A stretch of DNA of 40,263 bases, taken from a virus. Each line of letters opens with the position of its first letter. The stretch's first letter is position 1. A model generated the notes under the pieces. That model was not told the origin of the DNA and did no database searches. It saw only the letters and a list, made by a program, of their open reading frames with translations. Where the stretch lies: positions 1 through 40,263 of the IMG/VR virus record IMGVR_UViG_3300009691_000002; one strand, given 5' to 3'. Shown one piece after another: positions 1 to 40,263 of the stretch. A program made the position numbers and the translations under genes.

Positions 1-514
1 AAACTGAACCGAACACGGCCTGGACGAGCCTGTTGAATAGCAGTCCTGTCTCGGGCCCGGTGTACAGAACGGACCCGCCCGACGCGGACACGACCCTGTT
101 GTTCAGGAACGACGCCGACTGCCCCGACTCTGCAAACGAGCCCTGCGAGGCCGCAATCGGGTATCCGTGGGAAAGTCCTGCGGATATCCCGCTCTCGGCC
201 AAAGACCCCTGCGCCGCCGTGACCAACCTTGAGAAAAGGAGGTTCGAGACTTGCCCAGACTCGGACAGCGAACCCTGAGAGGCGACAACTTTACGCCCCT
301 GCAGGAGGTTAAGGGGTTGTCCGGACTCGGCGAACGAAGACTGCGACGCGGCTACGCTCCTGCCGAAGGACAGGTTAGACGCCTGCCCGGCCTCGCTGAA
401 ACTCCCCTGGGCGGCGACTACGGTGAAGTTGTTTGTTTCGCTCTCAAGAAGGTAAAGCCCGAGACCGTCCTCGAGCTGATACCTGTCTACTCCGTTTTCT
501 ATTAGGTAGGCCAT
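1..514 (-). CDS. Repeat-containing virion surface protein, partial (cut by window edge)
   Basis: An open frame runs from ATG at 512-514 to the window edge (171 codons visible, no stop). After about 30 residues (starting MAYLIENGVDRYQLEDG) the protein becomes six imperfect 22-residue repeats with the core ASQGSFAESGQ, followed by two hydrophobic positions, a turn and an Arg. Examples start at VVAAQGS, VAASQSS, VVASQGS, VTAAQGS and IAASQGS, with a diverged sixth copy. Such short beta-type repeats occur in phage tail or fibre proteins; I do not recognise a named family. The upstream gene stops only 2 nt before this ATG (TAACAATG). As the last late gene it is probably a virion surface or receptor-contact protein (inference). 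The C-terminus is missing and may be the partial gene at 40196-40263. Confidence 0.75.
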   Translation of the reverse strand, partial: MAYLIENGVDRYQLEDGLGLYLLESETNNFTVVAAQGSFSEAGQASNLSFGRSVAASQSSFAESGQPLNLLQGRKVVASQGSLSESGQVSNLLFSRLVTAAQGSLAESGISAGLSHGYPIAASQGSFAESGQSASFLNNRVVSASGGSVLYTGPETGLLFNRLVQAVFGSV

Positions 515-516
515 TG

Positions 517-1149
517 TTACGCGGTGCGGACTAGAACCCCGCTGCTTCCCGCAACCACAGTGATTGTTGAGGTAGCAACTTCGGAGCCCGCCCACAGTTC
601 GAGGTCTCCGGTATCGGAAACGACGAGCAAGCTCTCAACCTCCACCAAACAAGGCACGTCTGCTGTGACTACGCCGGTCCAAGGTCCTAAGTCGGGCGAG
701 GTTGTAGTCTCCGTGCGAGTTGCCGCGTACGCCCAAACCTGCCCGGTGGTCGCGTTGACGGCGCTAGCAATCTGGCCTGTCGCCGCGGTGACTCCAGCTG
801 ACGGGAAGCGCGCATGGGCAACGAAACTCGTCACCGTCCCGGTATAGTTTACCCCAAACTTGGGGCTTGTCGTTGTCGCGACGGACTGGACGAACAAGGT
901 CCACCTGACGTGGTAGGTTCCTGCGGCGGGAAGTGTAAAAGACAGTCCCGTAATCTCGGTGCCCGTCGTTGTGCTATTGGTATAGTCGCTCCCCAATCGG
1001 AGAACCGTCGGCATGCCTCTAGTCCGCAAATAAGTCTCGACCTGTGTCAGGGTGACTTTTTTAGAAGTTCCCGCTTCGTTGATCGCAAGTTCGTTCGCGC
1101 CCGCAGCGGAAGAAGCGGCTACAAGAGCGCTTATTTTTGTGTCCGCCAT
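517..1149 (-). CDS. Tail fibre or particle surface protein, beta-rich
   Basis: 210 residues. The N-terminus (MADTKISALVAASSAAGANE, then INEAGTSKKVTLTQVETYL) is the common start of phage fibre and surface proteins, in which a short region attaches to the virion. The remainder (about residues 48-210) is rich in Thr, Ser, Val and Gly with no charged helices, as expected of a beta-sandwich carried on the particle. It sits between a 137-residue structural protein and the repeat protein at the end of the late operon. Attachment or decoration is inferred; receptor specificity cannot be read from sequence. Confidence 0.6.
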   Translation of the reverse strand: MADTKISALVAASSAAGANELAINEAGTSKKVTLTQVETYLRTRGMPTVLRLGSDYTNSTTTGTEITGLSFTLPAAGTYHVRWTLFVQSVATTTSPKFGVNYTGTVTSFVAHARFPSAGVTAATGQIASAVNATTGQVWAYAATRTETTTSPDLGPWTGVVTADVPCLVEVESLLVVSDTGDLELWAGSEVATSTITVVAGSSGVLVRTA

Positions 1150-1158
1150 AGTCGTTTT

Positions 1159-1572
1159 TTAAGCCAGTTGCAAAACCCCGTTAGTCCCGTCGAAATCGAC
1201 GGTGAACGTCTCGCCGTTCGCTAGGGTCACCGCAGACCCGTAGTCCCACCAGCCGACAAGGGGGTCGGCCGGAGCGGTCGGAGTGTCGTTGTAGAGCACG
1301 ACGTATCGGAACGTCGCCACGGCACCGGACGCGGTTAGCACCAGGTCTGCGCAGACGAGCTTGTAGGTTCCTGAAGTCTGCGCTGACGAGCTCGTGGTCA
1401 CGTTCCTCGACGATAGGTTCGTGTAGGAGATCTGCGTTATGTCGGCGAGCACGGCGTTGGTGGCGACCGGCGCGGTGTTTGAAAGCGCCACCACGAGCTG
1501 GTCGGCACCGAGGTTGTGCGCCTTCTCCGCGACGTCCTCCACGAACTGGTTGAACTTGTTGAAAGCTGCCAT
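1159..1572 (-). CDS. Small phage structural protein
   Basis: 137 residues. The opening (MAAFNKFNQFVEDVAEKAHN, then LGADQLVVALSNTAPVATNAVLADIT) is a pattern I recall from uncharacterised structural proteins of many phages, where a short helix is followed by a beta domain. The C-terminal half has alternating hydrophobic and Thr/Ser residues and ends in a strand-like TFTVDFDGTNGVLQLA. The upstream sequence is A-rich (ACAAAAAAAACAAA) with no Shine-Dalgarno. It lies in the late surface-protein cluster. The exact role is unknown. Confidence 0.55.
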   Translation of the reverse strand: MAAFNKFNQFVEDVAEKAHNLGADQLVVALSNTAPVATNAVLADITQISYTNLSSRNVTTSSSAQTSGTYKLVCADLVLTASGAVATFRYVVLYNDTPTAPADPLVGWWDYGSAVTLANGETFTVDFDGTNGVLQLA

Positions 1573-1607
1573 TTTGTTTTTTTTGTTTAGTATCTAACTG
1601 GCGACCT

Positions 1608-1916
1608 TTAAGTGCCGAGAGAGGCGACGTTCATGCTCTGTGTCGTCCCATAAAATACATTCCCGCTCGCAAGGGTGATTTTAGGTTGCACCCCGTACTC
1701 GCCCGGGTCTAGGAAGTCGTTGGTGCTTGTGGTGGTGTAGCTGCACACGCCGCTCGTAGGCGTGTCCAGAGTCGCGCTCTTTGTCGAAGTCGAGCCGTCG
1801 GGGTGGAAAAACTTGAACTCCACCGTGGCGCCAGTAAGGTCCACCGCCGCTCCGGTCTCGTCCGTGACGGTTACTTTCACCTTGAATCCTTTTTCTCCCG
1901 GGTAGATTTTTGACAT
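1608..1916 (-). CDS. Small Ig-like/BppU-N-like structural protein
   Basis: 102 residues from ATG at 1914-1916. Translation could also begin 18 nt upstream at 1934, but the inner ATG gives the spacing typical of this genome (TAA-AC-ATG after the M23 gene), so I chose it. The pattern KVKVTVTDETGAAVDLTGA followed by VEFKFFHPDG and a C-terminal PGEYGVQPKITLASG resembles the small beta-sandwich found at the N-terminus of baseplate upper proteins (BppU family) and similar carriers. Standing alone it would be a small tail or decoration component. The function is inferred from fold likeness only. Confidence 0.5.
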   Translation of the reverse strand: MSKIYPGEKGFKVKVTVTDETGAAVDLTGATVEFKFFHPDGSTSTKSATLDTPTSGVCSYTTTSTNDFLDPGEYGVQPKITLASGNVFYGTTQSMNVASLGT

Positions 1917-1918
1917 GT

Positions 1919-2701
1919 TTAGAAGTTGAACCACTCCTTGAACTGCTCGACCAGACGTCCCTTTTGGAGTCCTGGGTACACTATCCAGCCCTCGACGTCT
2001 TTCTTCAAGATCGGCTGCGGGTTACCAGACAGTCCGTTTAGGACAAGTGCCTGGAGCTCCTCTCCGTCGGATATCTCCACCGCCAGCTTCAGAGCGTCGT
2101 GAAGGAGGTACTGGTTGTTGTTTTCGTCTATGCAATATCGCATGCGTTTTGTCCCTTGCAGGAGCGGAAGCCAGTCTATGTAGCCCGACTTGGTGCTCCC
2201 TGGGGGCTTTAATGGTAGTCCTGTTTGCTTGCTGAACGGCAGGTCGCCCAAGTGGAGGTGGGTTCCGCCTTTTTTCGGGTCTGGGTTCGCCCCGTTCCAA
2301 AGGTTCACGCCTCCCGACACAACGAACCCGGAGTTGCCCATGAAACCGCATACCGTCCCTTTGGGATAGTGCTTGCCAACTTCCAGCGGCCTATCCGCGG
2401 TCATATGCCCGTACACGAAGTTGTGGATCACTCCCTCGTCCTCGTCGGCCTGTATGGAGAACTGGTAGCCGTTTATCTCGCTCAGCTTGTAGTCGACGAC
2501 CCCGCTGGCGACCATGTAAAGCGGGCAACCGTAGGAACTTCCATGCTGCTGAATCCAGAGCCGGCTCACGGCGTCGACTCCCGGGTGTCCTACCTCGCCA
2601 TAGTAGAAAGCCGGGTTTTCCCCCACGTACTGGAGGACTGAGCCGCCGTTCTGCCAGCGCTCTGGGGAGAAGCCCTCGAACGGTTTTTCAAGTATAAGCA
2701 T
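1919..2701 (-). CDS. M23-family peptidoglycan endopeptidase (virion lysin or endolysin)
   Basis: 260 residues. The M23/LytM active-site pattern is complete: HPGVD (H39, D43), YGHM (H99) and THLHL (H148, H150). By family knowledge H39, D43 and H150 bind zinc, and H99 and H148 act in catalysis, cutting peptide cross-bridges of peptidoglycan. The catalytic domain covers about residues 35-155. The C-terminal 100 residues contain DENNNQYLLHDALKLAVEIS and could bind the cell wall or particle. There is no signal peptide, so export needs a holin or injection with the virion. Its place directly after two internal-virion-like proteins favours a particle-borne lysin that opens the wall on entry, but it is also the only lysin candidate for lysis. 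Confidence 0.85.
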   Translation of the reverse strand: MLILEKPFEGFSPERWQNGGSVLQYVGENPAFYYGEVGHPGVDAVSRLWIQQHGSSYGCPLYMVASGVVDYKLSEINGYQFSIQADEDEGVIHNFVYGHMTADRPLEVGKHYPKGTVCGFMGNSGFVVSGGVNLWNGANPDPKKGGTHLHLGDLPFSKQTGLPLKPPGSTKSGYIDWLPLLQGTKRMRYCIDENNNQYLLHDALKLAVEISDGEELQALVLNGLSGNPQPILKKDVEGWIVYPGLQKGRLVEQFKEWFNF

Positions 2702-2710
2702 GAGTGTTGT

Positions 2711-4408
2711 TTACCTTCTTACGCCCCTGCTCAAGAGAGCGCGCAACGCCTTTATCTTGTTCTCCTGGTTCACGCCCCTAGTGACGTCGAGCACGTACTT
2801 TCCGGCCTTCACAGCACCTCTTACGATTCCGCTCTTTGCAACATCCGCAGCCGCCCCAGCGAACCGCTCCCCTTGGCCGAGGAAGCTGGTCGGCGCCTCG
2901 GACCCTAGCATCTTCTCGAGGATGTCCGCAAACTGCGTCTGCGTCACCACGTCCTCGTCTATGGGTATTCCGTACTTTTGGGCTACCTTCTGCATGCCAT
3001 CTATCAGTTTGAGTATCTCGGCGCGACCCTGGGAGTTGCTCATTACGCGGCGTAGGGAGACTCCGGCCCGAGCTCCCGCGAACTCATCGCCGACCCTGAA
3101 CCTCCTGCCGAGAAGCGCGCCGACGTCGTTCAGTTGCCTTATGGTGTCGGCGAATACCGTGTTGACCTGGTTGTACTGCTTGAAACTCTTGTCGAGCACG
3201 TCGTCTATGTCGTGCCTGAACGTCTTCAGAATCCTCTCGGCCTTCCCCGACAGCCCGCTGCCCTCCGCCCCGTACTCCACGACGTTGTCTATGAACGACT
3301 TTGTCCGGTGCACCTGCAATGCGTCCCCGCTCCTCGCTATTTTCATTGCGCGCTTCCACAAGTTCGTCAGCGATCCCTGGACACCCTTGAGGCCCTCGAA
3401 GTCGGACCCGGAGAAGCTGAGCTTCTTTCCGCTCACTATCCTCACGCCGGACCTGTCGAACTCCTCAGCAAGTTTAGAGACTGCGCCGGACGCATCCACC
3501 TTGTTCCCGGCGAGCCTCCTGGCCACCAGATCGAGCTTCTTTCCCGCCTCGCGGTTCAGGTTCTGTATGGGCTTGGCCACCTTCTCAATGAACGTGTCTC
3601 CAGCGACGTCCGTCGCGCGCTCCACCACCCTCTTATTGGTGAGCTGGCTCTGGCGTATGTCGAGCATCCTGTTCATCTTTGTCAGGTCGGCCTGCTTCGC
3701 CGTCTTTATGAGGGCGACGTCCGCCTCGGGTATGCCCTGGCGCACGGCCTCGCTCGCCGCCTCGTCCGTTATCACACGTCCCCCCCTCGAGAGCGCCTTA
3801 GTCGCAACCCTCGAGTCCGCCGCGCCGGATTTTACGAGCGCCTTCTGCTCCGCTTGCCTTGCCGCCCTGGACGCGAGCCCGCCTCTTACCGCCCTTGCCC
3901 CGGCACCAATGACCGGGATCGCGGCCCCTGCGAGCCCGCCGAGAGCGGCGCCTCCTACGGCTCCCTCTGCTATCTCCGCGGAACCCTTGCCTTCTCCTAC
4001 CGCTCGCCCGGCGCCGGCAAGGCCACCAGACGCAGCCCCTCCTGCCCCGTATGTCAGAACCCTTTTTGCAAGTCCTCCGGCGGCTTTTCTTACGACGGCC
4101 TTTCCAGCGAGTCCAGCCCCCTTGACCGCGAGCGAGGCGGCCTTTGCTCCAGCTCCCACTGGGATTGCGTAAGACGCCACCTCCAGAGCGGATCCGATGA
4201 CGTCCCTCGCGCTCACGTCCTGTCCAGGGTCGAACGCCTTCTCAACCGTCCTGGTTAAGGACGGCGCAAGGAACCCGGCGACCTTGGCCAGACCGCCGCG
4301 CTTTTTCTGTTGCGGGACGTCCTCGCCGAACCCCTCGAATTGAAAGCCGCCGGCCTTCTTAGGCCCTTCCTTTGCCGGCGTACCGAATGTTTGAAAGTTG
4401 AATGCCAT
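2711..4408 (-). CDS. Probable internal virion (ejection) protein
   Basis: 565 residues. Residues about 65-185 are an unusually long Ala/Gly-rich hydrophobic stretch (SYAIPVGAGAKAASLAVKGA and similar, with repeated GGAALGGLAGA), followed by a long helical, charged C-terminal half. This composition is typical of ejection or pore-forming proteins that short-tailed phages keep inside the capsid and pass into the host envelope. It lies beside a 477-residue coiled-coil protein and just before the M23 peptidase, an arrangement that suggests an ejectosome-like entry apparatus. Upstream spacing is TAA-AA-ATG measured from its own stop to the next neighbour. No enzymatic motif is visible. A tape-measure role is the main alternative. 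Confidence 0.55.
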   Translation of the reverse strand: MAFNFQTFGTPAKEGPKKAGGFQFEGFGEDVPQQKKRGGLAKVAGFLAPSLTRTVEKAFDPGQDVSARDVIGSALEVASYAIPVGAGAKAASLAVKGAGLAGKAVVRKAAGGLAKRVLTYGAGGAASGGLAGAGRAVGEGKGSAEIAEGAVGGAALGGLAGAAIPVIGAGARAVRGGLASRAARQAEQKALVKSGAADSRVATKALSRGGRVITDEAASEAVRQGIPEADVALIKTAKQADLTKMNRMLDIRQSQLTNKRVVERATDVAGDTFIEKVAKPIQNLNREAGKKLDLVARRLAGNKVDASGAVSKLAEEFDRSGVRIVSGKKLSFSGSDFEGLKGVQGSLTNLWKRAMKIARSGDALQVHRTKSFIDNVVEYGAEGSGLSGKAERILKTFRHDIDDVLDKSFKQYNQVNTVFADTIRQLNDVGALLGRRFRVGDEFAGARAGVSLRRVMSNSQGRAEILKLIDGMQKVAQKYGIPIDEDVVTQTQFADILEKMLGSEAPTSFLGQGERFAGAAADVAKSGIVRGAVKAGKYVLDVTRGVNQENKIKALRALLSRGVRR

Positions 4409-4410
4409 TT

Positions 4411-5844
4411 TTACTGGTACTCTATTATGAACCCTTTGGATGCCGCGTCGAATATGTCCTCCCTGCCGAGGTTTCCGATCTTCGACTGTCCTGACCCATG
4501 GTCCGTGACCTTGACGGAAACCTGCTGTCCCGCGTTTGCGTTTATGACCCCGCGTATCTTCTTGAGCTCCTGCTCGAAGTACCCCTCGGAAAGTTTCCCG
4601 CTGAAGTACCCGCTGCCGAGCGCGTTCGTCGAGTCGGCGAGAACCTTAGCCTCGTAGTCGGACACTTGGCCCTGGCCTTTGATCAGTTTTCTGGCGTTCA
4701 CCGACAGGTTCGATATGAGCTGTTTCAGCTTGTCCGCGCTTCCGGTAAACCTTCCCGTCCTGACGAGCCCGGCGAGCTCCGAAGACTTCGGTATGAGCTC
4801 GTTGACGAGCTGCAAAGCGGCACCAGTCTCCGGGGTGATTCCTTGTGACCCAGCCTTCTCATCCGCCTTGATCTTCGCCTCGAGCTCACTCACCGCCACC
4901 TGCCTCTGCTTTATGGCATAGTCAAGCCCGAACTGCCGCTTGTCCTCCTCGAACTTTCGGTCGGCCTGCCTTATGGCCTCCTGGTTCTGCCTCTGCGTCT
5001 CCTCGAACGCCCTCTGAGTCTGTGCCCGTCCGGCAGCAGCCCCCGACTGCTCTATGCCGAAACGCCTCCTGCTCTCCGCCTCCGTCCGATAGTCCTTCGC
5101 CTCGCCCCTCACGGCCTCAACGGACCTGTCTGCACGCTCTAGCGCGAACTTCGACGCCTCCGCGGAGGACGTCCTCGCCGCTTGCATGCGGGCGAGCTTT
5201 CTCTCGAGCGGCTCCGCTAGGTTAAGCGCCCTGCGCTCCACCGATGCAAGCTGTCCGGTCACGAACTGCAGGGGTATCGTCTTGTCCTCTATGTCGGCGA
5301 ACGACTTCCTTGTCGCCTCGATCAGCTTGTCCAGGTCCGCCTGGGTCGAAAGCTCCTCAGGGCTTATCTGCAGACTCCTCTGATACGCGCTTTCTGCCAA
5401 AGCGACCGCCCTTTGAGCTTCGGGCGATACTTGTGGCGGAACCGGGCCTAATGCCTCACCCTGGTCAGATTCTGGCGCCACAGGCGGTTCCTGGCGCTCG
5501 AGGAACGGATTCGGCTGCCTGAATTGGCCGTTTTGCGATACTCTCTGGTCTACATGTGGCAAAACTGGCTGGTTAATTGGTGGGGCGCCAACTGGCCGCC
5601 TTCTTACGTCCGGCGAAACGAAACCCCTGCCTGCGTTGGAGACTGCCGAACCAGCTGGGGCCGACGATGGCAACGGGCCTATCGGCGATGGATACTGTGA
5701 GGAGGATGGCACGGTGGGCGCCTGAGCGCCTTGTGGTGCATTCGGAAGGATCCGGGAAAAGTCCCTGCGTATCTGTCCTGGCAGGGCACGGAACGCTCCG
5801 CCGAGTATCCTGAACGGTCTTGAAATGTCGAATGAGTATGCCAT
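4411..5844 (-). CDS. Probable internal virion or coiled-coil structural protein
   Basis: 477 residues in three parts. The N-terminal ~130 residues are Pro/Gln/Ser-rich and disordered-looking (VPSSSQYPSPIGPLPSSAPA). Residues about 140-340 are strongly helical and charged, with heptad-like runs such as QRAFEETQRQNQEAIRQADR, and a compact C-terminal region follows. I recognise no enzyme. With the neighbouring 565-residue Ala/Gly-rich protein and the M23 peptidase it probably forms the set of proteins delivered with DNA, comparable in position to internal core proteins of podoviruses. Its stop is 2 nt before the next ATG, so the two are probably translated as a coupled pair. Confidence 0.5.
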   Translation of the reverse strand: MAYSFDISRPFRILGGAFRALPGQIRRDFSRILPNAPQGAQAPTVPSSSQYPSPIGPLPSSAPAGSAVSNAGRGFVSPDVRRRPVGAPPINQPVLPHVDQRVSQNGQFRQPNPFLERQEPPVAPESDQGEALGPVPPQVSPEAQRAVALAESAYQRSLQISPEELSTQADLDKLIEATRKSFADIEDKTIPLQFVTGQLASVERRALNLAEPLERKLARMQAARTSSAEASKFALERADRSVEAVRGEAKDYRTEAESRRRFGIEQSGAAAGRAQTQRAFEETQRQNQEAIRQADRKFEEDKRQFGLDYAIKQRQVAVSELEAKIKADEKAGSQGITPETGAALQLVNELIPKSSELAGLVRTGRFTGSADKLKQLISNLSVNARKLIKGQGQVSDYEAKVLADSTNALGSGYFSGKLSEGYFEQELKKIRGVINANAGQQVSVKVTDHGSGQSKIGNLGREDIFDAASKGFIIEYQ

Positions 5845-5848
5845 GTAT

Positions 5849-6988
5849 TTAGATTGTGACTGTTAAGTTCGGGTTTATCATGGTCGACCCTCCCTCCCCG
5901 TCGTCGAGAACCATTGAAGTGTCGTTTACCCCGTACGCGCTGAACAGGTCGTTCTGCCCCTGCAAGAGAAGTTCCTTGAACCCTGACGCGCGGTCGGCGT
6001 CCCTCTCCTTGAGCCAGTACCTCCATGCGGCGTATATCCACGGGAGGTCGTGGTACGCCTCCGGCAGCAAAGGCATCTGCCCAATCGTGTAGGACGCGGC
6101 ACCGCCTGTCGCAAGGGTCCTGCCTCCATAAGGCCTCCCTATCGTGAGAGTGGTCGCGGCGGTCACCGATGTTATCTCGTACCACTGGCCGTCACCGGAT
6201 GAGACGGCTGTATTCGAGTGCGTAACCCGTATCCACCTTCCGGCCATCGGTGTCGTCCATGCCGGGCTTCCCGCTCCGGTGACTGCGATGCTGCCGTTCG
6301 TGATGACGTCGATGTTGCCCGTCGTGTAGTCGGCGACGTTGAGGTCCGGAGCACGGACCTTGCCGTGCACGTGTATGATGTTGCCGTCGCTGCTCTGGCG
6401 CGGCCACAACGCTATCTTTCCTTCGTCGACGAACCAGTACTGCGCGGCGTCGCTCGTCTGCACCGAGGAGTTCAGCTGGTCCCAGAACCGCCGCGACGGC
6501 GCGGGCTTTGGGTCGTACCTTGTCGTCCCAACCATGACGTACACACTCTCCACCTGGTCTATGTCGTAGGGGAGCGGTTGGAAGCTCGAGACGTTGCTCA
6601 CGCTAACCGTGTGCGTCCCAGTTCCCGTGTCGGTGATGTCTATGGCACTTCCGGCTATCGCGTTCGCGAGGGAGGTTGCAAGCCGAAAGGTCGTTGCACT
6701 CTCATAAATCATGAAATACGTCGTGCTCGCGGCCAGTCCCGCGGGAAGCGTGGTAGTCGAGGAGACCGTGACCTGGGTTCCGGTGTCGGTCAGGATTCTG
6801 TCCCCGGTTGCCGTGCAGACATTGGTCGCCGCTACGGCTGTGAAAGTGGAGCTCGGCGCCACGGATGTGACGCTCCTGTCCCTGTGGAGAAACGGCCAGT
6901 CCGCCTTGGTGAGGAGGCGCCGGTAGTAGTCGTTCGCCCACTCGTCCCCCTGGGTGAGGTTGGCGGTGGCGGTATTTTTTGTGTCCAC
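5849..6988 (-). CDS. Head-tail adaptor / tail-tube-like protein
   Basis: At least 379 residues from GTG at 6988. The pattern is that of phage adaptor or tail tubular A-like proteins: TANLTQGDEWANDYYRRLL and WPFL near the N-terminus, LPYDIDQVESVYV, a RRFWDQLNS motif, YWFVDEGKIALWP, and a C-terminal LPEAYHDLPWIYAAWRYWL. A beta domain (about residues 55-130) is inserted after the N-terminal helices. The frame stays open upstream to 7069, and the added residues (KSYTVGRNTYG) look coding, so the true start may be ATT at 7024. The gene is the first after promoter 7150 and precedes the internal virion proteins, consistent with the neck of a short-tailed particle. Confidence 0.6.
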   Translation of the reverse strand: MDTKNTATANLTQGDEWANDYYRRLLTKADWPFLHRDRSVTSVAPSSTFTAVAATNVCTATGDRILTDTGTQVTVSSTTTLPAGLAASTTYFMIYESATTFRLATSLANAIAGSAIDITDTGTGTHTVSVSNVSSFQPLPYDIDQVESVYVMVGTTRYDPKPAPSRRFWDQLNSSVQTSDAAQYWFVDEGKIALWPRQSSDGNIIHVHGKVRAPDLNVADYTTGNIDVITNGSIAVTGAGSPAWTTPMAGRWIRVTHSNTAVSSGDGQWYEITSVTAATTLTIGRPYGGRTLATGGAASYTIGQMPLLPEAYHDLPWIYAAWRYWLKERDADRASGFKELLLQGQNDLFSAYGVNDTSMVLDDGEGGSTMINPNLTVTI

Positions 6989-7149
6989 GCCGTAGGTGTT
7001 ACGGCCGACTGTATACGACTTAATGGATGAACCCTGATACTGACACCAGCTCCCTGAATGTGGGGGCTAGCCGTTTCTCTTCCGCCCTTTTTCTAGGATG
7101 ATGGGCGAGGCACAGATTTTGTGCCCTTTTGTGAAAGCCATATGCCTTT
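6989..7149 (-). other. Leader region between promoter 7150 and adaptor gene
   Basis: This 161-nt stretch holds the transcript leader after promoter 7150. The part next to the gene (6989-7069) is an in-frame extension of the adaptor protein without a canonical start codon. I see no strong hairpin with a U-tract and no additional gene. Confidence 0.4.
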
Positions 7150-7158
7150 ATTATACCA
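7150..7158 (-). promoter_or_regulatory. Extended -10 promoter for the tail and entry genes
   Basis: The minus strand reads TGGTATAAT, a perfect extended -10 (TGnTATAAT), 4 nt after the stop of the 524-residue gene. No good -35 is present, which is normal for extended -10 promoters. Transcription would start near 7143 and give a leader of roughly 120-155 nt before the adaptor gene. The same element occurs at 20158 and 25390. Confidence 0.7.
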
Positions 7159-7161
7159 TTT

Positions 7162-8736
7162 TTACGAGGGAAGTGGGATGTTTTTGAAAAAGATGTTCAC
7201 CTCTGAGACTATGGGAGCCGCGGTCGCCGCCACCCCGGTCCCCCAGTCGAGCGCGATACCTATGGAGGAGAAGTTCGGCAGGTCGGCGCTCGAAGTGTTC
7301 ACGTTCGTCTCATGCAGGAGCCGCTTTGAGGTCGCGGACTCGGCGGTGGTCTGCACGGTCACGTCGGACACGTCCACAAGTATGTTCGTCGTCGTCTGAC
7401 CCCTGTCCGTTCGCAGCGTCATGGCGAGAACCCTGCCGCCGGTGGCGATGTCGGAGAACTTCACCTGCACGTAGTCGACCTCCCCGTAGTGGTTGAGAGG
7501 AAAGTTCGGCTCGGCCATGAGTGATGTGAAAAACGAGTTCTCGTTGTAGTTTGAGGACAGCGTCTGCATGCCGCCGGACGTGGTCGTGCCGGTCGAGGCG
7601 TAGAGCTTCGCACCCGCGAAGTTCTTGAGCATGCCGAACCCTGTCGTGCCGAGCCCCGAAGTCCTGTGTATCATCGCGTCCGGGAGCTCCGGGATTATGG
7701 ACCCGAACGAGTATATCTTCCCGCTCGAGTTCCAGTGGAGCATGTTGTCCACGATCTCCACTCCCCCGTGGCCCGGAGGGTTGTCGCTCGTAGGAACGAA
7801 CTTCGGCGGTATCGCGAACCTAGTGCCGTCGAACATCCGCATGGCCATGAGGTTCCCCTGGGCATCCTTCGCCCTGCCATAGGTGAAGCACCCGATGTCC
7901 CCGCGCCAGTTGAACCCCCCGTTCACGTAGTTGTCCTCGAGGTCGTACTCGAAGTTGTAGGTCGACGCCTGGTAGTCCCAGAGGAACGCCCTCGCGTCTC
8001 CCCTGTAGTAGTTCGAGCTCGAGAGCCCTTCGGACTTGTAGGCGTAAAGAACCAGGTAGTCTGGTAGCCGCGAGAAGGAAGTTATGACGAACCCAGGCGG
8101 AAGGTCAAGGTCTGATATTCCGCCAGTTGACGAGTCCCCGTCGATGAATCCTATGTCCTCGCCGTCACCTATGTAGAGCCGTCCGTTCGTCCCTATGATC
8201 ATCGGGTGCGGCACGTTCTGGTCGGCGGAGTTCAGCGAAAGCGTGCCGGACCAGAAGTTGTCTACAAACGTCGAAGCCAGATCGTACCGCATGACCTCGA
8301 GGTCTGTCCCGTCGTAGTACGACGCGAATAGGTACTTGGTCCCCCCGTAGCGGTATATCACGCAGTCCTCCATGGTCGCCCCGACTATCGAGTGTGGCCA
8401 GTCGCCTGCGTTCGAGTACGTGTCGTTCGACAAGTCCAGGCGGTTCGTCCTCGTACCGCCCACCGTGTAGGCGTACGGCGTGGCTCCGTTGTTGACCACC
8501 CCGTTGTTCTGCAACGCGGTCGTCACGCTGACGTTCGTCACGTCCACCGGGCTGAAGCCGGGGGCGGCGAAACCGAGGGAACGGAACGGGTCGAACTCGC
8601 GCATGAACATCGCCCCGGTTCCTATGACCTTGTTGGAGTTGTTCGACGCCTGCGGGGCGAAACCCGATAGCCAGTCCTCGTGGCCGAACGAGACCACTCC
8701 CCCGCTCCCGTCCTGGTTGTAGGTTATCCTTGGCAT
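7162..8736 (-). CDS. Beta-propeller-like tail (nozzle-type) structural protein
   Basis: 524 residues, beta-rich, with aromatic and Gly/Asp turns throughout (YLFASYYDGTDLEVMRYD, GRLYIGDGEDIGFIDGD, FTYGRAKDAQGNLMAMRMFDG). The repeated pattern of short strands ending in D/G turns resembles WD-like or propeller blades, as in nozzle or stabilisation proteins of short-tailed phages. The N-terminus has DPFRSLGFAAPGFSPVD, a form often seen in such tail proteins. The C-terminal about 120 residues form another beta domain. It lies next to the adaptor gene, as nozzle genes often do. No catalytic motif is seen. A host-recognition function is possible. Confidence 0.5.
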   Translation of the reverse strand: MPRITYNQDGSGGVVSFGHEDWLSGFAPQASNNSNKVIGTGAMFMREFDPFRSLGFAAPGFSPVDVTNVSVTTALQNNGVVNNGATPYAYTVGGTRTNRLDLSNDTYSNAGDWPHSIVGATMEDCVIYRYGGTKYLFASYYDGTDLEVMRYDLASTFVDNFWSGTLSLNSADQNVPHPMIIGTNGRLYIGDGEDIGFIDGDSSTGGISDLDLPPGFVITSFSRLPDYLVLYAYKSEGLSSSNYYRGDARAFLWDYQASTYNFEYDLEDNYVNGGFNWRGDIGCFTYGRAKDAQGNLMAMRMFDGTRFAIPPKFVPTSDNPPGHGGVEIVDNMLHWNSSGKIYSFGSIIPELPDAMIHRTSGLGTTGFGMLKNFAGAKLYASTGTTTSGGMQTLSSNYNENSFFTSLMAEPNFPLNHYGEVDYVQVKFSDIATGGRVLAMTLRTDRGQTTTNILVDVSDVTVQTTAESATSKRLLHETNVNTSSADLPNFSSIGIALDWGTGVAATAAPIVSEVNIFFKNIPLPS

Positions 8737-8738
8737 GT

Positions 8739-9212
8739 TTAGTAAGTTCCCCTAAGGCCGACGCCGAACACCTGCCTGAACACCAACGTCGCGCACACTC
8801 CCGCGACCGCGGTGAGCGTCCCGGAGTCCTTCAGCGCCACCCTGTCGCCGGTGGCAAGGACGCTGTTAACGACCGTCGTGGTCGGCGTGACCGTGACCAC
8901 GGTGTTTATCGTCGACTTGAGGTTGTGAGTCGTGGACCCCATGACCACGCCCGCGTCGAGCGCCTGGGTTCCGGTGAGTTTCTCAACGTCGAGCGTAACC
9001 GCTCCGGCGTCCGTCCCCGCAGTCTGGTGCGAGTACCGTATCTCAATGAGCTGGCATGGCTTGTCGACGTTCCACACGACGCCGTAGTTTCCGGCGGTCG
9101 CGGCGGCCGTCCCGTCAATGGACTTCACTATCTCGAAAGTCGGCCGGAACTCGAGGTTCCTATAGTCGACCCTCGAGCTGTCTATGCCGTTGTGCGTGTG
9201 CCTCTCCACCAT
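8739..9212 (-). CDS. Small beta-rich structural protein
   Basis: 157 residues. It begins MVERHTHNGIDSSRVDYRNL, a type of N-terminus (HxHNGxDS) common in small phage head or tail accessory proteins, and continues as an alternating Val/Thr beta domain with no charged helix. Its stop sits exactly 2 nt before the ATG of the 524-residue tail protein (TAAACATG), so translation of the two is probably coupled. Decoration or fibre-attachment is a reasonable guess; nothing more specific can be read. Confidence 0.5.
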   Translation of the reverse strand: MVERHTHNGIDSSRVDYRNLEFRPTFEIVKSIDGTAAATAGNYGVVWNVDKPCQLIEIRYSHQTAGTDAGAVTLDVEKLTGTQALDAGVVMGSTTHNLKSTINTVVTVTPTTTVVNSVLATGDRVALKDSGTLTAVAGVCATLVFRQVFGVGLRGTY

Positions 9213-9216
9213 GTTT

Positions 9217-9414
9217 TCAAAAGTCTTCCTTGTTTACTTTTATGTGCGACTTCATGATCTCCTTGAGTTCCACGAGCACCTTCGTCAGGTCGCGCAGAAC
9301 ATCGTCCGAATGCGAGAAGTGGTTCGAGACAAGCTTGTAGTTAAGGTACACGGACACGAGCGCGACGCTCGCGAGCCCGCCCTGCACCAGTATTTGTATG
9401 ATCTTGTCCTCCAT
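9217..9414 (-). CDS. Small membrane protein with coiled coil, holin-like
   Basis: 65 residues. One membrane segment lies near the N-terminus (about residues 5-28, IIQILVQGGLASVALVSVYL), followed by a charged helix with heptad spacing (DVLRDLTKVLVELKEIMKSH) and a basic end. Size and layout fit a holin or a membrane anchor that helps an endolysin leave the cell. It is the clearest holin candidate in the late operon. The M23 peptidase is its only apparent lysin partner, about 6.5 kb away. One membrane segment alone cannot prove a holin. Confidence 0.45.
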   Translation of the reverse strand: MEDKIIQILVQGGLASVALVSVYLNYKLVSNHFSHSDDVLRDLTKVLVELKEIMKSHIKVNKEDF

Positions 9415-9423
9415 TTTTGCTTT

Positions 9424-10539
9424 TTAATACATCATCGGTGACCCGTAAGCCGCGCCCCCTGACGGCGATCTGGTGCTCGCGCCGTGTACCACGGTGAGCT
9501 TCGGCGGCTGGTTGTTCACACCGTCGTCTGCGGTGACGCCCCTTATGTTGTTCCTGGTCGCGGCCGACCCGGCATATGCGCTGTCTATGATGTCGTGACC
9601 CTCCCTTGTTCCGAACTCTGTCCTGGCAGTCTTGGACACGTTCGCTATACCAGTCGCGTCCAGAGTCCAGTCAAGATACGCGCTCGTGGAGATGCTCCCG
9701 ATGTCCTTGCGCTGGCCCACGGCATGCTGTTCCGTGGGATTGTCTATTGCTGATCCGATGAGGTCGAAGTCTCCGACAGCGTACTCTTTGTCGGACGAAG
9801 TCAGATCGGAAGTCACCACGGAAATGAAGTCGCTCCCATCGTTGTCCCCGTTTGAGGTGGAGAGTATGTACTGGCTATAGGTGGCCGAGTCCACTGGATC
9901 GGCGTCTGGTATCGAGCTGCTGTCGAACGTCGTCTTCACCCTATAAATTATGTAGTTCGAACCTCCTGTGAGGCCCGTCGCGGTCTCTATCCAGCCGGCT
10001 CCTCCGGAGCCGTCCCCGTCGGGGTCCAGGCTCGCCGCGTCCGTCGCGTCATGTGTGGTGTCCCAGTTCGAGTTGTCGGCCTTCGCCAACTGTCCATCGC
10101 AACTCGTGGTTCCTGGGTTTCCGGAATTCGGGTTGAACGTGGACGTGGTCCCGACAAACACGGGGAACGGCAGACCCATGATCGATCCGGCGAGCGCGGG
10201 TATAGTTCCCCATTTATCCGCGGAAACCATCCTTTTCCACAGGCTCAATTCGTTCTCCTCGTAATACCTCACGTACTCGCAAAACTCCCTCCAGCGCCGC
10301 AATATAGTCTTCAGGTAAAAGTCGGACGGGACGAAAACGGATCTTTTTACGAACCTTCCGTTCTTAACGTCCTCGAAGGCCGTCACGCCGCCAGGGTTTA
10401 GTAATACGATTTTTCCGAGATCCTTTGGGAGGCGTAGAAGGTCGCGCCCGTAGGAGGTGCTTGCCATCCACAGGAGCATCTTCTGGTTATCCGCGTAGAA
10501 GTCGCTCCTGTAAAACTTGTTTTTGACACTGGTTTTCAT
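9424..10539 (-). CDS. Two-part surface protein with DNRLRE-like C-terminal domain
   Basis: 371 residues. The first ~125 are helical and charged (FYLKTILRRWREFCEYVRYY), while the rest is a beta domain starting near GTTSTFNPNSGN. The latter contains IIYRVKTTFDSSSIPDADPV followed by paired strands, a pattern close to DNRLRE-type carbohydrate-binding or adhesion domains, and ends PPKLTVVHGAS plus a Gly-rich tail. This suggests a fibre or appendage that attaches by its N-terminus and contacts a polymer with its C-terminus (inference). It is placed between the long tail fibre and the small membrane protein. Confidence 0.45.
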   Translation of the reverse strand: MKTSVKNKFYRSDFYADNQKMLLWMASTSYGRDLLRLPKDLGKIVLLNPGGVTAFEDVKNGRFVKRSVFVPSDFYLKTILRRWREFCEYVRYYEENELSLWKRMVSADKWGTIPALAGSIMGLPFPVFVGTTSTFNPNSGNPGTTSCDGQLAKADNSNWDTTHDATDAASLDPDGDGSGGAGWIETATGLTGGSNYIIYRVKTTFDSSSIPDADPVDSATYSQYILSTSNGDNDGSDFISVVTSDLTSSDKEYAVGDFDLIGSAIDNPTEQHAVGQRKDIGSISTSAYLDWTLDATGIANVSKTARTEFGTREGHDIIDSAYAGSAATRNNIRGVTADDGVNNQPPKLTVVHGASTRSPSGGAAYGSPMMY

Positions 10540-10541
10540 GA

Positions 10542-12368
10542 CTAATCGCTGTAAGCGTTTATCCCGTACTTTATGTGGACTGCAAGGAGCCGGGCGTCGC
10601 CCGTGAGGTTGTCGCTCCCCGTCTTCCTTCCCACGTTGAAAATGGTGTATTGGCCTGCCGCAGGCGACCCCCCTATCGTGACGGCCGACGACACGGCCGA
10701 CTCGTGCACGTCTCCCTGCGCGAGGAACGTGTCGGTGGTCGTGACCTCGGTTCCGTACGCCTGGTCTATGGCGGCGTCGTCCGCGTACGCCCTGGCCTTA
10801 ATGCCCCACACGACGGTCTCCGTCGCGAGCCCGGCGGCGTTCGTCCAGTAGAACTGCGCCGTGACGGTGCCCCCGTCGTAGTTGTCGGGCATGACCACGT
10901 TCCAGAACGCGCGCTCCTCGGTTGTGGTGTCGAACTCGAGCGCGAAGTAGTCTATGTCGTTCGTGCCTGCCTCCACTTTCGTTGGGCCCCCGCACCCTAT
11001 AGTGGTGGTTGGCGCGCCTCCGGCGGCGGACAGGATGATCGTCCTCAGCGGGTTCGCGCCGGCCACTACGATGTTGCCGGCGGTTGCGAGGTTGACTATC
11101 TCGTTCGCGTCCCCGGACGCCGCGGTTCCGATTCCTATAGTCGCGAACTGCGGAGTTGACGTGGTGGCGATGCTCTGAGGCGTCGAAAGGGTGATCGTCC
11201 CGGCGCCGTTCGTGACCACTACCTGGTTCGCCGTCCCCGTGAGGGTCGCCAGTACTGGCGCGGTCGTGCCGTCGCCCACTGGTATCTGACCGTTGGCAGC
11301 CACTCCGAGCGCGGTTATCGCGCCGGTCCCCCCCCCGATCAGGATTCCGCCGTCAGTGAGGCTCGTCGCTCCCGTGCCGCCCCTTCCTACCGCGAGGGTA
11401 CCCGTGGTGTCGTTTATGGCGATCTGACCTCCGGAGTTCGCCGCCGCGTGGGCGTGGTTAGCGTTCGTCCAACCAGTCGCGACAATGGTCGGCGTGGTGA
11501 GCGTCTTGTTTGTAAAAGTTTCCGTCCCGGCGAGCGTCGCGAGCGTTCCCGTGGTCGGGAGCGTCACATTCGTGGCTGCAGTCGTTGTGAGCGTGAGCGA
11601 GTTCGCCCCGGACGTTATGAGGTCGGCCGCTATGTTGAGGTCACCCGCGAACGTCAGGGTCCTGGCCGCGTCACCCGGGACCAGAGTCAAAGTCCTCGCG
11701 GCCGTGAGGTTCGAGGTCGTTGTTATGGTCAGGTAGTGCGAGGCGTCGCTGTCCTCCAGGAGCAGGTCCTCGCACTGGAGATTTCCCGCGAGCGTGGCGG
11801 TGTCCGTCGTCTTGTTGTACGTGAAACCGGCGTCCCCCGAAAGGGTGCCGCCGTCGTTGAAGTTCACCTGGGTGTCCGACCCTCCCACGGTCCCGCTCGC
11901 TCCGCCGATGTCGTCGGACACGTGCGGGTAGTTGAGCATGACCGTCGCCACGTTGGACGTGTCCGCGGTCATCGAGTACGCGCCTATGATCAGGTCCCCG
12001 GCCACTCCCGCATCGTCGGCTCGTCCGGCAGTTCCGTCTATGTAGAGCGACTTGTCCGCCGCGACGGTGTCGGTCCTGGCGATCGTGTTTGTACCGAATA
12101 TCTGGTACCATCCGTAGCTCGTCGTCGCGTTCACCGCCGCCATGGCTATGGCCACGGGCCCCACCTCGTTCGCCACAATCCTCGTCGTGGCGAAGCTCTC
12201 GTCGTAGACGACCCAGTCGCCGGCCACGGTGGAGCCGACACCCTGGAGGTAAATATACTCGTCCCCGCCCGGGCCCCATGCGCGCTTTCCGAGCTCCTCG
12301 AGTTGCGATGTATGGACGCTGTCGGTGTTCCCCTCGAACACCTGCGATGTTCCTGTTAGGTTAGGCAT
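10542..12368 (-). CDS. Long tail fibre / host-contact protein
   Basis: 608 residues, very rich in Thr, Gly, Ala and Asn. It has fibre-type motifs: TLATLAGTETFTNKTLTTPT (a hallmark repeat of phage fibre shafts), GRGGTGATSLTDGGILIGGG, and TLTFAGDLNIAADLITSGAN. An N-terminal domain (about 1-150) probably attaches to the virion; a triple-stranded beta shaft follows; the C-terminal 150 residues (from about TKVEAGTNDIDYFALEFDTT) form a separate globular domain likely to be the distal knob. The first 8 nt overlap the end of the upstream coiled-coil gene (ATGCCTAA). The receptor is not deducible. Confidence 0.7.
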   Translation of the reverse strand: MPNLTGTSQVFEGNTDSVHTSQLEELGKRAWGPGGDEYIYLQGVGSTVAGDWVVYDESFATTRIVANEVGPVAIAMAAVNATTSYGWYQIFGTNTIARTDTVAADKSLYIDGTAGRADDAGVAGDLIIGAYSMTADTSNVATVMLNYPHVSDDIGGASGTVGGSDTQVNFNDGGTLSGDAGFTYNKTTDTATLAGNLQCEDLLLEDSDASHYLTITTTSNLTAARTLTLVPGDAARTLTFAGDLNIAADLITSGANSLTLTTTAATNVTLPTTGTLATLAGTETFTNKTLTTPTIVATGWTNANHAHAAANSGGQIAINDTTGTLAVGRGGTGATSLTDGGILIGGGTGAITALGVAANGQIPVGDGTTAPVLATLTGTANQVVVTNGAGTITLSTPQSIATTSTPQFATIGIGTAASGDANEIVNLATAGNIVVAGANPLRTIILSAAGGAPTTTIGCGGPTKVEAGTNDIDYFALEFDTTTEERAFWNVVMPDNYDGGTVTAQFYWTNAAGLATETVVWGIKARAYADDAAIDQAYGTEVTTTDTFLAQGDVHESAVSSAVTIGGSPAAGQYTIFNVGRKTGSDNLTGDARLLAVHIKYGINAYSD

Positions 12369-12969
12369 GTTCCTTTTGTAAAACTCTTAGCTCCATTATC
12401 TTCGCGCTGACCTTGGCGTCCTCCGCCTCGAAGTACGCGCGAAGCCTGACCCTCTCGTCGTTGAACCGGCTCTCCCTTGCCATTACGAGGCGCTCGTGAT
12501 CCTCGGCGTCCGAGAACGCCTTCCTGCCGGACTCGTCGACGGCCCTCCGGTACTCGTCGAGCTCCGCGAGCCTGCGCTCGTAGTTTCCCCTGGCCCCTAT
12601 GGCCTCGGCGAGTCGGATCTCCAAGGCGCCTGCTTTTTTGAAAAACTCCTCCTCCTTCTCCGCAAGGGAACTCTCGGCTTTCGCGACCGCTATCTCCCTG
12701 TCCCTTGTCGGCTTCAACGCCTCCACTTTCCTTGCCTCGAGCGCGGAAACCTCCTGTCTGAGCTCCCCGCTCGTCCTCTCGTACTCTTCCCTGGCCAAGG
12801 CAAGGCCCGACTCGATGCGCTCGAGCTCCGAGCGCTCCCGGGAGAGCGCGGCGTTCAGCCGCGAGGAGGAGAGCGACTCCTCCTCCTGCAGCCTGCGCAC
12901 GCGCTCTCCCTGCTCGGCGACGGAGCGCTTCTTCTCGCTTCGCACCTCTGCGGCGTCGAGTAGCTTCAT
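12361..12969 (-). CDS. Coiled-coil protein of the head/fibre region
   Basis: 202 residues from ATG at 12967-12969. An open frame extends further upstream, but that part is Arg-rich nonsense overlapping the preceding gene, and the inner ATG lies 2 nt after that gene's stop (TAACCATG). Almost the entire protein is charged alpha helix with heptad repeats (RSELERIESGLALAREEYER, EKEEEFFKKAGALEIRLAEA) and no enzymatic motif. It may be an assembly factor or chaperone for the fibre encoded immediately downstream, whose gene it overlaps by 8 nt. This is an inference from position and composition. Confidence 0.55.
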   Translation of the reverse strand: MKLLDAAEVRSEKKRSVAEQGERVRRLQEEESLSSSRLNAALSRERSELERIESGLALAREEYERTSGELRQEVSALEARKVEALKPTRDREIAVAKAESSLAEKEEEFFKKAGALEIRLAEAIGARGNYERRLAELDEYRRAVDESGRKAFSDAEDHERLVMARESRFNDERVRLRAYFEAEDAKVSAKIMELRVLQKEHA

Positions 12970-12971
12970 GG

Positions 12972-13463
12972 TTATACGGCGCTTACGACGTCGCCGTCGC
13001 GGCTCAGTGGACGCCACAGGCAGACGTACCTGATGTTGCCGGACGTGATGTCGGCTGTGCCGACCGTCTCGATTATGTCGAGACCGTTTACGATGACGAA
13101 TGGTCCCGTGATTGAGGACAATGCAACGCCGCCGACTTCTGCCGGTGTGGCATCGAACCATATATCATTGGCATCTATGTCGGTTGCCGTGCTCTGCGGG
13201 ATTAAGAGAGCCGTGTTTCCGGTTACTCCGACTTCAAGGGTTGCCGCTCCGGCGAGGTCGGTTGTGCACACGCCGAAGATTCTGACGAGAACCTCGCCAG
13301 TCACGTTGAAAAGGGTGAAGGGGTCGCTGGTGCCTCCGTCGTCGCCGCGGGAGTTCGCAGTTCCGCCGGCAAATGCCGAGGGTGCCGAGGTGACGACGGC
13401 GAACGAGTCCACGTTCTCGAACGGCACGTTGTTTCCGTCTCTTGGTATGGTGTTTGTTGCCAT
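12972..13463 (-). CDS. Small beta-rich head or decoration protein
   Basis: 163 residues. A Thr/Val/Gly-rich beta protein (GEVLVRIFGVCTTDLAGAAT, LEVGVTGNTALLIPQST) with no catalytic motif. Position among head and fibre genes, downstream of the capsid and 2 nt before the coiled-coil gene, suggests a particle component. The upstream sequence is A/T-rich without Shine-Dalgarno. Confidence 0.5.
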   Translation of the reverse strand: MATNTIPRDGNNVPFENVDSFAVVTSAPSAFAGGTANSRGDDGGTSDPFTLFNVTGEVLVRIFGVCTTDLAGAATLEVGVTGNTALLIPQSTATDIDANDIWFDATPAEVGGVALSSITGPFVIVNGLDIIETVGTADITSGNIRYVCLWRPLSRDGDVVSAV

Positions 13464-13475
13464 GAATGGTGTTTT

Positions 13476-13940
13476 TTATTTATCCTGCGGGCTGCTCTCG
13501 ACCGGGGAGGCCCCGAACTCCTCGTCGTCCCCGTCGTCTGGCGGGAACTCGGCGATCTGCGGGGCCTTCCGCTCCAAGTGCTCGGCCCCTTGAGGTAACC
13601 TGGCCTTCGAGCGGCTCTCCCTGTTCTTGTTGGCCACGTTGATGAGGGTGTCTATGCTGTCCTTCTCCTGGCCGGGCTCTCCCTCGTCGTTTTCCGGATC
13701 AGGGGTGTAGGCCTTGTTGAACTGCTCCATGAAGTCGGGGACCTGCTCGGGGAACTTCGGCGACGTCGCCCGCTCCTTCCCGAGCCTTATGAGCTCGCGG
13801 TTCGCGAGTCCGAGGGCGAAGTGCCTCGCGAGGTAGTCCGGCATGTAGAGGGACTGGCCGGGCTCGAACTTCTTGCCCTTTCCGTCCCAGAATCCGGTGA
13901 ACGGCTGTTTTGAGTAGTTTGTAAAAAGCGCTGTTTTCAT
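13476..13940 (-). CDS. Head-associated protein with acidic disordered tail
   Basis: 154 residues from ATG at 13938-13940; a TTG 21 nt upstream is less likely. The N-terminal ~80 residues form a compact domain (MKTALFTNYSKQPFTGFWDG, FEPGQSLYMPDYLARHFALG) of a type I recall beside capsid genes in several phages. The rest is acidic and polar (PDPENDEGEPGQEKDS) and probably disordered. The gene follows a 219-nt non-coding stretch with extensive secondary structure, so it may be controlled separately from the gene before it. The function is unknown; a head completion or decoration accessory is plausible. Confidence 0.5.
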   Translation of the reverse strand: MKTALFTNYSKQPFTGFWDGKGKKFEPGQSLYMPDYLARHFALGLANRELIRLGKERATSPKFPEQVPDFMEQFNKAYTPDPENDEGEPGQEKDSIDTLINVANKNRESRSKARLPQGAEHLERKAPQIAEFPPDDGDDEEFGASPVESSPQDK

Positions 13941-13986
13941 GTCGTTTTTCGCGGGGGGCAATCACCCGCATTTGTGCCCAAGCGGC

Positions 13987-14149
13987 GCCTACGATTCCGC
14001 GTTATTTATTTCGTAGGCCTTTTCCCGGCCCCGCCCGCTTGCTGGGTTCGTCCCCCAAGGAGGAGTGGAGAGCAAAGTTGGCAAACGCCTGATTACTTTT
14101 GGGCTCTCTCCTACTTTTGGGAGGCGATTCCAGCAAACAAGGCGGGGCC
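13987..14149. other. Highly structured non-coding element between head genes
   Basis: The 219-nt gap at 13941-14159 has no gene but nested inverted repeats. An 8-bp hairpin pairs 13987-13994 (GCCTACGA) with 14011-14018. A long stem follows: 14027-14035 (GGCCCCGCC) with 14141-14149; 14039-14045 (TTGCTGG) with 14130-14136; 14054-14058 with 14117-14121; and 14061-14073 with 14103-14112 (AGGAG...GAGAGC against GCTCTCTCCT). No U-tract follows on either strand, so a simple terminator is unlikely. A structured leader, RNA processing site or small RNA is possible. Confidence 0.55.
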
Positions 14150-14159
14150 AGATTTCGAG

Positions 14160-14882
14160 TTAGGGAAGCTGGAGGAAGATCGCGCCGTATTCAGTATTCG
14201 AGATCGCGGTCGCCGCCCAGCCAGCATTACCCTGAACCGTGTAGGTTGTGGTTGCTGGCTCGACTGATCCGGCTACTCCGTTTGAGCGGATGACCGGCTC
14301 GCCGATTACGCCTGTTCCGTCCACAAGACAGTTGGCGAGTCCGTGGACCTGGAGCCAACCGAACTGGTCGATGGCGATGGCGTGGACTGCGACGCCTACT
14401 GCCGCGCTCACGAAGGTCGTGGCCGCCACTACTACGTCCTTGTAAGGGTTTGCCAGCGCGTCGAGCCGGGAAGTCGCGGTAAGAGCCACGACAACGCTCT
14501 CGTCGAGGTTGAAGGTCGGGGCCGCGCTCGAGTATGCGATGTGGCCCTTGATCTTGTAGTTCTTGCCGACTCCCGGGGTTACGGAGACAAGGATGAACCC
14601 TTCGGCGTACTCGTTCGCGGTCACCGTGACCGTGGTCGACGAGGCGATGGAGAGGTCTCCGACCGCCTGAACAGCCGACGTCATGTTCTGCGTGTCGGTG
14701 TCCTGCGCCTGTGATGACTGGAGATTTCCAGCAACAAGTGCATCTGCACCGGCTTCAGCGTAACGGAAGGCCCTCCCGTCGTTGGCGAATATGATCTCGC
14801 CAAGCTTGTGCATCTGGTCGGCGCTCGAGCTGTGGAGGGACTGCGCGGCGACCGATACTGCTCCTGAAAGAAAGTTGGACAT
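14160..14882 (-). CDS. Head-associated (decoration/capsid stabilising) protein
   Basis: 240 residues. The N-terminal pattern (VAAQSLHSSSADQMHKLGEI, FANDGRAFRYAEAGADALVA) is typical of proteins encoded next to major capsid genes that coat or stabilise the shell: a short helical start, then a beta domain with the common form TVTANEYAEGFILVSVTPGV. It ends TEYGAIFLQLP. No enzyme motif. It is separated from the next gene by a structured region and from the previous gene by 59 nt that show nothing notable. Confidence 0.6.
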   Translation of the reverse strand: MSNFLSGAVSVAAQSLHSSSADQMHKLGEIIFANDGRAFRYAEAGADALVAGNLQSSQAQDTDTQNMTSAVQAVGDLSIASSTTVTVTANEYAEGFILVSVTPGVGKNYKIKGHIAYSSAAPTFNLDESVVVALTATSRLDALANPYKDVVVAATTFVSAAVGVAVHAIAIDQFGWLQVHGLANCLVDGTGVIGEPVIRSNGVAGSVEPATTTYTVQGNAGWAATAISNTEYGAIFLQLP

Positions 14883-14941
14883 GGTGTTTGTTGGTTATTA
14901 CTTCTAATGACTTACTGGTCCCATCCTACTCGACTTTAGGA

Positions 14942-15997
14942 TTAGGAGAACGGGGTTGCTTGTGTCTCGGTCGCGGTCAGGAAGATTCCCTCGACCCACC
15001 AGCGGGTTGCGCTGATTGCGACCAAGTGGCACCAGCTTCCGACCGTTTTGCCTCCGGTCGTTGTTCCGTTCAGGGTGATGATGAGGTCGTCGCTGACATC
15101 GGGAACGAACACGTCGGTGTCGGCAGCTGTATCGACCACCTCGATTGAGCCAGTCAATAAGTCGCCTGATGCCGCCGTGATGGTTTGGTCGGTGGCGATG
15201 ATTGTCGCTACGAACCAGAACTCCATTCCTATGTCGCCTGCGCCGACTGCTGGCAGGAGGTAGTCGGTGGCCGCTCCGTCAAGGAGCATGACCGATCCGC
15301 TCATCGCCGAGGTCATGGTCGTGTTGCCTGAAGAGGCAAGCACGCTCCGCTTGTAGCGCATACCTGCGCTCGATGAAGCCGTGGCGATGGATACGATCCC
15401 GGTCGACGTATTGCCGATGGCAATCGTTCCCGCCGCCTTTGCGTTGACGCTGATGCTCTCGTCAGTTGCCGAGCCGGTCGCTGCGACAGCGACTGCGGTT
15501 CCGGTAGCGGCGCCCACAATCGAGATGCCTGTGGCGACAGAGCTAGTGGCAGCATCAACCCGGAGCACAGGATTGGTCGCGCCGTTTGCTCCGACTGCGA
15601 GTGCGTTGTCGTCGGCCGACGTGACTACCGTGCCGCCCGAGCCGGACCTGATTGCAACCGACGACGCTCCAGTGGTGTTGCCGATCGTGACCGCCTTTGC
15701 GTTCGCGCTGTTTCCGAGGTTGACGGCACCAGTGCTGGTGGAGTCGAGGGTAAGAGCGCCGGTAAGCAAAGAGTTTATCGTGAGGGCGACGTTTGTGTCG
15801 TCACCCTGGGCCGACAACACAATAGCGTCGCCTGTCGCGGAGTTGGCAAGACGGAAGAAGTTCACTGCTGAGGCAACGGCGTCAAACTCAAGGATCTCGT
15901 TTCGATTGGCATCGAGGACGTCCCCGAGGTCAAGCACCATGTTGTGCTGGGCGCCCTGCATGATCGCCGGGTCGTAGTTTCGTTGTTCTATGGCCAT
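14942..15997 (-). CDS. Head fibre or beta-helical surface protein
   Basis: 351 residues. After a short N-terminus (MAIEQRNYDPAIMQGAQHNM) the central ~150 residues are repetitive Ala/Thr/Gly/Val segments (GAVNLGNSANAKAVTIGNTT, GTIAIGNTSTGIVSIATASS), typical of a trimeric beta-helix or shaft. A C-terminal globular part starts near YLLPAVGAGDIGMEFWFVAT and includes SWCHLVAISATRWWVEG. It is the first gene after the major capsid gene, where head fibres or decoration spikes are often encoded. Function is inferred. Confidence 0.55.
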   Translation of the reverse strand: MAIEQRNYDPAIMQGAQHNMVLDLGDVLDANRNEILEFDAVASAVNFFRLANSATGDAIVLSAQGDDTNVALTINSLLTGALTLDSTSTGAVNLGNSANAKAVTIGNTTGASSVAIRSGSGGTVVTSADDNALAVGANGATNPVLRVDAATSSVATGISIVGAATGTAVAVAATGSATDESISVNAKAAGTIAIGNTSTGIVSIATASSSAGMRYKRSVLASSGNTTMTSAMSGSVMLLDGAATDYLLPAVGAGDIGMEFWFVATIIATDQTITAASGDLLTGSIEVVDTAADTDVFVPDVSDDLIITLNGTTTGGKTVGSWCHLVAISATRWWVEGIFLTATETQATPFS

Positions 15998-16043
15998 GGT
16001 TTTGTGTGATTAGTTTTTACTATCACTGGCCACCAGCGTTCGA

Positions 16044-17063
16044 CTAAATGCCGGTGATGCCTGTGAGTTTGCCGTGCCTCTTTGGGTTGTTCGTGATGAA
16101 CTGGCCGCCGAAGTAGATGTGGCCCACGACCGAGGCCGAGTTCGCGGGGATGATCCAGTCGGACCAGCTGAAGCCGAGCCCGAGCGGAGCCTCGTAGTCG
16201 TTGCCCTCGATCTGCGACTTGTACGCCACCGGCTTCGCGTTGAAGTAGGGGAGCGCGTACCAGTCCACGAAGTTCTCGTTGACGAAGATGAAGTTCTGCG
16301 CGGTCGCCTTCTCGTCCGCGACGATAGGCTTTCCGTTGTACTCGAGAGCCGAGAACCCTGTCCCGCCGACGAGTCCCTTCATCCTGGACGCCTCCTTCAC
16401 GATCCGCTCTTGCGGGCGGAGGAGCTGTCCGTAGAAGCTGAACACCGCCTCCGTGCAGTATGCTATCGACGGCTTTTGCGAGCCGGAAGCCACCGCGTTC
16501 CAGAGGGTGTCGATTAGCGCGAGCGTGAGCGTGCCGCCCGAAGCGGTCACCGTCGACTGTAGGGTCGAGTAGGTAGAGCGCGAGAGGCCGCCAATGCTGG
16601 AGACCGAGTCGCCGTTGTCCACCAAGGCCGCGAGGCCCAGGGGGTCCTTAGAGCTGTTTCCGGTCCCGTCCGCGTAGAAGATGGTGCCGAGGTCGTCGGC
16701 CATGTCTTCGGTGTCGGACTGGATGGTGAGCTTCATGAGGTCGAGCACCTTGTCCTCGGAGTCGGCCACAGAGAGCTCGTCGCCAGGGAGCGCGCACGTG
16801 ATCTGGTAGAACGCGGGCGTGAACTCCAGGAACTGGCGGTTGTCCGATGCGGAAGTGGAGAAGCTGTCGAAGCCCCGGAACGATGTCCCGGTGCTGTTCT
16901 TCGACACCTTAATAGGCGATCGAAGGACGCGGCCGCTCCATTTCTTCCCCGCACGGACGACTCGCTGGAAGAGAACGTTTGAGTTGAGGATCGTGTCCAC
17001 GACGAACGGGAGGTATTTCTCCTTCACGGTCGTCTGGATACGTTGTCCGTATAATTCTGCCAT
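16044..17063 (-). CDS. Major capsid protein
   Basis: 339 residues. It begins MAELYGQRIQTTVKEKYLPF and continues with a basic strand (AGKKWSGRVLRSPIKVSKNS), a helix of DLMKLTIQSDTEDMADDLGT followed by IFYADGTGNSSKDPLGLAAL, and late segments (YCTEAVFSFYGQLLRPQERI, FVNENFVDWYALPYF). These are the long helix, domain and loop features of HK97-fold capsid proteins in phages with a separate scaffold. The size is right for a shell protein made without a fused scaffold. Its place between the scaffold-like gene and head accessory genes supports the call. A-rich upstream sequence (AAACACAAAACC) and no Shine-Dalgarno. Confidence 0.85.
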   Translation of the reverse strand: MAELYGQRIQTTVKEKYLPFVVDTILNSNVLFQRVVRAGKKWSGRVLRSPIKVSKNSTGTSFRGFDSFSTSASDNRQFLEFTPAFYQITCALPGDELSVADSEDKVLDLMKLTIQSDTEDMADDLGTIFYADGTGNSSKDPLGLAALVDNGDSVSSIGGLSRSTYSTLQSTVTASGGTLTLALIDTLWNAVASGSQKPSIAYCTEAVFSFYGQLLRPQERIVKEASRMKGLVGGTGFSALEYNGKPIVADEKATAQNFIFVNENFVDWYALPYFNAKPVAYKSQIEGNDYEAPLGLGFSWSDWIIPANSASVVGHIYFGGQFITNNPKRHGKLTGITGI

Positions 17064-17095
17064 GGTTTTGTGTTTAGTTTACTGATAATTCGTCC

Positions 17096-17884
17096 CTACC
17101 ACGGCCGGTTCTCCGGCTTGGAGAAGTCCTTGCTCGTGGTGAACTTTGGCTGCCCTGACTCCGCGCGGTTGTTTTCTGTCGTGGCGTTGGCTATCTTCTT
17201 CCGCTCGTCCAGGGCCGCCTTTGCCGCGAACACTTCGGACGGCTTCATGAGCCTGAATGCCACCCGATAGTTCCACCGGCCCTTGCTGTCTATTAGGTCG
17301 TTGTCGAGTGCCGTCTTGAGGAGCTTGTTCCGGTCGATCTTGAGGCCCTGGGGGTTTAGCTCCTTGTCGGCCTCCATCGCTACGACCTCGTCCTGGAAGA
17401 ACTTGGTCGCCTCGTCGATCTTCTTCTGCTCCTCGCTCTGGGAGGACTGGATGCGCTTGAACGCGCGCTCCTCCGCCTCCTTCAGCTCGCGGGCCCGCTC
17501 CGCCTTGTACGAGGCGAACTGCTTGGCGTCTCCGCCGAACCAGTCGGGAACCTCGTCTTCGGAGCCTTCCGACTTTGCGCCGAGCCTCTTTTCAATGTCG
17601 CTGCGGAAAGCGGCCATCTCGTCCGCGTGCCGCTTCTCCTGCTCGTTGTAGCGGTTCTTCCAGTCCTCCTCGCGCTCTTTCCAGCGCGGGTGGTTTAGGA
17701 AGTTGTCCGCCTCGCCGTCCGGTTTCTTTGCGCCAGAGTTCTCTGCACCCCCTTGCGATTGGTTCGAATCGGCGTTCGTTTTTTCACCCTCTGACGAGGA
17801 GGAGGAGTTCTCGTTCTCCTTGCTCTCGGCTGGAAAGGCCGGCTGCCCCTCCGCTCTGAACTGCGTCTGTGATTCTTCTCCCAT
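17096..17884 (-). CDS. Capsid scaffolding protein
   Basis: 262 residues. The first ~60 are low-complexity Ser/Glu/Asn (KENENSSSSSEGEKTNADSN). Residues about 65-170 are charged helix (RWKEREEDWKNRYNEQEKRH, EEQKKIDEATKFFQDEVVAM), followed by a basic end. This highly charged, helical, acidic-to-basic protein directly before the capsid gene is characteristic of internal scaffolds, which guide shell assembly and leave or are degraded before DNA packaging. No protease is encoded nearby, so exit rather than cleavage is likely. Confidence 0.75.
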   Translation of the reverse strand: MGEESQTQFRAEGQPAFPAESKENENSSSSSEGEKTNADSNQSQGGAENSGAKKPDGEADNFLNHPRWKEREEDWKNRYNEQEKRHADEMAAFRSDIEKRLGAKSEGSEDEVPDWFGGDAKQFASYKAERARELKEAEERAFKRIQSSQSEEQKKIDEATKFFQDEVVAMEADKELNPQGLKIDRNKLLKTALDNDLIDSKGRWNYRVAFRLMKPSEVFAAKAALDERKKIANATTENNRAESGQPKFTTSKDFSKPENRPW

Positions 17885-17966
17885 GTTTTTGTGGTTTTTT
17901 AATAATGACTTCGTGCCCCTTGTTTAGAGCCGCGGGAAACGAGGCGGCTTGACTTTTTGAAATGTG

Positions 17967-18125
17967 CTACGAGGCCCTGGGAACCGCTGGGCGCTCGTCC
18001 TTCTTCTTTTTCCTCGCATGCTCCGGCAGTCCGGCGATGTCCCTCGTCTTCCTTGCGAACTCCCGCGCGATCTCCGGGTGGTTCGCGAACATGTACCCCG
18101 CCTGAGCTTTTGAAACGAATGGCAT
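17967..18125 (-). CDS. Small basic protein (portal-adjacent)
   Basis: 52 residues, starting MPFVSKAQAGYMFANHPEIA and ending in a Lys/Arg-rich region (ARKKKKDERPAVPRAS). Many phages encode a similar tiny protein (MPFVSKAQ..WMYANHPE) near the portal or capsid genes; its function is not established. The portal stop lies 1 nt before its ATG (TAGCATG). A further 82 nt with no gene separate it from the scaffold. Confidence comes from the recognisable N-terminus rather than length. Confidence 0.65.
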   Translation of the reverse strand: MPFVSKAQAGYMFANHPEIAREFARKTRDIAGLPEHARKKKKDERPAVPRAS

Positions 18126-18126
18126 G

Positions 18127-20067
18127 CTACTGTGCCGGGCCCGCGACGTCCTGCGGCACCTCCGCGAGGAGGGACCTCGGCTCCGCCGGCCTGTTTCTCA
18201 TAACACCTTTGACTACCTCCTTCTCCATGCCGCGCTCGTGCTCCTCCTCGCCCTTCCTGGCCTCCAGACCGCTCGCCTCTGCTGCGGCGGCCTGCTGTCC
18301 GGCAATGACCTCCTGTACCATCGGATTGTCCTTGTATAGGAGTTGCGGGGCGTTGGCCTCGAGCCACACGTTCGCCGCCATCTCCTCCGGGTTCGGGAAC
18401 TCCAGTCGCTTGTAAAGATCGAGGTTAGATATCCGGTTCAGCTTGGCGAGCTCGAGCGCCTGGTTGGCGATCGACATGCTGTCCTTCGGCAGGAGCGAAC
18501 CCTCCTTGACGGAGATCGTCACCCTCGGCGGCCTCCCTCCGCCCACGAACTGGAAGTTGTCGTCGTAGACGTAGAGCAGCTGCAGGAACCAGTTGTATGC
18601 GCCGTCGGCGAGTTGCTCGAGGTACTCGCTTATGCCACCGCCGATCCTGTCGGTGTCCAGACCCCTGCTTATGATCTTGCCGCGTACAGTGTCCTCGCTC
18701 TCTATTCCGGCCGGGCTGGACCCCCTTGTGCCGAATATGTCGCGGAGTCGCGCCCTGCTATCCAGGAGGTCGTTGTATATGTCCGGCGGAAGTCCCGGGG
18801 ACGCGTACCTGTCTATCGCCTCCCTCGGCGAGCCGTCCGGTATGAGCACCGCGCCACCTTTTGCGAGGGCCGAGGTCACCCCCTTTGCTTGTGCCTGGGT
18901 TAAGCCGGATCGGGCGAGCGATACGACAATGCCACCGTTCATATTGTCGGCGTTCTTGTCTACCTGCTTGTTCCTCTTGTTCACGCGGTCCTGGTTTGAA
19001 AGGTTCTGGCCGACGAGCGATGTCTTGTCCACCGGCTGCTCTCCCAGGTTGTAAATCGACAGGAGCCTGTACGGTATGGCTGGAACGGGCAGGTGGTTTA
19101 TGCCGGCCACATCCTGCGGGACGATCGCGGACGCGCCGACTTCGTCCACGGACTCAACCTGCTCGACTCGGTCGTAGTTCCAGTGCGGATTCCGCTTCTT
19201 CCAGAGCACGTGCTTCCCGAGCGTCCAGCACATGTACTCCGGGGTCCACCATTCGATGAACTGGATCTCGGTCGCGAGGTCGTCCTTGACCGACTCCTTT
19301 ATGAACTTGCGGGCCTCCGAGTTCCCCCTTTTTGAAACAGACCCGTCCTCCCCGAGCTGGTCCTCCTCCTCGCCTATGATCTTCAAAATCCTTCCCGCCT
19401 CTAGCTTCCGGTACTCCCCGAGGTACTTCCCGTGGTACCCGTCCTCGTCGACGGACCCGCCCTTGTCGAGTATGAGCTTGCGAGGCCGTATGACGCTGGC
19501 GGACGGGATGTTCTTGTCCAGGTCCCATCCGAACTTCAACGCGCCGAGAAGGTACAGCTCCCAATGGCGCCCGGCCCCCTTGAGCTTGAGCCGCAGCGTG
19601 TTCTCGTCAGAGACGTCCGCGAGGAAGTTCTTGACCTTCTGCACGAACCGCATCTTAGCCTCGTCCGCGTTCCCGCTCTCGTCGAGCTCCGAACTATGGA
19701 GGGCGACGAGCGGCTCCGGGTTCCTGCGCGTTATCTGCGAGAGGTGCGTCTCGACGGACTCGAATATGACGTTGTCGACCATCGGCCTCTCCGCCCCCTC
19801 CGGATCCGAAGGTATGTCGAAGTGCTTTCCGAGCCAGTACTTGACGTTGTCGTCCCCGTTCTTCTCAAACTCGGATCTCACGGGAGACTCCTTCCAGTCC
19901 TTCTCCCACTTCTCGGTGAGCTTTATGAGCTCCTCGTCCTTCATCTCGAGCGTGAGCTCAGGCAACTTTTCTGAAACAACACCCTGCACGCTGTCCTGCG
20001 TGCCGTCGGACCTCTGTTTGTTTATTTCCGAGCCGAGGGACACGTACCCGGCGATATCTGTTGACAT
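18127..20067 (-). CDS. Portal protein
   Basis: 646 residues from ATG at 20065-20067; the frame is open to 20115, but the extra 16 residues look non-coding and the inner start follows an A-rich leader. Features match portal proteins: a long helical N-terminal region (ELIKLTEKWEKDWKESPVRS), a beta wing (YLLGALKFGWDLDKNIPSAS, RPRKLILDKGG), WWTPEYMCWTLGKHVLWKKR, a NQDRVNKRNKQVDKNADNMN helix, the stem-loop segment RDIFGTRGSSPAGIESEDTV, and an acidic-to-basic C-terminal coiled region. The dodecameric portal is the DNA channel at one capsid vertex and binds TerL. The gene lies between TerL and the scaffold and is the first gene after promoter 20158. Confidence 0.85.
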   Translation of the reverse strand: MSTDIAGYVSLGSEINKQRSDGTQDSVQGVVSEKLPELTLEMKDEELIKLTEKWEKDWKESPVRSEFEKNGDDNVKYWLGKHFDIPSDPEGAERPMVDNVIFESVETHLSQITRRNPEPLVALHSSELDESGNADEAKMRFVQKVKNFLADVSDENTLRLKLKGAGRHWELYLLGALKFGWDLDKNIPSASVIRPRKLILDKGGSVDEDGYHGKYLGEYRKLEAGRILKIIGEEEDQLGEDGSVSKRGNSEARKFIKESVKDDLATEIQFIEWWTPEYMCWTLGKHVLWKKRNPHWNYDRVEQVESVDEVGASAIVPQDVAGINHLPVPAIPYRLLSIYNLGEQPVDKTSLVGQNLSNQDRVNKRNKQVDKNADNMNGGIVVSLARSGLTQAQAKGVTSALAKGGAVLIPDGSPREAIDRYASPGLPPDIYNDLLDSRARLRDIFGTRGSSPAGIESEDTVRGKIISRGLDTDRIGGGISEYLEQLADGAYNWFLQLLYVYDDNFQFVGGGRPPRVTISVKEGSLLPKDSMSIANQALELAKLNRISNLDLYKRLEFPNPEEMAANVWLEANAPQLLYKDNPMVQEVIAGQQAAAAEASGLEARKGEEEHERGMEKEVVKGVMRNRPAEPRSLLAEVPQDVAGPAQ

Positions 20068-20157
20068 GTTTTTGAGCAAAAAAATCCCGTAATTCCCATA
20101 CGGACACGCTTTCAAAGCGGAAACTCGTCCCCTCTGAACTCTTCAGTTAGCACCTAG
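20068..20157 (-). other. Leader of the portal transcript with two small hairpins
   Basis: The 90 nt between promoter 20158 and the portal start contain two short inverted repeats: CTGAA/TTCAG at 20134-20146 (3-nt loop) and CGCTT/AAGCG at 20107-20119. Neither is followed by a U-tract. They may only stabilise the 5' end of the message. Confidence 0.35.
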
Positions 20158-20166
20158 ATTATACCA
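20158..20166 (-). promoter_or_regulatory. Extended -10 promoter for the head genes
   Basis: The minus strand reads AAAGTGGTATAATCTAGG. TGGTATAAT is a perfect extended -10, located 31 nt after the TerL stop and about 90 nt before the portal ATG. A -35 match is absent. It is nearly identical to the element at 25390 (AAAAGTGGTATAATAGG), including bases outside the core. Confidence 0.75.
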
Positions 20167-20196
20167 CTTTCCCGTAAAAACGTCCTGTTGATAACT

Positions 20197-22899
20197 CTAC
20201 GGCGCCGCGCGCCAGTCCGCGCCGACGTCCTCGAGCGCGTCAAGAGAGGCCTCGACGGCCGCCTTGTGCTCGGCCTCCCTCGCCTCGTCCGCGGCCTTCT
20301 GTTGCGGGCTCATGAACATGGCGTTCGGGTCGAAGGACACGGTCTGGTTCGGGTCCACCATGTAGCTGCGCGGCGCCGGCACACTCACGGGAGCCTTCAC
20401 GATCGACCCGGAGCCGGAGAACCTGCGCATGCCAACCCGCCAGAACACCGTCGCCATGGCGCGGTGGTCCCTTGCGCTCCGCACCCACTTGTAGCCCCTG
20501 ACCTGGTTCGTGTCCGGGTCAAACACCTTGATCTTCGACAGGTTGTTCCAGTCGAGCCAGTACTCGTACCAGTCGTTCTCGGACCCGTGCACAACGATGC
20601 GCCTGTCCCGGAACTCGTCCACCACGAGCTGCACCATGCGGTTCCTGTCCGCTGTGACCGCCCCGAACTCGTCGCCCTTTCCCCACTTGACGAGCTCCTT
20701 CGTCTTCCTGTCGCCGGCCAGCGAGCAAAGGAAGACACGGCCAGGGTACCTCTCGTGGAACTTTCTGGACCCTATGAGGTCCCCGCCCTGGTCGACTATC
20801 GCTATGCACTTCGGCCAGCGCTTCATGTAGCCGTCCAGCGTCCCGTAGTCGTCGCAGTCTCCCTGCATGAACAGCCCCTTCTGGTTGCCGAGCACGTAGT
20901 CGAGCCGTAGCCCGGTGTCCACGCCCATGACCACGCGCTCGTCGGCCCCCGGGGCCCAGAGCTTGCCGGTGAGGTTCTGCAGGAAGTCCTTGCGGAGCAG
21001 CTTCGCCTTTCCGTCCGCGTGCGGGAGCCCCAGCACCTTCGTGAAGAAGAACTCCTTAGTCGTCTCGGGGTTCCTGTACCTAGCGACTATGTCGGCGGCG
21101 GACACCCACGGCGCCATGAGCATGGAGACCCAGTATCCGCTCCAAGCCCTGTCCGGGTGCTTCGCCACCCACTGCCCGCCCTTGCGGACGTCGCTCGGGA
21201 GCCACCCACGGCACTTCTTGCACACGAACACCTCCCTGTCGACGTCCACGCTCATCCTGGCGGGGTTCTCGGCGTCCCAAGACAGGTACTGCCAGTGGGC
21301 GCAGTGCGGGCACTTCACGAACCAGTGCTTCTGGTCGCTCTTGAGCCAGTCGGAGTGCACGCCGGTCTCCGGGAGCGAGGGGTGGCTGAACGTGTGTATC
21401 TGCTTGAACTTGGAGTGCTGCAGGCGCGCCTGGTAGTCGGCGATGACGTCGAGCTTCGACGAGTCCTTCTCGTCGTGCACCAGCCGGTCTGCCGTGACCA
21501 TGATCGCGGCCTTCTTCGTCCAGGTGCCCCTGAAGTAAATTATACTGTCCCCGACGCGCTTGGACTCCACGCTGTCCTTGTCGGCCACGTCGGCGACCAT
21601 GCTCGGGTTGTTCGCTATGATGCGATTCACCTTGCCGCCTACGAACACACTGACGTCGGCATCGGTCGGAAGGGTATTACCTGTCCAGTAACAATGGCCT
21701 TTTCGACGCGCATAAAACGTCCCGAACGGCGTTCGCGGACACCAAACAATGCCCTTGTATTTTACCGTCTTAGGAAGTAATTCCCCCGTTTCTACCGACT
21801 TGAACTGAGTCATCCGAACCGTGTAACAACCATTCTTCCCTGGATTTATAACGCTCGGCACGTACCCAGCAAGAACAGCAATCATGCAAAGAGTATCTAC
21901 TGTTTGCTTGTTCTTTTGTGTTACAGCCCACGTCCCCGATCTATCAAGCCACCCATCAGCTTTCGCAAATGTATCGATAAACAGCTTGCATTGGCTCCTT
22001 GTAAGCTGTAATGCGAGCCTTGCGTCGGGAACTTTGTTTGGGAACCTTTCCCTGATTTCTTTCCCGAGTGCAAACGCAAAACGGAACGATACGCACCCGT
22101 TGTGCTTCATTGGGTACTCTTTCCACTTTACGTTCAAGCTCCTAAGCAACGATCTGATTTCGTCGCAGTACGGCGCGTTCACCCTTTCCGACTGCACAAT
22201 GATTATTGAGTTGCACTTCTTGCCGGAGCCTTTTTTCTGCTTTAGGTAGTGACCCTCCGCGAATACCCACGCCAGCAAAGCAACTTCATCATCTGTATAA
22301 AATGGGCTGATGGTCGCTCCACCGCGGTCTACCGATTTTGGTATGCGAGCATACTTGCCGATCATGTCTCTCGTTTCTCGAAAGAACATATTTCCATTTC
22401 CTCGATATGGTTGTAATAGCCATCGGTGATTCGGTGTCACCAACGCGCTAAAGTTTCGCGCTTCAAACTCAATACAATCCATGTCGACGTCTTTCCTAAA
22501 CACTTCCTGAAGTGGCGACCACTGGGCTGTCCCTTGCTTCGATAACGTGAGAATGATGTCGTTGGATTGGAGGTTTTCTTGCTTAAGGAACCCTCGTTGC
22601 GTCAGCGCCTCCGTTTCCTTATCCACGCAGTAGATGATATCAATCTTACGCCTCTTGGCGTCGTAATGGTTCTTCAGGATTGACGCGGTCGACAGACCCA
22701 CCTGCGCCGCCTTCATGATCGTGAGGTTCTGGCTCTGGTCCTCGTATATCGCCTCGAGGAACGGGTGCTCGTCGAAGTCAATGGGGTCGCCCTTCTCGTT
22801 CTTGACCCGCTCCCTTTCCAGCCAATCCTGGATGCCCAAGGTCAACATGGAGTCGTCCACGGCCCTCGCTTCCTTGACCTTGGTGTCCGGCTGGCTCAT
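20197..22899 (-). CDS. terL: Terminase large subunit (GpA-type) interrupted by an intein
   Basis: 900 residues; 582 after removing the intein (91-408). Extein signs of a lambda GpA-like packaging motor: Walker A-type KAAQVGLST (63-71), YTLPTDAD at the junction (90, 409-415), and a Walker B-like segment near TADRLVHDEKD (469-479). A zinc finger follows with CPHC (530-533) and CKKC (560-563), then an RNase H-like nuclease with acidic residues at MGVDTG (D661), VDQGGD (D703) and DHRA (D811). The protein cuts concatemers and pumps DNA through the portal. The ATG overlaps the stop of a 54-residue zinc protein (ATGA). The intein must splice out to restore the ATPase, so splicing could gate packaging. 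Confidence 0.9.
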   Translation of the reverse strand: MSQPDTKVKEARAVDDSMLTLGIQDWLERERVKNEKGDPIDFDEHPFLEAIYEDQSQNLTIMKAAQVGLSTASILKNHYDAKRRKIDIIYCVDKETEALTQRGFLKQENLQSNDIILTLSKQGTAQWSPLQEVFRKDVDMDCIEFEARNFSALVTPNHRWLLQPYRGNGNMFFRETRDMIGKYARIPKSVDRGGATISPFYTDDEVALLAWVFAEGHYLKQKKGSGKKCNSIIIVQSERVNAPYCDEIRSLLRSLNVKWKEYPMKHNGCVSFRFAFALGKEIRERFPNKVPDARLALQLTRSQCKLFIDTFAKADGWLDRSGTWAVTQKNKQTVDTLCMIAVLAGYVPSVINPGKNGCYTVRMTQFKSVETGELLPKTVKYKGIVWCPRTPFGTFYARRKGHCYWTGNTLPTDADVSVFVGGKVNRIIANNPSMVADVADKDSVESKRVGDSIIYFRGTWTKKAAIMVTADRLVHDEKDSSKLDVIADYQARLQHSKFKQIHTFSHPSLPETGVHSDWLKSDQKHWFVKCPHCAHWQYLSWDAENPARMSVDVDREVFVCKKCRGWLPSDVRKGGQWVAKHPDRAWSGYWVSMLMAPWVSAADIVARYRNPETTKEFFFTKVLGLPHADGKAKLLRKDFLQNLTGKLWAPGADERVVMGVDTGLRLDYVLGNQKGLFMQGDCDDYGTLDGYMKRWPKCIAIVDQGGDLIGSRKFHERYPGRVFLCSLAGDRKTKELVKWGKGDEFGAVTADRNRMVQLVVDEFRDRRIVVHGSENDWYEYWLDWNNLSKIKVFDPDTNQVRGYKWVRSARDHRAMATVFWRVGMRRFSGSGSIVKAPVSVPAPRSYMVDPNQTVSFDPNAMFMSPQQKAADEAREAEHKAAVEASLDALEDVGADWRAAP
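21676..22629 (-). mobile_element. Intein with LAGLIDADG homing endonuclease inside terL
   Basis: 318 residues, from C91 to N408 of the TerL precursor. Block A begins CVDKETEALTQRGFL. Block B is NFSALVTPNHRWLL with the TPNH motif. The two endonuclease motifs are LLAWVFAEG (acidic E215) and LFIDTFAKADG (acidic D315). The end is GHCYWTGN followed by Thr as the +1 nucleophile. The residue before the last Asn is Gly rather than the usual His, which may slow or alter Asn cyclisation. The DNA is visibly more AT-rich than the flanking terL sequence, a sign of separate origin. The insertion lies between Y90 and T409 in the conserved Y-TLPT motif. Confidence 0.9.
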
Positions 22900-23060
22900 C
22901 TTTTTAACTCAACGCCAAACCCATCCGCCGTTCTGAAAAACCTTCTCGACTGAAGGCAGTTTACGCAGACAAAAGTGGAGTCGTTTCCGACCTCCTTGAA
23001 GTCGTGCACCTTTGAGAACGTCTTTTCGCAGGCGTCGTCTTTTTGTTCTTGCTCGTTCAT
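22896..23060 (-). CDS. Small CxxC zinc-ribbon-like protein
   Basis: 54 residues (MNEQEQKDDACEKTFSKVHD and onward). Cysteines occur at C11 and in a VCVNC pair around residues 32-35, with His at 19, so a single zinc site is possible. It overlaps its upstream neighbour by ATGA (23057-23060) and terL by ATGA (22896-22899), so all three are read as one coupled block. Unrecognised family; perhaps a packaging or DNA-contact accessory. Confidence 0.6.
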   Translation of the reverse strand: MNEQEQKDDACEKTFSKVHDFKEVGNDSTFVCVNCLQSRRFFRTADGFGVELKR

Positions 23061-23248
23061 AAGCTTTTTGTCAAATGCCAGTGATCACAATAAGGGCACT
23101 GATATATGCGGAGCCGCACGCGGTCGTCGGCCATGCGCTTGTTGGCGGCGGTGGTCGCCCCGCGCTTGTCATACATGACCTTGTCCGTCTCCCCGCAGTA
23201 CTCCGCCGGAGACATGCACCCCCTCTCCTGGTACCGCCAGCGCCTCAT
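23057..23248 (-). CDS. Small zinc protein with CPYCDHWHLT motif
   Basis: 63 residues. The C-terminal motif YQCPYCDHWHLT is shared by many tiny phage proteins and looks like half of a zinc ribbon; further Cys (C11, C18) are available for the other half. The middle is basic (RMADDRVRLR), consistent with nucleic-acid contact. ATGA overlaps exist at both ends. No experimental role is known to me. Confidence 0.65.
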   Translation of the reverse strand: MRRWRYQERGCMSPAEYCGETDKVMYDKRGATTAANKRMADDRVRLRIYQCPYCDHWHLTKSL

Positions 23249-23421
23249 ATGCCTATACCCATCCTGACAAAGTGAGGCTCGAAAAGCGAGTCGATGAACT
23301 TCTCGTCAACCTCGTCGACCCGCACTCCCGTCATTCTTCTGTGTTTTTCAAGCAGAAGCCTGACAAGAAACGGGTTGCTCCTGTAAATCGACCTTTGCGC
23401 CTCCTTGATCACGGACATCAT
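23245..23421 (-). CDS. Small helical protein, unknown
   Basis: 58 residues (MMSVIKEAQRSIYRSNPFLV, ending FEPHFVRMGIGI). Basic N-terminal helix, acidic middle (VDEVDEKFIDSLFEP). Start chosen at the outer ATG (23419-23421) because it overlaps the previous stop as ATGA; the adjacent second ATG is also possible. No recognised motif. Confidence 0.6.
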   Translation of the reverse strand: MMSVIKEAQRSIYRSNPFLVRLLLEKHRRMTGVRVDEVDEKFIDSLFEPHFVRMGIGI

Positions 23422-23828
23422 TTTGTCTTGGATTTATCCTTAACCATCTTCAGCGCGTCCATGACGGACACCATCTCCCCGTAGGTTGGCCCGGCCAGCA
23501 CGTTCGCAATCTCGACGAGAACGCCCGCCCTCCGGTTCCTGTCCCTCACGTGGCCGCACATGAAGTCGTACTGGGCGGCGTAGGCCTCGACCTCCTGGGA
23601 CAGGCGGAAGTACCTGTCGGTCGTGTAGCGCATCCACCAGGCCCCGGGGTCCGCCCCCTGCTGCCTCGAGTGCGCGGACTCGTGCACGAGCAGGTAGTCG
23701 GGAAGCTCCCTGCCGCTCGGGACGTACACGGTGTCGCCGTAGGTGAACACCACCCTGTCCATGTCCGGCCTCATGCCAGCGCCCAGTATCCTGTCGAGCA
23801 TCGGCGGGTTTTCATGAGATACCTTCAT
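23418..23828 (-). CDS. HExxH putative metallopeptidase-like protein
   Basis: 136 residues from ATG at 23826-23828, which overlaps the previous stop (ATGA); a longer frame upstream is an Arg-rich shadow. It contains LLVHESAHSRQQGADP, with HESAH at residues 49-53, a zincin signature. The later part (YFRLSQEVEAYAAQYDFMCG) supplies an Glu-rich helix like the third-ligand helix of small zincins of the DUF4157 kind. Many phages carry such small HExxH proteins of unproven activity. Position between TerS and TerL does not reveal the substrate. Function as a protease is an inference. Confidence 0.55.
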   Translation of the reverse strand: MKVSHENPPMLDRILGAGMRPDMDRVVFTYGDTVYVPSGRELPDYLLVHESAHSRQQGADPGAWWMRYTTDRYFRLSQEVEAYAAQYDFMCGHVRDRNRRAGVLVEIANVLAGPTYGEMVSVMDALKMVKDKSKTK

Positions 23829-24085
23829 AGCATCCTTTCCTTCAGCCAGACCATCGCGTAAAGCATGTACGCTCCGCCGTATGCGAGGATCGCCACTCCG
23901 ACGGCCAGCGACACGAGCGCCAGCACGGCGAATATGGCCACGTTCACCGAGTCCCACTTTACGGGCTCCGGCTCGACCATGAGCTCGTGGCAGTTCAGGC
24001 ACGGCACGACCCTCACAAGGGGGTCGGGCGTTGACCTGGAGTGCTTTGACCACTCGTGAAACCCTAATCCGCACTTCGTTGTCAT
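23825..24085 (-). CDS. Small membrane protein with N-terminal Cys/His cluster
   Basis: 86 residues from ATG at 24083-24085 (ATGA overlap with the preceding 38-residue gene). The N-terminal ~45 residues hold a possible zinc site (CGLGFHEWSKH and CLNCHE), and residues about 50-78 form one long membrane segment (VNVAIFAVLALVSLAVGVAI). It could be a membrane anchor or holin-like protein. No signal peptidase site is obvious. Confidence 0.55.
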   Translation of the reverse strand: MTTKCGLGFHEWSKHSRSTPDPLVRVVPCLNCHELMVEPEPVKWDSVNVAIFAVLALVSLAVGVAILAYGGAYMLYAMVWLKERML

Positions 24086-24198
24086 GCCACGGCCAGGAGG
24101 AGAAGCAACAGCCACAAAGGGCTCACCGTGGCCGCGAGCGTCACCGAAAGCATTGCTATGCCCAACCTCACCGCTATTGTGACATTGTCCACAGTCAT
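24082..24198 (-). CDS. Tiny hydrophobic membrane peptide
   Basis: 38 residues, almost entirely a membrane segment (LGIAMLSVTLAATVSPLWLL followed by LLLLAVA). Stop overlaps the next gene's start (ATGA), and the start lies 5 nt after the TerS stop. Could be a small holin-like or regulatory membrane peptide. Length is close to noise, but the exact overlap supports translation. Confidence 0.45.
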   Translation of the reverse strand: MTVDNVTIAVRLGIAMLSVTLAATVSPLWLLLLLLAVA

Positions 24199-24203
24199 AT
24201 AGT

Positions 24204-24740
24204 TTATTCCTTTTTAGCTCCCTCCAGCTCTTTGTTCACCGACTCAAGCGCCCGACGCTGCCGGATCTCCCGGCGCCGCTTGATGTAGTCCTGGTAGGCG
24301 ACGACTTCCTCCGCGCTCGGCTCCTGCCCGCCGTCCTTAAAAACTTCCCCGGAGTGCTCCAGCTTGAGCTTCTCCCCGTACACCTCCGGCTCCCTCTTCT
24401 CGAGAAAGCGCCAGGAGTCGGGTATGCTCCCGATGACGAGCGCCCTCCCCTCGGCGTCGTGCGTCTTCCCGTGGATCCGCAGGGCTATATTCCTCTTTGC
24501 CTGCAACGGCAGCTTCTCCTGAATGGCGGCTATCTCGTCGGAAAGCACTTGGTTGTTCTTCAGCCACTCGTAATAGGTGTCGGGGTGTATCTCCGCATAA
24601 AAGCACGCCTGCCTGACGTTGGCGCCTATCGCGAACGCCTCCTTGAGCTTTCCGACACGCTCCTCGGTGAGCTTGGAGACGCCCTCGCCTATCCTGGCCC
24701 TCCACTTCTTGCCTCTTTTTTTGTGATATCTGGCTGGCAT
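24204..24740 (-). CDS. terS: Terminase small subunit
   Basis: 178 residues. An N-terminal basic stretch, then a helix-turn-helix (GKLKEAFAIGANVRQACFYA, IHPDTYYEWLKNN) that recognises the packaging start on phage DNA. The C-terminal part has the hallmark FLEKREPEVYGEKLKLEHSG of small terminase and phage DNA-packaging proteins, and a charged tail. It would form a ring that marks viral DNA and hands it to TerL. Unusually, six small genes separate it from terL (22896-24198). Confidence 0.8.
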   Translation of the reverse strand: MPARYHKKRGKKWRARIGEGVSKLTEERVGKLKEAFAIGANVRQACFYAEIHPDTYYEWLKNNQVLSDEIAAIQEKLPLQAKRNIALRIHGKTHDAEGRALVIGSIPDSWRFLEKREPEVYGEKLKLEHSGEVFKDGGQEPSAEEVVAYQDYIKRRREIRQRRALESVNKELEGAKKE

Positions 24741-24750
24741 GTTGGCTTGA

Positions 24751-25278
24751 CTACGGCTTTAGTGCGAAGTACTGCCTCTCGGGACTGCCCCTTCGCCTCA
24801 GGAACGTCACCACGTTGTTGTTAAGGGCTTTTGCGAGCACCACCTCGAAGTAGGGCTGGTAAGGCGCTTCCTGCTCGAACGTGGCGGAGTTTACGGCTAT
24901 CAGGCCGGTCGATATGGCGTACAGGTCGTGCAGGAAGTCGTCTTTGAATATGCCTGGGTGCGGTGTGGCACCTTGGTAGACGTCCACGATGATGTAGTCA
25001 AATGTGCTGCCGACCTCTCGAAGGGCATGCGCGAAGCCGAACGCGTCTCTTCCATCGTCGCACGTCAGGCTCCGTCCGTGGCCCCATACCTTGTCGATGA
25101 GATCCGGTACGGTGTGCGCCCCGCATCCGAGCATGAGGATGTCCTTCGGCTTCACCGGAGGGATCATGAGCGACCAATACGTGAATCCGAAGTGGGACTC
25201 CGGCGGATACACCGACTGCACGGCACCGCCTTCGACAACATAGCTTACGCCCTCGTGTTGTAAAAACTTTGGAGCCAT
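24751..25278 (-). CDS. Spermidine-synthase-like class I SAM-fold protein
   Basis: 175 residues. It has a Rossmann glycine motif DILMLGCGAH (about residues 46-55), an acidic loop CDDGRDAF (73-80) and FDYIIVDVYQGATPHPGIF (93-111), the order seen in spermidine/spermine-synthase-like enzymes. The N-terminal beta part (YVVEGGAVQSVYPPE, then a Phe/Tyr-rich helix) also fits. The gene is short for full polyamine synthases and may instead be a methyltransferase or aminopropyl-transfer-like enzyme of unknown substrate. It is the first gene downstream of promoter 25390. Phage carriage of this fold is uncommon; it may alter host polyamines or methylate a small molecule. Confidence 0.55.
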   Translation of the reverse strand: MAPKFLQHEGVSYVVEGGAVQSVYPPESHFGFTYWSLMIPPVKPKDILMLGCGAHTVPDLIDKVWGHGRSLTCDDGRDAFGFAHALREVGSTFDYIIVDVYQGATPHPGIFKDDFLHDLYAISTGLIAVNSATFEQEAPYQPYFEVVLAKALNNNVVTFLRRRGSPERQYFALKP

Positions 25279-25389
25279 AAAAACTGCGGCAGAGCTATTA
25301 GTTAGAACGTTTTAATGCTTGAGAACGATTGGGATATGATCTTGTCTTTGACAAGGTCGCGTAGTTCCTCTAAGGTTCGCCCTGGTCCT
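25279..25389 (-). other. Leader of the terS-terL transcript with inverted repeat
   Basis: The 111 nt between promoter 25390 and the SAM-fold gene contain an inverted repeat at 25338-25358 (GATCTTGTC, 3-nt loop, GACAAGGTC; 9 bp on the plus strand with one G-T pair). There is no U-tract. It may be a regulatory hairpin or protein-binding site. A 29-codon frame here has no canonical start. Confidence 0.35.
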
Positions 25390-25398
25390 ATTATACCA
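25390..25398 (-). promoter_or_regulatory. Extended -10 promoter overlapping the vsr stop
   Basis: The minus strand reads AAAAGTGGTATAATAGG; TGGTATAAT is a perfect extended -10. The TAA stop of vsr is part of the TATAAT box, so the promoter cannot be moved without changing the gene end. It should drive the SAM-fold gene, terS, the small genes and terL. Confidence 0.75.
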
Positions 25399-25783
25399 CT
25401 TTTGCCATGTCACGGACACCCTTGAGACCGTGCTCCCAGACCACGACCACCTCATAGCCCATTCGCCTAAGCGTCCTCGCATTCCTAGAGTGCCTCTCCC
25501 TGTTCCTCCTTATTTTCTCCGCCCAGAACTCGGAGTTCGTCTTCGGACACCTGAAGTGACTCCTGCATCCGTGCCAGAAACACCCATGAACGAAAACGAC
25601 CCTCCCGCCTATGAGCACGTCGCCCTCTATAATCCCCCCCACGGACAAGAACCTCGGCCACATCCTATGCTTAACCCTGTTTCCCTTGAGCCAGCCGTGA
25701 AGCAGCATCTCCGACCTCGTCCTCCTTGACCGGATCCTCGACATGACCTCGCTCCTCCTTTTTTTTGAAAGCACGTCAGCCAT
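25391..25783 (-). CDS. vsr: Very short patch repair endonuclease
   Basis: 130 residues. The Vsr hallmark FVHGCFWHGCRSH is present (H66, C68, W70, H71, C73), followed by FWAEKIRRNRERHSR and the C-terminal GYEVVVVWEHGL. The catalytic Asp matches D55 in IIEGDVLIGG. Vsr nicks the T strand at T:G mismatches made when 5-methylcytosine deaminates. It begins inside the last 8 nt of the cytosine methyltransferase gene, the classic dcm-vsr pairing, so the two are co-made. It carries the usual N-terminal ADVLSKKRRSEVMSRIRSR. Confidence 0.9.
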   Translation of the reverse strand: MADVLSKKRRSEVMSRIRSRRTRSEMLLHGWLKGNRVKHRMWPRFLSVGGIIEGDVLIGGRVVFVHGCFWHGCRSHFRCPKTNSEFWAEKIRRNRERHSRNARTLRRMGYEVVVVWEHGLKGVRDMAKVV

Positions 25784-26735
25784 TTTTTTGCGCCAACAGC
25801 TTCCCCCACTCCGTCCCGAAAGCCTGGCCAGCGTACTCCTTGAAGAGGTACCTGCTCACGTCGCAATGCACCGCGTTCCCAAGCGCAAACCACCTCGCTC
25901 CGTTAGACTGCCCGGCGGTCCACCCGTCAGGAAAGCCCTGGAGCCGCTCGCCCTCGAGCGCCGTCAGGAACCTCCACCTCCCGTCCGCCTCCTGGACTAT
26001 CTTCTGCTGCGAGCTTGGGTTTCGCCCACCGCCCCCGCTGATCCCGGTCATAAGCGTCCCCATCCTGTCGTACCCGCCGACTATCGAGTATGAGTACGGG
26101 TCTCGCTGCTCTATCTTGTCCCGCATGCGGTTCTTCGCGGTCTGCCTCAGCCACACAAAGTTCTTTTCGTCGCCGTCCCGAAAGTCCCTGAACCTTTTTG
26201 TGCCGTCGACTATCCTCGGCCTAGGGTTCGTGACCTCCGTCTTCGACCCCAGGAATATCACCCTCTCCCGGTTCTGCGCGGATCCGTAATACAGTGCATT
26301 GAGCAAGACGCACCGCACGTTGTATCCCGCGTTCTCAAATAGCCGGAACACCTTGCGAAACGTCGCTCCGCCACCATGGTTGAGTATCCCCTTCACATTC
26401 TCGAGCGCGAAGAACTTCGGCTGCTTCGCGACGAGTATCCTGTGTATGTAAAGAACCATGGCGCCCTTCTTGTCCTTGTGGTCTTCGAAGCCCCTTCGCA
26501 GGCCCGCGATGCTGAAACTCTGGCAAGGAAAACCCCCGGTAAGCACGTCGAAGTCCGGCATGTCGTACGGGTCGATCTTGGTCACATCACCAAAGTTCTC
26601 GTGCGCCGGATAATGCCTCTGGTATATCTCGGAAGACGACTTCTTGGTCTCGGAAAAGCCGACACACTTCGCGCCGACCTCCTCAAGCCCAACATCAAGC
26701 CCCCCTATTCCCGTGAAAAGCGAGAAGTACCTCAT
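25776..26735 (-). CDS. DNA cytosine-C5 methyltransferase (Dcm-type)
   Basis: 319 residues. All key motifs are visible: I FSLFTGIGGLDVGLEEVG (4-21), IV GGFPCQSFSIAG (67-78, catalytic C71), VI ENVKG (112-116), VIII QNRERV (154-159) and X ALGNAV (284-289). The target-recognition region between VIII and X is about 125 residues. It methylates C5 of cytosine at an unknown site; no partner restriction enzyme is seen nearby. Adjacent vsr and ParB-like genes indicate a phage modification cassette, probably protective against host restriction (inference). The gene overlaps the previous stop by 4 nt (ATGA). Confidence 0.92.
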   Translation of the reverse strand: MRYFSLFTGIGGLDVGLEEVGAKCVGFSETKKSSSEIYQRHYPAHENFGDVTKIDPYDMPDFDVLTGGFPCQSFSIAGLRRGFEDHKDKKGAMVLYIHRILVAKQPKFFALENVKGILNHGGGATFRKVFRLFENAGYNVRCVLLNALYYGSAQNRERVIFLGSKTEVTNPRPRIVDGTKRFRDFRDGDEKNFVWLRQTAKNRMRDKIEQRDPYSYSIVGGYDRMGTLMTGISGGGGRNPSSQQKIVQEADGRWRFLTALEGERLQGFPDGWTAGQSNGARWFALGNAVHCDVSRYLFKEYAGQAFGTEWGKLLAQKNG

Positions 26736-27385
26736 GCCTTTTTTCTCATCAAGGCGACCAGCTTCTTATGGTCGAGCACCCCGCCCTGGACGCCGAAAAA
26801 CTTCTTCGCCTCCTCGAACTCGCCTATCGAGTCGAAGTAGAAGCTCGCCCTCGCCTTGAGCCTCGGCGTCTCCGGGGCCTCGACCGTCGCAACGCTGTAC
26901 TTTCCGGAGTCGATCTCGCGCTCCCGCGACAACTTGGCTATCTCGTCCGCACTCTCGTGCGCCTCGAGCTCGTCCACGTTGAACCCGGTCATCTCGAGCA
27001 TGTCCGCGCTAAGAAGCCTGAGCTCCATGACCGCCTTCCCCATATCCCACCCGCTCTCGTTCAGCTTGTTGTCCGCCAGCCGGTACGTCCTCTCCTGCTC
27101 CTCGGTCATCGGAACCGACGAGGCCCCCCCGCATACGGTCCTCCCGGCGTCATCCATCACCCATAAGGGATCTAGGCCATATTCCACACCATACTTCTTA
27201 GACGCAATGTACCTTCCGTGGCCAACTATGATGACCCCCGACTGGTTGACGACCACCGGCTGCCTCCACCCGACCTCCTTGACTATCCGCGCAAGCTGAA
27301 TCAACTGCGCGTCCGTGTGCACCTTCGCGTTCTTCTCATACGGCTTTATCTCTTTTGTCTCGGAAAAAGAATCTTCCCCTTTCAT
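26732..27385 (-). CDS. ParB/Srx-domain protein associated with DNA modification
   Basis: 217 residues. The N-terminal part has the ParB-N pattern PYEKNAKVHTDAQLIQLARI, VGWRQPVVVNQSGVIIVGHG and RYRLADNKLNESG-like (here TYRLADNKLNESGWD) typical of ParB-type proteins encoded beside phage DNA methyltransferases. It could supply DNA-binding, NTP-binding or nicking to the modification system. The C-terminal 80 residues are extra (VATVEAPETPRLKARASFYF). It overlaps the methyltransferase start by ATGA, so it is in the same unit. No partition system is visible, so plasmid-type segregation is unlikely. Confidence 0.7.
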   Translation of the reverse strand: MKGEDSFSETKEIKPYEKNAKVHTDAQLIQLARIVKEVGWRQPVVVNQSGVIIVGHGRYIASKKYGVEYGLDPLWVMDDAGRTVCGGASSVPMTEEQERTYRLADNKLNESGWDMGKAVMELRLLSADMLEMTGFNVDELEAHESADEIAKLSREREIDSGKYSVATVEAPETPRLKARASFYFDSIGEFEEAKKFFGVQGGVLDHKKLVALMRKKA

Positions 27386-27398
27386 CTTACTTTGTTAG

Positions 27399-27725
27399 TT
27401 AGAGATCCAAGTCGCCGAACTCGCTTCCCGTGGTCCTCGACAATCCTGGTCCGCGTCCGAACCCCCTCGTGCTTCCCTCCGGCTCCTCAAGCTTGAACGC
27501 GAGGCACGCCCGCGTCCTATAGCCCATGACCCGCAGGAGCTCGCGGATCGCCTCCGCGGTCTTGCCCTGCTTCCCTATGACCTTCCCCATGTCTTCCTGG
27601 GCCACCCTTACGGACAGGAGAACCCCCATGTCGTCGTTCCTCTCCTCGATGGACACGGCGGACGGGTCGTCCACTATGTTCGAGATTATGTGCTGCAAAA
27701 AGTCCTTTGCGCTTGCGTTTTCCAT
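27399..27725 (-). CDS. khpA: KH-domain RNA-binding protein, KhpA family
   Basis: 108 residues from ATG at 27723-27725; a longer upstream frame is a basic shadow of groEL. It has the KhpA form: a helix (DFLQHIISNIVDDPSAVSIE), strand GVLLSVRVAQEDMGKVIGKQ with the GKQG loop at 51-54 that contacts RNA, and the second helix AEAIRELLRVMGYRTRA. KhpA proteins bind RNA, often with KhpB, and influence cell division and small-RNA activity in several bacteria. This version ends FKLEEPEGSTRGFG followed by a Gly/Arg stretch and an acidic GDLDL. The REL-LRVMG...EEPEGS region resembles CPR bacterial KhpA proteins as I remember them. Phage KhpA is rare to my knowledge. Confidence 0.85.
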   Translation of the reverse strand: MENASAKDFLQHIISNIVDDPSAVSIEERNDDMGVLLSVRVAQEDMGKVIGKQGKTAEAIRELLRVMGYRTRACLAFKLEEPEGSTRGFGRGPGLSRTTGSEFGDLDL

Positions 27726-27748
27726 TTTTTTGTTGTTAGTTTTTAACG

Positions 27749-29314
27749 CTACTCTTCCTGTTCCTCCACGCTCCTCGGCTTCTTCTTCGTCTCGACGATG
27801 ATTCCGGAGCTCGTAAGAAGTATGGTGGCTATCGAAACCGCGCTCTCGACCCCGGCCACGACCACGTCCAGAGGGTCCATCACGCCCACGTCGAAGAACG
27901 GCCCGGACTCCCCGGTGACCACGTTCTTGACCCATCCGGGCTTCCGGTCGACCAGGTCAGTCCCCATGTTCTCGTGAAGCTGTCTCGACGGATACTTGAG
28001 CGCCTCGTTGAGTATGGGGCTCGAGGTCTTCACGCCCGCGAGCGCGACGCCGGCGCCGCACACCACCCCGCCCTGGTACGCGACCTTCACGGCGTTCACG
28101 GCGTCCTCCACCTTGTACTTGAGGGCCTTCTGCTCGTTCTCGGTCGGGGCCCCGACCTTGATGGTTGCTATGCTGTTGGTGAACCTACCGAGCCTATGAG
28201 ACAGATCCTTCCTTTGCTTCTCGTTCTTCTCCTCGAGGATCGCGAACTTCAACTGCTTGACCGCCCTTGAGACCGCCGCCTTGCTCCCCTTCGGGCCGAC
28301 TATGACCGACTCCTCGCGCCGACTTATGAACCGCTCCGCCCTGCCAAGGTCCGCAATTTCCGCGGACTCCAGCTTGTCCCCCTTCTCGGAGGAGAACACC
28401 TTGGCTCCCGTGAGGAGCGCGAGGTCCTCGAGCAAAACCTTCCTGCCATCCACGTTCGGGAGGTTTATGGCCACGGACGGGAAAGTCCCCGGCTTCCGCG
28501 TTTCCGGGTTCAGCACGTTCGGCAAGTTTATGACCAAGGTCGCGAGCGCGTGTTGCTCCACGTTCTCCGCCACCACCACGAGGCCGCGCTTACCGGCGGC
28601 GGCCATCTTGTTTATTATGGGGAAGAGGTCTGCGTTCTCCGTGAGCCGGTAATCCGTGAGAAGAAAGTGCGGCTTTTCTATGACCGACTCCATGCGCTCC
28701 GGGTTGTTGACCATGTACGGGCTGATGTACCCGCGCTCGATCCTAACTCCGTCGGACATCTCGACGTATGTCTCCAATGTCGGGGACTTGTCGATTGTGA
28801 CCACACCATCCTTTCCGACCTTCTCGTAAATACCGGCTATCATGTCCGCGATCGCCTCGTTGTCGAACGCCACAAGCGCAACCTTCTTGAGATCCTCCCT
28901 CGTCTTGATGTCCTTTTTCTGCTTGAGAAGCTGTTCCTTGACCTCCCCAAGCCCCCTGAGGAGCTCCGCTGATATCCTGCGTCCGTCCCGCTTCGAGTAT
29001 CGCGCCACTTCGTTCACAATGGCCTGCAGTATGATGAGCGAACCGGTCGTGCCGTCGCCCACCCGGTCATTCGTCTTGATCGCCGTCTCGCGCACGACGT
29101 TCACCACGGCATTCTCGGCCGGATCCTCGAGCTCGAAGTCGCGGGCTATCTGCACGCCGTCGTCCACGACCATCTTGTAGAGCATCTTGGAGATGATGAC
29201 CTTGTTGCCGGCCGGGCCGAGCGTCGGTCGGATCAAGTCCACCATTTTGTTGACGGCGGAACGGATCGTCTCGAATGTTTTGTCCTGCACGATGATCGTC
29301 CTGTTTTCAGACAT
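27749..29314 (-). CDS. groEL: Chaperonin GroEL, phage-encoded, divergent
   Basis: 521 residues, against about 548 for E. coli. Nucleotide-binding elements are kept: TLGPAGNKV (31-39), DDGVQIARDFEL (51-62, D52), GDGTTG (86-91, D87) and KVEDAVNAVK (401-410, D404). The apical domain keeps GYISPYMVNNPE (195-206) and ALATLVIN (256-263). It carries a longer loop at about 263-290, where INLPNV appears twice (262-267 and 283-288). The C-terminus ends in basic KKKPRSVEEQEE without the GGM repeats. The ring would fold phage proteins, perhaps capsid or fibre. The groES gene is upstream in the same unit, with three small genes between them, and khpA follows. Confidence 0.92.
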   Translation of the reverse strand: MSENRTIIVQDKTFETIRSAVNKMVDLIRPTLGPAGNKVIISKMLYKMVVDDGVQIARDFELEDPAENAVVNVVRETAIKTNDRVGDGTTGSLIILQAIVNEVARYSKRDGRRISAELLRGLGEVKEQLLKQKKDIKTREDLKKVALVAFDNEAIADMIAGIYEKVGKDGVVTIDKSPTLETYVEMSDGVRIERGYISPYMVNNPERMESVIEKPHFLLTDYRLTENADLFPIINKMAAAGKRGLVVVAENVEQHALATLVINLPNVLNPETRKPGTFPSVAINLPNVDGRKVLLEDLALLTGAKVFSSEKGDKLESAEIADLGRAERFISRREESVIVGPKGSKAAVSRAVKQLKFAILEEKNEKQRKDLSHRLGRFTNSIATIKVGAPTENEQKALKYKVEDAVNAVKVAYQGGVVCGAGVALAGVKTSSPILNEALKYPSRQLHENMGTDLVDRKPGWVKNVVTGESGPFFDVGVMDPLDVVVAGVESAVSIATILLTSSGIIVETKKKPRSVEEQEE

Positions 29315-29322
29315 ATTGGTAT

Positions 29323-29529
29323 TTAATTATAGCCACTCTCGATCATGAAATCGACGAACCGACGGAGAGTATGCACGTCGGCCGCTCGGTCTGGCAAGTC
29401 TATTCCTTGATGGTGCGACGCGAGGAAGAACTCGACAGCGGTCCTTGCCGCCTTCTTGTGCTGGTGCGTCGGAAAAAGTATAGACAGCATGTCCTGAATC
29501 GTTGACTCTTCTGGTATGAAATGGCTCAT
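29323..29529 (-). CDS. Small helical protein between groES and groEL
   Basis: 68 residues (MSHFIPEESTIQDMLSILFP and onward), mostly alpha-helical and His/Ala-rich. It overlaps the upstream gene by ATGA and ends 8 nt before groEL. No recognised domain. Could be a folding-substrate adaptor or an unrelated passenger. Confidence 0.55.
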   Translation of the reverse strand: MSHFIPEESTIQDMLSILFPTHQHKKAARTAVEFFLASHHQGIDLPDRAADVHTLRRFVDFMIESGYN

Positions 29530-29783
29530 ATTATTATCGTCATCTCCTTAGGCCTGTAAATCTTGTGATACACCATCCGCGTCGCTCCCCCTCTTTGCGC
29601 AAACTGCCGGACGTGCGCCTTAAGGTACTCGTCGTTATCAACCCTTCCCTTGGACCCCTTCGTCCAGCGGAATCTCTTGCCACATATAACGCACTTTTCC
29701 CACTTCGCCGTCTTGGTGTTGGCGAGGTACCTCATGTTGTGCGGCTGTCCGTAGAGGCAGCCAAGGTCACGTCCGTATATCAT
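29526..29783 (-). CDS. Small zinc-finger-like protein in the chaperonin unit
   Basis: 85 residues from ATG at 29781-29783. A CVICGKRFRWTKGSKGR segment (one CxxC, followed by basic residues and DNDEYLKAHVRQF with His) looks like a zinc finger or HNH-like half site; the C-terminus is basic. Its start lies 17 nt inside the previous gene. It could bind nucleic acid; no function is known. Confidence 0.5.
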   Translation of the reverse strand: MIYGRDLGCLYGQPHNMRYLANTKTAKWEKCVICGKRFRWTKGSKGRVDNDEYLKAHVRQFAQRGGATRMVYHKIYRPKEMTIII

Positions 29784-29937
29784 GCTTGGTTCGGCCCCTC
29801 CGTCCCTTGATGTGCAAGTAAACCTGCCCCCGCGTGAAGTCGATATGCGATCTCTCGGCTTGGTCATGGTGCGGGTCGTACTGATCAAGGAACCACTCAA
29901 GGAGCCAGTATAGGGTTTTTAGTTTGAGACTGTTCAT
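29767..29937 (-). CDS. Small basic protein next to groES
   Basis: 56 residues (MNSLKLKTLYWLLEWFLDQY, then a His/Asp-rich stretch and a basic end). Start chosen at 29935-29937 because it overlaps the groES stop as ATGA. It has a helical, hydrophobic N-terminus and RGQVYLHIKGRRGRTKH near the end. Not recognised. Confidence 0.55.
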   Translation of the reverse strand: MNSLKLKTLYWLLEWFLDQYDPHHDQAERSHIDFTRGQVYLHIKGRRGRTKHDIRT

Positions 29938-30224
29938 TCGATCGTGGCGAGAACCCACTCATCGAGAAGCAGGACGTAGTCGACCTCGTTCCCGCTCTCG
30001 GTAATCTTGATGTTCTCTCCGGAATAAACCCCGTAAATGACGTGGTCGCCATTCTTGATGTCCTTGATCTCCGAGCCAACAGCAACCACAACACCGATTG
30101 CCTTCTTGTCCTGGTCGACATTCGTCGGCTTTGATATCCCGTACTCCGAAGTCCTCGCCTGCTCCGGGTCAGGTCTTACGAGTATGTTCTTGCCACGGGG
30201 AATTATTTTAACTTTTTTGCTCAT
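29934..30224 (-). CDS. groES: Co-chaperonin GroES, phage-encoded
   Basis: 96 residues, the normal length of the family. The core matches Cpn10: KNILVRPDPEQ at the N-terminus, a mobile loop at about 21-42, GVVVAVGSEIKDIKNGDHV and the final LLLDEWVLATIE. The mobile loop (SEYGISKPTNVDQDKK) lacks the usual hydrophobic Ile-Val-Leu tripeptide that docks on GroEL, having Gly-Ile-Ser instead, which suggests pairing with the divergent phage GroEL rather than the host ring. It is ATGA-coupled to a membrane protein gene upstream and to a small gene downstream. Confidence 0.88.
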   Translation of the reverse strand: MSKKVKIIPRGKNILVRPDPEQARTSEYGISKPTNVDQDKKAIGVVVAVGSEIKDIKNGDHVIYGVYSGENIKITESGNEVDYVLLLDEWVLATIE

Positions 30225-30475
30225 ATTAGCTCGCTTACTGGAGTGTCCCTTCCCTCGCGCGAGTTGCGCTCGACTATACCGCGCCTCACCGCCTCGGCAT
30301 CAGTCTCCGGGTTGACTATGAAGCCCCTCGGCCGAGGTCCTATGTTAGACAAGTTCCTCTGGGCTACTGACGCAACCCTCTCCAACGGGCTCCTGAAGTA
30401 GGCAAGAACGACAAACGCAAGCGCCGATATGGCGATGCCCGCAACGAATCCGATTGCGAAAACGACGAGATTCAT
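30221..30475 (-). CDS. Small membrane protein
   Basis: 84 residues. One N-terminal membrane helix (about 3-28, VVFAIGFVAGIAISALAFVV) and a soluble C-terminal part with many charged residues (PETDAEAVRRGIVERNSREG). The orientation with the soluble part in the cytoplasm is likely. ATGA overlap with groES. Similar small proteins are common in phages; role unknown. Confidence 0.55.
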   Translation of the reverse strand: MNLVVFAIGFVAGIAISALAFVVLAYFRSPLERVASVAQRNLSNIGPRPRGFIVNPETDAEAVRRGIVERNSREGRDTPVSELI

Positions 30476-30476
30476 G

Positions 30477-30734
30477 CTATTCGCTTGGGTTAATCACGCC
30501 CCCCTCCTGTATCGGCGGGGTGTCCTGCGCCTTTGCCCCCCTCAAATCGTCGAATATGATTGGTTTCGCGGCGACAGTGAAGCCTACGCAAGGATCCTTC
30601 GCCTGAATGAAGACCGGCTGGGCTCCGAGCCCGAGCTTGTACTTTGCCAGGAGTCCGATGAACTCCGCGTTGAACCCCTTTACTCGTTCACTTAGGTCCT
30701 CGACTTCCCCGCTCTCCTTGTGTTTTTTTGACAT
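30477..30734 (-). CDS. Small protein of unknown function
   Basis: 85 residues from ATG at 30732-30734. A longer reading of the same frame to 30935 exists, but it runs through the gene at 30742-30888 in a poorer frame, so I reject that start. Acidic helical N-terminus (KESGEVEDLSERVKGFNAEF) and a C-terminus with LGAQPVFIQAKDPCVGFTVA. No match recognised. Its stop is 1 nt before the next ATG (TAGCATG). Confidence 0.5.
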   Translation of the reverse strand: MSKKHKESGEVEDLSERVKGFNAEFIGLLAKYKLGLGAQPVFIQAKDPCVGFTVAAKPIIFDDLRGAKAQDTPPIQEGGVINPSE

Positions 30735-30741
30735 AAAATGG

Positions 30742-30888
30742 TTATTTACCCCAGCGAGCCTTGCCGCCGAGTTTTGCGATCTTCGCCATATAGGCCTTGC
30801 CGCGCTTGCGGACGACCGACCTGCCGCCGCGCCTTCCAAGCTCGGCCGCCATGATTCGCCTCTCTTTTTTTGTTGCCTGTTTTTCCAT
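30742..30888 (-). CDS. Small basic Gly-rich (GG-repeat) protein
   Basis: 48 residues (MEKQATKKERRIMAAELGRR, then GGRSVVRKRGKAYMAKIAKL and a GGKARW end). This resembles the small Gly-Gly repeat proteins (LGRxGG...KIAKLGGKARW) found in many bacteria and phages, often linked with stress or DNA binding. It is the first gene after promoter 31072 and heads the transcript that leads into groES. Strongly basic, so nucleic-acid binding is possible. Confidence 0.6.
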   Translation of the reverse strand: MEKQATKKERRIMAAELGRRGGRSVVRKRGKAYMAKIAKLGGKARWGK

Positions 30889-31102
30889 GACTTTGACTTA
30901 CTGTGAGCAGAGCCGGGTGGATTTGGTTCGGGCATTTCAACGGCTTGATAGCCCTATCACGCAAGCAACCTTCGTCCTAACGGTCGACGTCCACTCGCCA
31001 CCACCAGTTTGCCGTACTCTTGTTATCGGGGTGCTACCCCGCGGGCCCTGCTTACAAGAAGCCATGCACACATTTTATCACGGACGCTCGGCTCCACAAC
31101 AT
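30889..31102 (-). other. Intergenic region upstream of the chaperonin operon
   Basis: This 214-nt gap contains the promoter at 31072 and a perfect hairpin at about 31026-31040 (CGGGGT, 3-nt loop, ACCCCG) without a U-tract, next to GGGCCC. No tRNA or convincing gene is seen. The hairpin lies in the transcript leader, where it might affect expression of the chaperonin unit. Confidence 0.4.
31072..31099 (-). promoter_or_regulatory. Promoter for the chaperonin operon
   Basis: Minus strand: TTGTGG (31094-31099), a 16-bp spacer, then TGATAAAAT, an extended -10 (TGnTAAAAT). Transcription would start near 31065 and lead to the 48-residue gene, groES and groEL. Weaker than 40093. Confidence 0.5.
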
Positions 31103-31618
31103 CTATTCTGTGGATAACTCCTCCCCTACTTCACCACCGCGAAGCGGCTCGAGTCCGTAGTTCTCCGTCGGTGGCGCCTCGACCCCGGTCAGTCGCTCGA
31201 TATCCAGTATGTACTGGCAGAACTCGGCGACCCCGAGCTCCGTGGTGCTCTTCTTGAGCCACACCTTCTTGCCATAGGCCTCAAACAGCCCCTTGTTGAG
31301 GAACTCCCCCTTGAACCGCTCATGAAGCACCTCAATGTAGTCCTTGTTGCGCTCCTCGCCACCCTCGCCAGCGATCAGCGGAAGGTATACGCCCCAGTAA
31401 TATCTGTTCTGCGCGTCGGTGCGCTTCGGCTTGCGGTTGTGTACCACAAGCGACACCTGCTCTCCATCCTTGAACTTCGAAAGCTGGTGCCGGTACCACC
31501 TGGGGCTTTTCACCACGAGCTTGGGGCCCGCGAGGCCGTCGGGATTGTGCACCACGGCGGCGAAGCTCTGCGTGTACGTCACATTGTCTGGTTTGGTTGG
31601 TGTCTTGTTTTTCCTCAT
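31103..31618 (-). CDS. NinB/Orf-like recombination protein
   Basis: 171 residues. The pattern HNRKPKRTDAQNRYYWGVYL, IEVLHERFKGEF and KKSTTELGVAEFCQYILDIE, with TGVEAPPTENYG near the end, matches NinB/Orf-type recombination mediators of lambdoid and other phages, in which R-x-x-x-QNRYYW and the STTxL strand are typical. These small proteins bind single-stranded DNA and help exchange SSB for recombinase. A partner Bet-type annealing protein is encoded 6 kb upstream. It overlaps the upstream gene by ATGA. The match is by motif only. Confidence 0.55.
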   Translation of the reverse strand: MRKNKTPTKPDNVTYTQSFAAVVHNPDGLAGPKLVVKSPRWYRHQLSKFKDGEQVSLVVHNRKPKRTDAQNRYYWGVYLPLIAGEGGEERNKDYIEVLHERFKGEFLNKGLFEAYGKKVWLKKSTTELGVAEFCQYILDIERLTGVEAPPTENYGLEPLRGGEVGEELSTE

Positions 31619-32388
31619 ACTTCAAGTTCTTTTTTGAGGTCTTCGAGGGCTTGGTTGTATGCCTCAAGAGGGCCGTACTTTTCGTTTAGCACCCCCTCCA
31701 TTGCAGATAGCGTTTCTTTGCTCACCGCGTCTGTTGGAATAGAATCTAACAGCCGCCTTGCGTCAGATCGTAAACCTGCTATGAAAGTTACTTTCATTAC
31801 CTCAATCTTCTCCAAAATACGCTTTCTTTCTTGCTTCATGCCTCGCTGACGAGACTCGTTGGCTAAGTAGAGAGCGTTTTCTTCCATTTCTTCCATGACT
31901 TTTTCACGCTGACGAGAGAGAAGAGCACGTACCCACTTCTTAACCTCTGCACACGTCCAAACTTCTTCCGAATCTAGTCGTTTGTCCTGTTCCCATATTT
32001 CATCGAACTCCTCATCCCAGTCCTCGACTGATTCGTCGGGCTTACTTTCTGGGCAATCTGGATGATAATGTTTCTCGCTTCCTAATTCGCAAGGACAGTC
32101 GGTTCCTACGGGTTCTGGCTTCTCAACAACCGTTATCGAAGAATCTTCCGAAGATATTTTATTTAAGAACTCTTCTACCTGCTTATAAGAACCAACGCCG
32201 CGCGATACCTCATTCTCTTCACAGCGAAACCTAGAACACGTCATCTTTTTTGGTAGATGGCCGAATATACGCAAGTGCGTTTCTACTCCGTCCCAGTTAT
32301 CCTCACCAGTAAGACGCCAACCAATCCTGTTTGCTTTTTCTTTCCACTCACAGCATTGGCTTACTTCTTTTTTGGGGTTGGTGGTCAT
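31615..32388 (-). CDS. Unknown acidic coiled protein of the AT-rich region
   Basis: 257 residues. Cys/His-rich N-terminus with possible metal sites (CCEWKEKANRIGW, CSRFRCEENE, CPCELGSEKHYHPDCPES), an acidic middle (DWDEEFDEIWEQDKRLDSEE) and a C-terminal helical region with heptads (EKVMEEMEENALYLANESRQ). No family recognised. Codon usage is visibly AT-richer than in the structural genes. ATGA coupling to both neighbours suggests it is translated. Confidence 0.5.
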   Translation of the reverse strand: MTTNPKKEVSQCCEWKEKANRIGWRLTGEDNWDGVETHLRIFGHLPKKMTCSRFRCEENEVSRGVGSYKQVEEFLNKISSEDSSITVVEKPEPVGTDCPCELGSEKHYHPDCPESKPDESVEDWDEEFDEIWEQDKRLDSEEVWTCAEVKKWVRALLSRQREKVMEEMEENALYLANESRQRGMKQERKRILEKIEVMKVTFIAGLRSDARRLLDSIPTDAVSKETLSAMEGVLNEKYGPLEAYNQALEDLKKELEV

Positions 32389-33120
32389 AGTTTTAGATTT
32401 GCTTTTATAGCTACGTTAAGTGCTTTCAGCTTCTCCAGTTCTTTTTCCAGCCCTCCAATCTCGTAGTCAAAACCTACTCTATTGTCCAAAACCATTTTCA
32501 CGGCTTCTCCCAATTCTTTTCCTTTGCGCCAGCTAGCCAATACTTCAAGGCCACTCGCTTTCTCAAACTCCCCAACCTCGTTCTTATACGTCTCAAGCGT
32601 TTTTTTCGCATCGTCAATTTCTTTCTGAAACTTGACCCGTATCTCGGCCTTCGCTTTATCAACCTCGTTCCACAAAGTGCTTACTGGAATCGTTCCTTCC
32701 GTTGAACGCCTCAAAAGTCCTGCGATAAAAGATAGGTTGAGCTCGGCTTCCAAAAGTGGCGCTTGTTTCTTTCTATACAGCCGATTGCCGGTACCTGCTA
32801 CTTCAAAGTATCCCCAATTTTTCGGCAACTCGTCTATGGCGCAAACTTCTTTCGGCGCGACAAGCCACCAACGATTGCACCACTGCATCGCGTCCCCCCG
32901 ACTTTTCCGGGTTCTCAAACTCTCTCAAAAAGTCCTGCCTACTCACCTTGACCTCAAACCCATGTATCTCATGGTTCATGCTTGGATAAAGAGCAAACGC
33001 AACGCCGTCAATGTATCCGTTAAAACTCCCCACTCCACTCTTCGCTACTTCCGTGAAGAAAGCGTAAGCAGGAGGCGCGTACTTGTTGGCGAGTAGTGTT
33101 TTTATTTCCGAAGAGGTCAT
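32385..33120 (-). pseudogene. PD-(D/E)XK nuclease-like (MmcB-type) gene split by frameshift
   Basis: The first part (from ATG 33118-33120) gives IDGVAF and GFEVKVSRQDFLREF, with D39, E56 and K58 in a D...ExK arrangement. The frame then shifts at a run of six G (32894-32899 as C on the plus strand). The second frame continues with QWCNRWWLVAPKEVCAIDEL, PKNWGYFEV and a long coiled C-terminus ending at 32385. Together these make one MmcB-like protein with the usual D...ExK nuclease core followed by CDRWWLVAP and W-G-Y. One G fewer restores a single frame. Either a real frameshift mutation, a sequencing or assembly error, or, less likely, programmed slippage. The unshifted first frame stops at 32803. 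Confidence 0.6.
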
Positions 33121-33156
33121 ATGAGTAGTTGTTTAATATCTAGGGCTTGTAATTCT

Positions 33157-33390
33157 TTAACTGAAATATAACTCTCTCTTATACCAAGTTAATTCATTCA
33201 GTATCCTTTCTCTCGCCTCCTCCCCAATCCGTTTGAGCAGGGCTTCTTCGCGGGAATGGATGTATTCAAGAAGAATATCTGCTTTAACTGCATATAGGCC
33301 GTCATCAAATGGCTTTGGGGCGCGAAAATTAAAATTGAACTTCTCGTCCTGCTCCTCTTGAAATGTTTTGAGTAGGGTGGTCATGGTCAT
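33157..33390 (-). CDS. Small helical protein, unknown
   Basis: 77 residues (MTMTTLLKTFQEEQDEKFNF and onward); the C-terminal half is one charged helix (REEALLKRIGEEARERILNE). Start overlaps the upstream stop (ATGA). No domain is recognised. TGGTATAAG at its end (33178-33186) resembles an extended -10 but is also coding. Confidence 0.5.
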   Translation of the reverse strand: MTMTTLLKTFQEEQDEKFNFNFRAPKPFDDGLYAVKADILLEYIHSREEALLKRIGEEARERILNELTWYKRELYFS

Positions 33391-33908
33391 ACTTTTAACT
33401 TAACCTCTCCAAAGTAAACCTTCCCGTTTATTTTCACTTCCAAGGACAGAGTATCTAAGTGCGAGGGCTTGAGTTTCTTAGAACTACGCGCGAGGACCGC
33501 GGCAGGATTAGTAGAGCACCAATCGTTGCCGAGCCAGTAGTAGTTCCAGCTCCAGCGCCCGCCGTCCCAGCAGAGATACCGCACGTAGAGGCTGCCGTCC
33601 CGGTCACGATAGATGGTCCCCCAAAAATACACGTACTTGCCCTTCCACTCCTCGGGGATGAGCGAGGGATTGGCGAGTAGGTAGTCGAGAACATTGGCGT
33701 TTAAGACGCGGTGACTCCCCAGGATCTTGCGGAGGTCGTGCCCACCGATGCGTCCAGTTTTTTGGGCATCGGCCAGGAACAGGGCGACCTTCGCGGGGCT
33801 CCAGAGAAGCTGTCCGCCCTTCTGGTGATCCTCGACCGACCAACCTTCGGGAACGAAGGGGGCTTTGTCGCAGTTGATGATATGTTTTTCCTTCTTTTGT
33901 TTTGGCAT
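33387..33908 (-). CDS. Hypothetical protein of a CPR-like family (YVRYLCWDGGRW motif)
   Basis: 173 residues. Strongly patterned: KHIINCDKAPFVPEGWSVED, HQKGGQLLWSPAKVALFL, LNANVLDYLLANPSLIPEEW, and a beta region with WGTIYRDRDGSLYVRYLCWD, GGRWSWNYYWL. I recall near-identical patterns in hypothetical proteins of Parcubacteria and related CPR genomes, but this is unverified memory. The beta part with repeated Trp/Tyr may bind ligand or partner. It may be a host-derived gene. Confidence 0.55.
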   Translation of the reverse strand: MPKQKKEKHIINCDKAPFVPEGWSVEDHQKGGQLLWSPAKVALFLADAQKTGRIGGHDLRKILGSHRVLNANVLDYLLANPSLIPEEWKGKYVYFWGTIYRDRDGSLYVRYLCWDGGRWSWNYYWLGNDWCSTNPAAVLARSSKKLKPSHLDTLSLEVKINGKVYFGEVKLKV

Positions 33909-33916
33909 ACTTTTGT

Positions 33917-34045
33917 TTATGTTGTTCTTTCGAGTTTCTCAATTTCTTCTTTCAGTTCCTCTATCTCCTCTACTGCCTCGCAAAGTGGGCAGTATTGACC
34001 GTCAAAGACTATATCCGCATGCTTCCTGTCCTCACATATTTTCAT
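33917..34045 (-). CDS. Small Cys-rich coiled-coil protein
   Basis: 42 residues (MKICEDRKHADIVFDGQYCP, then LCEAVEEIEELKEEIEKLER and TT). One CPLC pair plus an earlier Cys and His could bind zinc, followed by an acidic heptad helix. A plausible tiny phage gene by composition and intact start and stop, but without overlap to neighbours. Confidence 0.5.
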   Translation of the reverse strand: MKICEDRKHADIVFDGQYCPLCEAVEEIEELKEEIEKLERTT

Positions 34046-34059
34046 AGTGTGGCGAGTGG

Positions 34060-34260
34060 TTATGGGGTTAATGACTTTTCAGATTGTTTTATGGCTTGCA
34101 TGATTTCCATAGCCACGGCGGGTACTATCGAATTACCCAACGCCTTTAGACGTTCGTTCCTTGATGACTTTCTTCTTCCACGTCCGTCCACCCAAAGTGA
34201 ACCATACTTTTCTTCAAACTCTTTAATTGCTCGATGTTTTAAACAATGCTCGCTTCTTCC
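34060..34260 (-). pseudogene. C-terminal remnant of a second cytosine-C5 methyltransferase
   Basis: A frame ending at 34060 reads RNERLKALGNSIVPAVAMEI, the motif X region of C5 methyltransferases (ALGNSIVP), preceded by SEHCLKHRAIKEFEEKYGSL. The catalytic and SAM-binding motifs (I, IV, VI, VIII) are missing, and the visible homology starts inside the 3' end of the nuclease gene at 34223. No normal start codon is in frame except a GTG giving 43 residues. Best read as the leftover end of a replaced gene. It also lies in the AT-rich stretch. Confidence 0.6.
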
Positions 34261-34714
34261 AGTTGTTCTGCTCCTTCACGACGAGCATATAGTCGTCTGG
34301 GTGCTTCTTAAAGCTCTCGAATGTCGCCTCGAGTATCTTCCAGTTCGTCTTCCATGGCTCGAGCTCCATGCCCTTGCATTCCACGAATCCGCGTGACCCG
34401 TCCTTCTCATGCACGATGAAGTCTATGTAGTAATTGTTGATGTGGTGGCCGTTCACCCTGAGATCAATCTTCACCTGGCGCTCCCATGATCTTATCTGCT
34501 TGGCCCTGAGGCGCATGTCGAGCTCGAAGGCGTACCGGGCCTCCAGTCCAGAGTGGTAGGACACGCCGTTGTATATCGAGGATCGGTTGTGATACTTCGC
34601 CCGCTTCTCGGCCTCGCCCTTCTGCACACCACAGACGCAGAACCTGTCGCCGGTGTTCGCGTCCACGAAGAACTTGTGGTAGTGGGCGCCCTTTGTCTTC
34701 TGGAAGTAGGTCAT
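34223..34714 (-). CDS. DUF1064-like PD-(D/E)XK nuclease
   Basis: 163 residues. The pattern YNGVSYHSGLEARYAFELDM, YYIDFIVHEKDGSRGFVECK with E58, D98, E112 and K114 is that of DUF1064 phage nucleases (E...D...ExK). A possible metal site is formed by FCVCG and nearby Cys/His at the N-terminus. Members probably resolve or cut branched phage DNA. The ATG at 34714 follows AGGAG-like sequence upstream of an alternative ATG at 34730 in another frame. The 3' end overlaps the methyltransferase remnant. Confidence 0.6.
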   Translation of the reverse strand: MTYFQKTKGAHYHKFFVDANTGDRFCVCGVQKGEAEKRAKYHNRSSIYNGVSYHSGLEARYAFELDMRLRAKQIRSWERQVKIDLRVNGHHINNYYIDFIVHEKDGSRGFVECKGMELEPWKTNWKILEATFESFKKHPDDYMLVVKEQNNWKKRALFKTSSN

Positions 34715-34780
34715 GCCAGTTTTCTGTCATAGTATCTCCTAAGTGCGGCGGCGTTCCTCTCCTTTCGGTGCGCTTTGACT

Positions 34781-35221
34781 TTAGAATAACCTTAACGAGG
34801 CCGACCTCTCCCTCTGATAATCAACCCTCTGCTTGTAGGAGCCCTCGTCGAGCTCCTGTATCCACGTCTCGGCGCGGCCACCTCTATGAGTCGCCCACGC
34901 CTCGTGGCCTGGCGAAAGCACCTTGCCGCCCATCACGCCGGCCGGGTTCAGGACGAAGGCGCGGCCGTAGATGAAGTCGATCCCGAGCTCCTCCGGAACC
35001 CATCCTTCCGGAGTATTCAGGACGAGTCCGAAGTACTGCAGGTGGGAGAAGTTTGTGTACTGGCTCGTGGTGAGTCCGAGCTCCCCGAGCGCGATCGGCT
35101 CCCTCCTCGCCTCGTAAAGGTCGACCAGAGTTCGCAGCGCCCTCGCGAGCGGCACGTTCAGGTTGTGGGTGTACGCCGTGACCAGGTGACCGCAGCACTC
35201 GCATTTCTTCTGGTACTTCAT
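34781..35221 (-). CDS. Zinc-ribbon plus helical domain protein
   Basis: 146 residues from ATG at 35219-35221 (ATGA overlap with the upstream gene). An N-terminal zinc-ribbon half (CECCGHLVTAYTHNLN) is followed by a helical region (VPLARALRTLVDLYEARREP, IALGELGLTTSQYTNFSHLQ) that could be a winged-helix fold, and VPEELGIDFIYGRAFVLNP. Probably a DNA- or RNA-binding regulator in the replication operon. The precise role is unknown. Confidence 0.5.
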   Translation of the reverse strand: MKYQKKCECCGHLVTAYTHNLNVPLARALRTLVDLYEARREPIALGELGLTTSQYTNFSHLQYFGLVLNTPEGWVPEELGIDFIYGRAFVLNPAGVMGGKVLSPGHEAWATHRGGRAETWIQELDEGSYKQRVDYQRERSASLRLF

Positions 35222-35433
35222 GCCTCCTCGACGGTGAAGCCCGCCCCACGGAGCCAGGCAAGCACCTCCGACAACTCGTCCTTCTCGACCTTTTCGCGCC
35301 ACACTTCCATCGAACCGTCGTCCTGGATGAGCTGCAACGCGAAGTCCCGCAACTCGGCGTCGTTCATGACGTTCTTCGGCACGACAATGTTCCCGACCGG
35401 AGCCTGAATCTTGAATGTTTTTTGTTCTGTCAT
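35218..35433 (-). CDS. Small acidic protein, unknown
   Basis: 71 residues (MTEQKTFKIQAPVGNIVVPK and onward) with a beta start and an acidic helical end (VEKDELSEVLAWLRGAGFTV). Overlaps on both sides by ATGA with the DnaC-like gene and the zinc protein. No domain recognised; may be an accessory of the helicase loader. Confidence 0.5.
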   Translation of the reverse strand: MTEQKTFKIQAPVGNIVVPKNVMNDAELRDFALQLIQDDGSMEVWREKVEKDELSEVLAWLRGAGFTVEEA

Positions 35434-35975
35434 AGGTTTACTTTTATTTTTGATACTTTAGCGGTCCTCTTGTCCGATCCGGACAATTCTACGATATCGC
35501 ACATTTCGACGATGCGCGATACTGTCCGGTCCCCGACCCTTTCGGCCAGGTCCTGCGGGTTCAGGTTACTGGTGAAGATCGTTGGCGCCATGGCGTTGTA
35601 CCGCTTGTTCACGATGAGGTAGAACGTCTCGGCCACCCACTCGGTTATCTTCTCGCTGCCCACGTCGTCGATGATAACCAGGCTCTCGTCGTCCATGAGG
35701 CCGTCGACGTCTGCTTGGCGGTCGCAAGCGTCTAGGTCGAAGTCCTGGCGCATGTCCCGCAGGAGCTCGGTCATGTTGCGGAACCTGGAGAACCGGCCGG
35801 CCTCTGGATAGTCGTACTTTTTCTTGATCGCGTAGGCAAAGTGCGTCTTGCCGGTGCCGACCGGGCCGTGGATGTAGATGCCGCGCCGTGTCTCGTTCAT
35901 GGATTCGTAGAGCTCCGCAATCTGCTTCGGCACGTCCTCGAACCTCGCGTTTTTGTACCTCTCTGGTATGCTCAT
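35430..35975 (-). CDS. DnaC-like helicase loader (AAA+ ATPase)
   Basis: 181 residues. Walker A GPVGTGKTH (37-45), Walker B LVIIDDVG (99-106), sensor IFTSNLNP, and a C-terminal arginine motif around VGDRTVSRIVEM. This is the AAA+ part of DnaC/IstB-type loaders, which place the replicative helicase on DNA. No phage DnaB helicase is visible in the window, so the host helicase is the likely partner. The gene lies directly after the initiator, with ATGA overlap, a classic O-P type pairing. Confidence 0.8.
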   Translation of the reverse strand: MSIPERYKNARFEDVPKQIAELYESMNETRRGIYIHGPVGTGKTHFAYAIKKKYDYPEAGRFSRFRNMTELLRDMRQDFDLDACDRQADVDGLMDDESLVIIDDVGSEKITEWVAETFYLIVNKRYNAMAPTIFTSNLNPQDLAERVGDRTVSRIVEMCDIVELSGSDKRTAKVSKIKVNL

Positions 35976-36757
35976 AGGTTTGCGTACTTGCCGACCTTCT
36001 TTGGGATCTCGACCCGAACCTCATCGTTCCAGCGCTCCTGATTGATCCAAGTAGTCGGGTGTGGTATAAAACGTCCTCCGTCCTTCCGCCACTGCTCAGT
36101 TGATACTTGTGCCTCGAGAGCAGAGAGAATCTTTGGAACGGTTTCCTCGGAAACCACCACTTTCTGCCAGGCCTTTAGAGCCGACTTCTTGCTCACCTTT
36201 TTTGGATACGCTTGCCAGAACCTTTCAAAGTGACCGACTGTCTTACTCTCTTTATATATTTCTCTTTGTATATTTCTACTTATAGTAAGGGCGGCATTCT
36301 TTTCCTCCCGGGGGGGCTCAAAATTGCCGCCCGGGGGGGCATTATTTGCCTCCCTTGAATATCCGACCAGTTCTATGTTCCTGTAAGTGCCCTTTTTGCC
36401 CCGTTTTAGCTGCACTTTCACGAGCCCAACCTTTACAAGGTTCGACAAAGATATCCTGATAGTTCTTTCGGCGATGCCAAGTGTTTGACTGATGTGCACG
36501 TTCGTCGCAAAACAGATTCCGCTCCTGCGTGAAAGCGCCAGTATTTCACCATAAACTATCTTTTCTGTCGACGATATGTCCGTCCTCTCCAGGATCGAAG
36601 CCGGTATCACCACGAAGATTGCCGGCTCGGTAATGGCTCGCCTAAGGTCCCCCGCGTCCTTGATCCCCAGGCTCATCACGAGGCGACCGAGAATCGACGT
36701 GTAATACACGTTTTCAGGGTCCGCACTGTATTTTGCCAGTTCCTTTTCGTAGTCCAT
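35972..36757 (-). CDS. Replication initiator (gpO/DnaD-like) with winged helix
   Basis: 261 residues from ATG at 36755-36757. Start at 36778 adds 7 residues but would be inside the promoter. An N-terminal winged helix spans about residues 55-130 (IVYGEILALSRRSG, SQTLGIAERTIRISLSNLVK, VGLVKVQLKRGKKGTYRNIE). A linker NNAPPGGNFEPPREEKN is encoded by a repetitive GC-rich region. The C-terminus has FERFWQAYPKKVSKKSALKA and IPHPTTWINQERW, typical of phage replisome organisers. It would bind the origin and recruit the DnaC-like loader downstream. Three tandem repeats lie inside the gene, as in lambda O. Confidence 0.75.
   Translation of the reverse strand: MDYEKELAKYSADPENVYYTSILGRLVMSLGIKDAGDLRRAITEPAIFVVIPASILERTDISSTEKIVYGEILALSRRSGICFATNVHISQTLGIAERTIRISLSNLVKVGLVKVQLKRGKKGTYRNIELVGYSREANNAPPGGNFEPPREEKNAALTISRNIQREIYKESKTVGHFERFWQAYPKKVSKKSALKAWQKVVVSEETVPKILSALEAQVSTEQWRKDGGRFIPHPTTWINQERWNDEVRVEIPKKVGKYANL
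36250..36354. repeat. Candidate replication origin: three tandem iterons beside an AT-rich tract
   Basis: Three contiguous imperfect copies of 21-23 bp occur on the plus strand at 36289-36309, 36310-36332 and 36333-36354. Each begins GGGSGGC and ends near CCKCCC, with an A/T core (CATTATTT in the last, CATTCTTTT in the first). On the left is a strongly AT-rich tract (36250-36288). This resembles lambda, where the iterons and AT-rich duplex opening site lie within gene O. Confidence 0.55.
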
Positions 36758-36766
36758 ATCGATTTC

Positions 36767-36805
36767 ATCATACCACACTTACTGGCGGTTTTCCGCCAGT
36801 AAGTG
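36767..36805 (-). promoter_or_regulatory. Promoter with perfect palindromic operator upstream of initiator gene
   Basis: Minus strand: TGGTATGAT (36767-36775) is an extended -10, with expected transcription start near 36760, only about 3 nt before the initiator ATG, so the message would be almost leaderless. A 13-bp perfect inverted repeat (CACTTACTGGCGG, loop 4 nt) covers 36776-36805, where the -35 and spacer would be. This is the layout of a repressor or self-regulator operator. There is no U-tract, so a terminator is unlikely. Confidence 0.6.
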
Positions 36806-36814
36806 GATAAACTG

Positions 36815-37144
36815 TTAGAAAGGTGTGTCCTCGGTGTTCACACCGCCGTCCTCCGGCGCGGACGGTCCCTCCTCGTCGTACTGCACCGACCGATCCTCCT
36901 GACGCTCCTGCCTCCTCGCCCTCGGCGCGTCCCCCTTCTGCCACGTGTTGAGCTCAAGGTAGAGTACGCCCTTCCGGGACTCCTTGAGGTCAAGGTTCAC
37001 CCATCCACTCTTGCTTGCATGGGCCTGCAAGAAGGCGATGAATGCGTCGACCTTTACCGATATTTTTCCCTTGACGAATTGCGGAGCTTTCGGCCCTGGG
37101 CCTTGGAACCACATTCCGTCCGCAAAGATTTTTTCCTCAGTCAT
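36815..37144 (-). CDS. SSB-like ssDNA-binding protein (acidic C-tip)
   Basis: 109 residues. A compact N-terminal domain (FADGMWFQGPGPKAPQFVKG, ISVKVDAFIAFLQAHASKSG, WVNLDLKESRKGVLYLELNT) is followed by a disordered, polar tail that ends NTEDTPF. SSB proteins end in similar acidic tips (such as DDDIPF) that recruit repair and replication enzymes. It is positioned between the exonuclease and the initiator. I do not recognise canonical OB-fold motifs, so this is a functional analogy. Confidence 0.5.
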   Translation of the reverse strand: MTEEKIFADGMWFQGPGPKAPQFVKGKISVKVDAFIAFLQAHASKSGWVNLDLKESRKGVLYLELNTWQKGDAPRARRQERQEDRSVQYDEEGPSAPEDGGVNTEDTPF

Positions 37145-37162
37145 GTTCTTGTTTTTAGTTTG

Positions 37163-37819
37163 CTAAAGCAGTTCGTTTTTGCAGAGCTCCTTGATGCCAG
37201 CCCACGCCTTCTTCATGCGACCGGTCATCTTAATGATGTCCACCATCGTGCGCTTCGTTTGGAAGCGCCAGATGTCCCCCGTCGGCCGCAATCGACCGTC
37301 CGGGTCGTACTCCACCACCGCGTCCACGAGCTCGATGTCCTGCGGGATGAAGCCCTTCGCGAGCCAGATCGTCGTCGCGTAGAACGTGATCTGCCCACTA
37401 TCGTCTGCCATCTTCTGGGTCCACTTACGGACGCTCGTCTTGTACTCCTTGAACGCGGTATAGTCGGCCTTGGCTGTGTCCGGCTTTGCCAGCAGGTGAA
37501 TCACCTCTGGTTCCTTTCCGGATGTGGTTTCTGATTCGGCCGCGTTGATGCACGCCGTTAATCCACCTCTCACAGGTAGGATCGCCTCGATCGGCTTGTC
37601 CATGAGCTCGAACTTTGGGAGGCGCGCCATGACGAGGTCAAGGAGGGGGTCGCCGGTCGCCTCCTCGGCCTCGAGCCCCTTGGCCATCTGGGAGCCGTAG
37701 GACATATTCCGGCTGATCCGCTCCCTCTTTCCGTAGACGTACTTTTCGAGGTACTTCTCCGGCGACATCTCGAAGAGCGTCATCTGCGAGAAGCTAAGAT
37801 AGTTTCGGGGGGTTAGCAT
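37163..37819 (-). CDS. RecB/Cas4-like PD-(D/E)XK exonuclease
   Basis: 218 residues from ATG at 37817-37819; a longer upstream frame is rejected as a shadow. Nuclease motifs: a conserved GSQMAKGLEAE (E50 region), KPDTAKAD (D114), KEYKTSVRKW (E125-x-K127) and DSGQITFYATT (Q143...Y147), the D...ExK...QxxxY pattern of RecB-type nucleases. It would resect DNA ends for the Bet-like annealing protein encoded just upstream. The stop of the annealing gene lies 1 nt before this ATG (TAGCATG). Confidence 0.8.
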   Translation of the reverse strand: MLTPRNYLSFSQMTLFEMSPEKYLEKYVYGKRERISRNMSYGSQMAKGLEAEEATGDPLLDLVMARLPKFELMDKPIEAILPVRGGLTACINAAESETTSGKEPEVIHLLAKPDTAKADYTAFKEYKTSVRKWTQKMADDSGQITFYATTIWLAKGFIPQDIELVDAVVEYDPDGRLRPTGDIWRFQTKRTMVDIIKMTGRMKKAWAGIKELCKNELL

Positions 37820-37820
37820 G

Positions 37821-38753
37821 CTACTTCGCCTTCGCTGGCGTCGCGGCGGCCTTAAGCTCGTTGATCTTCTCGTCGACCATTTTGAGGAACTCCATTTTCT
37901 GATCCACTGTGTACTTGGTGGATTTCTCGATGAGCTTCCTCGTCTCCTCGAGCTCGGCCAGGTTCGCCTTGCCGATCGCGTTCTCGACGTACTCATAGGC
38001 CTTCTTTGCCCTCAGAGCGTCCTCGTCGACGTGTATGACCCGATCCATCTCCTCCTGCGCGTACATGCCGCTCAGGAGCTTCGGGAAGGCCTTGCGGAGC
38101 GCCAGGGCCTCGGCGCACTTGCCAAGCATCAGATAGGGCCTGTCGTGCCACTGTCCGCCCTTCCTGCCGCCCGGGTAGTACTCGCTCCACCTAGCGGTGG
38201 CGGCGAACGGCCAGCGCTGTCCGGCCACGACCTTGTAGACCGTGGCCGTTGCCTTGGCCGGGACGCTCAGTTTTTTCGTGCCGCTCTTCTTCCTCGCGCC
38301 CCCCTTGCCCTCCCACACGTCGACCTCGACCTCCTCGGTCCCGTCGTACAACGGGTCGTCGTTTCCGGCGTAGGCACCGCTTGACTCGGCGATGCTTCGG
38401 AAGCCGTCGATTCCGATGATGATCGCCCTCCGCTCGACGCCCTCCTTGCTGTCCCAGAACGGCACGAAGTGCGCTTGGCGCAGGAACGGGTTGAGTTGCG
38501 CCCCGACGCACACCTGGATGAAGAGCTTAAGCTCGTCGTCCGACGCGCCCTTGGCGACCGTCCTCTTCATAAGCTCAACCTGCGACCTCGTGAGCTTCCT
38601 GAACGCGTCGGCCGGAGCGAGCTCTCGGTTCTCGATCACGCGCTCGATAATCTTTACTTCCTTCTGTTCTTTGGCGGTGAGTTCTGGTTGAACTGCGACC
38701 GCCTCCGGGGCCGGGGTTTCCCCCGGCTCCTTCACCTTGGTTGTTTTTGTCAT
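37821..38753 (-). CDS. bet: Bet/RecT-family ssDNA annealing recombinase
   Basis: 310 residues. Core motifs: LNPFLRQAHFVPFWD (87-101), IIIGIDGFRSIAESSGAYAG (111-130), a WSEYYPGGRKGGQWHDRPYL segment and LGKCAEALALRKAFP, all typical of the Bet/RecT superfamily. The first ~55 residues and the last ~60 (KKAYEYVENAIGKANLAELE) are variable, charged extensions. The protein anneals complementary single strands and promotes phage recombination with the exonuclease next door. It overlaps the 58-residue upstream gene by ATGA. Confidence 0.88.
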   Translation of the reverse strand: MTKTTKVKEPGETPAPEAVAVQPELTAKEQKEVKIIERVIENRELAPADAFRKLTRSQVELMKRTVAKGASDDELKLFIQVCVGAQLNPFLRQAHFVPFWDSKEGVERRAIIIGIDGFRSIAESSGAYAGNDDPLYDGTEEVEVDVWEGKGGARKKSGTKKLSVPAKATATVYKVVAGQRWPFAATARWSEYYPGGRKGGQWHDRPYLMLGKCAEALALRKAFPKLLSGMYAQEEMDRVIHVDEDALRAKKAYEYVENAIGKANLAELEETRKLIEKSTKYTVDQKMEFLKMVDEKINELKAAATPAKAK

Positions 38754-38926
38754 AGGATTTTTGCGTATATCTTAACCTCCTTGAGCGGACGCTTCGACCA
38801 GCTTTCCTTGCGAAACTGCTGCAGCGCCCTCTTGATCGCGACTTCCATCGTCGATCCTTTCGCCGTCTTATCAAACTTCTTTGGGTAGGGGTCGTCGATG
38901 GTAATCTGGACGTATATGTTTTTCAT
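38750..38926 (-). CDS. Small basic protein, unknown
   Basis: 58 residues (MKNIYVQITIDDPYPKKFDK and onward), starting with a beta strand and continuing with a basic helix (IKRALQQFRKESWSKRPLKE). ATGA overlap with the annealing gene, and a 2-nt gap after the upstream stop (TAACCATG). Perhaps a small nucleic-acid-binding accessory. Confidence 0.55.
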   Translation of the reverse strand: MKNIYVQITIDDPYPKKFDKTAKGSTMEVAIKRALQQFRKESWSKRPLKEVKIYAKIL

Positions 38927-38928
38927 GG

Positions 38929-39561
38929 TTATTTTTTAACTTTTTTCTCCCACGCTTCCGGGTTTGATCCCACTTTCCCGGCTGCTATGATTTCCTCGTC
39001 ATACACCTCGACTCCTGCTATTGTTTTTCCTCCCAACGCATCTCGGCGTATGGCCACTTCGTCAGGTATCAGATACTCGCGTGGCAAAACAGCCGCATCG
39101 ACAATGCGGACTTTCTTTATCACGCGCACCTGAACCTCCCCGACCTTGCCTCGGGTTGTGTTCTCCACGCGCTCCACCGCGTCGAGCTTCCGCTCGGCGG
39201 TATCAAGTCGCATGGTGCCGTTCTCCACGCGCGCGGCGATCTTGGCCTCCGCGACGCGGGCCTCGGCGTCTATTTTCCGCTTGTAGTCGAGGAGCTTCGT
39301 TTTCACGATGGCCTCGGCCTTGGCGAACTGTTCCTCGATCGGCGCGAAGAGTTCCCTGGTGTTCCGCAACGCCTCGTTGAGCGGCTTTGTGACAGATTCC
39401 TTGGATGCTTTTATCTTGGAACCAGCGTCTTTAAGCCTGCTGACGAGGTCAACCGCTGCGGTGTAGTCCTCCTGCGTCGATATCGTGACTGCGTTGGCCT
39501 GGGTCTCGAGCTTCGATACCCGGCCCTTGAGCGCAGTCAGCTCTTTCGTGTCGACTGTCAT
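38929..39561 (-). CDS. Coiled-coil protein upstream of the recombination genes
   Basis: 210 residues. Long helical stretches with heptads (LKGRVSKLETQANAVTISTQ, FAPIEEQFAKAEAIVKTKLL) cover residues 1-120, followed by a beta domain around VGEVQVRVIKKVRIVDAAVL. This type is common in early phage operons next to RecT/Bet genes and is unassigned. It might be a Gam-like or recombination accessory protein; no motif proves that. Confidence 0.55.
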   Translation of the reverse strand: MTVDTKELTALKGRVSKLETQANAVTISTQEDYTAAVDLVSRLKDAGSKIKASKESVTKPLNEALRNTRELFAPIEEQFAKAEAIVKTKLLDYKRKIDAEARVAEAKIAARVENGTMRLDTAERKLDAVERVENTTRGKVGEVQVRVIKKVRIVDAAVLPREYLIPDEVAIRRDALGGKTIAGVEVYDEEIIAAGKVGSNPEAWEKKVKK

Positions 39562-39647
39562 GGTGTTCTGTTGTTAATGGTACCATCCGACCTTTCGACC
39601 CCATTGTGCCATACGCTCGGCATGCTGTCGAATGGGGCTGTGTATAA
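39562..39647 (-). promoter_or_regulatory. Structured 86-nt gap with inverted repeat
   Basis: CCCCATT (39599-39605) pairs with AATGGGG (39631-39637), enclosing a shorter TGCC/GGCA stem. No U-tract is evident. It sits before the coiled-coil gene; a weak -10-like CACAAT is nearby. Function is uncertain (leader or attenuator). Confidence 0.35.
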
Positions 39648-39818
39648 CTATCTGGCGAGTATGTTCACCACGAACTCCGCCTGCACTCGCCAGAATGCTG
39701 GCCAGTGTCCAGTACGCCCCTCGGCCGCGATCTGTCCCATACTAGCGAACAGAATCACTATATCAAGTATGACGAGATATACGAGGATGATTGTTATCGT
39801 CTCGAGTGTTTTTCTCAT
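39648..39818 (-). CDS. Small membrane protein, early gene
   Basis: 56 residues. A hydrophobic N-terminal helix (about 6-30, LETITIILVYLVILDIVILF) and a short soluble end (GQIAAEGRTGHWPAFWRVQA). Probably inserts in the host membrane; early expression suggests a host-takeover or superinfection role (inference). Confidence 0.55.
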   Translation of the reverse strand: MRKTLETITIILVYLVILDIVILFASMGQIAAEGRTGHWPAFWRVQAEFVVNILAR

Positions 39819-39827
39819 AGTGGTTAG

Positions 39828-40004
39828 TTACTGATCATTCTGTTTTCCTGCGAGGGCTTCATACCCGTATAACGATAACGCTTTTTTAAGCCCCTCATTG
39901 ACGCCGCGGAGATGCTCCATCTCTGCTCGATTCTCGTAGCAGAACTTGCACAGGTATCTCTCTGGCTCTGCTCCACAAACTTCACAGATGAGTCCTTCTT
40001 CCAT
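39828..40004 (-). CDS. Small zinc-binding protein, first early gene
   Basis: 58 residues with a full four-Cys set: C7-x2-C10 and C19-x2-C22 (ICEVCG, LCKFCY), followed by an acidic-to-neutral helix. It is the first gene of the early transcript after the promoter at 40093. A regulator or small zinc finger acting on host or phage nucleic acid is plausible. Confidence 0.6.
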   Translation of the reverse strand: MEEGLICEVCGAEPERYLCKFCYENRAEMEHLRGVNEGLKKALSLYGYEALAGKQNDQ

Positions 40005-40092
40005 AGATGTGACTTTTTAATTCTCGAGCTCGACCTTTGAGGTTGGGGCGGCCCATCAGTGCCCCTGAACGGGCCTCCCTACCCATACATAC

Positions 40093-40121
40093 ATTATATG
40101 CCAAGCGGTCGGCATAGTCAA
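40093..40121 (-). promoter_or_regulatory. Early promoter, sigma70 consensus
   Basis: Minus strand: TTGACT (40116-40121), exactly 17 bp, then TATAAT (40093-40098). This is nearly perfect bacterial sigma70 spacing and sequence, the strongest promoter in the window. It drives the early genes leftward from the zinc protein at 40004, with an 80-nt leader. Confidence 0.85.
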
Positions 40122-40135
40122 GTTCTCCCGTCCAC

Positions 40136-40164
40136 AAAAAAACCCCGTTTTTGCTGGGCTTTTT
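40136..40164 (-). terminator. Intrinsic terminator after the right-edge gene
   Basis: Minus strand: AAAAAGCCC, a 9-10 nt loop, GGGTTTTTT (40164 to 40136), with seven T at the end. The pairing of AAAAAGCCC with GGGTTTTTT (one G-U) gives a 9-bp stem plus U-tract. It ends transcription of the gene at 40196-40263 just before the early promoter. Confidence 0.7.
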
Positions 40165-40195
40165 GCGTGTTTTTTGAAGTTACCCACTTTTTCAC

Positions 40196-40263
40196 TTACT
40201 GCACTTTGAGGTACCCCCTGATCCTCTTGTCCCACACATAGAGCTTCCGGCCCACGTCCACTC
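40196..40263 (-). CDS. C-terminal end of a gene cut by the right window edge
   Basis: The frame reads VDVGRKLYVWDKRIRGYLKV and ends Q-TAA at 40196-40198; 21 codons are visible. Beta-like alternation and the GRK/R-L pattern recall the repeats of the left-edge protein, whose frame at position 1 has one base left over while this one has two. It may be the end of that same gene on a circular or permuted genome. Directly joining the ends would give a TGA codon, so some sequence must be missing. Confidence 0.55.
   Translation of the reverse strand, partial: VDVGRKLYVWDKRIRGYLKVQ

Follow-up and report, generated by a model that had tools for sequence, protein, structure and literature searches.

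The question raised by this locus was whether a phage genome of about 40 kb carries a complete chaperonin of its own, and which proteins such a chaperonin would fold. The window, i.e., the whole stretch of DNA that was analyzed, comprises the 40,263 bp of an entire IMG/VR viral record and has no terminal repeats. The terminase, portal-like, major capsid, tail, RecT and replication genes of this record are all located on the minus strand. The following features, given with their coordinates in the window, were considered:

16044..17063, minus strand: major capsid protein (MCP); PHROG major head protein; leading candidate client
20197..22899, minus strand: terminase large subunit (TerL), with a probable intein
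26732..27385, minus strand: ParB-like protein; PHROG 114 bits; 32/36 loci
27399..27722, minus strand: KhpA-like KH-domain protein; GKQG loop; Pfam 67 bits; 16/36 loci
27749..29314, minus strand: groEL, 521-aa group I chaperonin; Pfam, NCBIfam and PHROG matches, residues, AF2 model
29323..29529, minus strand: sporadic 68-aa ORF upstream of groEL; besides L002, relatives in L003 and L010 only
29526..29783, minus strand: small Zn-knuckle-like protein (Zn protein); invariant C, H and C-x2-C (C-x-H...C-x2-C); 36/36 loci
29767..29937, minus strand: sporadic 56-aa ORF overlapping groES via ATGA; besides L002, relative in L005 only
29934..30224, minus strand: groES, 96-aa co-chaperonin; mobile-loop motif G-(I/L)-x-x-P (SEYGISKP); Pfam Cpn10, homologue alignment
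30221..30475, minus strand: 84-aa TM protein with an N-terminal transmembrane-like segment, directly upstream of groES; 31/31 loci
30477..30734, minus strand: p85, conserved small 85-aa protein; 27/27 loci with enough sequence
30742..30888, minus strand: 'hel', 48-aa Gly/Lys-rich protein; 21/24 loci

Before any role could be assigned, an assembly chimera, in which host groES/groEL had been fused to a phage contig, had to be considered. The original prediction had named such an insertion of host DNA, with edges near 27.4 or 31.1 kb, as the finding that would speak against it. Contig L002 matches positions 20500-37226 of the window at 99.93% identity over 16,727 bp, gap-free and spanning the module. 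As this match is ungapped, it is very unlikely that unrelated sequences were joined at 27.4 or 31.1 kb during assembly. In addition, dozens of independent relatives share the identical gene order, and the phage GroELs form a clade distinct from host GroELs. No points in favor of a chimera were found. It was rejected on the L002 match and the relatives, and we regard its probability as negligible.

The pair was subsequently verified at the level of protein families. GroEL matched Pfam Cpn60_TCP1 (112 bits, cut-off 34.3) and the NCBIfam GroEL subfamily NF009487 (374 bits, cut-off 352), and GroES matched Pfam Cpn10 (49 bits, cut-off 21.1). Together with the PHROG matches, these scores confirmed a real groES/groEL pair in a phage genome of ~40 kb, as had been predicted. 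Against the strict GroEL equivalog TIGR02348, GroEL scored 346 bits versus a cut-off of 582 bits, which is a naming threshold and represents no defining biochemical feature. Judged by these scores, the window GroEL is a divergent member and not a housekeeping GroEL.

Residues required for chaperonin function were compared in 33 GroEL homologues. The ATPase residues D52, D87, T30, G32, P33, T89, N479 and D495 were invariant, while D398 was kept in 31 of the 33 and replaced by N in two. Apical groove positions (Y199, Y203, L234, L237, L259, V263, V264) were kept or carried a hydrophobic substitution in nearly all homologues. The hinge glycines G192 and G410 were conserved through the phage GroEL clade, and lid-binding residues were likewise conserved. 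On the side of GroES, the mobile loop G-(I/L/V)-x-x-P was present in nearly all homologues. Values of dN/dS for groEL ranged from 0.05 to 0.15 over the computable pairs, being 0.05 in the least saturated pair, for which groES gave 0.07; among the other pairs, several were saturated and some gave no computable value. From these ratios, both genes are judged to evolve under purifying selection. The AF2 model of GroEL reached a pLDDT of 84, with a TM-score to GroEL of up to 0.86.

One region of the ring protein deviates. In the equatorial segment, ~14 residues are missing from the window GroEL, including the position of E. coli E434, which is gapped in 33/33 phage homologues and also in the aligned host GroEL L133; this inter-ring contact segment is not a requirement for every GroEL. 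Entries in the PDB for the GroEL mutants E434K (allosteric-defective) and K105A appear among the structure-search results. The GGM tail was absent from all 33 phage GroELs. Since a ring-ring contact is lost with the equatorial deletion, the usual double ring cannot be taken for granted; any effect on ring pairing would be extrapolated from what is known of E. coli. Binding of GroES to the neighboring GroEL is suggested by their invariant linkage (33/33 loci). In short, the phage would make a working group I chaperonin, with predicted ring assembly and GroES pairing.

Conservation of the locus was assessed in related phages. A groEL-alignment scan yielded 43 viral contigs, ~39 of them in one clade, whose GroELs (about 40 relatives) were 50-75% identical. 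The order p85-TM-groES-Zn-groEL, on one strand, was identical in every related contig with sufficient sequence. Counted over loci with enough flank, groES was present in 33/33, the Zn gene in 36/36, the TM gene in 31/31 and p85 in 27/27. Downstream of the module follow TerS-TerL-portal-MCP, with TerL in 31/31 loci. Junctions between genes of the module were mostly overlaps or tiny gaps, as is typical of one transcript. Since this first contig set had been chosen by groEL, a scan seeded with the Zn protein was also carried out, in which groEL was located downstream in 40 of 41 contigs and groES was present in every groEL-bearing contig whose sequence reaches the groES position. The longest contigs of the clade measure 37.4-41.6 kb and none is longer, so that genome size is likely ~38-42 kb. 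All seven near-full-length relatives keep groES and groEL, together with the virion genes, in a small core, while recombination and replication genes vary among the same seven. Within the clade, no gene was better conserved than the MCP (75-87% identity).

These comparisons also defined the extent of the module. The interval from groES to groEL contains three small ORFs (29767-29937, 29526-29783 and 29323-29529), joined by ATGA links and short gaps, as the original prediction had described. Its expectation that relatives would show the same order held for groES/Zn/groEL, while the 56-aa ORF, the 68-aa ORF and KhpA were inconstant. Treating six genes as one unit proved too broad, the 56-aa ORF having one homologue and the 68-aa ORF two outside L002. 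Of the three inner tiny genes, two were less well conserved than the genes upstream of groES (TM, p85 and 'hel'). A KhpA-type KH protein is indeed encoded downstream (Pfam KH_KhpA-B 67 bits, cut-off 32.1; GxxG loop GKQG), using its own start at 27722; an ORF reaching 27935 would overlap groEL. It is no constant member of a chaperonin unit, as it was found at 16/36 loci, often several hundred bases from groEL and, where the ParB-like gene was found, mostly abutting that gene. The promoter proposed at 31072 was not found by a consensus scan and Rfam contained no RNA element ahead of the module; the idea that the module is preceded by an RNA element or a strong promoter was consequently rejected. 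For the Zn protein, modeled by AF2 with a pLDDT of 87, no match was obtained among phage records or, at E ≤ 0.001, in the PDB, and a known fold was rejected on these results.

The probable host was approached through genome bins. Five genome-bin contigs carried the MCP, assigned to one Patescibacteria group, two Parcubacteria, one Jorgensenbacteria and one Ignavibacteriae; four of the five are thus Patescibacteria, binning being weak evidence for host. In both Parcubacteria bins, phage-type groEL and the host's own Cpn60 were located on different contigs. A TM7 phage is among the nearest named relatives of the MCP. When the MCP was searched in 380 genomes of the G003 phylum and 395 of the G004 phylum, only the seed genomes matched, and the host assignment therefore rests on the five contigs and the TM7 relative. 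Taken together, these phages probably infect ultra-small Patescibacteria. An own Cpn60 is encoded by 259 of 287 Patescibacteria genomes, for which reason compensation for GroEL-less hosts was rejected as a general rule.

In a tree of 68 sequences, the phage GroELs grouped into a single clade (100/100), the stem of which was long (1.92 changes per site). This clade was placed inside the Patescibacteria GroELs (92/88 and 82/96), which gives moderate support to a host-like ancestry of the phage protein. In the free tree, the GroEL of Caudoviricetes sp. cthkR962 fell together with host GroELs. The independent capture that this suggested was not upheld by the AU test, in which a joint clade with the window GroEL was not rejected (p-AU 0.605). 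Consequently, groEL may have been captured once or several times.

A further comparison is provided by a branch that lacks the pair. L120 (a 38,974-bp record, searched whole) and L050 (a contig fragment from an Ignavibacteriae MAG) have neither groES nor groEL between TM/Zn and TerL, while the TM and Zn genes are retained and joined to each other. As both genes survive in phages without groES/groEL, they are not chaperonin subunits; the unit that behaves together is therefore groES plus groEL, and the Zn gene merely sits between them. In a quick TerL tree, the loss branch (SH-aLRT 99) was nested in the groEL-bearing clade (enclosing nodes 98 and 92), requiring one change. Despite the absence of groEL, the MCPs of L120 and L050 are still 76-78% identical, and a strict dependence of the MCP on GroEL was rejected on this basis. 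The near-full-length L120 keeps the core virion genes recognizable by BLAST, with the MCP at 76% identity; therefore, no core virion protein absolutely needs the phage chaperonin. Given the nested loss and the retained virion genes, the need for it seems to depend on host or conditions. The comparison covers one loss event only and is suggestive.

The reading that we favor, and consider reasonably probable, is a phage-dedicated folding chamber for virion proteins, which is needed in most hosts and is not intrinsic to the capsid. The clients are most likely virion proteins because the pair sits in, and travels with, the head/packaging block. MCP is the classical chaperonin-dependent phage client, as is well known from T4 gp23 and from the assembly of lambda heads. 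GroEL rings would bind non-native phage proteins via the conserved apical groove, phage GroES would cap the rings by means of its mobile loop (G-(I/L)-x-x-P), and folding of the enclosed protein would be driven by ATP hydrolysis (D52, D87 and D398 kept). Clients would include the MCP first, followed by portal and tail proteins, all made in bulk in very small Patescibacteria cells, where the phage ring may supplement or replace the host ring. A folding module for virion proteins, as originally predicted, is thus supported as likely; such folding could plausibly proceed without the host ring.

An alternative is a broader role, in which the chaperonin raises total folding capacity during infection, or replaces scarce or inhibited host GroEL, on behalf of all phage proteins and some of the host, and has no dedicated client. 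The small genomes of Patescibacteria, most with one Cpn60 match, fit such a role, as does the groEL-less branch, in which the same virion genes are retained and one contig is binned with Ignavibacteriae, a host of larger genome, in agreement with a need set by the host and not by a client. However, in all phages the pair is positioned in the structural/packaging block by TerS/TerL and not with early genes, and it is retained almost universally even over diverse relatives; we hold the broader role to be unlikely, if worth serious consideration. A non-folding role, for instance as a decoy or moonlighting factor against host defense or in virion entry, could be read from the long stem branch and the altered inter-ring segment. 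It is highly improbable, since the ATP-site, G192, G410, apical-groove and GroES-loop residues are kept under purifying selection and groES invariably accompanies groEL. A more far-reaching history can be proposed only tentatively: a ~40-kb Patescibacteria phage lineage would have captured host GroES/GroEL once and used it as an obligate virion-assembly factor, and could have dropped it only once it had reached a host with sufficient chaperonin. If this doubtful scenario were true, chaperonin carriage would be a marker of a folding bottleneck in ultra-small cells. The groEL-bearing and groEL-less sister groups offer a natural test of which virion proteins need the chaperonin, and a way to ask whether host chaperonin supply decides that need.

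Giant phages, which can easily afford additional coding sequence, are the usual context in which phage chaperonins are discussed. The 249 phage records that matched the GroEL protein were mostly large genomes. Flavobacterium phage immuto (160 kb) likewise encodes a group I chaperonin with groES directly before groEL, and Vibrio phages (157 kb) carry groEL; the GroELs of these large phages are only ~30% identical to that of the window, their genomes are four times larger, and in immuto groES and groEL are not separated by a Zn gene. Closer in size, TM7 phage DolZOral124_53_65 (MG269973; complete circular, 38.8 kb) and cthkR962 (MW202566; complete circular, 39.0 kb) each have a Cpn60 gene and an MCP ~31% identical to that of the window. 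Their GroELs are very divergent from the window clade. In cthkR962, a GroES-like gene directly precedes groEL, though below the Pfam cut-off; the TM7 phage gene that precedes Cpn60 gave no Cpn10 match. Distant Cpn60 genes are thus already present in two complete ~39-kb GenBank genomes.

Phage GroEL, with or without GroES, is already known (PMC7185714, PMC8390657). Precedents for phage chaperonin components are T4 gp31 and phage EL (PMC7185714), and the GroEL-like chaperonins of phages EL (gp146) and OBP have been studied biochemically (PMC7185714, PMC5934643). T4 gp31 is similarly a phage co-chaperonin tied to capsid protein folding, but T4 brings the lid only and uses host GroEL, whereas the window phage brings both lid and ring. 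EL and OBP are giant phages, in contrast to the ~40-kb window clade; the EL protein shares ~22% identity with GroEL, and no GroES partner is known for it, whereas GroES is always present in the window clade. Environmental viral GroEL, from virioplankton (Marine et al. 2017) and soil, has been reported as prevalent, with a soil set placed mostly near eukaryotic Hsp60 (PMC8390657), whereas the window clade falls among Patescibacteria GroELs. In the papers on Patescibacteria/CPR phages that were consulted, no mention of chaperonins was found. As far as the consulted literature shows, the clade is previously undescribed. A concrete genetic trait is thereby added for the poorly known Patescibacteria phages. 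What distinguishes them from the known systems is the unusual clade-wide retention of a chaperonin in a small genome, ~1.9 kb of 40 kb being devoted to it across a widespread lineage, in which one branch shows a single clean loss.

Both groES and groEL were cleanly missing from two viral contigs, L120 (38,974-bp record; positions 3634-6339; L120 and L210 are one record) and L050 (contig fragment from an Ignavibacteriae MAG bin; positions 1039-4225), in which the rest of the order, p85-like/TM/Zn/TerS/TerL, was retained. Their absence represents one loss inside the clade.

The following features were found in the window and in two groEL-bearing relatives:
Window 29526-29783 (-): Zn-knuckle protein, clade-wide
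L010 3581-4096: HNH-endonuclease-like ORF between Zn gene and groEL (sequence, by eye)
L036 9597-10004: HNH-endonuclease-like ORF between Zn gene and groEL (sequence, by eye)
Window 21676-22629 (-): probable intein inside TerL (20197-22899), residues 91-408

Each HNH-like ORF occurred in a single relative, and together they suggest homing insertions at the Zn-groEL junction. For the Zn-knuckle protein, a confident AF2 model was obtained, which had no significant match in the PDB; no relatives were found among named phage records.

The TerL insert is probably an intein: it starts with C, ends in HCYWTGN followed by T, and splits the conserved motif DIIY|TLPTD, which is unbroken in L120. No Pfam intein match to this insert was found. 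The insert was shared with L015 and absent from L003, L010 and L013, while L017 and L126 appear to carry two TerL inserts each.

Elsewhere in the window, the gene at 38929-39561 (-) was kept in six of the seven relatives compared, its product giving a deaminase-family Pfam match below threshold (16.7 bits; cut-off 29.6). Adjoining the ParB-like gene, a C5-cytosine methyltransferase gene overlaps a Vsr-like mismatch endonuclease gene (25391-26735, -), a pair of the Dcm-Vsr type.
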